Assembly: GCA_947175495.1 (NCBI GenBank)
Contig: CAMWNB010000001.1
Span: 1 to 64,000 of the forward strand
Direction of reading: 5' to 3'
DNA length: 64,000 nt
From: an uncultured Porphyromonadaceae bacterium
GTDB taxonomy: Bacteria > Bacteroidota > Bacteroidia > Bacteroidales > Muribaculaceae
Shown here: positions 1-64,000 of the stretch, piece after piece
Numbering within the stretch: position 1 is the first letter of the stretch
Layout of the letters: the number at the start of each line of letters is the position of its first letter
Notes under the pieces: model-generated
The model's database searches: none
What the model was told of the DNA's origin: nothing
The model's input: only the letters and a program-made list of their open reading frames with translations
Made by a program: the position numbers and the translations under genes

Positions 1-77
1 GTCGAAATGTGTCTTTTATAATTATTTCCCGTACTTTCACTTTCAATTTATTATTTTATCACACCATATTACAATAA

Positions 78-3000
78 ATGAAAAAAGTTTACGCTATGAA
101 AAAACAACTGACGCTGCTGGCCGTAGCCATGGCCTGCGCCGTGTCGCCGATGGCCACACCTTCCGAGGCGCGCGCCGTGTCGCCGCTCAAGGCCGGAAAC
201 ACCCGTCCGTTCCGCTACGCTCCCGAGTCGGGTTCGCTGGCCCCGCAGTGGAAATCGCAGGCGGCGGCCATGCAGACCAAGCTCAAGGCGCAGTCCACCA
301 AGACCGACACCGACTTTGCTTTCGCTCCGTCCGACCAGCTTTCGTTCCTTCAGCTTCCCGACGGCACCATATGGTACGTTGTGGCCGACACGGACAAGCA
401 AGTATTGTCGCAGAACGAGTACTACACCGACTACACCATCGCCGGCGTGCACGCCACAATCTACGACGCCGACTTCAAACAAGTAGGTAAAATCGACCAC
501 ACCGTCGACCTCCCCGAAGGCTACGGAAAGTGCACCAGCCTCAGCTTCGGTCTCGCCGCCACGCAGAAGTTCTTCAACACCGACAGCTACTACGAGGTGA
601 TGATGATGCTCAACTATCAGCCGGCCGGCTCCTATGGCGCACAGGCCTTCACCTATGTCTATTCGCTGCGCGGAAGCGACACCCCGGCCGTGCTTGCCGA
701 CGAAATCAAGGGCTACTACACCACAGCCGTGAACAATGCAAGCGACAGCTGGAGCGAAGATTTCTTCATGAGCTTCCACACGGGCGAGACCTACACGGAT
801 GATGAAATGATCTACAGCTTCGACGTCTACACCAAGGCTTCCTACTCCAACCCCAAGGCCACGCTGCTGAAGCATTTCGACATCGACATGATGTATGTCA
901 TGAGCGACGGCACCAACGAGGGCATGCCCGTGCTCATCAACTCCAAGGGCAACAAGCTCTATGTGGCTGTGAGCCGCTATGAGAAGACATTCTTCCTCAA
1001 TCCCTTCGACTTCTATGACGACACCCTCAGCCCCGACAACCACTTCCTCGTCGACCTCTACACCCTCTCGGGCTATCCCGCCCAGCTCAATCTGACCAAG
1101 CAGACAAGCATCCCCGTGGGCAATCCCGCCGAGGGATTTGACATGCGCACCTACGCTCTGGGCATGTTCCAGGGCAGCGACGACATCACTTTCGACTTCT
1201 CCGGCGCCACGTTGCCCGACTATGTGTTCAGCGTCGTCGACAGCGATTTCCGCGAGAACAGTGCCGCCTATTTCGATGTGATGACAGCCGACGGCGAGTC
1301 GCTCGCCACATTCGGCCATGGCAACGACGGCTACATGAACATGGCCGACGTCGAGGGCCATCCCAGCCAGTTTGTGTTCTTCACCTACAACGACGACGGC
1401 ACCGAAGGCATCCTGCGCTTCATGGACTATCCCTCGCTGCAGGAGGTAGTCTCCATTCCCTTGCTTGCGCAAGTGGGCAACACCAAAGAGAAACTCAGCA
1501 CCGACCTTGACCGCGTGGCCGCCAACGGCTCCTACAGCTATGTGTTCTCCGGAGCGCTCGGCGACCGCGACAGCGAAGGAAACACCATCCACGATGTGTT
1601 CTGGTTCGACAAGGACGGCAATTATCAGCGCACCGACCGCCTCAACGTGGGCAAGGACGTGAACATGGTCAAAGTCTATGTGGCAGGCCATGCTCTCGAC
1701 CCCTATGTGTTCAACACCGACACGAAGCAGGAGTACATGACACTGGTGCAGCGCCGCAACGACGCCTCCAGCTCCATGGCCCACACCGAACTGTGCGTCG
1801 TGAATGCCGATGGCGACATGCTCATGCAGTACAAGTTCGACACCCGCGACTCGAGCATCGGCGTGTCGCTGGTCAACACGTCCTCCAAGCCCGCGCTGTG
1901 CCTCGGCCACGTCGATTTCGACGACAACATGTACCACAGCGAGTTTGTGTCGCTGCCCCTCAATAAGTTCGAGGGCGAAGGCACCGTGGAGAACCCCTAT
2001 CTGCTCTACACTCCCGGCGACATACGCCAGATCAAGAACAACCTCGCCTCGCACTATCGCCTTGCCGCCGACATCGACTACCGCGGCACGGCATTCACGC
2101 CCGTCGAAGGTGTCTTCTCCGGAAGCATCGACGGCGCCGGCCATTCTATCAGGAACTTCACCCTCTCGGACGCTCCGATGTTCGCCGGCATCAACGGCAC
2201 CGACGCCAAGAGATGCTCCGTGCGCGACCTCATTCTGTGGAAACCCGTCGTCACCGGCAGCGCCACCGCGGTGCTGGCCAACCGCATCGTCATGACCGAC
2301 ATCGAGGGCGTGCACGTGCATCAGCTCGACGCTGTCAGCGACAGCAACGACGATTTCGGCGGTCTGGTGTGCAACGCCGGCGTCGGCAACAACATCACAG
2401 GCTGCTCCGTCAGCGGCTCCATTCAGCGCGACGGCGCAGTGGGCGGCATCGTGTGCGACCTCGGCAACGGCTCCTCTGTCACCGCATGCTCTTTCAGCGG
2501 CTCCATCAAGGCCGACGCCTACCTCGGCGGCATAGTCTCGAGCACCACAGCCACATCGCCCGTTACCGACTGCCACGTCAACGCCACCCTCGAGGCGCGC
2601 AACAACATCGGCGGCATCGTGGCCAACTCCGGCCGCGGCCTCATAAGCCGCTGCGTGGCCGAAGGCGAAATCACCGCCACCGAGGCCGGACGTGCCTACT
2701 CCGAAGTGAACGGCATGATCCAGGTCATCAACGTGGGCGGCATCGTCGGCAGCCTCATTCCCGACATGGGCGGCTACGACGACCTCGGCCAGCCGACCGC
2801 GCCCGGCACCACGCCCGTGGTGAAGGACTGCCTTGTAGCTCTCGACGCCATCACCATTCCCGAGGGCAACGATGCCCTGCTGGCCACCGCCCACCGCATC
2901 GTAGGCCGCTCGCGTGCCAACTACGACCCGCAGTATCTCGGCGAAGAATACGACGAGGACCTCGGCGACTGGGTCATCACATGGGGCGACCCGCAGGCTC

Positions 3001-3701
3001 CCGAGAACTGCCTTGCCAACAACCACGCTCTCGACGTGCTCGGCTCGCTCGATTCCTCCGTTGACGCCGAAGCCACATCCACCGAAGGCGCCACCAAGGC
3101 CTACGGCGATATTGACGCCGACTTCTACGACAGCCTCTCCTTCGGCCTCAACGGCTACAGCACCGAGGCTCCCTGGGTGTTCGCCACCAACCTCATCCCG
3201 CAGCTGTGGTTTGAAAGCATCGTGGGACGTGCGCTCAGCTTCGAGCCCGCGGCTGTCTCCGTCGCTGCCGGAGAGACCGCACAGGTGCTCCTCGTGGCCG
3301 AAGGCATCACCATCGACGGCCTCATCGTGGAATCCAGCGACGAGAGCGGATGCATGCCCAACCTTGTCGACATCACCGACGAAGGCTTCATCATGGAAGT
3401 GGAAGTGCTGAAAGAAGGCACCTACACCGTCACCGCCTCCGCAGGCACCGTGAAGGCCGTGCTGACCGTCACCGGCCTCTCGGGCATCCGCGACGCTGTG
3501 GCCGAAGCCTCGGCCATCAGCTACGATGGCGCCACCGTGGCCGCCGCCGGTTCGCAGATAGCCGTCTGCAATGTGGCAGGCGTGGCAGTGGCAGGCGGCA
3601 GCGATGCCGTGTCCGTGTCGCACCTCGCCCCCGGCATCTATGTGGTGGTGGCCACCGACCCCGCCGGCGCACGCTCCACGCTTAAGATAGCCGTGAAGTA
3701 A
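78..3701 (+). CDS. Large secreted protein with GLUG-like repeats and C-terminal sorting domain
   Basis: Secreted protein of 1207 residues with no recognised catalytic domain. The N-terminus has a basic-hydrophobic signal peptide. A second ATG at 96 (MKKQLTLLAV) gives a more typical signal peptide and may be the true start. Residues about 740-880 contain repeated short Gly-Gly-Ile-Val blocks (VGGIVCDLG, LGGIVSS, IGGIVANSG) alternating with Cys-containing turns, the pattern of GLUG repeats that form a right-handed beta-solenoid in adhesins. An Ig-like stretch follows at about 1050-1130. The last 73 residues (from GIRDAV, ending in APGIYVVVATD and STLKIAVK) resemble the Por/T9SS-type sorting domain. 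I infer a cell-surface or secreted protein, possibly an adhesin. A strong terminator follows. The family call rests on motif appearance only. Confidence 0.75.
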   Translation: MKKVYAMKKQLTLLAVAMACAVSPMATPSEARAVSPLKAGNTRPFRYAPESGSLAPQWKSQAAAMQTKLKAQSTKTDTDFAFAPSDQLSFLQLPDGTIWYVVADTDKQVLSQNEYYTDYTIAGVHATIYDADFKQVGKIDHTVDLPEGYGKCTSLSFGLAATQKFFNTDSYYEVMMMLNYQPAGSYGAQAFTYVYSLRGSDTPAVLADEIKGYYTTAVNNASDSWSEDFFMSFHTGETYTDDEMIYSFDVYTKASYSNPKATLLKHFDIDMMYVMSDGTNEGMPVLINSKGNKLYVAVSRYEKTFFLNPFDFYDDTLSPDNHFLVDLYTLSGYPAQLNLTKQTSIPVGNPAEGFDMRTYALGMFQGSDDITFDFSGATLPDYVFSVVDSDFRENSAAYFDVMTADGESLATFGHGNDGYMNMADVEGHPSQFVFFTYNDDGTEGILRFMDYPSLQEVVSIPLLAQVGNTKEKLSTDLDRVAANGSYSYVFSGALGDRDSEGNTIHDVFWFDKDGNYQRTDRLNVGKDVNMVKVYVAGHALDPYVFNTDTKQEYMTLVQRRNDASSSMAHTELCVVNADGDMLMQYKFDTRDSSIGVSLVNTSSKPALCLGHVDFDDNMYHSEFVSLPLNKFEGEGTVENPYLLYTPGDIRQIKNNLASHYRLAADIDYRGTAFTPVEGVFSGSIDGAGHSIRNFTLSDAPMFAGINGTDAKRCSVRDLILWKPVVTGSATAVLANRIVMTDIEGVHVHQLDAVSDSNDDFGGLVCNAGVGNNITGCSVSGSIQRDGAVGGIVCDLGNGSSVTACSFSGSIKADAYLGGIVSSTTATSPVTDCHVNATLEARNNIGGIVANSGRGLISRCVAEGEITATEAGRAYSEVNGMIQVINVGGIVGSLIPDMGGYDDLGQPTAPGTTPVVKDCLVALDAITIPEGNDALLATAHRIVGRSRANYDPQYLGEEYDEDLGDWVITWGDPQAPENCLANNHALDVLGSLDSSVDAEATSTEGATKAYGDIDADFYDSLSFGLNGYSTEAPWVFATNLIPQLWFESIVGRALSFEPAAVSVAAGETAQVLLVAEGITIDGLIVESSDESGCMPNLVDITDEGFIMEVEVLKEGTYTVTASAGTVKAVLTVTGLSGIRDAVAEASAISYDGATVAAAGSQIAVCNVAGVAVAGGSDAVSVSHLAPGIYVVVATDPAGARSTLKIAVK

Positions 3702-3728
3702 TCTCCTCCCTCCTCCGCACATCGCACG

Positions 3729-3762
3729 AGAGCGCGGCCCCGCACGGGTCGCGCTCTTTTTT
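3729..3762 (+). terminator. Rho-independent terminator after the GLUG-type gene
   Basis: Arms AGAGCGCG-g-CCC and GGG-t-CGCGCTCT pair around a short loop and are followed by a run of T. It lies 27 bases after the stop codon at 3701. Confidence 0.85.
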
Positions 3763-3801
3763 CGCGCGATGCGTGCCGATATTCCCGCGGAAATAGCTAA
3801 T

Positions 3802-3834
3802 TTTGCAATCTGACATAATAGAATCGTACTTTTG
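3802..3834 (+). promoter_or_regulatory. Promoter of the biotin ligase operon
   Basis: TTTG at 3802-3805 and TACTTTTG at 3827-3834, 21 bases apart, match the Bacteroidetes two-box promoter. TAATTTTG at 3798-3805 is a second possible -7 box overlapping the -33 element. The start codon is 24 bases downstream. Confidence 0.6.
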
Positions 3835-3858
3835 TATTAGCTGAAACCACGACAGATT

Positions 3859-4608
3859 ATGAAACCGGCAAGCATTGAATGGATTGACTCCTGCGAGAGC
3901 ACCAACACAGAGATGAAAAGGCGCGGCGCGGCCGTGCCCCACGCCCATGTTCTGGCGGCGCACGCACAGACCGCGGGCCGCGGACAGCGCGGCAACGATT
4001 GGGAAGCCGCCCCCTGTCTGAACCTCACCTACAGCCAGATGCTGCGTCCCGGCTCCATGGATGCCTCCCGTCAGTTCGACCTGTCGATGCTCGCCTCGCT
4101 CGCCATCCTCGGCGTGCTGCGGCGCTACCTTGGCGCCGACGCATGTCTGAGCATCAAGTGGCCCAACGACATCTATGCCGGCGACCGCAAGCTCGGCGGC
4201 ATTCTCATCGAAGGCTGCGTCAGCGGACACTCGCTGGAGTCGATGGTGCTCGGCGTGGGCATAAACGTCAATCAGACCGAGTTTCTCAGCGATGCGCCCA
4301 ACCCCGTGTCGATGGCGCAGATAGCCGGCCACACCTTCGAGCTTGAAGCACTCGCGCAGGCACTTGCCGACGAGACCGCCACGCAGATGAGCATCTACGA
4401 GGACGACCCGGAGTACGACGAGCTGCACTACCTCTACATGCAGGCTCTGTGGCGCCGCGAAGGCATGCACCCCTACCGCGACACGGCCACAGGCGAGCGC
4501 TTCGACGCCGAAATCGCTGATGTGCTCCCCGACGGACGCCTGAGCCTGCGCACAGCCTCCGGCGAGATACGCAATTACGAATTCAAGCAAGTGGCCGCCA
4601 TACTCTGA
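3859..4608 (+). CDS. birA: Biotin--[acetyl-CoA-carboxylase] ligase, HTH-less
   Basis: Attaches biotin to biotin-dependent carboxylases in the cytoplasm via biotinyl-AMP. The 249-residue protein has the ligase signature GRGQRGNDW (about residues 40-48), the ST-N motif near residue 14, and KWPNDIYAGDRKLGGIL around 114-130, which supply the biotin and ATP site. A small C-terminal SH3-like domain follows from about residue 200. There is no N-terminal helix-turn-helix, so this is the monofunctional class that cannot repress a biotin operon. The stop codon overlaps the next ATG (ATGA-type junction), so translation of the three-gene group 3859-6118 is probably coupled. Confidence 0.92.
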   Translation: MKPASIEWIDSCESTNTEMKRRGAAVPHAHVLAAHAQTAGRGQRGNDWEAAPCLNLTYSQMLRPGSMDASRQFDLSMLASLAILGVLRRYLGADACLSIKWPNDIYAGDRKLGGILIEGCVSGHSLESMVLGVGINVNQTEFLSDAPNPVSMAQIAGHTFELEALAQALADETATQMSIYEDDPEYDELHYLYMQALWRREGMHPYRDTATGERFDAEIADVLPDGRLSLRTASGEIRNYEFKQVAAIL

Positions 4609-5150
4609 TGCAGAAAAAGACCATTTTCGACATGGCCCGCCCCGACGTGGCCACATTCCGCCGCGCCGAGAAGATGCCCGTTGCGCTCGTCGTGGACAAC
4701 GTGCGCTCGCTCAACAACATCGGCTCGCTGCTGCGCACCTCCGACGGTTTCGCAGTGGCCGAAGTGTGGCTGTGCGGCATCTCGGCCGTCGAGCCCGGCC
4801 CCGAAGTGCACAAGACCGCCCTGGGTGCCGAGGAATCGGTGGACTGGCGCCACTGCGCCTCGACGCTCGATGCCCTCGCGGCTCTGCGAGCCCGCGGCTA
4901 CACGCTCTGCTGTCTCGAGCAGGTGGTCGGCAGCGTTGAGCTGCAGCGCTACAGCGTCGACCCCGCCGCCCGCTACGCCGTCGTGGTGGGCAACGAGGTG
5001 GACGGCGTCGACCCCGCCGTGGTCGACGCATGCGACGTGTGTCTCGAGATTCCCCAGCTGGGCACCAAGCACTCCCTCAACGTGTCGGTGAGCGCCGCCG
5101 TGGCCCTGTGGCATTTTTATGAACAATTCCTCCCCTCGCTTCGCAAATGA
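4608..5150 (+). CDS. SpoU/TrmH-family RNA 2'-O-methyltransferase
   Basis: A 180-residue SAM-dependent RNA methyltransferase of the SPOUT class, which would methylate a ribose in tRNA or rRNA. Visible motifs are NNIGSLLRTSD (about residues 36-46), VVGNEVDGVD (about 125-134) and KHSLNVSVSAAVALWHF near the end, the three SpoU blocks that form the knotted SAM site. It is shorter than family members with an N-terminal L30e-like domain, so it is essentially the catalytic domain alone. It overlaps birA by one base and the next gene by four. The exact target RNA cannot be read from the sequence. Confidence 0.88.
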   Translation: MQKKTIFDMARPDVATFRRAEKMPVALVVDNVRSLNNIGSLLRTSDGFAVAEVWLCGISAVEPGPEVHKTALGAEESVDWRHCASTLDALAALRARGYTLCCLEQVVGSVELQRYSVDPAARYAVVVGNEVDGVDPAVVDACDVCLEIPQLGTKHSLNVSVSAAVALWHFYEQFLPSLRK

Positions 5151-6118
5151 AAAAGATATTTACAGTATTAGCCGTGGCGGCAGCCGCGCTCTCAAGTGTT
5201 TACGCAATGAATCTCGACGAACCCGCCGCCATGCCGCGCCCGCTGCGCGACGGCGACAAGATAGCCATCGTTTCTCCCGCCGGCCCCGTTGATTCGGCCA
5301 TCGTGTATGAAGCAGCCGACACGCTCCGCTCCATGGGCTATGCCGTCGACATCATGCCCCACGCCCTCGGCAAGGTGGGGCAGTACGCCGCAAGCGACTC
5401 CGGCCGTCTGGCCGACCTGCGTGCCGCCCTCACCGACACCACCGTGCGCGCAGTCCTGTGCTCGCGCGGCGGCTATGGTGCCGTCCACCTGCTCGACAGC
5501 CTGGCCGGGCTGCCGTTGCACGACGACCCCAAGTGGCTCATCGGCTTCTCCGACATCTCCGCGCTGCACGCCCTGCTGGCGTCGCGCAACATCGCCAGCG
5601 TGCACGGCAACATGTGCAAGCACCTGGCCCTGGGTCCCGACGACGAGGACAACGCCACGGAGATGGCCATCCTGCGCGGCTATAAGCCAGTCTACACCTG
5701 GGACGCCGACACGCTCAACCGCGCCGGCACGGCCACGGGGCGCCTGCTGGGCGGCAACATGGCAGTGATAGCCGAGCTCATCAACACGCCCTACGACGTC
5801 GTCCGGCCCGGCACCATTCTCTTTATCGAGGACCTCGAGGAACCCATCTACAAGATAGAACGCATCATGTATCAGCTGCGCCTCAGCGGCGTGCTGCCGC
5901 GTCTCGCAGGCCTTGTGGTGGGCCAGTTCACCGGCTACCGCCCCAACGACAGCTACGACACCATGGAGCGCATGATCGCCGACATGGTGGCTCCCTACGG
6001 CTATCCTGTGGCTTTCAACGCCCCCATCGGCCATGTCGACCACAACGTGCCCGTCATCCAGTCGGCCACGGTCACGCTTGAAGTCGGCCCCGACGCCTCC
6101 CGCCTCTCCTTCGACTGA
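5147..6118 (+). CDS. S66-family LD-carboxypeptidase (LdcA/MccF-like), exported
   Basis: Serine carboxypeptidase of family S66. LdcA members cleave the L-D bond of murein tetrapeptides during peptidoglycan recycling; MccF members cleave peptide-nucleotide conjugates. Residues 1-20 (MKKIFTVLAVAAAALSSVYA) form a clear signal peptide, so it should act in the periplasm, unlike the classic cytoplasmic LdcA. Family landmarks are VSPAGPVDS near residue 45, CSRGGYGAVHLLD near 105, the nucleophile Ser135 in IGFSDISALH, the Glu-containing FIEDLEEPIYKIER, and GHVDHNVPV near the end for the catalytic His. Length 323 is normal. Third gene of the birA group, overlapping by four bases. Confidence 0.85.
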   Translation: MKKIFTVLAVAAAALSSVYAMNLDEPAAMPRPLRDGDKIAIVSPAGPVDSAIVYEAADTLRSMGYAVDIMPHALGKVGQYAASDSGRLADLRAALTDTTVRAVLCSRGGYGAVHLLDSLAGLPLHDDPKWLIGFSDISALHALLASRNIASVHGNMCKHLALGPDDEDNATEMAILRGYKPVYTWDADTLNRAGTATGRLLGGNMAVIAELINTPYDVVRPGTILFIEDLEEPIYKIERIMYQLRLSGVLPRLAGLVVGQFTGYRPNDSYDTMERMIADMVAPYGYPVAFNAPIGHVDHNVPVIQSATVTLEVGPDASRLSFD

Positions 6119-6138
6119 TTCTTTCCCCGCGTCCGCCT

Positions 6139-6190
6139 TGTTTCAGTTTGTTTCACTGTTTCGGGGTGAAACAGTGAAACAAGCGAAACA
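6139..6190. repeat. Hairpin repeat element, copy 1
   Basis: First copy of a 45-bp direct repeat (6139-6183, identical to 6369-6413). Its core is a perfect 15-bp stem, TTGTTTCACTGTTTC / GAAACAGTGAAACAA, around the loop GGGGT. Outer arms TGTTTC (6139-6144) and GAAACA (6185-6190) extend the pairing with small bulges. It lies between convergent genes and has no T tract on either side, so it is not a standard terminator. Confidence 0.8.
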
Positions 6191-6191
6191 C

Positions 6192-6222
6192 TTGTCACGC
6201 TCACGGGCTATCCGTATATTTG
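6192..6222 (+). promoter_or_regulatory. Candidate promoter between the two hairpin repeats
   Basis: TTG at 6192-6194 and TATATTTG at 6215-6222 are 20 bases apart, matching the two-box promoters elsewhere in the window. A stem-loop follows directly at 6225-6250 (GCGGAACcGG / CCtGTTCCGC, loop CTTTTG) with a T6 run at 6257-6262. Transcription could therefore make a very short RNA or a structured leader. Confidence 0.45.
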
Positions 6223-6251
6223 CAGCGGAACCGGCTTTTGCCTGTTCCGCT

Positions 6252-6356
6252 ATGTCTTTTTTCAGGCGTCGTACGAGTTCGCCTGCTGCTGTCGGCAAGC
6301 TATTCGGCCGACTTCGGTCCGACATTCCGCACAGGCCGTCGCTGCTGAAGATGTAG
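6252..6356 (+). CDS. Possible 34-residue basic small protein
   Basis: Short ORF starting MSFFRRRTSS, rich in Arg, Lys and Ser, ending in SLLKM before TAG. It has its own promoter-like boxes (6192-6222), and a stem-loop sits immediately before its ATG. It is bounded on both sides by the 45-bp hairpin element. I recognise no family. It may instead be noncoding sequence transcribed as a small RNA. Coding potential at this length is weak evidence, so confidence is low. Confidence 0.25.
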   Translation: MSFFRRRTSSPAAVGKLFGRLRSDIPHRPSLLKM

Positions 6357-6368
6357 CGGGCGGGACGG

Positions 6369-6421
6369 TGTTTCAGTTTGTTTCACTGTTTCGGGGTGAA
6401 ACAGTGAAACAAGATGAAACA
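6369..6421. repeat. Hairpin repeat element, copy 2
   Basis: Second copy of the 45-bp repeat, exactly 230 bases after copy 1. Flanking bases differ from copy 1, yet pairing of the outer arms is kept (TGTTTCA 6369-6375 with TGAAACA 6415-6421), giving a hairpin of about 53 bases with the same GGGGT loop. The preserved pairing suggests the structure matters. Confidence 0.8.
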
Positions 6422-6431
6422 AGGCAACAAG

Positions 6432-6467
6432 AAAGGCGGCCGCGTCGCCAGTGACGCAGCCGCCTTT
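6432..6467 (-). terminator. Terminator of pnp
   Basis: Read on the minus strand, AAAGGCGGC-tGCGTC pairs with GACGCg-GCCGCCTTT around a short loop, and TTTCTTG follows. It lies about 24 bases past the pnp stop codon. Confidence 0.75.
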
Positions 6468-6490
6468 GCTATGTGCGGGCCTCGGGGGGA

Positions 6491-8713
6491 TTATTCGGGC
6501 TTGTTGCGGCGGGGACCACGGTCGCGGCCGCCTTCACGGCGCGGGCCGCGGTCGCCTTCGCGACGGGGTGCGCGCTCGCGGCGCTGGGGCTCTACGTAGC
6601 CTTCGGGCTTGGGCTGAAGGGCACGCATCGACAGGCGGTACTTGCCGGTCTTCTTGTCGATTTCGATGAGCTTGACCTCCACGCTGTCGCCTTCTTTCAG
6701 GCCGCTGGCCTCCATGTCGTCGAGACGTTCCCAGGAGATTTCGCTGATGTGGAGCAGACCGTCGCGGTGGGGCATGAACTCGACGAATGCGCCGAAGTCC
6801 ATGATGTTGCGCACGGTGCCTTTGTACACCTTGCCTTCTTCGGGCAGCTCGACGATGGCGTTGATGAGCTCGAGGGCCTTGTCGATGCTGTCGCGGTTGG
6901 GCGCGGCCACTTCGATGAAGCCGCCTTCGTCGATTTCGTCGATGCTGACGGTGGCGCCGCTGGCTTCCTGGATGCCCTGGATGATTTTTCCGCCCGGGCC
7001 GATGACTGCGCCGATGAGCTCTTTGGGGATGAGCATGGTGACGATGCGGGGCACGTGGGCTTTGTAGTCCTCGCGGGGCTCGGCGATGGTCTCGTGGATT
7101 TTGCCGAGGATGTGGAGGCGTCCTTCGCGGGCCTGGTTGAGGGCCTTTTCGAGGATTTCGTAGCTGAGGCCGTCGCACTTGATGTCCATCTGGGTGGCGG
7201 TGATGCCGTCGGCGGTGCCCGTCACCTTGAAGTCCATGTCGCCGAGGTGGTCCTCGTCGCCGAGGATGTCGCTGAGCACGGCGTATTTGGTGCAGCCTTC
7301 ATCGCTGATGAGGCCCATCGCGATGCCTGCCACGGGCTTCTTCATCTTCACGCCTGCGTCGAGCAGGGCGAGGGTGCCGGCGCACACGGTGGCCATCGAC
7401 GAGGAGCCGTTGCTCTCGAGGATGTCGCTGACGATGCGGCACACATAGGGGAAGTTGTCCGGGAACATGCGCTTGAGGGCGCGGTGGGCGAGGTTGCCGT
7501 GGCCGATTTCGCGGCGGCCTACGCCGCGCTGGGGCTTGGCTTCGCCGGTGGAGAAGGGCGGGAAGTTGTAGTGGAGCAGGAAGCGTTCGCGACCCTGCAC
7601 GAGCACTTCGTCGAGGATTTTCTCGTCGAGCTTGGTGCCGAGGGTGACGGTGGCCAGCGACTGTGTCTCGCCGCGGGTGAACACGGCGGATCCGTGGGGG
7701 CCGGGGATGTAGTCGGTCTCGCACCAGATGGGGCGTATCTCGTTGGTCTTGCGGCCGTCGAGGCGGATGCCTTCGTCGAGCACGCAGCGGCGCATCGCTT
7801 CTTTTTCAACGTCGTGGTAGTAGCGGCGCACGAGGGCTTCCTTGGCCTCGCGGTCTTCTTCGCTCATGGCGTCGAGGTATTCCTGGCAGATGGCTCCGAA
7901 GCTGTCGATGCGCCAGTGCTTGTCGGCGCAGCCGGCCTTGGCGACGGCGTAGGCCTTGTCGTAGCACTTGGCGTGCACGTCGGCGCGGAGTTCGTCGTCG
8001 TTCACTTCGTGGCAGTATTCGCGCTTCACCACGCCTACGGCCTCGGCGAGCTCGTTCTGCACGCGGCACATGTCCTTGATGGCTTCGTGGGCGCACTTGA
8101 GGGCGGCAAGAAGGTCGGCCTCGCTCACTTCGTTCATCTCGCCTTCCACCATCATGATGTTGTCGGCGGTGGCGCCTACCATGAGTTCCATGTCGGCGCG
8201 CTCGAGCTGCTCGAAAGTGGGGTCGATGACGAACTGGCCGTCGATGCGGGCCACACGCACTTCGGCGATGGGGCCGTTGAAGGGTATGTCGCTGACGGTG
8301 AGTGCGGCGCTCGCGGCGAGGCCTGCGAGAGCGTCGGGGCAGTCAACGCCGTCGGCGCTGTAGAGGGTGACGTTTACGAAAGTGTCAGCGTGGTAGTTGT
8401 CCGGGAAAAGGGGACGGAGCACGCGGTCGACGAGGCGTGCTGTGAGGATTTCATAGTCGCCGGCACGGCCCTCACGCTTGAGGAAACCGCCGGGGAAACG
8501 GCCTGCCGCGGAGAACTTCTCTTTGTACTCCACGGTGAGGGGCATGAAGTCGACGCCTTCGCCTGCTTCCTTGGCGGAAACAATCGTGGCGAGGATCATC
8601 GTGTTGCCCATGCGGAGCTCCACGGCTCCATCAGCCTGCTTGGCAAGTTTGCCGGTCTCGAGCGTGATCTCGCGGCCATCGGCAAGCGTGATGGTCTTCT
8701 TGATTGGATTCAT
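6491..8713 (-). CDS. pnp: Polyribonucleotide nucleotidyltransferase (PNPase)
   Basis: Phosphorolytic 3'-5' exoribonuclease of mRNA turnover. The 740 residues show the standard order: first RNase PH domain ([17 protein letters not shown] near 70), all-helical linker, second RNase PH domain ([15 protein letters not shown] near 350; [23 protein letters not shown] near 440; [17 protein letters not shown] near 490), KH domain with [11 protein letters not shown] near 570, and S1 domain ([16 protein letters not shown] near 640). The last 30 or so residues are an Arg/Gly/Pro-rich tail ([20 protein letters not shown]), which probably adds nonspecific RNA contact. It has its own promoter and terminator and so is monocistronic. 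Confidence 0.97.
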
Positions 8714-8753
8714 AAATGCTTTTATTTGTTTTTTTATCTACTGTATTTGCCCG

Positions 8754-8785
8754 CAAAGGTACGATTTTTGCACGAGACGGGCAAA
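8754..8785 (-). promoter_or_regulatory. Promoter of pnp
   Basis: On the minus strand TTTG (8785-8782) and TACCTTTG (8761-8754) are 20 bases apart. The leader to the pnp ATG is about 35-40 bases. Confidence 0.65.
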
Positions 8786-8790
8786 ACTTT

Positions 8791-8822
8791 TTTGGCCGTA
8801 TGCACCGAATGTCGTACTTTTG
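8791..8822 (+). promoter_or_regulatory. Promoter of the aminotransferase-aroA-recQ operon
   Basis: TTTG at 8791-8794 and TACTTTTG at 8815-8822, 20 bases apart. It is back to back with the pnp promoter. The first ATG follows at 8846. Confidence 0.65.
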
Positions 8823-8845
8823 TAGGGAAAAACCCGATCTTGCCG

Positions 8846-10030
8846 ATGAATAAATACGATTTCGACTGTGTGATAGACCGCCGCGACACGGGAGCGGTGA
8901 AATACGAGGGCCTGGACGCCATGTTCGGACGCCACGATGTGACGCCGCTGTGGATCGCCGACCTGGACTTTGCCGTGTGTCCCGACATCATAAAGGCGCT
9001 GAGCCACCGCCTGGAGCACCCCGTGCTGGGCTACTCGGCCGCGCCCGACGCCTACTGGCAGAGCATCATCGACTGGCAGCGCCGCCGCCACGGCTTCGAG
9101 GTGCGCCGCGAGGAGCTTGCCTTTATTCCGGGTGTGGTCAAGGGCATTGCTCTGTGTGTCAATTATTTTACCGGCCGTGGCGATGCCGTGCTGATTCAGC
9201 CTCCGGTCTACCATCCTTTCCGCATGGTGGTGGAAGGCAACGGACGTCGCGTGGTGGAGAACCCGCTGCTGTTCGACGGCGAGCGTTACAGCATGGACCT
9301 CGACGGGCTGGCCGACGTGCTGCGCCGCGAGCGTCCGCGCATGATGATACTGTGCAACCCTCACAATCCCATAGGCATACAGTGGGACGAGGCGACGCTG
9401 CGCCGCGTGGCCGCCTTGTGCCGCGAGACGGGCACGGTGGTCGTCAGCGATGAGATCCACGGCGACCTCGTGCTGCACGGACGCCGCCACATTCCCTTCC
9501 TGGAGGTGAGCGACGACGCGCGTGCCGTGGGAGTGATGCTCGGCGCTCCGAGCAAGACGTTCAACATCCCCGGCCTCGTGAGCTCGTGGATGGTGGTGAA
9601 GAGCGAGAGCCTGCGTGCCGATTTCTACCGGTGGATGGAGGTGAACGAGTTCTCCGCGCCTGTGATGATAAGCACCATCGGCGCCGAGGCTGCCTATACC
9701 GCCGGCGAGCAGTGGCTCGACGAGATGATGCGCTATGTGGAGAGCAACATCGAATTTGCCATCGACTATGTGGCCGGCAACATACCCGGCGTGCGCGTGG
9801 TGCGCCCCGAGGCTTCGTTCCTGCTGTGGCTCGATTTCAACGACCTCGGCCTCGAGCAGAAAGAGCTGATGCGCATGCTCGTGGACGACGCGCGCATCGC
9901 CGCCAACGACGGCACCATGTTCGGCCGCCAGGGCAAGGGCTTCTGCCGCCTCAACGTGGGCACGCCGCGATGCGTGCTCACCGCCGCCCTCGACCACATC
10001 CGCGACGCCGTAAGACACATCAGGTCATGA
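8846..10030 (+). CDS. PLP-dependent aminotransferase, MalY/PatB (cystathionine beta-lyase-like) family
   Basis: Class I/II fold PLP enzyme of 394 residues. MalY/PatB members cleave C-S bonds such as that of cystathionine; some act as aminotransferases. Key signs are PLWIADLDFAV near residue 35, the substrate-side stretch QPPVYHPF near 131, CNPHNPIG near 170, VVSDEIHGDL near 206, the Schiff-base Lys237 in GAPSKTFNIPGL, and the C-terminal Arg in RLNVGTPR. The ORF is open far upstream, but the start at 8846 fits the promoter and the family N-terminus (MNKYDFDCVIDRRDTG). It overlaps aroA by four bases. The likely job is methionine or sulfur amino acid metabolism; substrate unproven. Confidence 0.88.
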   Translation: MNKYDFDCVIDRRDTGAVKYEGLDAMFGRHDVTPLWIADLDFAVCPDIIKALSHRLEHPVLGYSAAPDAYWQSIIDWQRRRHGFEVRREELAFIPGVVKGIALCVNYFTGRGDAVLIQPPVYHPFRMVVEGNGRRVVENPLLFDGERYSMDLDGLADVLRRERPRMMILCNPHNPIGIQWDEATLRRVAALCRETGTVVVSDEIHGDLVLHGRRHIPFLEVSDDARAVGVMLGAPSKTFNIPGLVSSWMVVKSESLRADFYRWMEVNEFSAPVMISTIGAEAAYTAGEQWLDEMMRYVESNIEFAIDYVAGNIPGVRVVRPEASFLLWLDFNDLGLEQKELMRMLVDDARIAANDGTMFGRQGKGFCRLNVGTPRCVLTAALDHIRDAVRHIRS

Positions 10031-11238
10031 AGCTGCGTATTCTTCCTCCCGACGGGATGCTCGACACGGCGCTCGCTCTGCCGCCGAGCAAGAGCATGAG
10101 CGTGCGCGCCGTGGCCATGGCTGCCGCGGGCGCCGCATACGACGGCCCGACGGCCGACTGCGCCGACACCGCTGCCATGCGCCGCGTGGCAGCGGCCGGC
10201 ACCGGCACGGCCGATGCCGGCGACAGCGGCGCCGCCCTGCGCTTCGGCACTGCCCTGCTTGCGGCCACCGAGGGCACCGACGTCGTCATCGCGGGCTCGC
10301 CCCGGCTGATGGCTCGCCCTATGGCCCCGCTGATAGAGGCCCTGCGGATGCTTGGCGCCGATGTGGAGGACGGAGAGGATGGCGTGCGCGTGCGTGGCCG
10401 GCTCCTTGCCGGAGGCCGCGTGGCGGTCGGTTCCGGCGTCAGCTCGCAGTTCGTGTCGGCGCTGCTGATGGCTGCGCCGCTGATGGCCGGCGGCCTTGAG
10501 CTGACCATCGACTGGAATCAGCCTTCGCTGCCCTACATAGACATGACGCTCGCTATGATGCGCGCCCGAGGCATCGACGCCTCCCGCGAGGGCATAGAGA
10601 TAGGCGTGCGCCCCGGCGCCTACCGGGCCGCGGCCGAGCCCGACGTGGAGCCCGACTGGAGCGCGGCGGCGTTCTGGTACGAGATAGCGGCGCTGACGGC
10701 CGGCTTCGTCACTCTGCGCGGCATGAAGCCTGCGAGTGTGCAGGGCGACCGCGCCGTGGCCGACATATTCACCCGCCTGGGCGTGGTCACCGCTTTCGAC
10801 GGCGAAGGCGCGCAGCTGAGCGCCGACCCCGAGATGCACGCCCGTCTCGACATAGACTGCTCCGCCACGCCGGATCTTGTGCCCGCAATGGCCGTAACGG
10901 CCACGTTGCTGGGCGTGCCCTTCGAATTTTCCGGCACGGCGGCGCTGCGCGACAAGGAGTGCGACCGCGTGGCCGCGATTGTCGAGGAACTGGCCAAGAC
11001 GGGCGCTGTGGTGGAGTACGACCGCGGCACGCTGCAGTGGGACGGGCGTCGCGTGCCCGTGATGGAGCTGCCGGAATTCGACGCCCGCGGCGACCACCGC
11101 ATGGCCATGGCTCTGGCGCCTGTGGCCGTGTTCGCTCCGGGCATCACCATTGACGGCGCCGAGTGTGTCGGCAAGTCTTATCCTGAGTTCTGGGACCACT
11201 TGCGGGCCGCAGGCTTTGAAGTGGAGGAGGCGGAATAG
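10027..11238 (+). CDS. aroA: 3-phosphoshikimate 1-carboxyvinyltransferase (EPSP synthase)
   Basis: Joins phosphoenolpyruvate and shikimate 3-phosphate in the chorismate pathway. 403 residues with the N-terminal Lys-Ser pair in PPSKSMSVRA (about 20), GDSGAALRF near 67 (PEP/S3P site), SGVSSQFVSALLMAAPL near 140, ASVQGDRAVADIFTRLG near 236, and the C-terminal FDARGDHRMAMALA and GKSYPEFW blocks. The NAGTA(M/L)R signature of well-studied forms is replaced by DSGAALR, as in many Bacteroidetes. Translationally coupled to the aminotransferase upstream. The next ORF starts directly after the stop codon. Confidence 0.93.
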   Translation: MKLRILPPDGMLDTALALPPSKSMSVRAVAMAAAGAAYDGPTADCADTAAMRRVAAAGTGTADAGDSGAALRFGTALLAATEGTDVVIAGSPRLMARPMAPLIEALRMLGADVEDGEDGVRVRGRLLAGGRVAVGSGVSSQFVSALLMAAPLMAGGLELTIDWNQPSLPYIDMTLAMMRARGIDASREGIEIGVRPGAYRAAAEPDVEPDWSAAAFWYEIAALTAGFVTLRGMKPASVQGDRAVADIFTRLGVVTAFDGEGAQLSADPEMHARLDIDCSATPDLVPAMAVTATLLGVPFEFSGTAALRDKECDRVAAIVEELAKTGAVVEYDRGTLQWDGRRVPVMELPEFDARGDHRMAMALAPVAVFAPGITIDGAECVGKSYPEFWDHLRAAGFEVEEAE

Positions 11239-11649
11239 ATGGTGGCTGCGCTTGTCATACTTGCTGCGATAGTGGCCGTAGGCGCTCTGTGCCTGCTCTA
11301 CGAGCTGTGGTGCCGCCGCCGTGGCGTCGCCGGGCCTGCGGTGGCGCCGGAGCCGCCCGGGGAGTGCTGCGGACAGCACGAGGTGTGCGAGCGCGACTCG
11401 CTGCTTGCCGCTGTGTCGGAGCAGATAGAGTACTTCGACGACGAGGAACTCGATGCCTATGCCGGGCGCGCGTCCGATGCCTACACCGAGCGAGAGACCG
11501 AGATATTCCGTGACATACTGCTGTCGCTGCTGCCCGACGACGTGGCCCCCTGGGCCCGCAGCCTGCAGCTGCGCGGCATCGAACTGCCCGCACCCGTGCG
11601 CGAGGAATTGCTGCTGATTGTGGGCGAAAACCGAACTGAAAATGCTTGA
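11239..11649 (+). CDS. Small membrane-anchored protein of unknown function
   Basis: 136 residues. Residues 2-22 form one transmembrane helix (VAALVILAAIVAVGALCLLY), followed by a basic stop and a Pro-rich linker. A Cys-His motif, CCGQHEVCERDS, lies near residue 48, and an acidic helical domain (YFDDEELDAYAGR) continues to the end. The Cys/His cluster could bind metal or be redox-active, which would fit the metal transporter permease that follows, but this is inference. It starts immediately after the aroA stop and overlaps the permease gene by eight bases. I believe proteins with the same Cys-His and DDEELD pattern occur widely in Bacteroidales, but I cannot name a proven role. Confidence 0.75.
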   Translation: MVAALVILAAIVAVGALCLLYELWCRRRGVAGPAVAPEPPGECCGQHEVCERDSLLAAVSEQIEYFDDEELDAYAGRASDAYTERETEIFRDILLSLLPDDVAPWARSLQLRGIELPAPVREELLLIVGENRTENA

Positions 11650-12462
11650 ATTTCTTGACTATACTTTCTTCCGCTATGCGCTCGCCGGCGTGGTGCTCAT
11701 CAGCATCTCGGCGGCCATAGTGGGCAGCTATATAATCACACGCCGCATGGTGGCCATAGCCGGCGGCATCACCCATGCCTGCTTCGGCGGCCTCGGCCTG
11801 GGCTACTTCCTGGGTGTCAGCCCGGCGGCGATGGCGGCGGTGTTTGCCGTGGCGTCGAGCGCGGGGGTGGAGTGGATGTCGCAGCGCATGCGACTGCGCG
11901 AGGATTCGGCCATCGCCGTGGTGTGGTCGCTCGGCATGGCTGTCGGTGTGCTGTTTGTGTTCATGACGCCCGGCTATGTGCCCGAGCTCAACAGTTTTCT
12001 GTTCGGCAACATACTCACCATCAGCCTGCAGGATCTCTGGACCTTCGCCGGCTTCACGGCCCTGCTCTGCGGCTTCTTCGCGTGGCGTTACAGGCAGATA
12101 GTGGCCGTGGCCTTCGACCGCGACTTCGCCCGCGTGCAGGGGCTGCCCGTGCGGTTCGTATCATATGCGATGACGGTGTCTGTGGCCGTGTGCATCGTGC
12201 TCACCATACGTCTTGTCGGCGTGATGCTGCTGATGTCGATGATGTCGCTGCCGATGATGACGGCCGAGGTGTTCTGCCGCCGCTTCTCCACGATGATGCC
12301 CGTGTCGGCCGCCGTGGCCGTGTCGGCGGGCGTGGGAGGCCTTTTCGCCGGCGCCGCTGCCGATGTGCCGTGCTCGGCCATGATAGTGATAATCCTTGTC
12401 GTGATTTTCGCCGTTGCCAAGGCCGTCGAGGCCCTGCGGCCGCGCCACGCCCGTCCCGCGCG

Positions 12463-12466
<4 letters not shown>
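11642..12466 (+). CDS. Metal ion ABC transporter permease (ZnuB/MntB family)
   Basis: Integral membrane permease of the zinc/manganese/iron ABC importer family (ABC-3), 274 residues with 7-8 hydrophobic helices. Typical stretches are the first helix with AGVVLISISAAIVGSYIITRRM, the GGITHACFGGLGLGYFLG motif where such permeases have SHA, and the conserved LL(M/I)SMMSLPMMTA region before the last helices. An ATG at 11618 is in frame, but the start at 11642 gives the family N-terminus. No ATPase or binding-protein gene is adjacent, so the partners must be elsewhere. Coupled to recQ by a four-base overlap. Confidence 0.85.
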
Positions 12467-14286
<1,820 letters not shown>

Positions 14287-14289
14287 CGC

Positions 14290-14319
14290 TTGCCGTTTGG
14301 AAAAAATTTCGTAATTTTG
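14290..14319 (+). promoter_or_regulatory. Promoter of the DASS transporter gene
   Basis: TTG at 14290-14292 and TAATTTTG at 14312-14319, 19 bases apart. The leader to the ATG at 14407 is about 80-85 bases and contains the direct repeat GCGTGTCGCG (14332 and 14355). Confidence 0.5.
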
Positions 14320-14406
14320 CCCCCGTTTTTTGCGTGTCGCGCTTTGCGAGAAGCGTGTCGCGCCATGCCGATTGTTGAAATCATATAGTATATCAACCAT
14401 TATATC

Positions 14407-15921
14407 ATGTTCACAATTTTTCATGGCTTTCACCTCGTGGAGGCCTATCATCAATGGAAAAAGGAGCATCGCAAGAACAACAACCCGATAGGGTTGAAGG
14501 TGCTCAAACTGTGCATCGCCATCGCGGCCGCACTGTTTTTATGGATCGCTCCCTCGTCGGTCTACGGTCTGCCGGGTCTCAGCCCTGTGGAGCACCGTGT
14601 CATCGCCATCTTCGCTTTTGCAGCGCTGATGTGGCTCTTCGATGCCGTGCCGGCATGGACGAGCTCGCTCGTGGTGGTGGTGCTGCTTCTGTTCTGCACG
14701 TCGGACAGCGCGCTGTGGTTCTTCCAGACGGGCGCCGACGGCGTGAAGTATGAGAACCTCGTCAGCAACACCGCTATCCTTCACTGCTTCGCCGATCCCA
14801 CCATCATGCTGTTCATCGGCGGCTTCATCATAGCCATCGCCGCCACCAAGAGCGGCCTCGACGTGAAGCTGGCCAAGGTGATGCTGGCTCCGTTCGGCAC
14901 CCGCTCCGAGAGCGTGCTGCTGGGCTTCCTGCTCGTGACGGCCGTGTTCTCCATGTTCATCAGCAACACCGCAACGGCGGCCATGATGCTTACCTTCCTG
15001 GCTCCCGTGCTCAAGGCTCTGCCGGCCGACGGCAAGGGCAAGATCGGTCTGGCGCTCGCCATCCCTATCGGCGCCAACATCGGCGGCATGGGCACGCCCA
15101 TCGGCACGCCTCCCAACGCCATCGCCCTGAAGTTTCTCAACGATCCCGCAGGTATGAATATGGGTATCGGCTTCGGCCAGTGGATGATGGTGATGGTGCC
15201 CGTGACCCTCGTGCTGCTGTTCTTCGCATGGTTTGTGCTCGGCCGCATGTTCCCCTTCAAGCAGAAGACAATCCATCTGCAGATCGAGAGCCACCACGAG
15301 GCCAAACCCACCGACGCCCTCGTGTATGTCACATTCGCCGTCACCGTGGCCCTGTGGCTGACGGACTCCGTGACGGGCGTCAACGCCAACGTAGTGGCAA
15401 TGCTCCCTGTGGGCGTGCTCTGCATGGCGGGTGTCATCACCAAGCGCGACCTTGAACAGATTTCGTGGAGCATCCTGTGGATGATAGCCGGCGCCTTCGC
15501 CCTCGGCGTGGCAATGCGTCAGTCGGGCCTCGCCGCCCACATGATCGAGGCCATCCCCTTCGGCCAGTGGTCGCCTCTGGCAGTCATCATCGGCTCGGGC
15601 CTGCTTTGCTATCTCATGGCCAACTTCATCAGCCACACGGCCACCGCGGCCCTGTTCGTGCCTATCCTGGCTATCGCCGGCACTTCCATGGAAGCGCAGC
15701 TCGGCGCCTTCGGCGGTGTGTCTACGCTGCTCATCGGTGTGGCCGTGTGCTCGTCGCTGGCTATGGTGCTGCCCATCTCCACGCCCCCGAACGCCCTGGC
15801 CGATGCCACGGGCTTCATCAAGCAGAAAGACATGGTGCGCACCGGTCTCATCATGGGCCTCGTGGGCCTCGTGCTGGGCTACGCCGTGCTCATCTTCTGC
15901 GGCGTCAACGGCATCTTCTGA
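14407..15921 (+). CDS. DASS/SLC13-family sodium-coupled anion symporter
   Basis: Inner-membrane symporter of 504 residues with about 11-12 helices and the internal two-fold repeat of the DASS family. The paired sodium/substrate motifs are SNTATAAM (about 191) with PIGTPPNAIA (about 232) in the first half, and SHTATAAL (about 410) with PISTPPNALA (about 458) in the second. Members carry dicarboxylates, citrate or sulfate. The first motif matches the SNT signature of dicarboxylate carriers, but the second has SHT instead, so the substrate is left open. It stands alone between its own promoter and a bidirectional terminator. Confidence 0.88.
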   Translation: MFTIFHGFHLVEAYHQWKKEHRKNNNPIGLKVLKLCIAIAAALFLWIAPSSVYGLPGLSPVEHRVIAIFAFAALMWLFDAVPAWTSSLVVVVLLLFCTSDSALWFFQTGADGVKYENLVSNTAILHCFADPTIMLFIGGFIIAIAATKSGLDVKLAKVMLAPFGTRSESVLLGFLLVTAVFSMFISNTATAAMMLTFLAPVLKALPADGKGKIGLALAIPIGANIGGMGTPIGTPPNAIALKFLNDPAGMNMGIGFGQWMMVMVPVTLVLLFFAWFVLGRMFPFKQKTIHLQIESHHEAKPTDALVYVTFAVTVALWLTDSVTGVNANVVAMLPVGVLCMAGVITKRDLEQISWSILWMIAGAFALGVAMRQSGLAAHMIEAIPFGQWSPLAVIIGSGLLCYLMANFISHTATAALFVPILAIAGTSMEAQLGAFGGVSTLLIGVAVCSSLAMVLPISTPPNALADATGFIKQKDMVRTGLIMGLVGLVLGYAVLIFCGVNGIF

Positions 15922-15940
15922 ATCCGCCCCGACACAAACA

Positions 15941-15976
15941 AAAAAACGGCAGCCTTCATCCGGGGCTGCCGTTTTT
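15941..15976. terminator. Bidirectional terminator between the DASS gene and the LysR gene
   Basis: AAAAAACGGCAGCC and GGCTGCCGTTTTT pair with A and T runs on both sides. It serves both convergent genes. Confidence 0.85.
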
Positions 15977-16012
15977 GTTTGTCGTCGCTCGCTTCAATGG
16001 CCGGGGACGGAG

Positions 16013-16918
16013 TCAGAGGAGCCACTCGCGGACGCGCTCGCGGACGGCGTTGGATTCGCGCAGCATGCGGATGAACTCGAGGGCCGACTGCTTGCGGTAG
16101 GCCCCGCGCAGCACATGCACGCAGCCGTCCATCTCGTTGTCGGGCAGGTCGAGGCGTATGGCACGCACGCCCGGCTCGCTGTAGACGGTGCCCTCGGCAA
16201 GCACAGTGACGAGCTCGCTCTGCTTGATGAGCTTGAGCAGGATGTTCACCTCGTTGAGTTCGATGCGGATGCGCAGCGCCGGCGCAAGGGGCGTCAGATG
16301 GCGCTCGAAGGCGTTGCGTGCCTGCAGGCCGCGCGAGGGCAGGGCGAGGTCGTATTTCTCGATGTCGGCCAGGGTCACGCGCTCGCGCGATGCGAGCGGG
16401 TGGCCTTCGTTGACGATTACGGCCAGGTGATTGTCGAACAGCACATGCGACTCTATCTCGGGCATGCGCTCGGTGGGGCGGAACGCCAGCACGAAGTCGA
16501 CGTCGCGTCGCTGCAGCATCTCCATCAGTTCGGCCATGGGTTTGTAGCAGATGTTCAGTCGCACGCGCGGATGTTGCTTCATGAACTCGAGCAGTGTCTC
16601 GGTGAGTATGGGACTGAAAGAGTAGGTGACGCCGATGTTGAGCGTGCCGGAGAGCAGTTTCTGCAGGTCGTCGATGCGCTGCACGCATGTCTCGGCGTCG
16701 TGGACGGTGCGTCGCGCGCAAGGCAGCAGCTCGCTGCCGGCTTCGGTGAGTGTGAGTGTGTGGGCGCCTCGGCCGAAGAGTTGCACGCCCAGCTCGTCCT
16801 CGAGCTGCTTGATCTGTTGCGACAGGGTGCTCTGGGCGATGCACAGGGTTTTGGCGGCCTCTGAGAAGTTGAGGGTCTCGGCGGCGCGCACGAAGTATTT
16901 GAGTTGACGGAGTTCCAT
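16013..16918 (-). CDS. LysR-family transcriptional regulator
   Basis: 301 residues. The N-terminus MELRQLKYFVRAAETLNFSE starts the family winged HTH, with AQSTLSQQIKQLE as the recognition helix and LFGRGAHTLTLTEAG as the wing. A periplasmic-binding-like effector domain runs from about residue 90, with the usual LNIGVTYSF start. The ORF is open further upstream, but this ATG is fixed by homology to the LysR N-terminus. TACCTTTG lies only four bases before the ATG (16930-16923) without a clear -33 box, so the mRNA could be leaderless, or the gene may be read through from the exporter genes upstream. The effector and targets are unknown. Confidence 0.9.
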   Translation of the reverse strand: MELRQLKYFVRAAETLNFSEAAKTLCIAQSTLSQQIKQLEDELGVQLFGRGAHTLTLTEAGSELLPCARRTVHDAETCVQRIDDLQKLLSGTLNIGVTYSFSPILTETLLEFMKQHPRVRLNICYKPMAELMEMLQRRDVDFVLAFRPTERMPEIESHVLFDNHLAVIVNEGHPLASRERVTLADIEKYDLALPSRGLQARNAFERHLTPLAPALRIRIELNEVNILLKLIKQSELVTVLAEGTVYSEPGVRAIRLDLPDNEMDGCVHVLRGAYRKQSALEFIRMLRESNAVRERVREWLL

Positions 16919-16935
16919 TTTGCAAAGGTAAGCAA

Positions 16936-17430
16936 TTATCTGGTTGCCTGGAAGGAAATTTTCTTGAGCGCGAACACGGGGATGTTGGCGCCCAGCACCA
17001 TGCCGAGCATGATGAATGTGCACGTCAGGCCGTTCTGCGCGAATAGCGACAGGTAGCGGTCGAAGGCGGCCTCGCCCGTGTGGAGCATGCACGAGATGAG
17101 CGCCTGCACGGTGCGGTAGGCGTACATGCCGGGAATCATCGGCAGCAGCGCCGGGAAGAGGCACACTTCGGCGGGACACTTGATGAGGGGTGCCAGCAGC
17201 ACGCCGAGCACACCCACCGCCATGGCTGCGGCGGTGCTTGCCATCACGATGTGCATGCCGGCGATGTCGGGCGCCATGAGCACGTAGCGCACGGCGTGGC
17301 CCACGGCTGCGATAACGGCGCACACGGCGTAGGCGCGCCGCGGAGTGTTGCTGATGGAGGAAAAACCGATAGCGGCTATCGCTGCGAACAATCCGTCCTC
17401 AAAAATATTTACGAAAATCTCGCTGCTCAT
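16936..17430 (-). CDS. ThrE-type threonine/serine exporter, small subunit (ThrE_2/DUF3815-like)
   Basis: 164-residue membrane protein with four to five hydrophobic helices. The stretches CPAEVCLFPALLPMIPGMYAYR and LGANIPVFALKK are typical of the C-terminal half of ThrE exporters, which is often a separate gene. I chose the ATG at 17430 (MSSEIFVNIFEDGLFAAIAA) over an upstream in-frame ATG because it begins at the first helix and lies just after the stop of the partner gene. It is likely to work with the protein at 17433-18212 as a two-component amino acid exporter. Confidence 0.8.
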   Translation of the reverse strand: MSSEIFVNIFEDGLFAAIAAIGFSSISNTPRRAYAVCAVIAAVGHAVRYVLMAPDIAGMHIVMASTAAAMAVGVLGVLLAPLIKCPAEVCLFPALLPMIPGMYAYRTVQALISCMLHTGEAAFDRYLSLFAQNGLTCTFIMLGMVLGANIPVFALKKISFQATR

Positions 17431-17432
17431 GG

Positions 17433-18212
17433 TCAGAATTTTTCGAGTCCGAGGATAAACATGCCCGCGCACAGGCCGGCCGAGAGGCATGCTGTGAGCA
17501 CGCATGCGTCCATGAAGCGGCTGAACGCGCACAGGTAGTGCTTGGCCATAAGGTCGCTCACGGCGTTGATGTAGGGCACGCCCGGGATTAGGTAGAGCAC
17601 GCTCGTGGCGAGCGCAATGTCGGGTGTGTCACCCCAGCCGAAAATCCACGCACCCGCACTGATGGCTGCCGAGAAGAAAGCCGCGCACAGGAAGGTGAGA
17701 CGCAGGTCGCGTCCGTCGGCTATCATGGTCTGCTTCAGAGGGTAGCCGGCGAGCGTGGCCACGAGCACGGTGAGCATGGCCGCCCAGTCGCCGCCGAACA
17801 GGCGGCAGAAGGCAGCATTGGCCGGACCAACGAGCAGCAGCACCTCCCACTGTCCCGTGGGGCGCGTGCGCTTTATCTCGTCGAAGCGGCGCACGGCTTC
17901 GGGGAAGTCAACCAGGCCGTCGGCTATCTCCCAGCTGAGGCGGCTGAGACGCGCGTTGATGTCGAAGCTGATGCCGCTGTGGCCGGTGCGCCGCGTGTAC
18001 ACGGCCGCATCGGCGCCGTCGGCGCCCGCGAGCGACAGTTCGACGTGCGACGGCATCACCGTGAGCTCGCAGTCGATGCCGAGGGCGCGGGCTATGCGTG
18101 CGGTGTTCTTTGTGATGCGAGCGCAGGTGGCGCCGCAGCCCCATAGCCACGAAGCGTAGTCGGCCAGGAAGGCGCATTTTTCAGAGATTGTCGAAGAGTT
18201 CTGCATCTTCAT
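17433..18212 (-). CDS. ThrE-type threonine/serine exporter, large subunit (DUF1212)
   Basis: 259 residues. The N-terminal half is soluble (residues 1-120) with the family Gly-Ala-rich start LWGCGATCARITKNTARIA. The C-terminal half has about five helices, including LVATLAGYPLKQ and LYLIPGVPYINAVSDL, where the latter is the conserved IPG motif of ThrE. It pairs with the downstream small subunit two bases away. Substrates of the family are threonine and serine; nothing here shows which is used. Its 5' end overlaps the 70-residue membrane protein by 32 bases in another frame. Confidence 0.82.
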   Translation of the reverse strand: MKMQNSSTISEKCAFLADYASWLWGCGATCARITKNTARIARALGIDCELTVMPSHVELSLAGADGADAAVYTRRTGHSGISFDINARLSRLSWEIADGLVDFPEAVRRFDEIKRTRPTGQWEVLLLVGPANAAFCRLFGGDWAAMLTVLVATLAGYPLKQTMIADGRDLRLTFLCAAFFSAAISAGAWIFGWGDTPDIALATSVLYLIPGVPYINAVSDLMAKHYLCAFSRFMDACVLTACLSAGLCAGMFILGLEKF

Positions 18213-18393
18213 CGGAGAGGTCGCCGGGAACGTACAACATCTGGCCCTCCTCGCCTTCCTCGAACAGCGAGCGGCGGGGTTTGTCGCCGGCGGCGGGGCG
18301 GCATTCGGTGTAATAGCGCTCGAAAGCGCGGAAGATAAAGGCGAGCAGCAGCACTGCCACTATAGCCCACCATGTGATTTCTGCTTGTACCAT
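18181..18393 (-). CDS. Small single-pass membrane protein, unknown function
   Basis: 70 residues: one helix (about residues 7-22, TWWAIVAVLLLAFIF), then a basic-aromatic stretch and an acidic C-terminal tail ending LSDEDAELFDNL. It overlaps the ThrE large-subunit gene by 32 bases, implying coupled translation. TACCTTTG at 18422-18415 could be a -7 box, but no clear -33 box is present. I do not recognise a family. The overlap and good codon pattern argue that it is real. Confidence 0.55.
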   Translation of the reverse strand: MVQAEITWWAIVAVLLLAFIFRAFERYYTECRPAAGDKPRRSLFEEGEEGQMLYVPGDLSDEDAELFDNL

Positions 18394-18474
18394 AGTCTTT
18401 TTTTATTTTGGCTGCAAAGGTAACAAGTGAAGCGCCGGCTCGAGGGCCTCCGAGCGCGCGATTTTTCGATAGGT

Positions 18475-20427
18475 TCAATCGGTTTTGACGATACGTCGCT
18501 GCGGCGAGGTGTTGATGATGAGCGGCACGGTCTCAAGAGTGACGGCGCTTGTGTCGAGGCCCATCGCGCTGCGGTCCGACACGCCCATGCGGCGCAGCAT
18601 GCCGTGCAGGCGCATCAGGCGGGCGGCTCCGTGCGGACAGTTGCTCGACGGCGAGAAGATGCGGTGCAGGATTATGAAGCGGAAGTCGCCCGGTATGCCG
18701 CGGGCGTGTAGCGACGGGTAAGTGCTTGTGAGGTCGAGCCGCCCGGCGGCCACGAGGTCTTCCACCACTTGCCGCAGATACACGCTGACGGTGGGCTGCA
18801 CGCGGAATCCCAGACGCATCGTCACGAGGTAGAGCGTGCCGGGCACCACGTCCTCGGCCGTGTAGCTGAGCGTGTCGGGGTCGTCGGTGTATTCGACATG
18901 CAGCAGCCAGTAGTGGTCGGCGCGTTTGGGCTGTTTGCTGATGATGGAGTACACCAGTTTGCTCTCCACGAGTGTCTTGTCGGGCGAGCGGCTGAAGTAG
19001 ATCAGATTCGAAGCGTACTTCGGAATCTGCGTGTCGGCTTTCACGTCGGTGATGAGCGATGCGCAGTCGGCCAGGCTGCGGTATTCGATGAATCGGGCTC
19101 TTACGCGCGTGGCGTTGCGCCATATTATCATCACTGCGGCCACAATGCCGGCTATAAGCAGGCTGTACCAGCCTCCGTGGGCAAACTTGAAGAGGTTGGC
19201 GGCGAAAAACAGTCCCTCCAGCGCGGCGAAAAACACCAGAAAGGCGCCGCACAGCATGCGGCTCAGTCCGCGGCTGCGCATCCACAGCGTCAGCAGGAAT
19301 GTGGTCATCAGCATCGTCACCGTTATTGCCAGGCCATAGGCTGCCTCCATGCGGCCGGAGTCGCGGAATATCGCCACCGTCAGCAGGCATCCTGCAAGCA
19401 GTGCCCAGTTGACGGCCGGCACATAGAGCTGTCCCTTCTCGGTGCCGGGATATTTGATGCGCAGGTTGGGCCAGAAACCCAGGTTGATGGCCTCGGAGAA
19501 TATGGTGAACGAACCGCTGAGCAGGGCCTGGCTGGCGATGATGGCCGCGCCCGTCGACATTGCTACGCCCGCGAGGGTGAACCAATGGGGCATGAGCGCG
19601 TAAAATGGATTGACGTGTGCCTCGGGGCTGTGGCCTCGGGCTATCAGCCATGCGCCCTGGCCGAGGTAGTTGAGTATGAGCATCGATTTGACAAACATCC
19701 AGCTTGCTGTGATGTTGCGGCGCCCGCAGTGGCCGAGGTCGCTGTAGAGCGCTTCGGCGCCGGTGGTGCACAGAAACACGGCCCCGAGGATGAGAAACCA
19801 TCCCGGATAGTCGATGAGCAGCTTCACCGCCCACCAGGGATTGAAAGCCTTGAGGATGGCCGGATGCAGGCCCAGAGAGCACGCGCCGAGCACACCGAGC
19901 ATCAGGAACCATGCGAGCATGAAGGGCCCGAAGCAGCGGCCTATGCGGCTGGTGCCGGCCTGCTGCAGCATGAATATCAGCAGGATGATTGCGACCACCA
20001 CCGGCGTCACCGGCACCTTGGCGGCCACGATGTCCAGGCCCTCCACGGCGGAGGTCACGGTGATGGCCGGGGTGATGACGCCGTCTGCCACAAGCGCGGC
20101 GGCGCCCACGGCGGCCACGACGTAGAGCCACTTCGGCGGCAGACGCCTGAGCAGCGCGTAGAGCGCGAGGATGCCTCCTTCGCCTTTGTTGTCGGCGCGG
20201 AGTGCCAGCAGCACATACTTCACGGTGGTCTGCAGTGTCAGCGTCCATATGACGCACGACACCGCTCCGATGATGTAGGCGTCGTCGAATCGCGGATTCA
20301 CGCCGGTGATGGCTTTCATGACGTAGAGCGGCGACGTGCCTATGTCGCCGAACACGATGCCCACCGTCACGAGCAGTCCTGCCAGGCTCAGTCGTCGGAG
20401 CGAAGGATAGTGTGATGAATTTTCCAT
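18475..20427 (-). CDS. kup: Kup-family low-affinity potassium transporter
   Basis: K+ uptake protein (KUP/HAK/KT) of 650 residues with about 12 membrane helices in the first 430 residues and a cytosolic C-terminal domain. Diagnostic stretches are GIVFGDIGTSPLYVMKAI near residue 25, KGEGGILALYALL near 81, ADGVITPAITVTSAVEGL near 112, and FLCTTGAEALYSDLGHCG near 225. I take ATG 20427 (MENSSHYPSLRRL) over one nine codons upstream because it gives the family start. No good -7 box was seen on this strand; a long inverted repeat lies at 20453-20486 just upstream. Confidence 0.93.
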   Translation of the reverse strand: MENSSHYPSLRRLSLAGLLVTVGIVFGDIGTSPLYVMKAITGVNPRFDDAYIIGAVSCVIWTLTLQTTVKYVLLALRADNKGEGGILALYALLRRLPPKWLYVVAAVGAAALVADGVITPAITVTSAVEGLDIVAAKVPVTPVVVAIILLIFMLQQAGTSRIGRCFGPFMLAWFLMLGVLGACSLGLHPAILKAFNPWWAVKLLIDYPGWFLILGAVFLCTTGAEALYSDLGHCGRRNITASWMFVKSMLILNYLGQGAWLIARGHSPEAHVNPFYALMPHWFTLAGVAMSTGAAIIASQALLSGSFTIFSEAINLGFWPNLRIKYPGTEKGQLYVPAVNWALLAGCLLTVAIFRDSGRMEAAYGLAITVTMLMTTFLLTLWMRSRGLSRMLCGAFLVFFAALEGLFFAANLFKFAHGGWYSLLIAGIVAAVMIIWRNATRVRARFIEYRSLADCASLITDVKADTQIPKYASNLIYFSRSPDKTLVESKLVYSIISKQPKRADHYWLLHVEYTDDPDTLSYTAEDVVPGTLYLVTMRLGFRVQPTVSVYLRQVVEDLVAAGRLDLTSTYPSLHARGIPGDFRFIILHRIFSPSSNCPHGAARLMRLHGMLRRMGVSDRSAMGLDTSAVTLETVPLIINTSPQRRIVKTD

Positions 20428-20452
20428 ACATTTCAAACACGGCACAGCGCGC

Positions 20453-20486
20453 ATATGTTGAAAATTTCGCTAAATTTGCAACATAT
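20453..20486. repeat. 34-bp inverted repeat upstream of kup, at the left edge of the AT-rich island
   Basis: Arms ATATGTTGAAAATTT and AAATTTGCAACATAT pair with one mismatch around CGCT. It contains TAAATTTG on the plus strand (20471-20478) and a 19-bp sequence (20461-20479) repeated exactly at 24702-24720. It could be an operator for kup, a promoter core reading right, or an island junction. Confidence 0.6.
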
Positions 20487-20832
20487 ATCACGTTCCTCCT
20501 TATCTTTCCGGACTACATAATACACCGAGCCGGGAACACCGGCAGTGCGTGATTTCTATATATATATATATAAAAGAGCAGGGAGGGTGTGGACGATGTG
20601 GAAACCGTGTCTGAACTGTTTTCAAGTTCCTTGGTGAGACGATGTACAAATACGAGGCGATTGCGGACCATCCAATCCGGAGCCCGCGAGGTGTCGGTTC
20701 CGCGATAGAATTCTCCGGCGCTTTTTGCCTTGTTCCTCAGTTACGTAGCTAAGGCTACGCTCCTTCGTCACAAGACAAAAATCACTCAGAGATATGCGAC
20801 CCCGGCGTTAACAAATATTGGGGAACGGGGTC
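20487..20832. other. Gene-free stretch with structured, possibly dispersed repeat sequence
   Basis: About 350 bases without a convincing gene. It holds (TA)8 at 20557-20572, a hairpin CGTAGC-TAAG-GCTACG near 20745-20760 enclosed by CTTGT...ACAAG arms (20729-20775), and GACCCCG/CGGGGTC arms at about 20798-20832 next to the end of the glycosyltransferase operon. Short ORFs here have no signal peptide or known domain and read like translations of a noncoding repeat. I suspect a dispersed intergenic element, from its structure and from memory of similar sequence in Bacteroidales, which I cannot verify. Confidence 0.4.
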
Positions 20833-22092
20833 TTAGACTTGACCATTTATACAGTTATGATATAATCTTACCGTTTTTTTTGCCTTTGAATCCCACGTCA
20901 AACTCTCTCTCTGAGCAATAATGTTACTTGATATTTCATTCAACAGATTTCGATTTTCATATACTTTTCTAAGTTCTATCGCGAAATCTTGCACAGATTT
21001 ATTTGGATCGGAAAGTTCGATTGTTATTCCTGCAAAATCTTTTACAATAGGACCGAATCCGCAGGTATTGAAACACAACACAGGCAATCCAACTGATATT
21101 GCCTCAAGAACGACTGTCGAGGTGGCCTCCATTATGGAAGTGAAAAACATCAGGTCAGAATCTGCCATCATACACTTCACTTCTGAGTTTATCACATTGC
21201 CATGCCAATGACATTGCGCACTAATTCCGCCTTCTTCTGCAATTCTCTTCATTTCAGCAATAGTCTCTTCTGACCCGGAGCCACATATGTGAAATTCCAC
21301 ATCACGACGATTGAGAGCTATTATGGAGCGCAGTGCAATCGGAAGTTGTTTGCGAAAATCGAATTTACCGACCCAGATTATCCTAAGTGGTTGTCCTTGT
21401 GTGCTTACTCTCTTTTTTAAGGATGAGTTTATTTCTACACCAGTCTCGTTTATCAACACACTTTCGCGATGGTGTATATCTGATATTACATCTTTGACAC
21501 CCTTTACAGCGGAAATTAACGCAGAGGAACGCTCTATGGCCGATTTTACTCTTGCGGAATGGGTATATTGATATTTATTAATACAGTTTTTAAGCCGATT
21601 GAACAATCGCTGCTTTAACGGTGCTCCCTGAAGATATGCCATAGGCATCAGCTCCATACCTCCAATTGGTCCCCATATGAATGGAATTCCATCTATCTTC
21701 CAAAGATAGCCAGGCTCTCTGAATCCTATCATATTGAGCTGATGCAGGATGTCAATATGCTTGTTGGCACATATCTCACGAGCCTTATCCAATGCCCGAC
21801 GTTGCCAACTCTCATAATGCCAATAAAAACGCCAGTCGCCTTGATTCCAGCACATCCGTCGAACATTGTCAGAAACCGGTAAATAGTGGAACGTCAGATT
21901 ATCTTTTTGTGGCAAGTCATTTAAGGCATCTTCAATCAGATCTCTCCATTCGCCCTCAGTGATGACATCCAAGTGGCAATATTTAGCAAGATTAGTAACC
22001 CAATTCCATCCCATTCCTTGCTCGCTACCCCAATTCGGTGATATAGCATAAGCATTTATAAGGACATTAAAATTTCTGTCAACCCCATTCAT
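20833..22092 (-). CDS. Glycosyltransferase, GT4-like (GT-B fold)
   Basis: 419 residues. The N-terminal domain begins VLINAYAISPNWGSEQGMGWNW, an acceptor-side Rossmann half, with LHQLNMIGFREPGYLWK further in. The C-terminal half has the nucleotide-sugar site: IIWVGKFDFRKQLPIAL near 240, HWHGNV near 300 and the retaining GT4 E-x7-E-like MEATSTVVLEAISVGLPVL near 325-345. It would add a sugar to a surface polysaccharide intermediate in the cytoplasm. It overlaps the GT2 gene upstream by 14 bases. Base composition is far more AT-rich than the neighbours, which suggests horizontal origin. Confidence 0.85.
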   Translation of the reverse strand: MNGVDRNFNVLINAYAISPNWGSEQGMGWNWVTNLAKYCHLDVITEGEWRDLIEDALNDLPQKDNLTFHYLPVSDNVRRMCWNQGDWRFYWHYESWQRRALDKAREICANKHIDILHQLNMIGFREPGYLWKIDGIPFIWGPIGGMELMPMAYLQGAPLKQRLFNRLKNCINKYQYTHSARVKSAIERSSALISAVKGVKDVISDIHHRESVLINETGVEINSSLKKRVSTQGQPLRIIWVGKFDFRKQLPIALRSIIALNRRDVEFHICGSGSEETIAEMKRIAEEGGISAQCHWHGNVINSEVKCMMADSDLMFFTSIMEATSTVVLEAISVGLPVLCFNTCGFGPIVKDFAGITIELSDPNKSVQDFAIELRKVYENRNLLNEISSNIIAQRESLTWDSKAKKTVRLYHNCINGQV

Positions 22093-23176
22093 TTGCAGAG
22101 ATTTTTAAACGATGAGCAACTTTCAGAAGAAAATATAACAATCGGTACTGGTGCTTTTTAATCAGCCATACAGGAAGTGCCCTCTTGAATACCCCCCCCC
22201 GTTGTAAATGAACTGATACACAATTACTTGCGCGCTTGATGTCAATGGAACTCAAATACTCCTTCCATTCCTTGTAAGGGTGATTGTCACATATGCTGTT
22301 TGCTACTTGAATCGCACCGATAACTATAGACCCGGCATAATGATCCAAAAATGATCGCCCATGAATTTTCTCCAGTTTCGTTGCGATACGTGTCATTTCA
22401 CAATGCAGGATTCTTTTGTTTCTCAATATATTTTCAGGCTTCAATGTCGACACGATGGCTCCTTGTTGAAGTGGTTCATATTTATAGGAGCAAGACCGGA
22501 CTGTCGATAATGAATCGGCGCATATCATGCTTTCATACAAAAAAATAGAATCCTCTCCTACTTTCAGATTTCGAAATTTCAACCCATTACATTTTATAAA
22601 ATCACTCCGGAACATAGCACGGCATACGGCAGGCAACTCTTTGTCATTCTGCCATGTCTGATCGCCAGATATCCATCTGGCCAGCCGTTCGGACGACATA
22701 CCGAAGAAGCGTGGAAACACCATGCTAATTATTTCAGCATTTGAACGGCATTCATAGTCTTCTATCGGAGGGTAATCTTTCCATACCGGAGGATTTGAAA
22801 ACCAGGGAGTCGAATATCCCATTAAAAGAATGTCACACTGTTTATCCTCCGCTTTTCTTACTGCAGTTGAAATATAGTCCGTGTCAACATAATCGTCAGG
22901 ATCTACAAACACGACATATTTTCCTGCAACAATGTCAAGACCTGCATTTCGAGCAGACGCAACCCCACCGTTAGGCTTGTGTATACCTTTAATACACTGA
23001 TGCATGGAACAGTAGCTGTCAATCAGTTGTCGCGTTGAGTCAGATGACCCATCATTAACCAAAATAATTTCTTTGTTCTCGTAATCGGTGGCCAAAAGCG
23101 ACTCGACACTGCGATTAAGAAAACGTTCCATGTTGTAACATGGCATTATTATTGATACTAAAGGTTTTGTATTCAT
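22079..23176 (-). CDS. Glycosyltransferase family 2 with a coding G9 tract
   Basis: 365 residues of GT-A fold. The N-terminus VSIIMPCYNMERFLNRSVESLL and the DxD-type motif FVDPDDYVDTDYI near residue 90 are typical of GT2. Nine consecutive G (plus-strand C 22192-22200) encode Gly-Gly within QRGGVFKRA at about residues 325-330. Loss or gain of one G gives a stop within about 15 codons, removing the last 25 or so residues, so expression of the full protein may be phase-variable. Middle gene of the three-gene AT-rich cluster, overlapping the upstream gene by four bases and the downstream gene by 14. Confidence 0.86.
   Translation of the reverse strand: MNTKPLVSIIMPCYNMERFLNRSVESLLATDYENKEIILVNDGSSDSTRQLIDSYCSMHQCIKGIHKPNGGVASARNAGLDIVAGKYVVFVDPDDYVDTDYISTAVRKAEDKQCDILLMGYSTPWFSNPPVWKDYPPIEDYECRSNAEIISMVFPRFFGMSSERLARWISGDQTWQNDKELPAVCRAMFRSDFIKCNGLKFRNLKVGEDSIFLYESMICADSLSTVRSCSYKYEPLQQGAIVSTLKPENILRNKRILHCEMTRIATKLEKIHGRSFLDHYAGSIVIGAIQVANSICDNHPYKEWKEYLSSIDIKRASNCVSVHLQRGGVFKRALPVWLIKKHQYRLLYFLLKVAHRLKISANEWG
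22192..22200 (-). repeat. Homopolymer G9 tract inside the GT2 coding sequence
   Basis: Nine C on the plus strand, read as G9 in the gene. The current length keeps the frame open to 22079. Confidence 0.9.
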
Positions 23177-24216
23177 ATTAATGAATTATATACGTCGGAC
23201 AAATTGTCAGTTATTGTAGCCACGTCGAATATCACATCAGCAAACTCTATCGAAGCACACATGATTTTATTATACACCTCTTTATCATCAATCAGCATTT
23301 CTATCCTGTGTGCAAGTGCTTTGATATCTCCCGGCGAAAAAAGCATCATATTTTCGCCATCAATACCCACATCAAGAATACCTCCAACCGGAGTGGTCAC
23401 AACTGGAAGATGATAGGCCCATGCGTCAAGCACACCCATCGGGAAGCCTTCGGAATAACTTGGCAGACAGTATATTGAAGCGTGGCGGAAGGCTTTGTCT
23501 TTTTCTTCTCCATTAACCCAACCAAGAAAATCGACCTGATTTTCAATACCCAGTTCACGTGTTAGATCTTTGCCCTGCCAAATCTCTCCGTTGCCGGCAA
23601 GTTTTAGTCGCCATTCGGGATGTTTTGATGCTATCAGAGCAAATGCTTTAATAAGATCGTCGTATCCTTTGCGATGTGTCAGAGTCCCGGCAAAAAGTAT
23701 GTATTTTTCACGTTCCTCTATGGCTGATGGCTTTACTGCCGGGCATGGGTTATAGAGAACTGCCATTTTATCATATGGTAAATGGAACGCTTTGATTGCC
23801 TCTTGTTTCCACGTGTTTGACAAAAGTATCACTTTGTCGGCATGTGTAAATGAATACTTGTATAAATCGCGATACCTGCCACCTATTGAAAATTCGGGCC
23901 CGGAAGAATGAAGATGAACTATGAGTTTTTTGCCAAACAGTTTAGTAAGCTTTGCAAATATCTGTTTGCGTTTCTCTGTGCCATAGTCGGCGGTATGTAT
24001 ATGTACAATATCGTAAAATGGTAATCTTAAGAGAAAATCCGCCATTCCGGCAATAAAATAAAGTACTTTTCTCCAAGCCGGTCCATCACGATGAGTCTGC
24101 GCCCAATGACAATGAAATTTCTTCCACTGCTCGCCAGTCTCATGAGCCTTGATAACTGAAGTAATACCTCCGCGAGTTTTACGCGAGGTGGCCACTACCA
24201 AAACTCTTTTAGTCAT
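23173..24216 (-). CDS. Glycosyltransferase family 4-like (group 1)
   Basis: 347 residues from the ATG at 24216 (MTKRVLVVATSRKTRGGITSV); an in-frame ATG 25 codons upstream is less likely. The N-terminal half has GGITSVIKAHE and YDIVHIHTADYG (HxH-type acceptor loop). The C-terminal half has LFAGTLTHRKGYDDLIKAFAL, VDFLGWV and the E-x7-E motif in SYSEGFPMGVLDAWAYHLPVV. It is a retaining sugar transferase for a surface glycan. A promoter-like pair, TTG then TACCTTTA (24258-24251), lies upstream on this strand. First gene of the cluster. Confidence 0.86.
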   Translation of the reverse strand: MTKRVLVVATSRKTRGGITSVIKAHETGEQWKKFHCHWAQTHRDGPAWRKVLYFIAGMADFLLRLPFYDIVHIHTADYGTEKRKQIFAKLTKLFGKKLIVHLHSSGPEFSIGGRYRDLYKYSFTHADKVILLSNTWKQEAIKAFHLPYDKMAVLYNPCPAVKPSAIEEREKYILFAGTLTHRKGYDDLIKAFALIASKHPEWRLKLAGNGEIWQGKDLTRELGIENQVDFLGWVNGEEKDKAFRHASIYCLPSYSEGFPMGVLDAWAYHLPVVTTPVGGILDVGIDGENMMLFSPGDIKALAHRIEMLIDDKEVYNKIMCASIEFADVIFDVATITDNLSDVYNSLI

Positions 24217-24686
24217 AATTTTTTGTTGATTATCAACCGCTCTATTAGTGTAAAGGTATCCACATTCCACCCCTTTTGACAAGTCTTTCAAGCGACAGGA
24301 GCATCATTTTAAGGGAAAAGTTGTTGCCGGTTATCAATCTGAATATCAAACAATGCTGCGCAGGCATCGATGACATCGGATATGTCGATGAAATCTATTT
24401 TCAAAGATTTTGACTTGGTGTGCAAAATTAAGGATTTTTTTCGAAATATCATAATCAAGGATATACAAAATAGCAATAAAAGTTGTGGAACGCAGGTGGA
24501 AATGTTCATAATAGTCACTCTGCAATAGGTGTTGTTTAGCAAATGTCTATAATGTATTATTCTATTCCGTTGATTTCCAGCTATGAATGGATGTAAACAT
24601 TTCTTATTCTCTTGACTTTCCGTCAACTTCCACGAAAGTACACTATTAGTACCGACCCACTCCAAACACGTTTGACAATCAGCCAA
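24217..24686. other. AT-rich stretch without a convincing gene
   Basis: Holds the probable promoter of the glycosyltransferase cluster (TTG, 21 bases, TACCTTTA, read leftward, -7 box at 24258-24251). An open frame of 125 codons at 24309-24686 on the minus strand has one hydrophobic stretch (PQLLLLFCISLIMIF), irregular composition and no recognisable domain; I treat it as unlikely or a remnant. Otherwise nothing seen. Confidence 0.4.
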
Positions 24687-24719
24687 TTTGCCCGATTAAG
24701 AAAAATTTCGCTAAATTTG
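24687..24719 (+). promoter_or_regulatory. Promoter of the 2-hydroxyacid dehydrogenase gene
   Basis: TTTG at 24687-24690 and TAAATTTG at 24712-24719, 21 bases apart; ATG at 24738. The 19-bp sequence 24702-24720 is identical to 20461-20479 at the other edge of the AT-rich island. Confidence 0.65.
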
Positions 24720-24737
24720 CGACAAAAACTGGAGATT

Positions 24738-25697
24738 ATGAAGATTGTAGTGCTTGACGGCTACGGGATGAATCCCGGCGACCTTTCGTGGGGCGAGATT
24801 GAGGCTCTCGGCTCCCTCACAGTGTATCCCCGCACGGCTCCGTCCGATGTGCTTGCGCGCGCGGCAGGCGCCGACGCCGTGCTCACCAACAAGACTGTGC
24901 TCGACGGAGCCACGCTGCGTGCGCTTCCCGGTCTGAAATACGTAGGCGTGCTTGCCACAGGCTACAATGTGGTGGACATCGACGCGGCCCGCGCGCTGGG
25001 CATAGTGGTGGCCAACATTCCGGCCTACAGCACGGCGTCGGTGGCGCAGATGGTGTTTGCCCACCTGCTCGCCATCACCAATCGTGTGGAGCACTACACG
25101 GCCGACAACCATGCCGGCCGCTGGACGGCTTGCCCCGACTTCTGCTATTGGGACGAATCCGTCGTCGAACTTGCCGGCAAGACATTCGGCATCGTCGGCT
25201 TCGGCAACATAGGCAGCGCTGTGGCGCGTATCGCCCTCGCTTTCGGCATGCGCGTGCTTGCCTTCACCTCCAAGCCTGCCGACGCGCTTCCGGAAGGTGT
25301 GGAAAAGGCCGCCGACATGCGCGAGCTGTTCACGTGCAGCGATGTGCTCAGTCTCCACTGCCCGCTCACCGCCGACACGCGCCACCTCGTGTGCGCCGAC
25401 ACGCTCGCGCTGATGAAGCCGTCGGCCATACTCATCAACACCGGCCGCGGCCCGCTCGTCGACGAAGCCGCTCTTGCCGAAGCCCTCAATGCGGGGAGAC
25501 TGCGTGCCGCGGGTGTCGACGTGCTGTCCTCCGAGCCTCCCGCTGCCGACAATCCGCTGCTCTCGGCACGCAACTGCTACATCACCCCGCACATCGCCTG
25601 GGCCTCTACCGAGGCGCGCCGCCGCCTCATGTCCATCACCGCCTCCAACCTCCGCGCCTTTCTCGCAGGCTCCCCTGTCAACAACGTGGCGCGTTGA
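24738..25697 (+). CDS. D-2-hydroxyacid dehydrogenase (glycerate/hydroxypyruvate reductase-like)
   Basis: NAD(P)-dependent reductase of 319 residues. The Rossmann motif is GIVGFGNIGSAVARIA near residue 156. Catalytic residues of the family are visible as Arg in INTGRGPLVDE, Glu in VLSSEPPAADNPLL and His in YITPHIAWAS. The N-terminal catalytic half includes LKYVGVLATGYNVVD. The closest-looking subgroup is glycerate dehydrogenase (HprA), but lactate or phosphoglycerate relatives are similar, so the substrate is not fixed. The start follows a clear promoter and a strong hairpin terminator follows the stop. GC-rich base use marks the return to host-like DNA after the island. Confidence 0.87.
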   Translation: MKIVVLDGYGMNPGDLSWGEIEALGSLTVYPRTAPSDVLARAAGADAVLTNKTVLDGATLRALPGLKYVGVLATGYNVVDIDAARALGIVVANIPAYSTASVAQMVFAHLLAITNRVEHYTADNHAGRWTACPDFCYWDESVVELAGKTFGIVGFGNIGSAVARIALAFGMRVLAFTSKPADALPEGVEKAADMRELFTCSDVLSLHCPLTADTRHLVCADTLALMKPSAILINTGRGPLVDEAALAEALNAGRLRAAGVDVLSSEPPAADNPLLSARNCYITPHIAWASTEARRRLMSITASNLRAFLAGSPVNNVAR

Positions 25698-25704
25698 TGC
25701 GAAA

Positions 25705-25735
25705 AGGCGGGGCACCCGTTCAGGATGCCCCGCCT
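25705..25735. terminator. Hairpin between convergent genes
   Basis: AGGCGGGGCA and TGCCCCGCCT form a 10-bp GC-rich stem with an 11-base loop. Only weak A/T runs flank it, so termination may depend on the stem's strength. Confidence 0.6.
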
Positions 25736-25772
25736 CACACCAGACCTTAAGGGAGGGACGGAATCTAAAACA

Positions 25773-27500
25773 TTATCTTACAAATACCTTTTCGGTGCTG
25801 TTGCCGACTTTGCGGATGTACACGCCGGGCACGAGCTGTCCGGCATCCATGCGCATGCCGCTGAGGTTGTAGTACTCGGCGGGAGCGGCGCTGTCGATGG
25901 CCACGTCCTCGATGCCGGTGGAGGTGCGGCGTTCTACGAGGCGCACGTTGTCGATGTGGTAGTCGGCCTTGTCGGATTCGATGCCCAGACGCAGCTTGAA
26001 CTCGTTGCCAACCTGCGTGTCGGAGGGAATCTCGGTTTCCTGTTCGGTCCAGGTCTCTGCGGGAGCGTGCTGGATGTAATCGGTGTATTTCAGTTCCTCG
26101 TCGTCGGCCTGCACGCGCATTTTCTTGTAATTGTCGTCGGCCGCATTGCGGTAGAGATCAAACTTGATGGCCGAATAGTTGGCGAGGGTCTTGCCTTCGG
26201 GCAGCGTCACGTCGAGTTCGTGCACGGTGTTGTAGTTGCCGCCGGTGAAGCGTGCGGTGAGATTCTGCTTGTCGGCGGGGTCGGCTGCAGTCACGGCAGT
26301 GCCTGCTGTGCCGCTGCCGTCGCGTGCCCATGTGGGCAGCTCTACGTCCACGGCGTTGTGGTGCTGGAAGTCGTTGACCATCAGTGCTCCGTCAGCGACG
26401 GTGCCATTGGTGGTGGCGTAGAAGCCGACGGGATCGGGTGTGTTGCCCTGCGATTCGCGTTCTTCAAGGCGCACGTTGTCTACGGCGTAGTGGGCGCTGT
26501 TGCTGCTGATGCCGAAATGGAGCAGGAAGCTGTTGCCGGTCTCGGTGGCCTCGTCGATGGTGTAGGATTTAGTGGTCCACGTGGCGGCGGGGGCCTGCTC
26601 GATGTAGCTGTTGTCTTCGTTGATGATTTCGTCGTCGGCCCACACCATCATTTTTTTGTGGTTGTCGTCGTCGCTGAAGCGGTAGAGGTCGAAGGCCACG
26701 GTCTTGTAGTCCTTCAGTGTTTTTCCTTCGGGGAGAGTGACGCTCACTTCCATGTAGGTGTTGTAGTCGCCACCTGTCATCACGGCCACGAGATTTGTGG
26801 CTTTGTCGGGGTCAACGGCAATCTCGCCGGTGCCCGCCGCGCTGCCGTATCGTCCCCACAGGGGTGCCATGTCGCCGGGCGCCTTGGTCTGGTAGTCCTG
26901 GACCATGAGCCAGCCGTCGGCGGCGGTGCCGTTTCTGGTTTCGTCGTAGGTGCCTGGAGCGACGGCTTCGCCACGTTCCTGCAGGCGGATGTTGTCGACG
27001 GCGAATGCGTCGTCGTTGTGGCCTTTGAAGCCGATGGCTATCTGCACTTCCGAGCCTGCGGCTGTGGCGTCGAGTTCGTACATGAAGTGTTTCCACACTT
27101 CTTTGTCGCCGTTGCCGCCCACATCGTTGCCGTTTGGCTCGCGCACGGCTTTGCCGTCGACGTACACGAATATCGACTTGTAGGTCATGTTGTAGTTGAA
27201 CACGTCGAAGTCCAGGGCCTTGTAGTCGGCGATGGTCTTTCCTTCGGGGAGGCTGACGGTCACGAGCAGGCCGGTGTTGTAGTCGCCGCCGGTGAACTTG
27301 GCGGCATGGTTGTCGGCGTTGTCGTCGGTGGCCACAGTCTCGATGGTCACTGTGCCGGAGCCATCCTGGCCAAAGAGGTTGAACAGGCCCGGAGTGGACG
27401 GATTGCTTTCGAAGTCCTCGACTGTCAGCCAGTCGCCGGCGGCAGCCGATGCGCTCAGTGCGGCGAAGACAGCCACGGAGAGTGCGTAGATTTTTTTCAT
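25773..27500 (-). CDS. Secreted protein of three binding-like repeats with C-terminal sorting domain
   Basis: 575 residues with a signal peptide (about 1-20) and no catalytic domain I recognise. Three homologous domains of about 172-176 residues each end in a near-identical block: DNIRLQER (Asp169), DNVRLEER (Asp341), DNVRLVER (Asp517). Each contains TGGDYNT or TGGNYNT followed by VTLPEGKT. This is a beta-sandwich-like pattern resembling carbohydrate-binding modules. A similar domain forms the N-terminus of the adjacent GH8 protein. The C-terminus (EYYNLSGMRMDAGQLVPGVY...KVFVR) matches Por/T9SS sorting domains. It starts 11 bases after the GH8 gene, so the two are one operon. I infer a secreted or surface glycan-binding partner of GH8; binding is unproven. 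Confidence 0.75.
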   Translation of the reverse strand: MKKIYALSVAVFAALSASAAAGDWLTVEDFESNPSTPGLFNLFGQDGSGTVTIETVATDDNADNHAAKFTGGDYNTGLLVTVSLPEGKTIADYKALDFDVFNYNMTYKSIFVYVDGKAVREPNGNDVGGNGDKEVWKHFMYELDATAAGSEVQIAIGFKGHNDDAFAVDNIRLQERGEAVAPGTYDETRNGTAADGWLMVQDYQTKAPGDMAPLWGRYGSAAGTGEIAVDPDKATNLVAVMTGGDYNTYMEVSVTLPEGKTLKDYKTVAFDLYRFSDDDNHKKMMVWADDEIINEDNSYIEQAPAATWTTKSYTIDEATETGNSFLLHFGISSNSAHYAVDNVRLEERESQGNTPDPVGFYATTNGTVADGALMVNDFQHHNAVDVELPTWARDGSGTAGTAVTAADPADKQNLTARFTGGNYNTVHELDVTLPEGKTLANYSAIKFDLYRNAADDNYKKMRVQADDEELKYTDYIQHAPAETWTEQETEIPSDTQVGNEFKLRLGIESDKADYHIDNVRLVERRTSTGIEDVAIDSAAPAEYYNLSGMRMDAGQLVPGVYIRKVGNSTEKVFVR

Positions 27501-27511
27501 GGTGTGTGGTT

Positions 27512-29395
27512 TTATTTGATTAATACTTTGGTGCTTGCACCGTTTTGTCGTTTGATATAGATGCCGGGCGTGGCTGATTCAGGCCGCACGCGCAGTCCGC
27601 GGAGGTCGAAGTACTCGGCTTCCGTTGCATCGGATTTTACATCAGTAATGTTTGTGGCGGCCGTGGGCCCGTAGATGCGGTAGCGTCCCGCGCAGTTGAG
27701 CCAGTTGAGGAAGTAAAGGCAACCGTCGTAGTAGCGGTAGCGTCCAGTGGGTATGGCCGTGTCGTAGAAATTCTCTACGAATTTCCATGCGTTCTTGTTG
27801 TCGCAGGCGAGCGCTCCCGATGCGTTGCAGGCCACGAGGCCCGGCGAGTGGTCGGTGTTGCCGTTCTTGTCTTGCCCGTCGAGGGTGTAGATGCTGTGGT
27901 ACTCAGTTATGCCTTTGGAAAGGAAGAACGCGTACATGCGGTTGACCAGTTCGGTGTAGGGTGCGTCGGCGGGTTTGAACCAAGCGTAGTCCATGGCCAT
28001 GTTCATGATGCAGCGCCATGCGTCGTAGAGGAAATCCGCGTGGTCGCCGTCGCCCTGGTGGGCGGATCCGTCGAAGTTGGCGTAGTCGGGCATCAGACCG
28101 GTTCGGGCATTGGCGAATCTCGGGAACATCTCGCGGCTCTTGGCGGCAAGACGGGCATAGAAATCATTGTTGCCGTCGGCCCACTTGCTCCACAGCTCGT
28201 AGAACGCGGGCAGATGGTAGGAAGGGTCGGTGAACTTCGCCGCCGAGGCGTAGGGCACGAAAACCACTTGCATCTCTGTGGGGTCGAAAAGCTGCGTGTA
28301 CGAAGAGTAGGGGTTGATGTCCTTGGCCGGTTTTTCCAGGCACATGTCCAGGATATAGTTGGCTTCGCGGCTGTAGTTATAGATGCCTTCGCCGTCGCCC
28401 CAGCGGCCGGAGGCGAACATAAGAGCCATGACGAAGTACTCCTCGCCGTCGGAAGCCGGGGTGTTGCCTTTCTTGGAGCCGTCGGTGTTGCACTGCCATG
28501 AGAAGTAGCCGCGGCGCTCGTCGTCGGAGGGGAACTGCATGTAGGTCTTTGCCCACTTCCACAGAGCGTCGAACTCGGCGCGTCGGTCGAGCTGCACGCA
28601 CACCATCATGCCGTAGGACATACCTTCCGTGCGCACGTCGGCGTTGTTCACATCAAGGATGTAGGCCATGTCTGGGCCGCTTTCGTAGTAAAGGCGCTCG
28701 GTGTCCTTGTCGCCCTCGAAGTAGGTGGCCCACAGGTCGTCGATGCGCTGCTGCACTTGCTCCTCCGTGTAGCCGGCTTCGGCAAACAGGTTGCGGTAGC
28801 GGCCGGTGTAGAAGGCGCCTTTTTCGGGCAGCACGGGGTCGTCGAGGTTGAGGTCGTAGCTGAAGCTGATTTCCGAGATGTAGTATTTCATCTTGTCGTC
28901 GTTCAGACCGATGGCGAAGGCGAATGTCGACAGCGATTTCTGCGCGTCGGTAAGCGTCAGCGCGCCGTCGTCGATCTGTTTGTTCAGCCACTTGTCTTTG
29001 TCACCCTGGTTGGGATATTCGTCGTTGCCGTCGGCTTTTGTGTTCTTGAACACGAGCGCGCCGTCCACGTAGGCGAGCAGCTGTTTGTAGTTGGCGTATT
29101 GTTCGTTGCCCGACGACGGGATGTAGATTTTCACCGACACGCCCGAGCAGTCGCCGAGGGTGATGCCCGCAGGAAGCGTGACGTCGACCTGCGGCACGGC
29201 GTTGTAGGCTGCGCAGCTCATCTGCAGCACGTGTCCTGTGCCTGCCGGGTTCTGCACGACGGTAGCTGTGCCACCGCTTCCGGCCACAGTGTAGTTTGTT
29301 CCGATTGTCTCGTTGTTGAAGTCTATTGTATATTTGGCAGCGCCGGCCGACAGGGCCGTGGCGAGTGCCAGCAACAGACAGATTTTGTTCTTCAT
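27512..29395 (-). CDS. Glycoside hydrolase family 8, exo-oligoxylanase-like, with N-terminal binding-like domain
   Basis: 627 residues from ATG 29395 (MKNKICLLLALATALSAGAA signal peptide); an ATG 22 codons upstream is rejected. Residues about 20-180 form a domain like those of the neighbouring triple-repeat protein (VDVTLPAGITLGD). The GH8 (alpha/alpha)6 domain follows: DVRTEGMSYGMM with candidate general acid Glu257, YFSWQCNTDGSKKG, ASDGEEYFVMALMFASGRWG and HQGDGDHADFLYDAWR. These fit reducing-end xylose-releasing exo-oligoxylanase better than GH8 cellulases. The C-terminus is a Por/T9SS-like sorting domain (EYFDLRGLRV...GIYIKR). First gene of a two-gene operon. Confidence 0.86.
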   Translation of the reverse strand: MKNKICLLLALATALSAGAAKYTIDFNNETIGTNYTVAGSGGTATVVQNPAGTGHVLQMSCAAYNAVPQVDVTLPAGITLGDCSGVSVKIYIPSSGNEQYANYKQLLAYVDGALVFKNTKADGNDEYPNQGDKDKWLNKQIDDGALTLTDAQKSLSTFAFAIGLNDDKMKYYISEISFSYDLNLDDPVLPEKGAFYTGRYRNLFAEAGYTEEQVQQRIDDLWATYFEGDKDTERLYYESGPDMAYILDVNNADVRTEGMSYGMMVCVQLDRRAEFDALWKWAKTYMQFPSDDERRGYFSWQCNTDGSKKGNTPASDGEEYFVMALMFASGRWGDGEGIYNYSREANYILDMCLEKPAKDINPYSSYTQLFDPTEMQVVFVPYASAAKFTDPSYHLPAFYELWSKWADGNNDFYARLAAKSREMFPRFANARTGLMPDYANFDGSAHQGDGDHADFLYDAWRCIMNMAMDYAWFKPADAPYTELVNRMYAFFLSKGITEYHSIYTLDGQDKNGNTDHSPGLVACNASGALACDNKNAWKFVENFYDTAIPTGRYRYYDGCLYFLNWLNCAGRYRIYGPTAATNITDVKSDATEAEYFDLRGLRVRPESATPGIYIKRQNGASTKVLIK

Positions 29396-29423
29396 GGTAA
29401 ATTCCGGTCTTATAAATTCTCGG

Positions 29424-29466
29424 CAAATGTAGACAAAAGAGGCAAGATTACCCCCCCCCAATTGTT
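29424..29466 (-). promoter_or_regulatory. GH8 operon promoter with a G9 run between activator half-site and -7 box
   Basis: On the minus strand AACAA (29466-29462), exactly 30 bases, TACATTTG (29431-29424). The 30-base spacer contains nine G (plus-strand C 29451-29459). No -33 box at the usual distance. The AACAA/AACAT-N30-TAnnTTTG layout is shared with the susC and GH31 promoters. Further TGTTAC copies lie at 29491 and 29513, 22 bp apart. Confidence 0.5.
29451..29459. repeat. Homopolymer C9/G9 tract in the GH8 promoter
   Basis: Nine C on the plus strand between the GH8 -7 box and its putative activator half-site. Confidence 0.9.
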
Positions 29467-29526
29467 AAAGTAAGTTAACAAAAATCCGGATGTTACGCCG
29501 CCCGCACACACTTGTTACATTGCCAT

Positions 29527-29700
29527 GCTTTTGCCCTCGCTTAATCGTATCTTTGGCCGTGCCTTAGATACTCACGCTCGGCAAAATCAAATAAATTTGC
29601 TTTTGCTCTCGCTTAATCGTATCTTTGGCTATGCCTTAGATACTCACGCTCGGCGAAAGCAAATAAATTTGCTTTTGCCCTCGCTTAATCGTATCTTTGC
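29527..29700 (+). repeat. Tandem 72-bp repeats (2.4 copies), each carrying a promoter
   Basis: Units begin at 29527, 29599 and 29671 (last partial, to 29700) with only a few base differences. Each holds TATCTTTG (29548-29555, 29620-29627, 29692-29699). Copies 2 and 3 have TTTG exactly 20 bases before that box (29596-29599, 29668-29671); copy 1 has lost it. At the unit junctions a near-perfect inverted repeat (GCGAAAGCAAAT-AA-ATTTGCTTTTGC, 29653-29678) overlaps the -33 box. The array feeds the GH95 gene at 29722, giving two to three stacked promoters. Confidence 0.85.
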
Positions 29701-29721
29701 AAATCACAAGTTATTTACTCC

Positions 29722-32127
29722 ATGAAGAAATACATTCTTGGGGCTTTGGCGGCCCTGAGCGCAACGGCGGCCGCGGGCGCCGATATGAATCCCGAAAAGA
29801 CTCTCTGGTACACGGCACCTGCCGAACAATGGGAGGAGACAGTGCCTGTGGGCAACGGACGCATGGGCATGATGCCCTATGGCAATCCGTTCTGCGAGCA
29901 TGTGGTGCTAAACGAAATCAGCATGTGGAGCGGCAGCCGTGCCGACTACGACAACCCCGAGGCTTCCAAAAGTCTGCCCGAGATACAACGTCTGCTCCGC
30001 GAGGGACGCAACCGCGAGGCGCAGGAGCTGATGTACACCACCTTCGTGCCGACGATGAGCACCGACGGGGGCACCTACGGCAGCTATCAGATGCTGGCCG
30101 ACATGAAGGTGGACATTGCGTATGCGTCGCACGAGGTGAGCGGCTACCGCCGCTGGCTCGACTTGTCGGAGGCCTGCGCCTACACTACCTATACGATCGA
30201 CGGAACGGACTACACGCAGGAATGTTATGTGCCGCGCGGCGGCGACGTGATGGTCTACCGCATAGCAGCGTCGCGGCCCGGAGCGGTGAATTTCACCGCC
30301 ACGTTCTCGCGTCCCGAGCGTGCAGAGATGTCCTCGCCTGCGCGCGACCGCGTGATGCTCTCGGGCATGCTCGACAGTGGACAGAAGGGCGTCGACGGTG
30401 TGCGCTACGCTCTCGTGGCCGGTAGCCTGACGCTCGGCACGGACGCACGCACGGAGGCCACAGACTCCACTCTGAGCGTGAGCGGCGCCGACGAGGCTTA
30501 TATAATAATGAGCGCTGCCACGAGCTATCTCTACGGCATGCGCTATGCCACCGAGGCCGGGCATGCCGTGGACGATGCAATAGCTGCCGGCGACATGGCG
30601 GCAGTGAAGGCTGCAGGCGTCGCTGCCCACCGCGAGCTTTTCGACCGCGCGGAAGTGCGGCTGCCGCGCGGAGCCGCAGCCACTCTGCCCACCGACAGGC
30701 GCATAGCCGCTTTCGCCACCGAAGAAGATCCCTCGCTGGCCGCTCTCTACTACAACTACGGCCGCTACCTGCTCATCTGCAGCACGCTGCCCGGCTCGCT
30801 GCCGCCCAACCTGCAGGGCCTGTGGGCCAACGGCATCGGCACGCCCTGGAACGGTGACTACCACACCAACATCAACGTGCAGATGAACCACTGGCCTGCC
30901 GAACCCGGCAACCTCTCGGAGCTGCACGGCCCGCTGGTAGACCTTGTGAAGCGCGCGGTGGCCAACGGCGAGCATACGGCGCGTGTGTTCTACGGCCCGG
31001 ATGCCCGCGGCTGGGTGATGCACATGATGACTAACGTGTGGCAGTACACCGATCCGGGCGAGCATCCTTCGTGGGGCGCCACCAACACTGGCGGCGCATG
31101 GCTGTGCGCCCACCTCTGGGAGCACTACCTCTACACGGCCGACAAGCAGTATCTCTCCGAGATATATCCCATTCTGAAAGGGGCGGCGGAGTTTTTCCGC
31201 TCCACAATGATTACTGAGCCCAAGCACGGCTGGCTGGTGACGGCGCCGACGTCGTCGCCAGAGAACACATTCTATGTGGGCGCCGACCGCACGCCCATCA
31301 GTGTGTGCATGGGTCCGACGATGGATGCGCAGCTCATCCGCGAGCTGTACGCCAACACGGCTGCGGCCGCCGACCTGCTCGGCACCGACGCTCTCTACGC
31401 CGATTCGCTGCGCGCCGAGATGGCCATGCTGCCGCCATCTCGCATAGGCTCTGACGGCCGGCTGATGGAGTGGCTTGAGGAATACGAGGAGACAGACCCC
31501 CACCATCGCCATGTCAGCCACCTCTACGGGCTGCATCCCGGCAACCAGATTTCGGCCACTCTCACTCCCGACCTGGCCGACGCATGCCGCCGCACGCTCG
31601 ACCGCCGCGGAGATGCCGGCACGGGATGGAGCCGCGCGTGGAAGGTGAATTTCTGGGCGCGGCTGGCCGACGGCAACCGTGCCTACAAGCTGCTGCGCGC
31701 GCTGCTCGCACCGGCCTATACGCCCGAGGCTTCCGCGCAGCATGGCCCGGGCACGTTCCCGAACCTTTTCTGCTCGCATCCGCCGTTTCAGATGGACGGC
31801 AACTGGGGCGGTGCCGCCGGCATAGGCGAGATGCTGCTGCAGAGCCAGGACGGCTTCATCAATCCGCTGCCCGCGCTGCCCGACGCGTGGGCCGAAGGCA
31901 GCCTGCGCGGCTTCAAGGTGCGCGGCGGAGCCACCGTCGACCTCGCGTGGCACGACGGACGCCTTGCCGAGATGACCATTGCCGGCGGTCCCGTGGCAGC
32001 GCAGCGCCTGCGCGTGCCCGCGGGGGTGCGTAAAGTAAAAGTCGATGGCAAGCCTCAGCGTGCCACCGACTTCGTTGACCTCTCGCTCGAGCCCGGCCAA
32101 CGGGCCGTGCTGACGTTCGAGTACTAA
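29722..32127 (+). CDS. Glycoside hydrolase family 95 (alpha-L-fucosidase/alpha-L-galactosidase)
   Basis: 801 residues with signal peptide (MKKYILGALAALSATAAAGA). Order: N-terminal beta-domain from NPEKTLWYTAPAEQWEETVP with VPVGNGRMGMM, (alpha/alpha)6 barrel, C-terminal beta-domain. The catalytic-centre signatures of GH95 are NINVQMNHWPAEPGNLSE (Asn pair activating water), the Glu in LMEWLEEYEETDPHHRHVSHLYG (acid) and FQMDGNWGGAAGIGEML. It is an inverting exo-enzyme that removes terminal alpha-1,2-fucose, as on fucosylated xyloglucan, or alpha-L-galactose. Probably periplasmic. It stands alone behind the tandem promoter array and ends 10 bases from the convergent GH97 gene. Confidence 0.92.
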   Translation: MKKYILGALAALSATAAAGADMNPEKTLWYTAPAEQWEETVPVGNGRMGMMPYGNPFCEHVVLNEISMWSGSRADYDNPEASKSLPEIQRLLREGRNREAQELMYTTFVPTMSTDGGTYGSYQMLADMKVDIAYASHEVSGYRRWLDLSEACAYTTYTIDGTDYTQECYVPRGGDVMVYRIAASRPGAVNFTATFSRPERAEMSSPARDRVMLSGMLDSGQKGVDGVRYALVAGSLTLGTDARTEATDSTLSVSGADEAYIIMSAATSYLYGMRYATEAGHAVDDAIAAGDMAAVKAAGVAAHRELFDRAEVRLPRGAAATLPTDRRIAAFATEEDPSLAALYYNYGRYLLICSTLPGSLPPNLQGLWANGIGTPWNGDYHTNINVQMNHWPAEPGNLSELHGPLVDLVKRAVANGEHTARVFYGPDARGWVMHMMTNVWQYTDPGEHPSWGATNTGGAWLCAHLWEHYLYTADKQYLSEIYPILKGAAEFFRSTMITEPKHGWLVTAPTSSPENTFYVGADRTPISVCMGPTMDAQLIRELYANTAAAADLLGTDALYADSLRAEMAMLPPSRIGSDGRLMEWLEEYEETDPHHRHVSHLYGLHPGNQISATLTPDLADACRRTLDRRGDAGTGWSRAWKVNFWARLADGNRAYKLLRALLAPAYTPEASAQHGPGTFPNLFCSHPPFQMDGNWGGAAGIGEMLLQSQDGFINPLPALPDAWAEGSLRGFKVRGGATVDLAWHDGRLAEMTIAGGPVAAQRLRVPAGVRKVKVDGKPQRATDFVDLSLEPGQRAVLTFEY

Positions 32128-32137
32128 GAACCGGCTC

Positions 32138-34132
32138 TTAATTCTTCGCCTTAATAACTGCAGCGAAGCCACCGCCCGGCGCGAGCGACACGCGCAGGGG
32201 CGAAGCTGCGTCCACGGCCACGCGCTCTATGCGGTGGTCGGAGGGATGCTTTGCGGCGTTGACGCCGTCGCGGAGCACGATGGCCTCATAGGCGGATTCC
32301 GGAGCGAGGAAGGAGGTGTCGAGCGACAGCTCGCGCGGTTCGGTGCCGGTGATGGCGCCGATGTACCAGGTGTCGCCCTTGCGGCGCGCTATGGCCACAT
32401 ATTCGCCCACGCTGCCGGCGAGCACGCGCGTCTCGTCGAACACGGTGGGGATGGCGGCCATGAAGTCGGCGCAGGCGGGTTCGCGGTCGTAGGCCGTGGG
32501 CGAGTCGGCGAGCATCTGCAGGGCGCCGTCGTAGACCACATACATGGCCACCTGATGGGCGCGTGTGCCGAGGCTCATGGGCGCGTCGTTGCTCGGGCGG
32601 TAGGATGCGGCGGTGGAGTTGGTCATGGCGCCGGGCGTGTAGTCGAGCGGTCCGGCGGCCATGCGGATGAAGGGCACGGTGGCGTCGTAGCGCAGCTGGT
32701 CGGGTTGTCCGGGTTCGCCGAAGCGGCCCCACTTGTAGTTTTCAAGGCCTTTGACGCCCTCGTAGTTCACGATGTTGGGGTAGGTGCGGTGCAGTCCCAC
32801 GGGACGGAAGCCGTGCAGGTCGAGCAGCAGCCGGCTGTCGGCGGCAGCCTCGGCTATGCGCGCCACGGACGATATCACCTGCTGGTCGTCGCGGTCGAAG
32901 AAGTCGACCTTGAAGCCTTTCACGCCCATATCGGCGAAGCGGCGCATCAGCGCCGGCGCGTCGTCCTTGAGCTGTCGCCATGTGGCCCAGAGGATTATGC
33001 CCACGCCTTTGGAGGCGGCGTGGTCGATGATGGCCTGCAGGTCGATGTCGGGGTTGATGTCGAGCAGGTCGCCGTTGTCGGTGGCCCAGCCTTCGTCGAG
33101 AATGACGTATTCGAGGCCTTTGCGAGCGGCGAAGTCGATGTAGTGTCTGTAGGTGGCCGTGTTGATGCCGGCGGGGAAGTCGACGCCGGTGAGACCCCAG
33201 TCGTTCCACCAGTCCCACGCTACCTTGCCAGGGCGAATCCACGAGGTGTCGTGAATCTTCGAAGGTTCGGCAAGGCGCATGGCCAGGTCGAGGTCGGGCA
33301 GCTGTGCGTCGTCGCGAACCACGGCTACGGCTCGCCATGGCAACGCCGCCGTGCCTGCCGTGCGGGCTATGCAGCCGGCATCGGATGTGGGAATGAGATT
33401 GAGCCGGTTGAAGCCGCCCACCTTGTCGGTGGCGGGCAGCGGAGCGTGGATGCTTCCGAGCAGGCCGTCGCCCCGGTGGCGCAGCATCATGCCGGGATAG
33501 TCGTAGAGCGCGCCTTCCATCACCAGCGCCTTGACGCCGCCGTCGAGTTCGACAAGCAGGGGAGTCACTGCAAGGGTATCGGTCGGGAGTGTGGCGAGCG
33601 GAAGCTCGTCGTAATAGCTTTCAAAGGAGAAGCTGTAGGGATAGGACGGGTCGCGCAGGTCGTTGACGAGCGGCACCCATGCTTTGCTCCGGGGCGCGAA
33701 ACCGAACTCGGCGGTTTCGGAGATGATGGTCGCGCTGTCGGGCTGCGCCAGCACCACGCGGTAGGCGGCGGCATCGTCGTAGGCGCGCAGTTGCAGTGCG
33801 TAGCCTCCGCGCAGGTCGAGAGTGAGCTGGTTGTAGCGGTCGGCTACCGTCGTCTTGCGGTAGAGGGGTGTGTCGAACGTGGTGTCGACGCTGCTGCGGC
33901 GAGTGCGGCGCACCTTTGCGTCGGTGCCGAGCGTGCGTCCGTCGGCCAGTTCCACGGCAATGCGCGACGGGCGTATTACCTCTGTGCCGTCCATGGCGAT
34001 GCTCCATGTGAGCGTCTTGCCTGCGTCAACACTGATGCAGAGGCGTCCGTCGGGCGAGGCTACGGTGTAGGTGCGTGCCTGCGCGCAGCCTGCCACGAGC
34101 AGTGCGGCGGCGAGAATGTGGCGTAGTTTCAT
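32138..34132 (-). CDS. Glycoside hydrolase family 97, retaining type (alpha-galactosidase-like)
   Basis: 664 residues from ATG 34132 (MKLRHILAAALLVAGC), a lipoprotein signal with Cys16 and no acidic residues after it, so probably periplasmic-facing. Domains: N-terminal beta-supersandwich, (beta/alpha)8 barrel from about 290, C-terminal beta-domain. The barrel has WDWWNDWG, EYVILDEGWA and KGFKVDFFDRDDQQ with Asp410. In GH97 an Asp at this point marks the retaining alpha-galactosidase group, while inverting SusB-type enzymes lack it. It overlaps the GH43 gene by four bases (ATGA). The natural galactose of xyloglucan is beta-linked, so the true substrate is open; an alpha-galactoside or related alpha-linked sugar is possible. 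Confidence 0.88.
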   Translation of the reverse strand: MKLRHILAAALLVAGCAQARTYTVASPDGRLCISVDAGKTLTWSIAMDGTEVIRPSRIAVELADGRTLGTDAKVRRTRRSSVDTTFDTPLYRKTTVADRYNQLTLDLRGGYALQLRAYDDAAAYRVVLAQPDSATIISETAEFGFAPRSKAWVPLVNDLRDPSYPYSFSFESYYDELPLATLPTDTLAVTPLLVELDGGVKALVMEGALYDYPGMMLRHRGDGLLGSIHAPLPATDKVGGFNRLNLIPTSDAGCIARTAGTAALPWRAVAVVRDDAQLPDLDLAMRLAEPSKIHDTSWIRPGKVAWDWWNDWGLTGVDFPAGINTATYRHYIDFAARKGLEYVILDEGWATDNGDLLDINPDIDLQAIIDHAASKGVGIILWATWRQLKDDAPALMRRFADMGVKGFKVDFFDRDDQQVISSVARIAEAAADSRLLLDLHGFRPVGLHRTYPNIVNYEGVKGLENYKWGRFGEPGQPDQLRYDATVPFIRMAAGPLDYTPGAMTNSTAASYRPSNDAPMSLGTRAHQVAMYVVYDGALQMLADSPTAYDREPACADFMAAIPTVFDETRVLAGSVGEYVAIARRKGDTWYIGAITGTEPRELSLDTSFLAPESAYEAIVLRDGVNAAKHPSDHRIERVAVDAASPLRVSLAPGGGFAAVIKAKN

Positions 34133-35712
34133 TTTTCGGGTTTTTCGGTGTTGTATGTGAAATCTTTGAATGTGGCATCGGCAGCTTCGGGACCTGTGGC
34201 GAAAAGACCGATGGTCATGCCGGTGAAGCCTCCGGCGGTCTCGGTGGCGAGATAGCGCGCGTTGGCACGGCCCAGAGGCTTCCATGTGCGTCCGCCGTCG
34301 GTGCTGGCACTGAAGGCGTACATGTCGTCCTCGCCTTCCACGCGCAGCGTTACCTTGCTGCCTGCGCGCACGCCGACGGGCTCGAAACTGTGGGTGATGG
34401 CGTTCAGGCGCAGCGTGCACACGGCCTGCTGGTGTCCGTCGCCGAGGCTCTCCACAGCGGCGTCGTAGTGGCTGCCGCCGTCCATGTAGACGGTGATGCC
34501 TGCCCGGGTGCCTGCAGGGGCAGCAGGGTCGAGGCATAGCGTGGTTGTGGCGTCGAACACATGCTGCGTCTGCCGGATGCCCGTCCATGTGGGCGAGCCG
34601 CTGTCGTCAAGGCCTATGGGTGTGGCTGTCAGTGTCAGTCCCTGCGGGTCGAGGCGGTAGTTGTTGATGTGTGGGTTGCGCAGGTACACCCATTCATGGC
34701 CGAGGCGACGCGTGCGGGTGAAGTCGACGCGTCCGGAAGGCTTGTCGACCGGCACTTGCGGCAGCAGGGATGCGTTCATGTTCACGTCGAGCGTGCCGTC
34801 GGCGTTGACCACGGGCCATGCCCCTTCGTCCCAGCGCACCGGCGCCAGCATGGTCTCGCGGCCGAGCGTGTGCACGCCGTTGCCGATTGTGCGGTAGCCC
34901 AGAGCCACTATCCACCACGAGCCGTCGGGGGCGTCGACAAGGTCGGCGTGGCCGACCCCCTGGATGCGGCTGCCCTGCGCTGCCATGCGGAAGTTTGTGA
35001 GCAGCGGGTTGGACGGGTCGGGTGTGTAAGGGCCGTAGATGTCGCGGCTGCGTGCTATCGTCACACCGTGGCCCAGCTCGGTGCCTCCTTCGGCAATCAT
35101 GAGGTAGTACCAGCCGTCTTTCTTGTAGATGTGCGGTGCTTCGGGATGACGGCCGCCGGTACCCTGCCAGATGGCGCGCGATGGCGTCAGCTGCTTGCCC
35201 GTGGCGGGGTCGATCTCGCATAGCCATATGGCGCCGTCGGGGTTGCTGGTCATGTAGGCTTTGCCGTCCTCGAAATAAAGCGACGGGTCGATGCCTCCCT
35301 GCTCGAGCCATACGGGTTCCGACCACGGCCCTGCGGGGTCGGTGGCGGTGACGAAGAAATTGCCGCCGGCGGCCGGAGCCTGCGGTCCCACGTTGGTGGT
35401 GATCATGTAGAAGGTGCCGTCGTTGTAGCGTATGGTGGGCGCATATATGCCCAGCCATGCGTTGGCTTCGCCGAGCGGCAGCTGCGACGGTCGGTTGAGC
35501 ACGTTGCCTATCTGCTCCCAGTTGACGAGGTCGCGGCTGTGCCACAGAGGCACTCCCGGAAAGAACTGAAACGAGCTGTTGACAAGATAAAAATCGGAGT
35601 CGACGCGGCATATACTCGGGTCGGGGTAGAATCCCGGAATCACCGGGTTGGTGTATGTGCCTGCGGTGGCTGTTGCGGCCACTGCGAGTGCGGCAAGCAG
35701 TATGTTCTTCAT
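34129..35712 (-). CDS. Glycoside hydrolase family 43 (arabinofuranosidase/xylosidase type)
   Basis: 527 residues with signal peptide (about 1-18). The five-bladed propeller starts TNPVIPGFYPDPSICR with candidate base Asp31, has GGIDPSLYFEDGKAYM for the second acidic residue, and HPEAPHIYKKDGWYYL for the catalytic acid Glu. A C-terminal beta-sandwich from about 320 (FTRTRRLGHEWVYLRNP onward) is the extra domain found in xylosidase-like GH43 subfamilies. It removes alpha-L-arabinofuranose or beta-xylose from oligosaccharides in the periplasm. First gene of a two-gene operon with GH97 and with its own canonical promoter. Confidence 0.92.
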   Translation of the reverse strand: MKNILLAALAVAATATAGTYTNPVIPGFYPDPSICRVDSDFYLVNSSFQFFPGVPLWHSRDLVNWEQIGNVLNRPSQLPLGEANAWLGIYAPTIRYNDGTFYMITTNVGPQAPAAGGNFFVTATDPAGPWSEPVWLEQGGIDPSLYFEDGKAYMTSNPDGAIWLCEIDPATGKQLTPSRAIWQGTGGRHPEAPHIYKKDGWYYLMIAEGGTELGHGVTIARSRDIYGPYTPDPSNPLLTNFRMAAQGSRIQGVGHADLVDAPDGSWWIVALGYRTIGNGVHTLGRETMLAPVRWDEGAWPVVNADGTLDVNMNASLLPQVPVDKPSGRVDFTRTRRLGHEWVYLRNPHINNYRLDPQGLTLTATPIGLDDSGSPTWTGIRQTQHVFDATTTLCLDPAAPAGTRAGITVYMDGGSHYDAAVESLGDGHQQAVCTLRLNAITHSFEPVGVRAGSKVTLRVEGEDDMYAFSASTDGGRTWKPLGRANARYLATETAGGFTGMTIGLFATGPEAADATFKDFTYNTEKPEK

Positions 35713-35719
35713 GATGTTG

Positions 35720-35751
35720 CAAATTTACGGATAAGTAGAGAGTAAAGCAAA
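35720..35751 (-). promoter_or_regulatory. Promoter of the GH43-GH97 operon
   Basis: On the minus strand TTTG (35751-35748) and TAAATTTG (35727-35720), 20 bases apart; ATG at 35712, so the leader is very short. Unlike susC, GH31 and GH8 it has a standard -33 box and no AACAT at 30 bases. Confidence 0.65.
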
Positions 35752-35794
35752 TCCATGTCGGAAAAATCGTGGGAAAGAAGTCTCGGCGAAGCAA

Positions 35795-35826
35795 TAAAAA
35801 AGCCCGCGATGTCGCGGGCTTTTTTC
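35795..35826. terminator. Terminator after the GH5 gene
   Basis: AAAAAAGCCCGCG and CGCGGGCTTTTTT pair with flanking A and T runs, just past the GH5 stop. It ends the susC-to-GH5 transcript. Confidence 0.9.
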
Positions 35827-35841
35827 GTTGAGTAGGTCGGG

Positions 35842-37548
35842 TCAGAAGGGATAGCTGCCTTCGGCAGCGCCGTCCATCACGCCGTCGAGCTGATAGCTGC
35901 GGATGACGGAGCCGTCGCGGCGGTTGATGTCGCCGCCGGTTTCCCAGAAGAAAGGTACGCATCCGGCGTTCTTGGCCTCGCGGGTGACTACGCGGTTCCA
36001 CAGGCGGTGGCTGGCCTGATGCTTGGCTTTGTCAATGCTTGCGGCGTTGGAGCGGTCCACGCAGACGCAGTACTCGCCGATGATGGCGGGGATGCCTTTG
36101 TCGACGAATGCTGTCTTGATTTTCTGCATCTGCTGGCGCACGGATTCCTCGCTGTGGTTGAAGCAGTTGCGGTCGGAGCCGTCGACGAAGTTGTCGGCGC
36201 CCCAGTACCAGAACACCTTGCCCCAGTTGGCATCGGTTTCCATCATGTTGAACTGGTAGGGATCGTAGAAGTGGGCCTCGACCATGAGGCGGTCGTCTAC
36301 GACGTCGGCGGGCATGTGGTAGTAGCCGTTGGTGCCCTGGTCGATGTTGGTGTTGGGCATCTGCATCACGAGCACGCGCGAGGCGTTGTTGTCGCCGGTG
36401 GCGCGCACGGCATCGAGCATGGTCTGCTGATAGCGCATGATTGCGTCCACGCCGACGTTGTTGTTCTCGTTGCTGTTGGGCTCGTTCATGGCTGCGAACA
36501 GCAGGTGTTCGTCGTAGTGGTTGAGCTTCTCGGCGATCTGTGTCCAGTAGTCGTGCTGTTTCTTGTCGATGGCCTCGTTCCAGCCGTCAGGACAGCTGTT
36601 CTCGAGCCATCCGCCGTCCCAGTGGATGTTGAGGATGGCGTACATGCCGTTGCCGATTACATAACCCACCACTTCGTCCACGCGGTCGAGCCACGCGGGG
36701 TCGATGGTGTTGTTGGCTTCGTCGCTCACATGGCTGTCCCATGCGCAGGGGATGCGCACGGCGTTGAATCCGAGACCCGGCAGCGCAGCCACATAGGCTT
36801 CGTTCACGGGCATGCTCCAGTCGCCTTCCTTGCCGGGGCATTCCATGGTGTTGCCGATGTTGATGCCTGCGTACATTTTGGCGGCCAGTTCCTTGGCTGT
36901 GCTGCCTATCTCTGCGCTCATGGGCTTGGGCTCCTGGGTGAGGGTGACGGTTGCGTTGGCGGTTGCGTTGATGGTGAGCACAACTTCGCCGCTGCGGGCT
37001 TCCTTGCCGGTGTTGGCGGAGTATTCAAGAACGAGGGTGCCGTCGGTGAGGGCACGGCCGCCGTCGGTGGCTACGCGCATCCAGTCTGGAACGGACACGG
37101 AGGGATTTTCCGTGGCGGCGTATTTGATGGTGACGCTGCCGCCTTCGGGACGGAGGGTTTCGGAGGGTTCGATGGCGCTGATGATCACTGCCTTGCCGGC
37201 GAACTGGGTGACGTTCACCGTGGCCTTGTGCTGGCCGGCGCTGATGGCGATGGTGGCCGAGCGGGTTTCGCCGGTGGGGTTGATGTCGCCCTGCAGGCTC
37301 ACGGAGTAAATGCCTGCCTCCTTGGCTTCGGGCGAGCCGATGTGCAGCCACTCGGCCTCGGTGGCCAGGGTGGGCGAGGACGGCGCCTTCATGTTGAGTG
37401 TCTGCGCGGTGGCGCCGTCGAGGGCTACTTCGCTTTTCACCGTGATGCCGTCGCCCCACACGGGGCCGGGTTCGTATTCGTCGTTGTCGCTGCATGCCGA
37501 GAATCCGAGGGCCAGCATGCAGCCGAGTATCAAGTGTTTGAATTTCAT
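35842..37548 (-). CDS. Surface GH5 endo-glucanase/xyloglucanase lipoprotein with BACON-like domains
   Basis: 568 residues. Lipobox Cys19 followed by SDND marks outer-surface export in Bacteroidetes. Residues about 35-210 are two BACON-like Ig domains (ISAGQHKATVNVTQFAG and VVLTINATANATVTLTQEP ends). The GH5 barrel starts at AAKMYAGINIGNTMECPG (GH5_4-like), with GFNAVRIPCAWDSH, acid/base Glu356 in AAMNEPNS and nucleophile Glu492 in IIGEYCVC. GH5_4 includes the xyloglucan endo-hydrolases of known xyloglucan loci, so this should make the first cut at the cell surface. A terminator-like hairpin sits 15 bases before its ATG, leaving no room for a separate promoter. Confidence 0.9.
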   Translation of the reverse strand: MKFKHLILGCMLALGFSACSDNDEYEPGPVWGDGITVKSEVALDGATAQTLNMKAPSSPTLATEAEWLHIGSPEAKEAGIYSVSLQGDINPTGETRSATIAISAGQHKATVNVTQFAGKAVIISAIEPSETLRPEGGSVTIKYAATENPSVSVPDWMRVATDGGRALTDGTLVLEYSANTGKEARSGEVVLTINATANATVTLTQEPKPMSAEIGSTAKELAAKMYAGINIGNTMECPGKEGDWSMPVNEAYVAALPGLGFNAVRIPCAWDSHVSDEANNTIDPAWLDRVDEVVGYVIGNGMYAILNIHWDGGWLENSCPDGWNEAIDKKQHDYWTQIAEKLNHYDEHLLFAAMNEPNSNENNNVGVDAIMRYQQTMLDAVRATGDNNASRVLVMQMPNTNIDQGTNGYYHMPADVVDDRLMVEAHFYDPYQFNMMETDANWGKVFWYWGADNFVDGSDRNCFNHSEESVRQQMQKIKTAFVDKGIPAIIGEYCVCVDRSNAASIDKAKHQASHRLWNRVVTREAKNAGCVPFFWETGGDINRRDGSVIRSYQLDGVMDGAAEGSYPF

Positions 37549-37562
37549 GTGTGTTGTTTTTT

Positions 37563-37599
37563 AAAAAAGCCCGGCCTACAAGTCGTAGACCGGGCTTTT
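37563..37599 (-). terminator. Terminator-like hairpin directly upstream of GH5
   Basis: Read leftward: AAAAGCCCGGtCTAC, short loop, GTAGgCCGGGCTTTTTT. It is a full hairpin plus T run placed between the second surface lipoprotein and GH5, so it can attenuate or stabilise rather than fully end the transcript. Confidence 0.8.
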
Positions 37600-37642
37600 C
37601 GGTGTGTTGATGGTCTAAGGTTCAGAAGATTCTGACAGTGGC

Positions 37643-39793
37643 TTATTCAGCGTGTACGGGGGTGGTCACGCTGTTCACCTTGAAGTCGAGCTTGGAGGTG
37701 TCGGTGAGGTCTTTCCAGAGGCCGACGAAGTCAATTACCCATACTACTGTGCCCGTTCCGTTGGCTTCGAGGTAGGCGGGGAAGTTGTATGTGCCGTCGC
37801 CGGTGACAGCCACGTCGCTTGCGCCGCCGCCCCACCAGCTGGGCCACCAGCCGCCTGCTGCCAGGCTCATGGAGCCGGTGTAGGAGCCGGCTGCGCCGGC
37901 TTTGAGGTTGCCGTCGATGCCGGTGATGGTGACGTTGGCCACGGTGGTGCCCTGGCCGAAGACTACGCCTGCGAAGGGATCGCCGTTGCCGTCGTTGCTG
38001 GGGCCGTACTCGTTGTAGAACTCTAAGCGCACGTCGGTGCCGTTGTCTTCCTTTTCGCCCCACCAGAGGTGGCCGACTTCGGTGTCAACGTCCTTGTACA
38101 TGGGCTGCTTGGGATCGAGGGAGATGACGAGGCTCTCGACCTTCACATTCTCCATATCGACGATGTCGGCGCCGAGGCCGTTGATGTCGATGCAGAACAC
38201 TACTGCGCCGTTGGTGGCGGCTGCGGTGTTCATGCACACGCGGTAGTTGCCGTCGCCGGTGACGAGGCAGTCCTGTGCGTTGCCGTCGAAGCTGCTCCAG
38301 TAGCTCGGATCCCAGCCTGCGGCTGCGTATTCGAGACCTGCGCGGTAGCTGCCCTTGGCGCCTTCCTTGAGGTTGCCGGTGACGCCGCTGAGGGTGAAGT
38401 CAATCACCATCTGCTGGTCGAAGGAGATGAGGTCGGTTGCTACGGCAGGATCCGATGCGGTGTTGCCGAACTCGTTGTAGATTTCGATGCGCACGCGGCC
38501 GTTGTTCTCGAGGTCGCCGATGGCGAGCTTGTCGACGTCAGCGACAACTTCGTTGACGTAGGGCTTGCGCACGGGGCGAACGAGGGCGCCGGTGTAGGTG
38601 AGTGCGTTGGCGGTGGTGTAGCTGGCGTTGTCGAGGTTCACGGCCACGGCATACGACTTGTTGGAGGCGGCGATGTCGCCGGTCCAGTAGACAGGCTGGT
38701 TGCCTTCTACGGAGGCGCCGGTGCGCATGCCTGCGCCGGGCAGGAAGATGCTGTTGCCGGTGACGGTGGAGGTGACGCGCACGCCTGCCACGCCATCCAT
38801 TTCGGCAGTCTCAAGGGTGGACACTGCCATGAGGTCGGCCCAGTCGGCTGCGGTCGGGGTCATGCCCATTCCGGAGGTCTTGGCGGCGTCGCGCTCGGTG
38901 TTGCTGATTGCTTCCGTGGCGTAGTCGGCGCCGGAAGTGGAGTGGTTGAAGCCGGCCACGTCGCCGAAGCCGAGCAGCGTGCCCGGGTCGCTTTCCTTGG
39001 CGGCGCCCACATTGTATTTGCACCACTGGAGGCGTGTGCCCATGTCGACGTAGTCGTCAACGCTCTCGGCGTTGGCGGTCACGCCCACGGGGGTGTTGAG
39101 CGTCTGCTCGTTGGCTACGACGTCGGCGCCGTTCACGGTCATGTAGGCGGCAAACTTGTAGGCGGTGTTGGGCACGAGGTTGGCCACGCTCACGGTGTAG
39201 GCGTTGCTCGTGCCTTCGGCTTCATATTTCACGCCGTTGGCGATGTCGGCAGTGGCGGGAGCCACAATCACGCCATAGCTGAGCGTGCCTGCGTCGAGCT
39301 TGTCCTGCATGCCGTTGATGGTGCCGCCCAGATTGGCTGTGGTGGCCTCTACGGCAGCGGCTGCTGCGGTGGCGATGTCGGAGTCGGTGGTGACGAAGCT
39401 CTTGACTTCGCCGAACTCGGTGATGGTGCCCTGGAGGGTCACGAAAGTGGCGTAGTAATAGGTGACGCCGTCAGTGAGGCCGTTGATGGTGGCTGTCACT
39501 GTGGTGCCGTCCTCGCCGAGGGTGCCTGCCACGCGGGTGCCGCCTGCGGTGGGATTCTCCGAGGTACTGTAGACCACGCCCACGGTGTAGGCGCCGGCTG
39601 CCTGGCCCTTGAGGCCGTTGACAGTGCCGGTGACGGTGGCGCTGGTTGCGGTGACTTCGGCGCCGCCGGTCACAACTTCTTTGAGGATAGGCGTGGTGCT
39701 CACCACGGGATCGTCCACGTCGTCGCACGAGGTGAGGGCGAACGAGGCTCCGAGGGTCAGCGACAGCAGGCCTGCCAGTATTTTGCTTTTCAT
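37643..39793 (-). CDS. Surface glycan-binding lipoprotein (SGBP-B position)
   Basis: 716 residues; lipobox Cys23 followed by DDVDD, a surface-export signal. Residues about 30-240 hold two fibronectin-III-like Ig domains (TATSATVTGTVNGL...YYYATFVT and its repeat). A middle domain starts VDYVDMGTRLQWCKYNVGA-like at about 245 and resembles the Fibrobacter succinogenes major paralogous domain. The C-terminal half has two related blocks (VRIEIYNEFG near 450 and VRLEFYNEYG near 595), each ending in Trp-rich loops (GWDPSYWSS; GGWWPSWWGG) that could be glycan platforms. Position after SusD and SGBP-A, and before GH5, supports a binding role. No enzyme motif seen. Confidence 0.75.
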   Translation of the reverse strand: MKSKILAGLLSLTLGASFALTSCDDVDDPVVSTTPILKEVVTGGAEVTATSATVTGTVNGLKGQAAGAYTVGVVYSTSENPTAGGTRVAGTLGEDGTTVTATINGLTDGVTYYYATFVTLQGTITEFGEVKSFVTTDSDIATAAAAAVEATTANLGGTINGMQDKLDAGTLSYGVIVAPATADIANGVKYEAEGTSNAYTVSVANLVPNTAYKFAAYMTVNGADVVANEQTLNTPVGVTANAESVDDYVDMGTRLQWCKYNVGAAKESDPGTLLGFGDVAGFNHSTSGADYATEAISNTERDAAKTSGMGMTPTAADWADLMAVSTLETAEMDGVAGVRVTSTVTGNSIFLPGAGMRTGASVEGNQPVYWTGDIAASNKSYAVAVNLDNASYTTANALTYTGALVRPVRKPYVNEVVADVDKLAIGDLENNGRVRIEIYNEFGNTASDPAVATDLISFDQQMVIDFTLSGVTGNLKEGAKGSYRAGLEYAAAGWDPSYWSSFDGNAQDCLVTGDGNYRVCMNTAAATNGAVVFCIDINGLGADIVDMENVKVESLVISLDPKQPMYKDVDTEVGHLWWGEKEDNGTDVRLEFYNEYGPSNDGNGDPFAGVVFGQGTTVANVTITGIDGNLKAGAAGSYTGSMSLAAGGWWPSWWGGGASDVAVTGDGTYNFPAYLEANGTGTVVWVIDFVGLWKDLTDTSKLDFKVNSVTTPVHAE

Positions 39794-39837
39794 ATCTGTG
39801 TCAGTATGGATTTCAGATTATAAAAATGATTGTTTGA

Positions 39838-41787
39838 TTATTGAACCCAGGGTGTGCCGCTGTCCATGCGTACGGTGAAGTCAATTGTCACCGAAGATGC
39901 GCCGGTGAGTTTGCCGGTCATGGTAGCGCCGGTGCTTTCATTCCAGGGGTTGACAATGTAGCGGCGGAGGATGTCGGGCGAGTCGCCTACGGTGCGTTCT
40001 ACCATATCGTCGGTGATGTCAGTGGCCACACCGTCTTTCTTTACTGAGTTGATGACAACTTCGGCGTTGGGATACTTCTTGAGGATTTTCTCTACGTCCA
40101 TGTACAGGAGATACAGTGCGGGATCGGTTGTCTGGACGGTAACGCTGTATTGGCCGTCGCCCTGCACGTAAGTTGTGCCGTAGTCGAATTCATACGCCCC
40201 GTTGGCCCATGCGAGATTGACAAGGTATTTGTCGACCTTTTCCACGCCGTAGTCGGCGACGAGTTTGTAGCCGATGTACTCGTAGACGGTGCCGTTGATG
40301 TCGCGCTGGGGTGTGCCGATCACGAGCGTCTCCACGCTGCCGTTGGCGGCGTATTCGAGGCTGATGATGTTCAGTGTGGAGCCTTCGAGCTTCACGGCTG
40401 TGCCGCCCAGGGGCAGGTCGCCGAGGCCGTTGGAGAAGGTGATGGTGCCGGCGGCGTTGAGCGCGACTTCGCCGGTCAGCGGGTCAGCGTCGGGCAATGT
40501 GACGGTGTACTGGCCGACAGCAGGATCGCACATATTGAGCATGAACTCGTCGATGGTGTTGCTCACGAGCGGGAATTCGGCGTTGTAGTCCGATGCCTGG
40601 GTGTAGCCGTTCTTGGCGTTGCCGCCGAGGTCGTAGAAATCGAAGGGAGCGTCGGGGTCGAGCGTCCAGCTGCAGAACTTGAGCTGGGAAGCAAGGGCAT
40701 CGTACCATCCGTCGGGCAGCGTGATCACGCTGGGAGCGGGTTTGGTGAAGTTCTCGAAGTACTCCTTGGTCACATAGTTGAGTGCCACGCCTTCCGAGGG
40801 AGCCATCACCTGCATGGCATCGTCGGAGAGGTAGAGAAGCTTCAGGAAGCGCTCGTGGGTGCGGGTGTCGGTGGTTTCCAGCGGGTACACGTCGGAGAGG
40901 GTGAGCGTGTGGTCGTCGGTGTCGAGCATGTAGGTGCCCTTGCCTACGACGTTGCCGTCGGCGTCGGTCACGGTCACGTTAGCGCCGTTGATGAGGTCGA
41001 AAGTGATGTAGCCGTAGTTCCGGGGGGTGCACATCCATGCGTTGCCGGCATAATCGGCAGCCCAGTACCAATCCGCATTGTTTGCTCCGGCAGAGGTTTC
41101 CGGCACGCTCGCAGTATTGATTGCGTTCGCTTTGTCCCAGGGGTCGGAATCAATGAAGTTGGCATAAGTGGTTTCGTTCTCGTTGGCTGCGTGCAGGTGG
41201 TCCCAAGTGTAGCCGGAATTGAAGAACCAATGCGGGCCGTTGAACTTGGTGGTTTTCACCCAGTAGTCAGTTTCGTCGACATTGCACTTCACCCAGGTGT
41301 TCTTGTCGATGGCGTTCTCGTCCGTTTCGGAGGCGAGAAGCACGCTGAGGTCGAGCTGCCAGGTCTTGCTCTGGCCCACGCCGCCGCTGATGCGTTTCCA
41401 CAGGTAGTGGTCAACAAAGTCGGCGCAGAACTCGTCGATGGTGAACGCGTAGGGTTCGCTCCACACATAGCCTCCGCGGGTGTCGACACCCATCTGCACC
41501 TCGTAGGTGCCGTCGAAGGGAATGGAGAGTGTGGCCGTGGCGCCGGTCTTGCGACCCTGGGGCGTCACCCATGCCACCTGGTAGCTCTGGGGCATCAGGC
41601 TGGTGAGATGGATGATGTTGGGGTTTTGAGCGTCGTGCTCAACAGTGAATGCTACGCCTTCCACCAACTCCGCGGGAGTGATGTTGGGCTGAGGCATGGT
41701 GTAATCTTCATCCGAGCACGACCAGGCTGTGGTTGCGACAGCGGCGCCCACCAGCATATAGCTCAGATATTTGAAAGCTTTAGTCAT
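39838..41787 (-). CDS. Surface glycan-binding lipoprotein (SGBP-A position)
   Basis: 649 residues; lipobox Cys24 followed by SDEDY for surface display. N-terminal Ig-like region (about 45-120), then a large mostly beta middle region with aromatic stretches such as GPHWFFNSGYTWDHLH and ADWYWAADYAGNAWM, and a C-terminal Ig-like end. It sits directly after SusD, the place of SGBP-A in characterised loci. I recognise no catalytic motif. Function as a cell-surface glycan-capture protein is inferred from position, lipoprotein signal and aromatic content. Confidence 0.75.
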   Translation of the reverse strand: MTKAFKYLSYMLVGAAVATTAWSCSDEDYTMPQPNITPAELVEGVAFTVEHDAQNPNIIHLTSLMPQSYQVAWVTPQGRKTGATATLSIPFDGTYEVQMGVDTRGGYVWSEPYAFTIDEFCADFVDHYLWKRISGGVGQSKTWQLDLSVLLASETDENAIDKNTWVKCNVDETDYWVKTTKFNGPHWFFNSGYTWDHLHAANENETTYANFIDSDPWDKANAINTASVPETSAGANNADWYWAADYAGNAWMCTPRNYGYITFDLINGANVTVTDADGNVVGKGTYMLDTDDHTLTLSDVYPLETTDTRTHERFLKLLYLSDDAMQVMAPSEGVALNYVTKEYFENFTKPAPSVITLPDGWYDALASQLKFCSWTLDPDAPFDFYDLGGNAKNGYTQASDYNAEFPLVSNTIDEFMLNMCDPAVGQYTVTLPDADPLTGEVALNAAGTITFSNGLGDLPLGGTAVKLEGSTLNIISLEYAANGSVETLVIGTPQRDINGTVYEYIGYKLVADYGVEKVDKYLVNLAWANGAYEFDYGTTYVQGDGQYSVTVQTTDPALYLLYMDVEKILKKYPNAEVVINSVKKDGVATDITDDMVERTVGDSPDILRRYIVNPWNESTGATMTGKLTGASSVTIDFTVRMDSGTPWVQ

Positions 41788-41838
41788 TGTAAGGTTGGAA
41801 TTTGGAGAGTAATGATTGTTTTGTGTGTCTTTCGCTTG

Positions 41839-41896
41839 CCAAGGCGCCTCAACGGCGCTGAAATCACCTATAACAACGGAAGTTAAGGCGCCTTAG
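41839..41896 (-). promoter_or_regulatory. Intra-operon hairpin between susD and the SGBP gene
   Basis: In the leftward transcript CTAAGGCGCCTTAA pairs with TTGAGGCGCCTTGG over 14 positions (two G-U) around a 30-base loop. No T run, so it is more likely an RNA-stability or processing element that lowers expression of the downstream genes relative to susCD. Confidence 0.55.
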
Positions 41897-41919
41897 TGTG
41901 CGAAATATGTTAAATATCA

Positions 41920-43572
41920 CTATTCCCAGCCGGCGTTCTGGTGGAGCACGCCGTTGGAGAGGTTAATCTGGTTGAGAGGAATCTGGCTCAGACCGCGGGT
42001 TGCGATGATTTTCGCGCGGTCGTAGCTGACAGCAGCGTCAAGGCCGCCGGTCTTGACCGGACCGGCCGAGGCTGCGATCGCGTCGGCTGCCTTTTCCACA
42101 CCCTGGCGAAGGAGGTCCCAGTAGCGGTGGCCTTCGAAGGCGAGTTCGAGGGCGCGCTCGTTCATCACGTTGTCAAGCGTAGCGGGGACGCTGGGCAGGC
42201 CTGCGCGGCTGCGCACGGCGTCGAGGGCGTCCTGCGCGCTCATGGAGGGCACGCCGCCGAGCTCGGCCACCATCAGCAGCACGTCGGCGTAGCGCATGAT
42301 CACCCAGTCCTGCGAGTTGGTGATCTGGAAGTCGCCGCTGCCGTCGGGGCGCGAAGCGTTGAGCCCGTCGGGGAATGCGATGGGCGAGTACTTCTTATTG
42401 CAGAAGCCTGTGAACTCGCGCCAGTCCTTTACGCTTGCGCTGTAGTCGGGCGATGCTGCCACGCCCTCGCTTGCGAGGTTGATGAAGGTGGCGGCAAGGC
42501 GCGGGTCGTTGTTGGCGTAGCGTGCGGCGTAGGCGGGGGTGGCGGTGCCGATGCCCCATCCCTTGCCGTAGGGCGAGAAGTTGAGGGAGCGCATGCCCAG
42601 AAGCACCTGCCAGCGGTTGGAGTCGTTGTTTCCGTCGTAGTCCTGGGTGGGTGTGAACTTCATCTGCAGGATGAACTCGCTGTTGGCGGCGCCGGCGTAG
42701 GTGGATTTTTCGGGATCCCACTCGTTCTTGCCTTCTACGGGCACGAGCGAAGCTGCGGGCCAGAGGCTCTTGAATTCCTGGACGAGGCTGTACTGGCCGC
42801 AGCTCACGACGTCGTCGAGGTAGGCGAGCACCTCGGCCTTGGTCAGACCGGCGAGGTCCTTGCCATAGTAGCCGGTGTAGTAGAGGTACACGCGTGCGAG
42901 GAGGGATTCTGCGGCATATTTGGTGATTCGGCCGTTGTTGGCGGTGCCGAGGTTGGCGCCGTCGGGGATGTTGTCGGCGGCAAACTTGAGGTCGTCGACG
43001 ATTGCTGCGTACACGTCGTCGGGGTCGGCCTGCTCGCGGTTTTCGCTTGTGGGCTCAAGGAACAGGGGGATGTTGCCCCACAGGCGCACCATGTCGAAGT
43101 AGAGCAGTGCGCGCAGCGCGCGGCACTCGCCCATGTAGATGGCGCGGTTGCTTTCGCTCTCCCATGCTATCTGCTCCTCGTGGGCCACGAGTTCGTTGCA
43201 GCGGTAAACGCCTGCGTAGTACACTTTCCAGTCCTGCTCGTACATGTTCTGGTCGGACGGGCTCTTGCCGATGTCGAAACCGTCGATGGCCTGGTAGTTG
43301 TAGCCGTCGCCGATGCCGGCTCCGCCGAAAGCCTCGTCGCTCATGACGGTGGAGGCCACGTAGAAGCCGATGCCGGGGTTGGAGCTCACCTGGCGCCATC
43401 CGTCGTAGCAGCCGATGAGGGCGCGCCATGCGTCGCCTTCGGTCTTGTAGAAGTTCTCGGTGTTCGATTCGGTTTTGCTCGACACATCAAGGAAACTGTC
43501 GGAGCACGCGCCTGTCATGAGGCCCATGGCGGCGATGCCGGCAGTGAGTATGCTGTATTTGAACTTATTCAT
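41920..43572 (-). CDS. SusD/RagB-family outer-membrane glycan-binding lipoprotein
   Basis: 550 residues. Lipobox Cys23 followed by SDSFLDVSSKTE, the usual SusD start. N-terminal TPR-like helices include NFYKTEGDAWRALIGCYDGWR and ECRALRALLYFDMVRLWGNIPL; the C-terminal RagB/SusD part ends with YWDLLRQGVEKA and ISQIPLNQINLSNGVLHQNAGW. It forms the lid of the SusC pore and delivers oligosaccharides to it. Directly downstream of SusC with a 42-base gap, same transcript. Confidence 0.95.
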   Translation of the reverse strand: MNKFKYSILTAGIAAMGLMTGACSDSFLDVSSKTESNTENFYKTEGDAWRALIGCYDGWRQVSSNPGIGFYVASTVMSDEAFGGAGIGDGYNYQAIDGFDIGKSPSDQNMYEQDWKVYYAGVYRCNELVAHEEQIAWESESNRAIYMGECRALRALLYFDMVRLWGNIPLFLEPTSENREQADPDDVYAAIVDDLKFAADNIPDGANLGTANNGRITKYAAESLLARVYLYYTGYYGKDLAGLTKAEVLAYLDDVVSCGQYSLVQEFKSLWPAASLVPVEGKNEWDPEKSTYAGAANSEFILQMKFTPTQDYDGNNDSNRWQVLLGMRSLNFSPYGKGWGIGTATPAYAARYANNDPRLAATFINLASEGVAASPDYSASVKDWREFTGFCNKKYSPIAFPDGLNASRPDGSGDFQITNSQDWVIMRYADVLLMVAELGGVPSMSAQDALDAVRSRAGLPSVPATLDNVMNERALELAFEGHRYWDLLRQGVEKAADAIAASAGPVKTGGLDAAVSYDRAKIIATRGLSQIPLNQINLSNGVLHQNAGWE

Positions 43573-43614
43573 TTCAGATTCAAATGTGTTGTTGTGTTGA
43601 TCGTGATGATAGAC

Positions 43615-46600
43615 TTAGAGTGTGAGGTTCACACCGATGAGGAATGTGCGGGGACGGGGGTAGTAGCCCACGTCGATGCCGCTCACCCAGTCGCTGGTGC
43701 CATAGCCGATTTCGGGGTCCATGCCGTTGTACTTGGTGAAGGTGGCAAGGTTCTGCACCTGGAAGTAGAGGCGGCATTGCGAGCACCAGTTCTGCTTCAT
43801 GATGGGAGCGAAGTTGTAGCCCAGGGTGAGGTTGCTGAGGCGCAGGAAGTCGCCGTCGTGCACGTAGAGGTCGCTGAACAGCCAGTTGATGTTGCTGTTG
43901 GTCACGCGCGGGATTCGGTTGCTGGTGCCTTCGCCGGTCCAGCGGCCGAGAATCTCGGAGGTGTAGTTGGCCATCATGTTGGTCTGGTTGCGGTAGGTCT
44001 GCACGATCTTGTTGCCGGCGGCGCCGGTGGCGGTCAGGCCGAGGTCGAAGTTCTTGTAGTAGAGATTGATGTTGAAGCCGTAGGTGAATTTGGGCACGCC
44101 GTTGCCGAGGTTCACCTTGTCGTCGTCGTTGATGACGCCGTCGTGGTTCTGGTCGACGAACTTGACGTCGCCGGGCTGCACGTTGTTCTGGAGGATGCCG
44201 TTGCCGGCTGCGATCCAGTTGTCGATTTCCTGGCGGTTCTGGAAGATGCCTGCGGTCTGGTAGCCCCAGAAGTAGCCGATGGGCAGGCCGTTGCTGGCGC
44301 GGTAGAATTCGGGCGAGTTGTCATAGAGCTGGCCTGTCTCGCCGTGGATCATGCCGTCCTCGGTGGGGATGGAGCCCACTTTGTTGTTGTTGTAGGCGCC
44401 GTTCACGCTTACGCTGTAGGAGAAGTCGTTGCCGATGACGTCGTTCCACGCGATGCCGAGCTCGACACCGGTGTTTATCACGTCGCCGCCGTTGATGAAG
44501 GGAGCGTCGGTGCCGGCGGTGGCGAGGATGGGAGCCACAACGAGCCAGTCCTTGGTGCTCTTGCGATACCAGTCGAAGTTGACGCGCAGGCGGTTCTTCA
44601 GCAGGGTTGCGTCGAAGCCGAAGTCGAGCTGCTCGGAGGTTTCCCATGTGAGGTCCAAGTTGCCGAGGCGGCTGGGATATGCGCCCCAGTTGTTGCCGAG
44701 GATGGTCGCGTAGTCGCCGTAGGCTCCGTTCGGGCCCATGTACTGGCCGAAGAAGTAGTGGGTGTTGGTCACCTTGATGGGTGCGAGATACTGGTAGTTG
44801 TCGATGTTCTGGTTGCCGACACGGCCCCAGCTGCCGCGGATCTTGAGGTAGTCAAGCCATGTGCGGGTGCTTTCCATGAAGTTTTCGTTGCTGATGTTCC
44901 AGCCGGCCGACACGGAGGGGAATGTGCCGAAGCGGTGGCCCTTGGCGAATTTCGAGGAGCCGTCGGAGCGCAGCGTGAAGTTGATCATGTACTTTTCTTT
45001 CCAGTTCCATCCCAGACGGCCGAAGTAGCTGACGCTGCGGGCGTTGTCGTGGGGGTTGCCGCTGGCGCTGAGACCGTCGGCCGTGGTGGCGGCGGTGCCG
45101 TTGCTGATCCATGCGTAGGGCCAGGTGTCGAAACCTTCCTTGAGGTCGCGCTGGCTGGCGCCCAGATAGGTGCCTTCGTAGCGGTAGGCTTCCATGCCGA
45201 CCATTGCGTTGAACTGGTGGTCCTTGATGTTCCAGTCGTAGGTGACGGTGTTGGTCCATGTAAGGCCCAGGCTGTGGTTCATGTTCTGGTTGACGGAAGT
45301 GTGGTCATTATAATCGTACACGGACAATCTATATATAGGACGGAAGCTGCGGTACTCGCTGGAGCCGTAGACTGCACCGAACACGGTGCGGATCTTGAGG
45401 TTCTTGATGGGTTCGATCTGGGCGTAGACGTTGCCCGAGAAGGTTGCCGTCTTGGTGTCGTTCTGATTGTTCAGCATCATGTTGGCGTAGGGGTTGCCGG
45501 CGCCGTTGCTGTATGCGCTGTTGCTGGAGTCGAAGTAGCTGCCGTCCTCGGTGTAGATGGGGAAGGCGGGGATGGCGCCGAATGCGCCGCGCAGGGTGTT
45601 GTTGTACTGGTTGCCGACACCGATGCCGCGCTTCTTGGCATATACGAAGCTGGCCTGCTCGCCCACGGTGAGGATTCCGTCGAAGAGCTTGTGGTCGGAG
45701 TTGATGCGGAAGTTGTAGCGCGAGTAGTTGCTGACGTCTTTGCCGCCGCCGATGCCTTCCTGGTTGAGGTAGCCGAGGCTGAGGGCGTAGGTGCTGGTCT
45801 TGGAGCCGCCGCTGACACCGATGGTGTAGCTCTGCGTGGTGGCGTTGTCCTTGAACATGCTGTCCACCCAGTCGGTGTCGTAGGCACCTGTGGAGAGGCC
45901 GTCGGCTGAGTAGTTGCGCCACATTTCGGGGAAGCTGTTCCAGTCGTAGGGAGCGGAGCCGTCGGCAATCTGCTGCTCGTTCATGATGGCCTTGTACTGC
46001 TCGGCGTTGAGCATGTCGATTTTCTTGGCTACGCTCTGCCAGCCGAAGTATCCGTCGAAGGTGACGGTGGCCTTGCCTTCGCGACCCTGCTTGGTGGTGA
46101 TGAGCACAACGCCGTTGGCTGCCTGTGCGCCGTAGATGGCTGCCGATGCGGCATCCTTCAGCACGTCGATGCTCTCGATGTCGGCGGGATTGAGGGTGGA
46201 GATGTCGCCGCCCACGCCGTCGATGAGGTAGAGGGGCTGTGCGTTGCCCACGGTGCCGAGACCGCGGATCTGCACTTTCATGCCTTCGCCGGGCTGGCCC
46301 GAGGTGGAGCTGATGTTCACGCCGGGGAGCTGGCCCTGCATGGCCTGCAGAGGCGAGGTGGTGTTCATCTTGGCGATGTCGTCGCCCTTGATCTGGGCGG
46401 TGGCGCCGGTGACGAGTTTCTTCTTCATCACGCCGTAGCCCACGACCACGAGTTCGTTGAGGCTCTCGGCGTTCTCGGAGAGTGCGACGTCGAGGTTTGT
46501 ACCGGTCACCTTGATGTCGCGGGGAGTGAATCCGATGTAGGAGAAGGTCAGAGTGGCGCCTTGGCTCACCTTGATGGTGTAGTTGCCGTCGATGTCGGTA

Positions 46601-46797
46601 GTGACGCCGTCTTTGGCGCCTTTCACCGTGACGGATGCGCCGATGAGGGGCTCGCCGTCGGAGGCTGAGGTTACTGTACCTGTGACTGTAAGCGCCTGGG
46701 CGCTCGCTGCCACACTGCCCACCAACAGGCAAAGCGCCAGAAGCAGAGCCCTTGTGGAGCTAAGCCAATGGCACCGTTCGCAATGTTTTTGTCCCAT
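43615..46797 (-). CDS. SusC/RagA-family TonB-linked outer-membrane transporter
   Basis: 1060 residues. After the signal peptide comes a carboxypeptidase-D-like domain (TVTGTVTSASDGEPLIGASV), a TonB-box region (SLNELVVVGYGVMKKK), the plug domain (MQGQLPGVNI, QIRGLGTVGNAQPLYLIDGV, IDVLKDAASAAIYGAQAANG) and a 22-strand barrel ending in FLIGVNLTL. It imports large oligosaccharides across the outer membrane with the SusD lid, energised by TonB. First gene of the leftward operon. Its -7 box has no -33 partner but has an array of ATGTT sites upstream, fitting activation by the divergent HTCS. Confidence 0.96.
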   Translation of the reverse strand: MGQKHCERCHWLSSTRALLLALCLLVGSVAASAQALTVTGTVTSASDGEPLIGASVTVKGAKDGVTTDIDGNYTIKVSQGATLTFSYIGFTPRDIKVTGTNLDVALSENAESLNELVVVGYGVMKKKLVTGATAQIKGDDIAKMNTTSPLQAMQGQLPGVNISSTSGQPGEGMKVQIRGLGTVGNAQPLYLIDGVGGDISTLNPADIESIDVLKDAASAAIYGAQAANGVVLITTKQGREGKATVTFDGYFGWQSVAKKIDMLNAEQYKAIMNEQQIADGSAPYDWNSFPEMWRNYSADGLSTGAYDTDWVDSMFKDNATTQSYTIGVSGGSKTSTYALSLGYLNQEGIGGGKDVSNYSRYNFRINSDHKLFDGILTVGEQASFVYAKKRGIGVGNQYNNTLRGAFGAIPAFPIYTEDGSYFDSSNSAYSNGAGNPYANMMLNNQNDTKTATFSGNVYAQIEPIKNLKIRTVFGAVYGSSEYRSFRPIYRLSVYDYNDHTSVNQNMNHSLGLTWTNTVTYDWNIKDHQFNAMVGMEAYRYEGTYLGASQRDLKEGFDTWPYAWISNGTAATTADGLSASGNPHDNARSVSYFGRLGWNWKEKYMINFTLRSDGSSKFAKGHRFGTFPSVSAGWNISNENFMESTRTWLDYLKIRGSWGRVGNQNIDNYQYLAPIKVTNTHYFFGQYMGPNGAYGDYATILGNNWGAYPSRLGNLDLTWETSEQLDFGFDATLLKNRLRVNFDWYRKSTKDWLVVAPILATAGTDAPFINGGDVINTGVELGIAWNDVIGNDFSYSVSVNGAYNNNKVGSIPTEDGMIHGETGQLYDNSPEFYRASNGLPIGYFWGYQTAGIFQNRQEIDNWIAAGNGILQNNVQPGDVKFVDQNHDGVINDDDKVNLGNGVPKFTYGFNINLYYKNFDLGLTATGAAGNKIVQTYRNQTNMMANYTSEILGRWTGEGTSNRIPRVTNSNINWLFSDLYVHDGDFLRLSNLTLGYNFAPIMKQNWCSQCRLYFQVQNLATFTKYNGMDPEIGYGTSDWVSGIDVGYYPRPRTFLIGVNLTL

Positions 46798-46888
46798 TGA
46801 TAAAGATTTTAGGTTTTTGATATGGTTAATTAAATTGTTTTGTTGATTTCGATTTTAAATGGCGGTCGGGGTCTTAAAACCTGTGCTG

Positions 46889-46931
46889 CAAAGTTAAGAT
46901 ATATTAAATTATGCGCGTGCGCCGCGATGTT
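46889..46931 (-). promoter_or_regulatory. susC promoter: AACAT, 30 bases, TAACTTTG
   Basis: On the minus strand AACAT (46931-46927), 30 bases, TAACTTTG (46896-46889). No TTTG at the normal -33 distance. The same spacing occurs before GH31 (51084-51126). Confidence 0.55.
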
Positions 46932-47017
46932 GCTTTGCGTGGCATAAATCGTTATGCTCTCCGCTTTAAATGTTACATAGCGGGGTATAAAATGTTGCAT
47001 CAGACTCAAAATATGTT
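46927..47017. promoter_or_regulatory. Phased ATGTT array between susC and the HTCS gene (putative HTCS operator)
   Basis: ATGTT starts at 46927, 46970, 46992 and 47013: spacings 43, 22 and 21, i.e. multiples of about 21.5 bp or two helix turns. Extended forms are ATGTTGC, ATGTTACAT, ATGTTGCAT, ATGTTATAG. The missing position near 46948 holds the related ATCGTT. AraC-type domains usually bind direct repeats with such spacing. Confidence 0.5.
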
Positions 47018-47060
47018 ATAGAACATGTAAATTAACATTCAGACAGAGGGGTTCATTGGT

Positions 47061-47068
47061 TAATTTTG
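47061..47068 (+). promoter_or_regulatory. -7 box of the HTCS gene
   Basis: TAATTTTG 24 bases before the ATG at 47092. No convincing -33 box. Confidence 0.4.
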
Positions 47069-47091
47069 CATTGAAATAATTCAATCCATCC

Positions 47092-50000
47092 ATGAAACGT
47101 TGCTTCTTAGCATATATAATATGTGTCATTGCAGGCGCGGCGGGCGCGTGGGCCGCTTCCGGCTATCAGTTCCGCCATCTTCCGGCCGGCATGCATCTGT
47201 CGAGCAAGCTTGTCAACGCCATTTACCAGGACGACGAAGGGTTTGTGTATTTCGGAACAGCCTCGGGTCTGTACAGGTATGATGGCTACAGCGTGCGCGC
47301 CTATATGCGCGACGACGCCGATTCCACATCGCTCCACGACAGCTATGTCGAAGACCTCATGCGCGCTCCGGACGGCCGGATATGGGTGCGTGCCGGCGGC
47401 ACCTACTCCATCTTCGATCCGGCGCTGGACCGTTTCGACCGGCGTGTCGACGAGGTGTGTCGCTCCATGGGCGTGGAGGAGCTGCCGGCGTATGTGGCTT
47501 TCGGCTCCGACGGTTCATGCTGGATGGCCGTGGATGGAGATGGCCTCTATCGCCACCGCAACAAAGTGACCGTCAAGGTGGACGACCCCGACGGCCTGCT
47601 GCGTCGCGCGCAGCCCTGCGACCTTGTGGAAGTGGGGCAGGGGCGCATGCTGTATGTCGACATGGACGGCAATATGGTGTTTCTTGACGGCCGCACCTCG
47701 CGCATCACCGGAGTGACCCGCGTGCCGGTGTCGCCCGGAACTCCCCGCGAGGTATATACCGCATATGTCGACCGCGAGGGCCTCGTGTGGGTGTTTTCGC
47801 GAAGCGGGCTGTGGCTCTACAACGATGCTGCGGCCGGCTGGCACGAGAGCTATGGCGGCGCGCCGCTGCCGCAGGGCCATGTGATGGCTGTCATGCAGGA
47901 CCGGCTCGGGCGCGTGTGGATAGGCTACGACCACGATGGCCTGGCTATAATCGAGAAAAACGGCCGCACGCAGCATGTGTCGAGTGTGGTCGAGGATGCT
48001 CGCACGCTCAGCAGCAACACTGTCACCGTGCTCATGGAGGACCGCTCGGGCAGCGTGTGGGTCGGCTCGCGCAAGAACGGCATATCCATCTACGACGACA
48101 GTGCCTTCAAATTCGATTTCACTCCGTTTCCCGACGTGAACTGCATAGTGCCTGCCGGCGATGGCAATCTTTGGCTCGGAACCGACAGCAAGGGCTTGAT
48201 ATGTTGGAATAAGGCTACCGGCGACAGCCGCACCGTCGATACGGCTCGTCCGGGTCGCATGGCGGATGCCATCGTGTGTCTCGAAGTGGGCGCCGACGGC
48301 ACCGTGTGGGCCGGAACGTTCAGCGGCGGCCTGCTGCGCGTCGACCGCTCCGGGCGTGTAGCCCGCTTCACGACGGCTGACGGTCTTGCGTCCGACAACG
48401 TCTGGTCCGTAGACAGCCGCCCCGACGGCTCGTTGCTCCTGGGCACGCTCGGCGGAGGTCTGCAGGTCTACGACCCTGCAACGCGCAGGTCGACTGTTTA
48501 CAATCCCTCCAATTCTCCGTTAGGGTCGGAGTATGTGAGTTCGGTGGCGGCAGCCCCGGACGGCCGCTATTATCTGGGCACATCCTGCGGGCTCGGTGTG
48601 TACGACCCTTCCGAGGGCCGCGTCGAGAACCTCACCGGCAACCGCCGCGGCTCGCAGCAATTCGTCAACGTCAACATCAACCAGGTGATGGTCGACAGCC
48701 GCGGCCTGCTGTGGGTGGCCACCCGTGAGGGGCTTGACGTGTACGACAGTGCGACGGACAGCATCCACCGCGTGCCGGTCGGCCCGGGCCGATTCGTCCT
48801 CGGATTGGCCGAGGACGACAATCACACCGTGTGGGTCAGCGCCGGCAGTGAACTTATGAGTGTAACAGTCTCCACCGACACTGTCGGCAACGGCCGCAGC
48901 TTCGACATCCACACCTACGACAGCAGTGACGGCTTGCAGACGTGCGACTTCAACCAGCGGTCGCTCTGTCTCACTCCCGACGGAGAAATGCTCGTCGGGG
49001 GATTCTACGGTGTCAATAGTTTCCGGCCCAATAGCTTGAAGCTCGGCACGGTAGAACCGCGTGTCTATTTCACGGAGCTTTCGCTGTTCAACGAAGAGGT
49101 GAAGGTGGGCGAAGTGCGCAACGGACGGGTGCCGTTGCCGCGGCGTCTCAGCGAATTGCAGGAAATAGAGCTGGACTACAGCGACAATGAATTTGCAGTC
49201 ACTTTCGCCACCGACTGCTATGTGAAGCCCGAAAAGACCGTCTACTACTATAAGCTCGACGGCTTCAGCGACGACTGGCGACAGCTCGCCGGCAACGCCC
49301 ACCGCGTGGGATATACCAACCTTTCGCCGGGGCGCTACACGCTGCATGTGAAGGCGTTCAGCGGCGACGGTGTGGCTTCGTCGAATGTTGCCTCGCTCGG
49401 CATTGTGATCCGGCCGCCGTTTTACGCCACGACCACGGCAAAAGTGATCTACGCGCTGCTTGTCGCCGTGTTTGTGTTCTTGGCGTTCCGTCAGATCCGT
49501 CGCCACGAACAGCGCCTGTCGCGCAGGCGGGAGCGCCGCGAGGCCATGCGCAAGCAGGAAGAACTCGACCAGCTGAAATTCCGTTTCTTCACCAACGTCA
49601 GCCACGAGCTGCGCACCCCGCTCACGCTTATCACTGCGCCGCTCGACTCCCTGCTCAAAAAAGACTGCGATCCGGACACACGCGAGAAACTCGACATAAT
49701 CCACGACAATGCCTCGCGCCTGTTGTATCTTGTGAATCAGCTGCTCGACTTCCGCAAAAACGAGGTGGCGGGCCTGACCCTCAATCCGTCGCGCGGCGAT
49801 GTGGTGCGCTTCGTGCGCTCCATATGCGACTCTTTTATATCGCTGTCGGACGCGCGCCACATACATCTCACGTTCTTCAGCAACGTCGACTCGCTCACTA
49901 TGGATTTCGACGAGGACAAGATGAGCAAGATCGTGATGAACCTGCTGAGCAACGCATTCAAGTTCACTCCCGAGAACGGCCGTGTGGACGTGTCGCTGTC

Positions 50001-51063
50001 GCTTGAAGGTTCAAATCTTGTAATAGCCATTGCCGATACCGGCTGCGGCATCTCCGACGACGACAAGCAGCGCATCTTCGAGCGTTTCTATCAGGCCGGC
50101 AAAGGAAAGCACCCTGCCGGGGGCACGGGCATAGGTTTGAGCCTTGTGGCCGAATATGTGCGTCTGCACGGCGGTAAGGTGTCGGTGGCCGACAATGCCT
50201 TGAGGGGCACGGTGTTTACCGTGAGCATCCCTGTGCACGCCGCCGACGTGCGCGGGGATGCTCACGGCGAGCGCGCAGCCGTGGTCGATGTGGACGCGCG
50301 CGGCTCCGACATGCCGCGTCTGCTTGTGGTCGACGACAATCCCGATCTGCTGCGGTTCATGGTGTCGGAGCTCAATGCGGAGTATGCCGTGGTCACCGCG
50401 GCCGACGGCAACGAGGCGCTTGCCGAAGTGGGCCGCGCCAAGCCCGACGTCATCGTCAGCGATCTGATGATGCCCGGAATGGACGGCATTGAGCTGTGCC
50501 GCCGTCTCAAGAGCGATGATGCCACGGCCTCCATCCCCCTTCTCATCCTTACTGCCAAACACGAGGTGGCAGCCAAGATAGAGGGACTCACTCTCGGCGC
50601 CGACGATTACATGACCAAACCTTTCAATATCGACGAGCTGAGGCTGCGCATGAAAAAACTGCTCGACCTGCGCGGGCGAGGCGCGCGCCGCGCCCTCATA
50701 GACCCCGAGCCGCAGAGCATCGCCATCACATCGCTCGACGAGAAGCTGATAGAGCGCGCCGTCAGCTATGTCGACGAAAACATGCAGCGTCCCGACCTTT
50801 CGGTGGAAGAGCTCTCCGCCGAACTGGGTATGAGCCGTGTCCACCTCTACAAGCGTCTGAAGCAGATCACCGGCAAGACCCCCATAGAGTTCATCAGAGT
50901 GCTCCGTCTGAAGCGCGCCGCCCAGCTGTTGCGCGAAAGTCAGCTTAACATCAGCGAGATAGCGTACCGCTGCGGATTCAACAATCCTAAGTATTTCAGC
51001 CGCTATTTCAAGGAGGAATTCGGAGTGTTGCCGTCGGTCTACCAGGAAAAAGAAGGGAAATAA
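47092..51063 (+). CDS. Hybrid two-component system sensor/regulator (HTCS) of the hemicellulose locus
   Basis: 1323 residues joining sensor, kinase and DNA-binding regulator in one protein. Signal peptide (about 1-22); periplasmic sensor of two Reg_prop propellers (repeats such as GFVYFGTASGLYRYDG, GLVWVFSRSGLWLYN); Y_Y_Y domain near 700-780; one membrane helix near 785-803 (ALLVAVFVFLAF). Inside the cell: HisKA with His838 in NVSHELRTPLTL, HATPase (MNLLSNAFKFTPENG, GTGIGLSL), receiver domain with phospho-acceptor Asp1124 in VSDLMMPGMDG, and an AraC-type HTH at the end (LSAELGMSRVHLYKRL, IAYRCGFNNPKYFSRYF). It should sense an oligosaccharide in the periplasm and activate the flanking operons, probably through the ATGTT/AACAT sites. 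Confidence 0.96.
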   Translation: MKRCFLAYIICVIAGAAGAWAASGYQFRHLPAGMHLSSKLVNAIYQDDEGFVYFGTASGLYRYDGYSVRAYMRDDADSTSLHDSYVEDLMRAPDGRIWVRAGGTYSIFDPALDRFDRRVDEVCRSMGVEELPAYVAFGSDGSCWMAVDGDGLYRHRNKVTVKVDDPDGLLRRAQPCDLVEVGQGRMLYVDMDGNMVFLDGRTSRITGVTRVPVSPGTPREVYTAYVDREGLVWVFSRSGLWLYNDAAAGWHESYGGAPLPQGHVMAVMQDRLGRVWIGYDHDGLAIIEKNGRTQHVSSVVEDARTLSSNTVTVLMEDRSGSVWVGSRKNGISIYDDSAFKFDFTPFPDVNCIVPAGDGNLWLGTDSKGLICWNKATGDSRTVDTARPGRMADAIVCLEVGADGTVWAGTFSGGLLRVDRSGRVARFTTADGLASDNVWSVDSRPDGSLLLGTLGGGLQVYDPATRRSTVYNPSNSPLGSEYVSSVAAAPDGRYYLGTSCGLGVYDPSEGRVENLTGNRRGSQQFVNVNINQVMVDSRGLLWVATREGLDVYDSATDSIHRVPVGPGRFVLGLAEDDNHTVWVSAGSELMSVTVSTDTVGNGRSFDIHTYDSSDGLQTCDFNQRSLCLTPDGEMLVGGFYGVNSFRPNSLKLGTVEPRVYFTELSLFNEEVKVGEVRNGRVPLPRRLSELQEIELDYSDNEFAVTFATDCYVKPEKTVYYYKLDGFSDDWRQLAGNAHRVGYTNLSPGRYTLHVKAFSGDGVASSNVASLGIVIRPPFYATTTAKVIYALLVAVFVFLAFRQIRRHEQRLSRRRERREAMRKQEELDQLKFRFFTNVSHELRTPLTLITAPLDSLLKKDCDPDTREKLDIIHDNASRLLYLVNQLLDFRKNEVAGLTLNPSRGDVVRFVRSICDSFISLSDARHIHLTFFSNVDSLTMDFDEDKMSKIVMNLLSNAFKFTPENGRVDVSLSLEGSNLVIAIADTGCGISDDDKQRIFERFYQAGKGKHPAGGTGIGLSLVAEYVRLHGGKVSVADNALRGTVFTVSIPVHAADVRGDAHGERAAVVDVDARGSDMPRLLVVDDNPDLLRFMVSELNAEYAVVTAADGNEALAEVGRAKPDVIVSDLMMPGMDGIELCRRLKSDDATASIPLLILTAKHEVAAKIEGLTLGADDYMTKPFNIDELRLRMKKLLDLRGRGARRALIDPEPQSIAITSLDEKLIERAVSYVDENMQRPDLSVEELSAELGMSRVHLYKRLKQITGKTPIEFIRVLRLKRAAQLLRESQLNISEIAYRCGFNNPKYFSRYFKEEFGVLPSVYQEKEGK

Positions 51064-51083
51064 CAAATCAACCCCCATACGCT

Positions 51084-51126
51084 AACATAACACCCCGCCG
51101 CATTAGTGCGCAAAATGTTAACTTTG
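51084..51126 (+). promoter_or_regulatory. GH31 operon promoter: AACAT, 30 bases, TAACTTTG
   Basis: AACAT 51084-51088, exactly 30 bases, TAACTTTG 51119-51126; a related AACAA lies 22 bp further up (51062-51066, at the HTCS stop codon). No standard -33 box. Same layout and same -7 octamer as susC. ATG at 51183, leader about 50 bases. Confidence 0.55.
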
Positions 51127-51182
51127 CCAGTGAATAGTAATATTCACTCGTTTACAGAATATTAACCATTAAATCACCATAC

Positions 51183-54065
51183 ATGAAACTACGCAAATTG
51201 TCGCTCATGCTCGCTGCCGCGGCTATTCCCGCTCTTCTGGGCGGTTGCACCAAGGCCTATTCCAAGGACGGGCAGAGCGTAATCATCAAGGTAGATCCGG
51301 CCAAGGCCGGCGGCGCCGAAAAGGTACGCCTCCAGGTGTTAGGCCCGAAAATCATCCGCGTGAGCGCCACCCCGACATCGGATTTCGCAGCCGACGCCAG
51401 CCTCGTGGTGCTTGAGCAGGAAAAGTATTCCGACTTCACAGTCGAGCAGGAGAACGACAGCACCATCCGTGTCGCCACGCCCGAAATCAGCGCCACGGTG
51501 AGCACCCTTACCGGCGCAGTCTCCTTCTACGACAAGGACGGCAGCCTCATCCTGGCAGAAAACGGCGGTGGCCGCAATTTCACGCCCATCAGCGTGGAGG
51601 GCACCGACTCCTATAGCGTGCAGCAGACATTCGCCTCGCCCGACGACGAGGAAGGCCTCTACGGCCTCGGCCAGCACCAGAGCGACGAGTTCAACTACAA
51701 GGGACTCAACGAAGAACTCTTCCAGTACAACACCAAAGTGTCGGTGCCCTTTGTGGTGTCCACGGGCAACTACGGTGTGCTGTGGGACAGCTACTCGCTG
51801 CTGCGCTTCGGCCGCCCCGACGACTACAAGCAGCTCGGCGAGGCATTCAAGCTCTACGATAAAGACGGCAACGAAGGCGCCCTCACCGGCACCTATACCC
51901 AGGCCGACGGTAAGGTGATGACCCGCCGTGAGGACAAGCTCTACTTCGAGCACCTCAAGCGCGGCGATCTCGACCATGTGGTCAACGCTCCCGAGGACTT
52001 TAAGTTCCAAGGCGGCAAAGTGGTGTACGAAGGCGACATCGTGCCCGAAACCACCGGCGACTATAACTTCATCCTCTATTATTCCGGTTATCAGAAGGTC
52101 TACATCGACGGCAAGCTCGTCGTGCCCGAACGCTGGCGCACCGCCTGGAATCCCAACAGCTACAAGTTCACCGTGGCTCTTGAAGCCGGCAAGCGCACTC
52201 CTCTGCGCATCGAATGGGAACCCAACGGCGGCGTGGCCTACTGCGGCCTCCGCGTCTACACTCCCGGCGAGGACATCAACAAGAACGACATGAGCTGGTG
52301 GGGCGAGATGCAGGACATGATCGACTACTACTTCATCGGCGGCGACTCCATGGACGACGTCATCCACGGCTACCGCACCCTCACCGGCAAGGCTCCCGTG
52401 ATGCCCCGCTGGGCAATGGGTTACTGGCAGAGCCGCGAGAAGTACAACACCCAGGAGGAGGTGCTCTCCACCCTGGCCGAGTACCGCAAGCGCAACATCC
52501 CCATCGACAACATCGTCATCGACTGGCTGCACTGGCCGCAGGACGCATGGGGAAGCCATGAATTCGACCGCAACCGTTTCCCCGACCCTAAGGGCATGGT
52601 CGACAGCATCCACGCCATGAACGGCCGCGTGATGATTTCGGTGTGGCCGAAGTTCTACGTCACCACCGAACACTACAAGGAATTCGACAAGAACGGCTGG
52701 ATGTATCAGCAGGCCGTCAAGGACAGCATCCGCGACTGGGTGGGTCCCGGCTACCTCGGCTCGTTCTATGACGCCTACAATGCCGACGCACGCAAGCTCT
52801 TCTGGCATCAGATGGAAGAGCACTACTATCCCCTCGGCATCGATGCCTGGTGGATGGACGCCAGCGAGCCCAACATCCGCGACTGCACCGACATCCAGTA
52901 CCGCAAGGACCTCTGCGGTCCCACGGCCCTCGGTCCCTCAACCAAGTACTTCAACGCCTACGCCCTCATGAACGCCGAGGCCATCTACGACGGCCAGCGC
53001 GGCGTCGACCCCGACAAGCGCGTGTTCCTGCTCACCCGCAGCGGTTTCGCAGGCCAGCAGCGCTACAGCACCGCCACCTGGAGCGGCGACATCGCCACCC
53101 GCTGGGAGGACATGGCCGCCCAGATAGCCGCCGGCCTCAACTTCGCCGTCAGCGGCGTGCCTTACTGGACCATGGACATCGGCGGCTTCTGCGTGGAGGA
53201 CCGCTACGTGGCCGCCCAGAAGCTCTTCAACGAGAAAGGCATCGAGAACGCCGACCTCAAGGAATGGCGCGAGCTCAACAGCCGCTGGTTCCAGTTCGGC
53301 GCCTTCGCGCCCCTCTACCGCGCCCACGGCCAGTGGCCTTTCCGCGAAATCTTCAACATCGCCCCCGAAGGCCATCCCGCCTATGAGTCGATGCTTTACT
53401 ACACTCGCCTGCGCTACAACCTGATGCCCTACATCTACTCGCTGGCCGGCAAGACCTATTTCGACGACTACACCATCATGCGTCCGCTCGTCATGGACTT
53501 CGCAGCCGACAAGCGTGTGCGCGACATCAAGGACCAGTTCATGTTCGGCCCCGCCTTCATGGCCGCTCCTGTCACCACCTATGGTGCCCGCGAGCGCGAG
53601 GTCTACTTCCCCGCCGGCGCCGAGTGGTACGACTTCTACACCGGCAAGGCCTACAAGGGCGGCGAAACGGCCACCGTGCCTGCTCCCTACGGCCGCATGC
53701 CCCTGTTCGTTGCCTCCGGCTCCATTGTGCCTTTCGGCCCCGACATGCAGTGGAGCGCCGAGAAGCCTGCCGAAGTAATCGACCTTTACGTCTACACCGG
53801 CCGCGACGGCTCGTTCACTCTCTACGAAGACGAGAACCTCAACTACAACTACGAGAAAGGCGCCTACGCCAACATCCCCTTCGCATGGAACCAGGCCACG
53901 GGCACACTCACCATCGGCGACCGCAACGGCGAGTTCCCCGGCATGCTCAAGGAACGTAAGTTCAACGTGGTCAAGGTGAGCCCCGACGCTCCCGCTTCGT
54001 TCGACAGCCGCTCCGCCGGCAAGCTCGTCGACTACGACGGCCATGCCGTGAGCGTGCAGCTCTAA
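51183..54065 (+). CDS. Glycoside hydrolase family 31 alpha-xylosidase with PA14-like insert
   Basis: 960-residue lipoprotein (Cys22 in LLGGC, no acidic residues after, so likely facing the periplasm). N-terminal beta-sandwich, then a PA14-like insert at about 280-365 (GDYNFILYYSGYQKVYIDGK, LRIEWEPNGGVAYCGLRVY), then the barrel. The nucleophile is Asp559 in WWMDASEPNI and the acid/base Asp636 in WSGDIATRWEDM. The aromatic-rich entry MPRWAMGYWQSREKYNTQEE is typical of GH31 alpha-xylosidases. A PA14 insert is known in alpha-xylosidases that act on xyloglucan oligosaccharides, where it reaches along the chain. It removes the non-reducing alpha-1,6-xylose. First gene of the rightward operon. Confidence 0.93.
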   Translation: MKLRKLSLMLAAAAIPALLGGCTKAYSKDGQSVIIKVDPAKAGGAEKVRLQVLGPKIIRVSATPTSDFAADASLVVLEQEKYSDFTVEQENDSTIRVATPEISATVSTLTGAVSFYDKDGSLILAENGGGRNFTPISVEGTDSYSVQQTFASPDDEEGLYGLGQHQSDEFNYKGLNEELFQYNTKVSVPFVVSTGNYGVLWDSYSLLRFGRPDDYKQLGEAFKLYDKDGNEGALTGTYTQADGKVMTRREDKLYFEHLKRGDLDHVVNAPEDFKFQGGKVVYEGDIVPETTGDYNFILYYSGYQKVYIDGKLVVPERWRTAWNPNSYKFTVALEAGKRTPLRIEWEPNGGVAYCGLRVYTPGEDINKNDMSWWGEMQDMIDYYFIGGDSMDDVIHGYRTLTGKAPVMPRWAMGYWQSREKYNTQEEVLSTLAEYRKRNIPIDNIVIDWLHWPQDAWGSHEFDRNRFPDPKGMVDSIHAMNGRVMISVWPKFYVTTEHYKEFDKNGWMYQQAVKDSIRDWVGPGYLGSFYDAYNADARKLFWHQMEEHYYPLGIDAWWMDASEPNIRDCTDIQYRKDLCGPTALGPSTKYFNAYALMNAEAIYDGQRGVDPDKRVFLLTRSGFAGQQRYSTATWSGDIATRWEDMAAQIAAGLNFAVSGVPYWTMDIGGFCVEDRYVAAQKLFNEKGIENADLKEWRELNSRWFQFGAFAPLYRAHGQWPFREIFNIAPEGHPAYESMLYYTRLRYNLMPYIYSLAGKTYFDDYTIMRPLVMDFAADKRVRDIKDQFMFGPAFMAAPVTTYGAREREVYFPAGAEWYDFYTGKAYKGGETATVPAPYGRMPLFVASGSIVPFGPDMQWSAEKPAEVIDLYVYTGRDGSFTLYEDENLNYNYEKGAYANIPFAWNQATGTLTIGDRNGEFPGMLKERKFNVVKVSPDAPASFDSRSAGKLVDYDGHAVSVQL

Positions 54066-54165
54066 GCCTCAACACATCCGGGGCTGCGGCCTCCCGTAGC
54101 CCCGGATTCATTTTACTCACCCCACCTATGAGTATTTCTCCTCCCCAATCCGATAATTATTACAG

Positions 54166-56667
54166 ATGTTTCTTAATAGGTTATATATAATAATTGTGGT
54201 TATGACTGCTGCGGTTGTGTCGGCTTTTGCGGCCGACAGCCGCGCTGTCAGTTTTAATGCGGACTGGCGCTTTCACCTCGGCGATGTGGCCGGGGCGCAG
54301 GAGCCCGGCTTTGACGATTCGTCGTGGCGCATCCTCTCGCTGCCTCACGATTGGGCCATCGAAGGCGACTTCAGCATCGACAATCCCAGCGGCACCGGCG
54401 GCGGAGCCCTCCCCGGCGGCATAGGCTGGTATCGCAAGAGCTTCGAAGTGAGCGCCGCACAACTTAAAAAACACACCTACATCGACTTCGACGGCGCTTA
54501 TATGAACGCCACCGTCTTCATTAACGGCCACCGGCTGGGCACGCGCCCCTACGGCTACGCCTCGTTCAGCTATGACCTCACTCCGTGGCTCCGCGAGGGT
54601 CGCAACGTTGTGGCCGTGCATGTGGACAACGCCGAACAGCCCAATTCGCGCTGGTACAGCGGTTGCGGCATCTACCGCAATGTGTGGCTGCGCACGCTCT
54701 CCGACATCCATGTGCCCCTGTGGGGACAGCAGATAAGCACCGACGTGACCGATGACAGAGCCACACTCGACATCGCCACTGAGTTGAGTTTCAAGAAGAA
54801 AGGGTGCGTGAGCGTCTATTCGCAGCTCATCGATGCCGACGGCCGTGCGATAGCCCGTTCCGCCACTGCCACCATAAAGGCCGCCAAGGGCGAGGACGCC
54901 ACCGTCAAAGGCATAGTCACAGTCGACAATCCCCGTCTGTGGGCTCCCGGTTCGCCATATCTCTACACCCTCGCCACCTATGTGCAGGACGCCCGCACCG
55001 GCGCCGTGCTCGACGCCTACATGCAGCCCGTGGGGCTGCGCTACTTCGGCTTTGATGCCGAAAAGGGATTCTCTCTTAATGGCAAGCGTATGAAAATCAA
55101 CGGTGTCTGCCTGCACCACGATGCCGGCGCGCTTGGAGCTGTGGTCAACCGCCGCGCCATCCGCCGCCAGCTTGAAATCATGCAGGACATGGGCGTCAAC
55201 GCCATCCGCTCGTCGCACAACCCGCCGGCTCCCGAACTGCTCGAACTTTGCGACGAGATGGGTCTGATGGTCATGGACGAGACCTTCGACATGTGGCGCA
55301 AAAAAAAGACAGCCCACGACTATTCGCGCTATTTCAACGAGTGGCACGAGCGTGATATGGACGACCTCATCCGCCGCGACCGCAACCATCCTTCCATCAT
55401 CATCTGGAGCATAGGCAACGAGGTGCTCGAGCAGTGGACCGATGCCAAAGCCGACACCCTCAGCCTCGAGGAAGCCAATCTCATCCTCAACTTCGGCCAC
55501 GGCAAGGAGATGCTGGCGCAGGAAGGAGAGATGAGCGTCAATTCTCTGCTGACGCGCAAACTGGCCGACCGTGTGCGTGCTCTTGATCCCTCGCGCCCCG
55601 TCACAGCCGGATGCAACGAGCCCGACCCGGGCAATCACCTCTTCCGAAGCGGTGCTCTTGACATCATTGGCTTCAACTACCACGACGACTGGTTTGCCGG
55701 CGTGCCGGCGAACTTCCCCGGCAAGCCCTTCATCGTAACCGAGAGTGTGTCGGGTCTCGCCACGCGCGGTTACTACGATATGCCCGCCGACAGCGTGCAT
55801 CAGTGGCCCGAGCGCTGGGACAAACCTTTCTTCAACGAGACATTCTCCTGCTCCAGCTACGACAACTGCCATGTGCCCTGGGGTAACACCCACGCGGGCA
55901 CCATGCGCCATGTGCGCGACAACGATTTCATAGCCGGGCAGTTCGTGTGGACGGGTTTCGACTATATCGGCGAGCCCACGCCCTACGGCTGGCCCGCGCG
56001 CAGCAGCTATTTCGGCATAGTCGACCTCGCCGGTTTCCCCAAGGACATCTACTATATGTATAAGGGCGAATGGCGCCCCGACCAGACCGTGCTCCATCTC
56101 TTTCCGCATTGGAACTGGGAGCCGGGACAGACCGTAGACGTGTGGGCCTACTACAACAACGCCGACGAAGTGGAACTGCTGCTCAACGGCCGCAGCCTCG
56201 GCTCGCGCTCGCGCGGCAAAGACGATTTTCATGTGAGCTGGAGCGTGCCCTTCGAACCCGGAATCATCACAGCCATAAGCCGTAAAGACGGTCGCGAAGT
56301 GGCCCGCGACGAGCGCCGCACCGCCGGCGCCCCCGCAGCCATTCGCCTCACTCCCGACCGTACGTCGATCTCGGCCGACGGCTACGATCTCAGCTACGTC
56401 ACCGTAGACGTGATTGATGCCGACGGCAATCTCTGCCCTTGGGCCGACAATGAGATTGCGTTCGAGGTCGAAGGCTCGGCCTTCAACGCCGGAGTGGACA
56501 ACGGCAGCCCCATATCGCTCGAGCGCTTCAAGGACAGCAAGCGCAAGGCTTTCTACGGCAAAGCCCTTGTCATCCTGCAAAATAACGGCTCGGAAGGCCC
56601 TGCCACGCTCCGCGCCACCGCCGCCGGCCTCGCTCCGGCAGAAATCACCATTCAGTCAGCCAGATGA
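54166..56667 (+). CDS. Glycoside hydrolase family 2, beta-galactosidase-like
   Basis: 833 residues with signal peptide (about 1-23). Order: sugar-binding jelly roll (FNADWRFHLGD, LPHDWAIEGDFS, GGIGWYRKSF), Ig-like domain, TIM barrel, C-terminal Ig-like domains. Barrel motifs: NGVCLHHDAGALGA, NAIRSSHNPPAPE, acid/base Glu419 in WSIGNEV, nucleophile Glu526 in IVTESVS. The length and HHDAGALG motif fit the shorter Bacteroidetes beta-galactosidases that remove beta-1,2-galactose from xyloglucan side chains. Its stop overlaps the GH3 start by four bases. Confidence 0.93.
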   Translation: MFLNRLYIIIVVMTAAVVSAFAADSRAVSFNADWRFHLGDVAGAQEPGFDDSSWRILSLPHDWAIEGDFSIDNPSGTGGGALPGGIGWYRKSFEVSAAQLKKHTYIDFDGAYMNATVFINGHRLGTRPYGYASFSYDLTPWLREGRNVVAVHVDNAEQPNSRWYSGCGIYRNVWLRTLSDIHVPLWGQQISTDVTDDRATLDIATELSFKKKGCVSVYSQLIDADGRAIARSATATIKAAKGEDATVKGIVTVDNPRLWAPGSPYLYTLATYVQDARTGAVLDAYMQPVGLRYFGFDAEKGFSLNGKRMKINGVCLHHDAGALGAVVNRRAIRRQLEIMQDMGVNAIRSSHNPPAPELLELCDEMGLMVMDETFDMWRKKKTAHDYSRYFNEWHERDMDDLIRRDRNHPSIIIWSIGNEVLEQWTDAKADTLSLEEANLILNFGHGKEMLAQEGEMSVNSLLTRKLADRVRALDPSRPVTAGCNEPDPGNHLFRSGALDIIGFNYHDDWFAGVPANFPGKPFIVTESVSGLATRGYYDMPADSVHQWPERWDKPFFNETFSCSSYDNCHVPWGNTHAGTMRHVRDNDFIAGQFVWTGFDYIGEPTPYGWPARSSYFGIVDLAGFPKDIYYMYKGEWRPDQTVLHLFPHWNWEPGQTVDVWAYYNNADEVELLLNGRSLGSRSRGKDDFHVSWSVPFEPGIITAISRKDGREVARDERRTAGAPAAIRLTPDRTSISADGYDLSYVTVDVIDADGNLCPWADNEIAFEVEGSAFNAGVDNGSPISLERFKDSKRKAFYGKALVILQNNGSEGPATLRATAAGLAPAEITIQSAR

Positions 56668-58895
56668 AAAGCATATATCCATTGATAATCGCGGCTGTGG
56701 CCGCAACCTCGGCATCGGCCGAGACACCGCTCTACCTCAACCCCGATGCTCCCATCGAGGACCGCGTGGAAGACGCGCTTTCGCGCATGACCCTTGAGGA
56801 AAAAGTGGCCCTGTGCCACGCGCAGAGCAAATTCTCGTCGGCAGGCGTGCCGCGTCTCGGCATTCCCGAACTGTGGATGAGCGACGGCCCCCACGGCGTC
56901 CGTCCCGAGATTAACTGGAACGACTGGGGACACGCCCGCTGGACCAACGACTCCTGCACGGCTTTCCCGGCTCTCACCGCCCTTGCCGCCACCTGGAATC
57001 CCGCTCTCTCTGCCGCTTACGGCAAGAACGTGGGTGAAGAGGCGCGCTACCGCGAAAAGGACGTGCTGCTCGGACCCGGTGTCAACATCTATCGCACGCC
57101 TCTCAACGGCCGCAACTTCGAGTACATGGGCGAGGACCCCTGGCTGGCGTCGGTCATGGTGGTGCCCTATGTGCAGGAACTGCAGAAAAACGGCGTGGCG
57201 GCCTGTGTAAAGCATTTCGCGCTCAACAATCAGGAACGTTGGCGCGGCAACATCAATGTCGATGTGAGCGACCGCGCTCTCTATGAGATATATCTGCCCG
57301 CCTTCAAGGCTGCCGTGCAGCAGGGTGGGGCGTGGACCGTCATGGGTGCCTACAACAAGGTGTGGAACCAGCATTGCTGCCACAACCAACGCCTGCTTGA
57401 AGACATCCTGCGAGGCGAATGGGGCTTCGACGGAGCTGTCATCACCGACTGGGGCGGCGCCCACGACACCCGCGAGGCGGCGCTCAACGGCCTTGACATC
57501 GAAATGGGTTCGTTCACCAACGGTCTCACCTCCGAAAGCGAGTTCACATACGACGATTACTATCTTGCCCGCCCCTTCCTCGAGCTCATCCGCAAGGGTG
57601 AGGTTCCCGAGTCGACGGCCGACGACAAGGCACGCCGCATCCTGCGTCTTATCTTCCGCACGGCCATGAACACGCGCAAGCCCTTCGGCTCGCTGCACAG
57701 CCCCGAGCACTATGCCGCAGCCAAGGCCATAGGCGACGAAAGCATCGTATTGTTGAAAAACAGCGGCATTCTGCCGCTCGATCCTGCGGCCGGCAAACGC
57801 ATCCTTGTGGTAGGCGACAATGCCACACGCGTACTCACCAACGGCGGAGGTTCGTCCGAGCTGAAAGTCAAAGACTATATCTCGCCCCTCGATGGCATCA
57901 CCGCTGTGTTCGGCGCGGACAACGTGGACTATGCCCGCGGTTATGCCGCCGGTCCTCCCATGTACGACCGCGACGAGCCCGTGCCGGCCTCCGTGCAGGA
58001 TTCGCTGCGCGCCGAAGCAGTGGCTCTGGCAGCCGGAGCCGATGTGGTGATCTACGTCGGAGGCCTTAATAAAAATGCCTTCCAGGACTGCGAGGGTCAG
58101 GACCGCACGGGCTACGGACTTCCGTTCGGCCAGGACGAGCTTATCGAGGCTCTCGTCAAGGCCAATCCCAACATCGTGATTGCCAACATCAGCGGCAATG
58201 CCTATGCCATGCCATGGGCCGACAGAGTGCCTGCCATCCTGCACTCCTCCTATCTCGGCACCATGGGCGGCGCGTCCATAGCCGATGTGCTCGCCGGCCG
58301 TGTCAACCCGTCCGGCAAGCTGCCTTATTCCATCCCCGTGCGCCTTGAGGACTGCGCAGCCCATAGCTTCGGCGTCGACTCCTATCCCGGCGTGGAGAGC
58401 GAGAGCGGCGACGTGCTCTTCGGAGTGTGCGCGCCGCAGCAGCGCTACGAGGAGGACCTGCTCGTGGGCTACCGCTGGCACGACACAAAAAAAGTGCCTG
58501 CCCGCTACGCTTTCGGCCATGGCCTCAGCTACACCGCCTTCGCCTACGGAAAGCCCGTGCTTTCTGCCAAGGAAATGACGGCCGAGGGCGACAAACTCAC
58601 TGTCACGGTGCCCGTCACCAACACCGGTTCGCGCGAAGGCGCCGAAGTGGTGCAGCTCTACATCGGCGACGACAAAGCCTCCGTGCTCCGTCCGGTCAAG
58701 GAACTCAAAGGCTTTGAAAAAGTGACCCTTGCTCCGGGCGAGACCCGCGACGTCACCTTTACCGTTACCCCGGAGATGCTTGCGTTCTTCGACGCCGGCG
58801 CACATGCCTGGCGCACCGAACCCGGCACGTTCACTCTCTATCTGGGCGGTTCCTCCGCTTTCACTCCCGCAAAAGCGAAATTCAAACTGAAGTAA
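56664..58895 (+). CDS. Glycoside hydrolase family 3, beta-glucosidase or beta-xylosidase type
   Basis: 743 residues with signal peptide (about 1-19). N-terminal (beta/alpha)8 domain with [48 protein letters not shown] and KHFALNNQE; the nucleophile is Asp262 in [10 protein letters not shown]. Then the (alpha/beta)6 domain with [15 protein letters not shown] and LPFGQDELI, and a fibronectin-III-like C-terminal domain ([17 protein letters not shown]). It finishes the glucan backbone from the non-reducing end after debranching; most members are beta-glucosidases. Translationally coupled to GH2. Confidence 0.92.
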
Positions 58896-58917
58896 TCTTT
58901 TAAATCCCTATCTTATA

Positions 58918-60231
58918 ATGGCAAAAGAATATTTTCCTTCAATCGGTAAAATCAAGTACGAAGGCGTAGAGAGCCACAATCCCATGGCTTTCCGCTACTA
59001 CGACGCAGAGCGCGTGGTTCTGGGCAAACCCATGAAAGAATGGCTTAAGTTCGCAATGGCCTGGTGGCACACCCTGTGCGCCGAAGGCGGCGACCAGTTC
59101 GGCGGGGGCACAAAGAAGTTCCCCTGGAACGAAGGCACCGACGCCATGGCCATTGCCAAGCAGAAGGCAGACGCAGGCTTCGAGATCATGCAGAAACTCG
59201 GCGTTGAGTACTTCTGCTTCCACGACACGGACCTGATCGGCGACCTCGACGGCATCGACGACTACGAGAGCCGCATGCAGGAAATCGTGGCCTACCTGAA
59301 AGAGAAGATGGCCGCCACGGGCATCAAGAACCTGTGGGGCACGGCCAACGTGTTCGGCAACGCCCGCTACATGAACGGCGCGGCCACCAACCCCGACTTC
59401 GACGTAGTGGCCCGCGCCGCCGTGCAGGTTAAGAACGCCATCGACGCCACCATCGCCCTCGGCGGTCAGAACTACGTTTTCTGGGGCGGCCGCGAAGGCT
59501 ACATGAGCCTTCTGAACACCGACCAGAAGCGCGAGAAGGAGCACTTGGCCACGTTCCTGACGATGGCCCGCGACTATGCCCGCGCTCATGGCTTCACCGG
59601 CACGTTCCTGATCGAGCCGAAGCCCATGGAGCCGAGCAAGCACCAGTACGACGTTGACACAGAGACCGTCGTAGGCTTCCTCAAGGCCCACGGCCTCGAC
59701 AAGGACTTCAAGGTAAACATCGAGGTGAACCACGCCACTCTCGCCGGCCACACGTTCGAGCACGAGCTTGCCGTGGCCGTTGACAACGGCATGCTCGGCA
59801 GCATCGACGCCAACCGCGGCGACTACCAGAACGGCTGGGACACCGACCAGTTCCCCATCGACAACTACGAGCTGACGCAGGCCATGATGCAGATTATCCG
59901 CAACGGCGGCCTCGGCAACGGCGGCACCAACTTCGATGCCAAGACGCGTCGCAACAGCACCGACCTGGAGGATATCTTCATCGCCCACATCGCAGGCATG
60001 GACGCCATGGCCCGCGCCCTTCTGAGCGCCGCCGACGTACTGGAGAAGTCTCCCTACAAGCAGATGCTTGCCTCCCGCTACGCCAGCTTCGACTCCGGCG
60101 AAGGCAAGAAGTTCGAGGAAGGCAAGCTGAGCCTTGAGGACGTCGTGGCCTACGCCAAGACACAGCCCGAGCCCGCCTGCACCTCCGGCAAGCAGGAGCT
60201 CTACGAGGCCATCGTCAACATGTACGCATAA
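58918..60231 (+). CDS. xylA: Xylose isomerase
   Basis: Cytosolic enzyme converting D-xylose to D-xylulose. 437 residues, typical of the long (class II) form. Visible: [16 protein letters not shown], His102 and Asp105 in CFHDTDL (ring opening), [14 protein letters not shown], Glu233 in [15 protein letters not shown] (metal 1 site), [18 protein letters not shown] and [20 protein letters not shown] (metal ligands). It sits 22 bases after GH3 in the same operon, linking extracellular xylose release to catabolism. No xylulokinase gene is present in the window. Confidence 0.97.
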
Positions 60232-60248
60232 GCGAAATCCAAGGTCAA

Positions 60249-60292
60249 AGGTCTGAGGCCCGGGTGCTGCCCTGGCCTTAGGCCTCTGACCT
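60249..60292 (+). other. Intercistronic hairpin between xylA and the symporter gene
   Basis: AGGTCTGAGGCC and GGCCTCTGACCT pair with one mismatch around a 20-base loop. No T run; more like an mRNA stability element than a terminator. Confidence 0.5.
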
Positions 60293-60319
60293 ATTTACCA
60301 TTACCTTGAACCATTTATT

Positions 60320-61798
60320 ATGAAAAATCAACAAGGCTCGCGCCTGTACCTTTTTTCCATCGTGCTTGTGGCCGTGCTGGGCGGACTGCTCTTCGGCTAC
60401 GACACCGCTGTGATTTCCGGCGCCGAGAAGGGTCTGCAGGCATTCTTTCTCAACTCGCAGGATTTTATCTATACCGACGGCATGCATGGTGTCACCTGCT
60501 CCAGCGCTCTCATCGGCTGCATCATCGGTAGCGCTGTCTCCGGCTTTTTCGCAACCCGCCTGGGCCGAAAACGTTCGCTGTTTCTTGCAGGCATAATGTT
60601 TTTGCTCAGTGCATTAGGCTCCTACTGCCCCGAGTTTCTTTTCTTTGAGTACGGCAAGCCCGACATGTCGCTGCTCTGGGCATTCAACGCCTACCGCGTG
60701 CTCGGCGGCGTCGGCGTCGGTCTCGCCTCGGCTATCTGCCCGATGTACATTGCCGAGGTGGCTCCCAGCAACATGCGCGGCACGCTCGTGAGCTGGAATC
60801 AGTTTGCCATCATCTTCGGCCAGCTCGTGGTCTACTTCGTCAACTTCATGATTCTCGGCGACCACACCAACCCTATCATCGAGAAAATCGGTGAAGGAGT
60901 TTATGCCGTGTCGTCGGCGTCCGACCCCTGGACCATCTCTACAGGCTGGCGCTACATGTTCGGCTCCGAGGCCTTCGTAGCCGGCATCTTCTCCATCCTG
61001 GTGTGCTTCGTGCCGGAGTCGCCCCGCTACCTCGCCATCGTCGGCAAGGACTCGCAGGCGCTCAAGGTGCTGTCCCGCATCAATGGCTCCAAAACTGCGC
61101 AGACTATCCTGGCCGACATCAAGTCGACCGTCGAGGTGCGTTCCGAGCGCCTGTTCAGCTTCGGTGTCATGTGCATTTTCGTGGGAGTGATGCTCAGTGT
61201 GTTCCAGCAGGCCGTAGGCATCAACGCCGTGCTCTACTACGCACCCCGCATCTTCGAGAGCATGAACATGGGCGACCCGATGATGCAGACTGTCATCATG
61301 GGCATCGTCAACATCGCATTCACCCTCGTGGCCGTCTTCACTGTCGACCGTCTGGGTCGCAAGCCGCTGCTCATCTGGGGTTCCATCGGCATGGCCATAG
61401 GCGCCGCCGGTGTCGCCATCAGCAACATCGTGACGGTGGCTCCCATCGTGCCCGTAGTCAGCATCATGGTCTACAGCGCCAGCTTCATGTTCTCGTGGGG
61501 CCCCATCTGCTGGGTGCTCATCGCCGAGATATTCCCCAACAGCATCCGTGGCGCGGCCGTGGCCGTGGCCGTGGCTTTCCAGTGGATTTTCAATTTCATA
61601 GTCAGCTCCACGTTCGTGCCAATGTACAACATCGAACTCGGCTCGATGGGCGTGCGCTTCGGCCACATGTTTGTGTATGCCCTCTATGGCGTCATCTGCG
61701 TCGTTGCGGCCATCTTCGTCTACAAGCTTGTGCCTGAGACCAAGGGCAAGACCCTCGAGGACATGACTGCCTTCTGGAGCAACCGCAAGAACAAATAA
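60320..61798 (+). CDS. MFS sugar/H+ symporter, XylE-like
   Basis: 492 residues, 12 membrane helices, sugar porter family. Signatures: LGGLLFGYDTAVISGAEKG in helix 1, GRKRSLFLAGI after helix 2, RVLGGVGVGLASAICPMYIAEVAP in helix 4-5, PESPRYL before the central loop, QQAVGINAVLYYAPRIF in helix 7, DRLGRKPLLIWG, and PETKGKTLEDM at the end. The QQxxGINxxxYYAP motif forms the hexose/xylose site. Next to xylA, it most likely imports xylose across the inner membrane, though glucose or arabinose cannot be excluded. Last gene of the GH31 operon; a terminator follows. Confidence 0.92.
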   Translation: MKNQQGSRLYLFSIVLVAVLGGLLFGYDTAVISGAEKGLQAFFLNSQDFIYTDGMHGVTCSSALIGCIIGSAVSGFFATRLGRKRSLFLAGIMFLLSALGSYCPEFLFFEYGKPDMSLLWAFNAYRVLGGVGVGLASAICPMYIAEVAPSNMRGTLVSWNQFAIIFGQLVVYFVNFMILGDHTNPIIEKIGEGVYAVSSASDPWTISTGWRYMFGSEAFVAGIFSILVCFVPESPRYLAIVGKDSQALKVLSRINGSKTAQTILADIKSTVEVRSERLFSFGVMCIFVGVMLSVFQQAVGINAVLYYAPRIFESMNMGDPMMQTVIMGIVNIAFTLVAVFTVDRLGRKPLLIWGSIGMAIGAAGVAISNIVTVAPIVPVVSIMVYSASFMFSWGPICWVLIAEIFPNSIRGAAVAVAVAFQWIFNFIVSSTFVPMYNIELGSMGVRFGHMFVYALYGVICVVAAIFVYKLVPETKGKTLEDMTAFWSNRKNK

Positions 61799-61816
61799 TC
61801 TTACTTTTATCACTGT

Positions 61817-61849
61817 AAAGGGCGCATCGACATCCGATGCGCTCTTTTT
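61817..61849 (+). terminator. Terminator of the GH31-to-symporter operon
   Basis: GGGCGCATCG and CGATGCGCTC pair around ACATC, then TTTTT. Confidence 0.85.
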
Positions 61850-61884
61850 ATATGTCCGCAAGCCATCCGTTCATGAAAAATCCG

Positions 61885-61892
61885 TACCTTTG
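61885..61892 (+). promoter_or_regulatory. -7 box of aroE
   Basis: TACCTTTG only eight bases before the ATG at 61901, so the mRNA has almost no leader. No good TTG at the -33 distance. Confidence 0.45.
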
Positions 61893-61900
61893 CAGCCGAA

Positions 61901-62662
61901 ATGACGCCGCACAAGCTATACGGACTCGTGGGTCGCACGCTCGGCCACTCTTTCTCACGCTCCTATTTCACCGAAAAATTCGAACGTGAGGGCATCGATG
62001 CTTCGTACGTCAACCTTGAGCTGTCCGACATCTCAGAGATAACCGGCATCGTGGCCTCGCGTGGCCTCGCCGGCTTCAATGTCACAGTGCCATACAAGCA
62101 GGCCGTAATGCCGCTGCTCACTGCAGGTCTTGCCCCTTCGGCCGAGGTTGTCGGTGCAGTCAATGTGGTGCGCGTGCTGCCCGACGGGCGCCTGCGCGGC
62201 TACAACACCGACGTTTCCGCCTTTGCCGTTTCGCTGCGTGGACTGCTCTCCGGCAGGCCGATGCCGCGCCGCGCGCTTGTGCTCGGCACCGGAGGCGCCT
62301 CCCGCGCTGTGGTGTCGGCTCTGCGCTCCATGGGCATAAAGCCGCTGCTTGTCAGCCGCGCGGCAGGCCGCGGCGACCTTGCCTATGCCGGCCTCACGCC
62401 GGCCGTCATGGCCGAATGCATGCTCGTGGTCAACACAACTCCCCTGGGCATGTGGCCGCGATGCGACGAGGCCCCCGCCATCCCCTACGACGCCATCACG
62501 CCCGCGCATGCCTGCTTCGACCTCGTCTACAACCCCGACCCCACGCTCTTCATGCGCCTTGCGGCCGCCCGAGGCGCCGCCGTGCGCTCCGGGCTCGAGA
62601 TGCTGCACCTGCAGGCCGAGGAATCCTGGAATATATGGAATAACATATCTGATAATGAATAA
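61901..62662 (+). CDS. aroE: Shikimate dehydrogenase
   Basis: NADPH-dependent reduction of 3-dehydroshikimate in the chorismate pathway. 253 residues with LVGRTLGHSFSRSYF (substrate site Ser pair) at about 8-22, FNVTVPYKQAVM with the catalytic Lys near 66, VNVVRV and GYNTDVSAF near 100, the NADP site VLGTGGASRAVVSALR near 127, NTTPLGMWP near 177, and GLEMLHLQAEESWNIW at the end. Slightly short but complete. Its stop overlaps the next start by eight bases. Confidence 0.93.
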   Translation: MTPHKLYGLVGRTLGHSFSRSYFTEKFEREGIDASYVNLELSDISEITGIVASRGLAGFNVTVPYKQAVMPLLTAGLAPSAEVVGAVNVVRVLPDGRLRGYNTDVSAFAVSLRGLLSGRPMPRRALVLGTGGASRAVVSALRSMGIKPLLVSRAAGRGDLAYAGLTPAVMAECMLVVNTTPLGMWPRCDEAPAIPYDAITPAHACFDLVYNPDPTLFMRLAAARGAAVRSGLEMLHLQAEESWNIWNNISDNE

Positions 62663-63593
62663 AATCATCTACATTGCCATCATTGCCATCATCCTTGTGC
62701 CCTGGGACCGCTTCGGGCTGCCTGTGGTGACGGCCCCCATAGCCCTTCTGGCAGGCTTGATTTTTGCATTCACGTGCAAGAACCCCTATCCCAAGTTCAA
62801 CAAAAAGTGCTCAAAATATCTGCTGCAGGTGGCCGTCGTGTGCCTCGGCTTCGGCATGAACCTCCAGGAGTCGCTGCGCAGCGGCGCCGACGGCATGCTG
62901 TTTTCCGTCGTCAGCGTAGTCTCCGTCATGGCCATGGGCGTTATCCTCGGTTATGCCATGCATCTCAACCGCAAGACCGCCTACCTCATAAGCAGCGGCA
63001 CAGCCATATGCGGCGGCAGCGCCATCGCGGCCGTAGGCCCCGTGCTGCGTGCCGACGAGGACGAGATGGCCGTCAGCCTCGGCGTCATCTTCATTCTCAA
63101 CGCCGTCGCTCTCTTTATCTTCCCTCCGCTGGGCCATTTGCTCGACATGAGCCAGGCGCAGTTCGGCACATGGGCGGCCATCGCCATCCACGACACCTCC
63201 AGCGTGGTGGGAGCCGGCGAGGTCTACGGCGAGGAGGCCCTGCAGATGGCCACGCTCATCAAGCTCACCCGCGCCCTGTGGATTATTCCCCTTGCCTTTG
63301 CCACCATGTTTGTGTTCCGCGACGGCTCCGGCAAGGTGTCCATCCCCTGGTTCATCTTCCTTTTCGTGCTGGCAATGGTGGCCAACACATATCTGCCGAT
63401 GCCCGAATGGCTCACGGCCGCTCTCGTGTGGGTGGCGCGCCGCGGCATGGTGGTGACGCTTTTCCTCATCGGAGCCTCGCTGTCGCTCGCCACTGTCAGG
63501 CAGGTGGGCGTCAAGCCTCTGCTGCTTGCTGTCGCGCTGTGGATTCTCATCGGCGTCAGCTCGCTGCTCGTGGTGCTCAACACCATAGACTGA
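62655..63593 (+). CDS. YeiH/UPF0324-family membrane protein (putative anion exporter)
   Basis: 312 residues with about ten hydrophobic helices. Family-like features: LQVAVVCLGFGMNL near residue 55, SSGTAICGGSAIAAVGPVL near 113, AAIAIHDTSSVVGAG near 178, and RALWIIPLAFATMF near 213. The CGGSA and HDTSSVVGA motifs are characteristic. Members are often annotated as sulfate exporters on limited evidence. The start at 62655 is inside the aroE 3' end; the pair is probably one operon. Confidence 0.85.
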   Translation: MNKIIYIAIIAIILVPWDRFGLPVVTAPIALLAGLIFAFTCKNPYPKFNKKCSKYLLQVAVVCLGFGMNLQESLRSGADGMLFSVVSVVSVMAMGVILGYAMHLNRKTAYLISSGTAICGGSAIAAVGPVLRADEDEMAVSLGVIFILNAVALFIFPPLGHLLDMSQAQFGTWAAIAIHDTSSVVGAGEVYGEEALQMATLIKLTRALWIIPLAFATMFVFRDGSGKVSIPWFIFLFVLAMVANTYLPMPEWLTAALVWVARRGMVVTLFLIGASLSLATVRQVGVKPLLLAVALWILIGVSSLLVVLNTID

Positions 63594-63599
63594 TTGCCG

Positions 63600-64000
63600 G
63601 TGCAGGCGCCCTGGAGCCGCATTCCCGCCGTTCCCGCCGCCATAGGCTTCGCGGGCGGCATCCTGTCGGCCTCTTTCGGCGCCTCCGTGTGGGTGGCTGC
63701 GTTGGCGGCCTGCGTCGGCGCGGCGTTGTGGCTGTGGCGGCCCGCACGCTTCTTCGCATCGCTTCCTGTGGCATTGGCCATAGGTTTCATGGCCGCCGCT
63801 TGCGAGCCCCGCTCCGCCGTCCCCTCCGAGCCTCCGGCGGCCCGCGAGGGACTGCTCAACACCATATACACCTCGCCGCTCGACGGCCCTGCGGCGGCTT
63901 TCGTGGCCACCACCGTTGTGGCCGACAGCCGCTACCTCGCCCCGGCGCTGCGCGACGACTTCCGCGGAGCGGGCATCGCCCACATCCTTGCCCTCAGCGG
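63600..64000 (+). CDS. ComEC/Rec2-like DNA-uptake channel protein, 5' part only
   Basis: Partial gene cut by the window edge. A GTG at 63600, seven bases after the previous stop, opens a frame reading VQAPWSRIPAVPAAIGF. Three hydrophobic helices follow (IGFAGGILSASFGASVW; LAACVGAALWLW; SLPVALAIGFMAAA). At the end RDDFRGAGIAHILALSG matches the start of the Competence domain of ComEC. Normal ComEC has a periplasmic OB-fold domain of well over 100 residues before this point; here only about 50 residues separate the third helix from it, so that domain is missing or much reduced. The start codon is a best guess. Confidence 0.65.
   Translation, partial: MQAPWSRIPAVPAAIGFAGGILSASFGASVWVAALAACVGAALWLWRPARFFASLPVALAIGFMAAACEPRSAVPSEPPAAREGLLNTIYTSPLDGPAAAFVATTVVADSRYLAPALRDDFRGAGIAHILALS

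Follow-up and report, generated by a model that had tools for sequence, protein, structure and literature searches.

The locus analysed here raises the question of which protein recognises the repeated sequences in front of two divergent gene groups, and how these repeats are placed relative to the promoters that they might control. In the window, i.e., the whole 64-kb stretch of DNA (64,000 nucleotides) that was studied, the two groups lie on either side of an HTCS gene (47092-51063, plus strand). Its product has the architecture of the HTCS family, with sensor, histidine kinase, receiver and AraC-type helix-turn-helix on a single chain (in Pfam terms, propeller sensor, Y_Y_Y, HisKA, HATPase, receiver and AraC-type HTH_18). 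Divergent from it, a SusC-like TonB-dependent transporter gene (43615-46797, minus strand) is the first of a presumed minus-strand unit that includes genes for a SusD-like protein (41920-43572) and a GH5 protein with BACON domains (35842-37548). A GH97 gene at 32138-34588 ends the susC-side group. A GH31 gene (51183-54065, plus strand) lies 3' of the HTCS gene, and GH43, GH2 and GH3 genes are present as well, all family assignments being based on Pfam.

The GH31 protein has BoGH31A, an α-xylosidase of Bacteroides ovatus, as its closest solved structure (5jou, 1495 bits), and deletion of the BoGH31A gene stops growth of B. ovatus on xyloglucan according to the consulted part of PMC4967831. Matches of the GH5 protein are GH5 endoglucanases, including solved relatives, some of which are named xyloglucanase, an activity that is only predicted for the window protein. 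The SusD-like protein matches BACOVA_02651 of B. ovatus weakly (2e-14) and other proteins better. As far as the xyloglucan utilization locus of B. ovatus is described in the same part of PMC4967831, both loci encode a BoGH31A-type GH31, GH5, GH43, GH2, GH3, SusC and SusD. In contrast, the window locus has a GH97 gene, a family absent from the B. ovatus xyloglucan enzymes named in that text, and its gene order is assumed to be different. Judged from these similarities, the PUL is likely of the xyloglucan type, with xyloglucan as its probable substrate.

The consensus given for the -7 box is TAnnTTTG (PMC7366714, as far as consulted). The octamer TAACTTTG, which fits this consensus, occurs in the predicted start regions of susC (46889-46896, minus strand) and GH31 (51119-51126, plus strand). 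An initial annotation had claimed that AACAT precedes the octamer by exactly 30 bases at both promoters, and this is correct, AACAT being located at 46931-46927 on the minus strand and at 51084-51088 on the plus strand. Equally correct are the related AACAA 22 bp above 51084, which is found at 51062 and overlaps the HTCS stop codon, and the claimed lack of a -33 box, since neither TTTG nor TTG is seen by eye at the -33 position within 45 nt upstream of either octamer. A genome-wide search for AACAT-N30-TANNTTTG in the 2.34-Mb assembly returns two matches, both at this locus, against one for the reversed pattern; within the window there are 2 matches versus 0.00 expected, a count that is post hoc because the pattern was taken from its own two sites. 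A fairer test looks in the 60 bp above both octamers for a run of at least five identical bases at the same offset. Such a run is also reached by 570 of 5000 pairs after shuffling, so that the equal spacing, which had been called striking, is by itself weak evidence. The predicted operator of GH31 consists of a distal half-site AACAAATCAACCCCC (51062-51076, plus strand), which lies at -57 and extends over the HTCS stop codon, and a proximal half-site AACATAACACCCCGC (51084-51098) at -35.

Strong evidence comes, unlike from the N30 coincidence, from the phased array on the susC side. ATGTT starts at 46927, 46970, 46992 and 47013, i.e., in steps of 43, 22 and 21 bp, as had been described. Four AACAT on a 21.5-bp lattice within 125 bp are obtained in none of 5000 shuffles, and any 5-mer occurring four times on such a lattice in none of 2000. 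The 43-bp gap is filled by a degenerate AACGA at 46953, contained in AACGATTTATGCC, which resembles AACATTTTATACC at 46996. The completed array thus has five units in steps of 21, 22, 21 and 22 bp, their starts being located at -121/-100/-78/-57/-35 above the -7 box. All of them are on the minus strand: unit 1 (AACATCGCGGCGCAC, 46917-46931, at -35) has lost the CCCC; unit 2 (AACGATTTATGCCAC, 46939-46953, at -57) is the degenerate one; unit 3 (AACATTTAAAGCGGA, 46960-46974, at -78) forms the top dimer of the window together with unit 4 (AACATTTTATACCCC, 46982-46996, at -100), which is also the best single half-site of the window; and unit 5 (AACATATTTTGAGTC, 47003-47017) lies at -121. Unit 5 is opposite a plus-strand AACAT, so that an inverted pair ATGTT-N4-AACAT is formed (47013-47027), and the pair or a one-base variant is also encountered in all three close orthologs described below. 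The HTCS gene has a candidate -7 box of its own, TAATTTTG, at 47061-47068, and the inverted pair might be a site controlling the HTCS gene itself.

Six of 49 genomes of the genus, including the one under study, have a match to the HTCS at E 1e-200 or better. Three of these, L002, L003 and L004, whose HTCS is 63-68% identical, retain the order susC-HTCS-GH31, and their GH31 promoters contain the dimers AACATTTCAATCCCC/AACATTTGCACCCCC, AACATTTTTACACCC/AACATTTTAGACCCC and AACATTTCAACACCC/AACATTTACACCCCC, with 22 bp between the two copies in each case. Because these dimers agree, the half-site can be written approximately as AACATTT-N4-CCCC, a 15-bp unit recurring every 21-22 bp. The 7-mer (A/T)TGTT(A/G)C, with which the initial annotation had intended to search, is therefore too short, as the half-site also has CCCC eleven bases past its start. 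With the window counted, all four GH31 promoters have the second AACAT of the dimer exactly 30 bp above TAnnTTTG. All four susC promoters retain the -100/-78 pair, although its -78 copy reads AACAA in L003 and L004, and in the alignment of the gap the AACATTT at 46996 is invariant. The -35 AACAT on the susC side is found with N29 in L002 and is missing in L003 and L004, which have AACGC at the place equivalent to unit 2.

When a matrix was built from the six GH31-promoter half-sites of L002, L003 and L004 only, so that the window was held out, its three best matches on both strands of the window (about 128,000 positions) were the two promoters, with 26.4 and 20.2 bits at susC and 20.1 bits at GH31. 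The next separate match, at 24506 on the minus strand, reaches 10.8 bits and has a poor second half. A loose pattern, AACAN7CCCN{7,9}AACA, was discarded as uninformative genome-wide, giving seven matches in the own genome, both PUL sites among them, versus five for its reverse.

In the wider family, the HTCS is matched at 1e-250 or better in 26 of 297 genomes, a number that includes the genome under study, and the named relatives are Muribaculaceae. Among 31 ortholog loci that were looked at, 25 have matches to SusC as well as to GH31, three of the SusC matches being short (53-83 aa). Some loci are near-duplicates, and the counts that follow are not independent because of shared ancestry. AACAW is present at -76 to -79 in 28 of 36 deduplicated ortholog promoters, versus 7/88 and 0/34 promoters of other HTCS targets and 0/43 controls, whereas AACAT at -34 to -36 occurs in 12 of the 36, versus 2/88, 1/34 and 2/43. 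At a period of 21.5 the 103 AACAW of 35 ortholog promoters are phased with R 0.65, compared to 0.06 for 90 AACAW in 121 promoters of other HTCS targets. Conservation is thus highest for the -78 unit and its partner at -100 (46974 and 46996) and not for the -35 copy.

The dimer is also found outside the family. In L334 and L335, two genomes of one genus from a different family, AACAAATGATACCCC-N7-AACATTTGATGCCCC and a close copy are located beside an HTCS gene, 100 and 99 bp above TAnnTTTG, the registers being -100/-78 and -99/-77. L189, which is the same place as L334, has AACAT at -34 too. A second matrix, made from ten half-sites of the window and its close orthologs, gives these dimers 32.0 and 37.3 bits. 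By comparison, 400 kb of control DNA contain no dimer that reaches 14 bits, and 821 kb from other HTCS loci contain four, the best of them at 17.6. The DNA-binding domains of the HTCS in L334 and L335 are 68 and 72% identical to that of the window, and the helix region GFNNPKYFSRYFK is shared. L334 and L335 are the two with a dimer among nine larger GH31 regions of other families; the other seven have no dimer of 14 bits (best 12.2). None of 15 short GH31-centred loci (L319-L333) has the dimer, and of 14 other HTCS-homolog loci only L189 does.

Across the 49 genus genomes the pattern AACATTTN5CCN8AACATTT is matched exactly four times, always at this HTCS locus. With one mismatch there are six elsewhere, versus two for the reversed pattern. 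One of these six precedes a GH3 gene by 92 bp, its units being placed exactly at -57/-35; it is in the genome G006, which has an HTCS homolog. One-mismatch dimers that are near-identical copies of AACATTTrATACCGTATTAGGTAACATTT occur on two separate contigs of G007 (L290 on C45 and L291 on C55), around which no PUL gene was recognised by reading ORF lists alone. A search for the complete layout, with two copies of AACAT at a distance of 22 bp, N30 and TAnnTTTG, one mismatch being allowed, covered 27 genomes with an HTCS match, including the four discovery genomes, and gave 17 matches versus 4 for the reversed layout. Seven of the 17 belong to the HTCS locus (the four discovery sites among them), another four lie off the locus before GH3, GH2, GH94 and GH5 genes, the GH94 site being without the CCCC part, and six (6 of 10 off-locus matches) are before unrelated genes or within ORFs. 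Away from its HTCS locus, a single relative, G074, has the full layout before genes of GH2, GH94 and GH5 (L310, L314 and L316), sites which could belong to a wider xyloglucan/cellulose regulon.

Motif, lattice, conservation and co-occurrence with the HTCS and its DNA-binding domain are observed. That the repeats arose by chance in A+T-rich intergenic DNA might be suggested by the ease with which shuffled pairs reproduce the N30 coincidence (570 of 5000), but the lattice, which no shuffle of 5000 reproduces, the first three ranks with the held-out matrix, and the conservation in orthologs make this explanation hardly credible. AraC-type regulators are common and some motif matches lie away from the HTCS, and so a different regulator, whether an AraC-type protein other than the HTCS or a global carbon regulator, might use the repeats at this locus. 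Such a regulator seems improbable to us, given that all four exact dimers of the 49 genus genomes are confined to the HTCS locus, that the dimer recurs in another family together with the DNA-binding domain, and that in the window there are sites on either side of the HTCS gene. The repeats have the form of AraC-type direct repeats, and their most likely role, as had been supposed initially, is that of operators of the HTCS at 47092, since the motif tracks this HTCS across species and is phased to the -7 box. We thus consider it very probable that the HTCS encoded between them is the protein that binds them.

A variant of this explanation retains the same HTCS and takes the -100/-78 pair (46996/46974) as the working site on the susC side, the -35 AACAT there being optional or decayed. 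The pair is the top dimer of the window and is kept in the susC promoters of all four close orthologs, AACAW is present at -76 to -79 in 28 of 36 wider promoters compared to 12 of 36 for the -35 copy, and the dimers in the other family are placed at -100/-78 and -99/-77. However, the GH31 promoters of the four close orthologs have only the -57/-35 pair, as does the GH3 promoter of G006, so that activation has to be possible from a position beside the -7 box, and L189 has its additional AACAT at -34. On balance this variant is a serious candidate, to which we would give somewhat less than an even chance.

If the HTCS is indeed the protein acting at these repeats, its array could compensate for a missing core element. 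The promoter-proximal unit covers -35 to -21 from TAnnTTTG, and TTTG at the -33 place (-21 to -26 from TAnnTTTG) is found in 1 of 27 repeat-bearing versus 6 of 39 control promoters (Fisher p=0.23); it is missing in 26/27 of the former, but also in 33/39 of the control candidates. The geometry is compatible with a putative replacement of the -33 box by the activator. An S/CHIP motif in the α3-β4 loop of the receiver has been reported to keep the DNA-binding domain inactive (PMC11253607, as far as consulted), and the HTCS of the window (47092-51063) has ASIP at this place, from which a relaxed inhibition of the DNA-binding domain is predicted. His at the second position of the motif occurs in 1 of 26 ortholog-clade loci in which the loop was found (31 tried), versus 88 of 95 other HTCS loci (161 tried).

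The register to the -7 box was also studied at other HTCS loci by a test that does not depend on any motif, namely self-repetition of the non-coding sequence above TAnnTTTG near HTCS genes. Among 140 candidates surveyed first, the discovery loci L001-L006 included, the peak was at lag 21 and offset 35. In a new set of 79 loci (L111-L189, of which L189 belongs to the xyloglucan clade), where ORFs of 1200 aa or longer were taken as HTCS genes, 77 deduplicated target promoters from 51 loci show at this offset and lag an identity 0.113 above that at other lags (t 5.4, p 7.5e-7), or 0.118 if counted per locus (p 3.7e-6), versus -0.007 for 39 control promoters in the same test. A repeat of lag 21/22 in register is present in 27/77 targets and 2/39 controls (Fisher 2e-4), while six wrong-lag pairs yield 1-6 of the 77. 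The maximum of the new set is at offsets 36-40 and not exactly at 35. A second set of 34 promoters is weaker, with +0.083 at offset 35 (p 0.021, Wilcoxon 0.059) and p=0.073 at offset 38. In the first test set the lag-21 identity rises a second time, to a lower level, around offset 68, some three helical turns above the main peak, which is perhaps a second class of activator position. At L173, another HTCS locus of the same genome, TGTCCGATTTGTGTT is followed at a distance of 21 bp by a copy identical at 14 of 15 positions, which starts 37 bp above TAACTTTG; half-sites thus differ between HTCS regulators. In the first set the promoters of the HTCS genes themselves gave a weak signal, with p=0.011 at offset 35 (+0.052) and p=0.0014 at offset 38 (+0.069) and a repeat in 8 of 57. 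The second set gave none, and autoregulation by the same geometry is therefore not proposed.

Direct repeats of about 21 bp are already published for HTCS. In the consulted text of Ravcheev et al. (2013; PMC3878776), HTCS operators of Bacteroides are direct repeats of two conserved half-sites averaging 21 bp apart, and motifs were predicted for 16 of 36 HTCS-PUL pairs of B. thetaiotaomicron. The sites of the window share with them, as described there, the spacing (22 bp at GH31, 21-22 bp at susC), the location before susC/PUL genes flanking an AraC-type HTCS and the conservation before orthologous genes; this likeness concerns the geometry. In contrast to the operators of that text, the susC side has a ladder of up to five units with a measured register. 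The fixed register to the -7 box is possibly new, as neither a multi-unit lattice nor its lock to the -7 box was met in a literature search of openly readable text.

A well-known relative of this arrangement is AraC of E. coli at araBAD, where the half-sites I1 and I2 form a direct repeat two helical turns apart and the proximal one is located by the upstream core element. The repeats of the window resemble it in their AraC-type half-sites, their two-turn spacing and, putatively, the position of the proximal unit by the upstream core element, and differ from it in the receiver-controlled DNA-binding domain, the Bacteroidota -7 promoter and the presence of more than two units.

The following picture of binding and activation, of the ligand, of the extent of the operons and of the order in which units are occupied is inferred. 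One unit (approximately AACATTT-N4-CCCC, 15 bp) would be the footprint of a single AraC-type DNA-binding domain, and since 21-22 bp correspond to two helical turns, the domains would be aligned head to tail along the same face of the double helix, on a lattice locked to the -7 box with units 35, 57, 78, 100 and 121 bp above TAnnTTTG. A xyloglucan oligosaccharide might be sensed in the periplasm, whereupon the phosphorylated HTCS would fill the array. Acting either from the unit nearest the promoter or from -100/-78, it would recruit RNA polymerase to promoters that lack a recognisable -33 element. The SusC/SusD/GH5/GH43/GH97 genes on one side and the GH31/GH2/GH3 genes on the other would thereby be switched on. 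A general rule for HTCS promoters, which has in our view close to an even chance of being right, would be a lattice of about 21.5 bp phase-locked to the -7 box, with the proximal unit some 35-40 bp above TAnnTTTG and an own half-site for each HTCS; the xyloglucan clade would then be distinguished by a ladder of up to five units and by the loss of the S/CHIP contact, and its HTCS may sit on the array before induction.

Many HTCS-PUL pairs are without a known operator. The half-site of a xyloglucan-type regulator in two families, together with the register rule, would aid the prediction of operators and start sites from sequence as well as the design of promoters for commensals that respond to sugars. 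A register that holds would also tell how such activators touch RNA polymerase where the -33 element is weak or absent.
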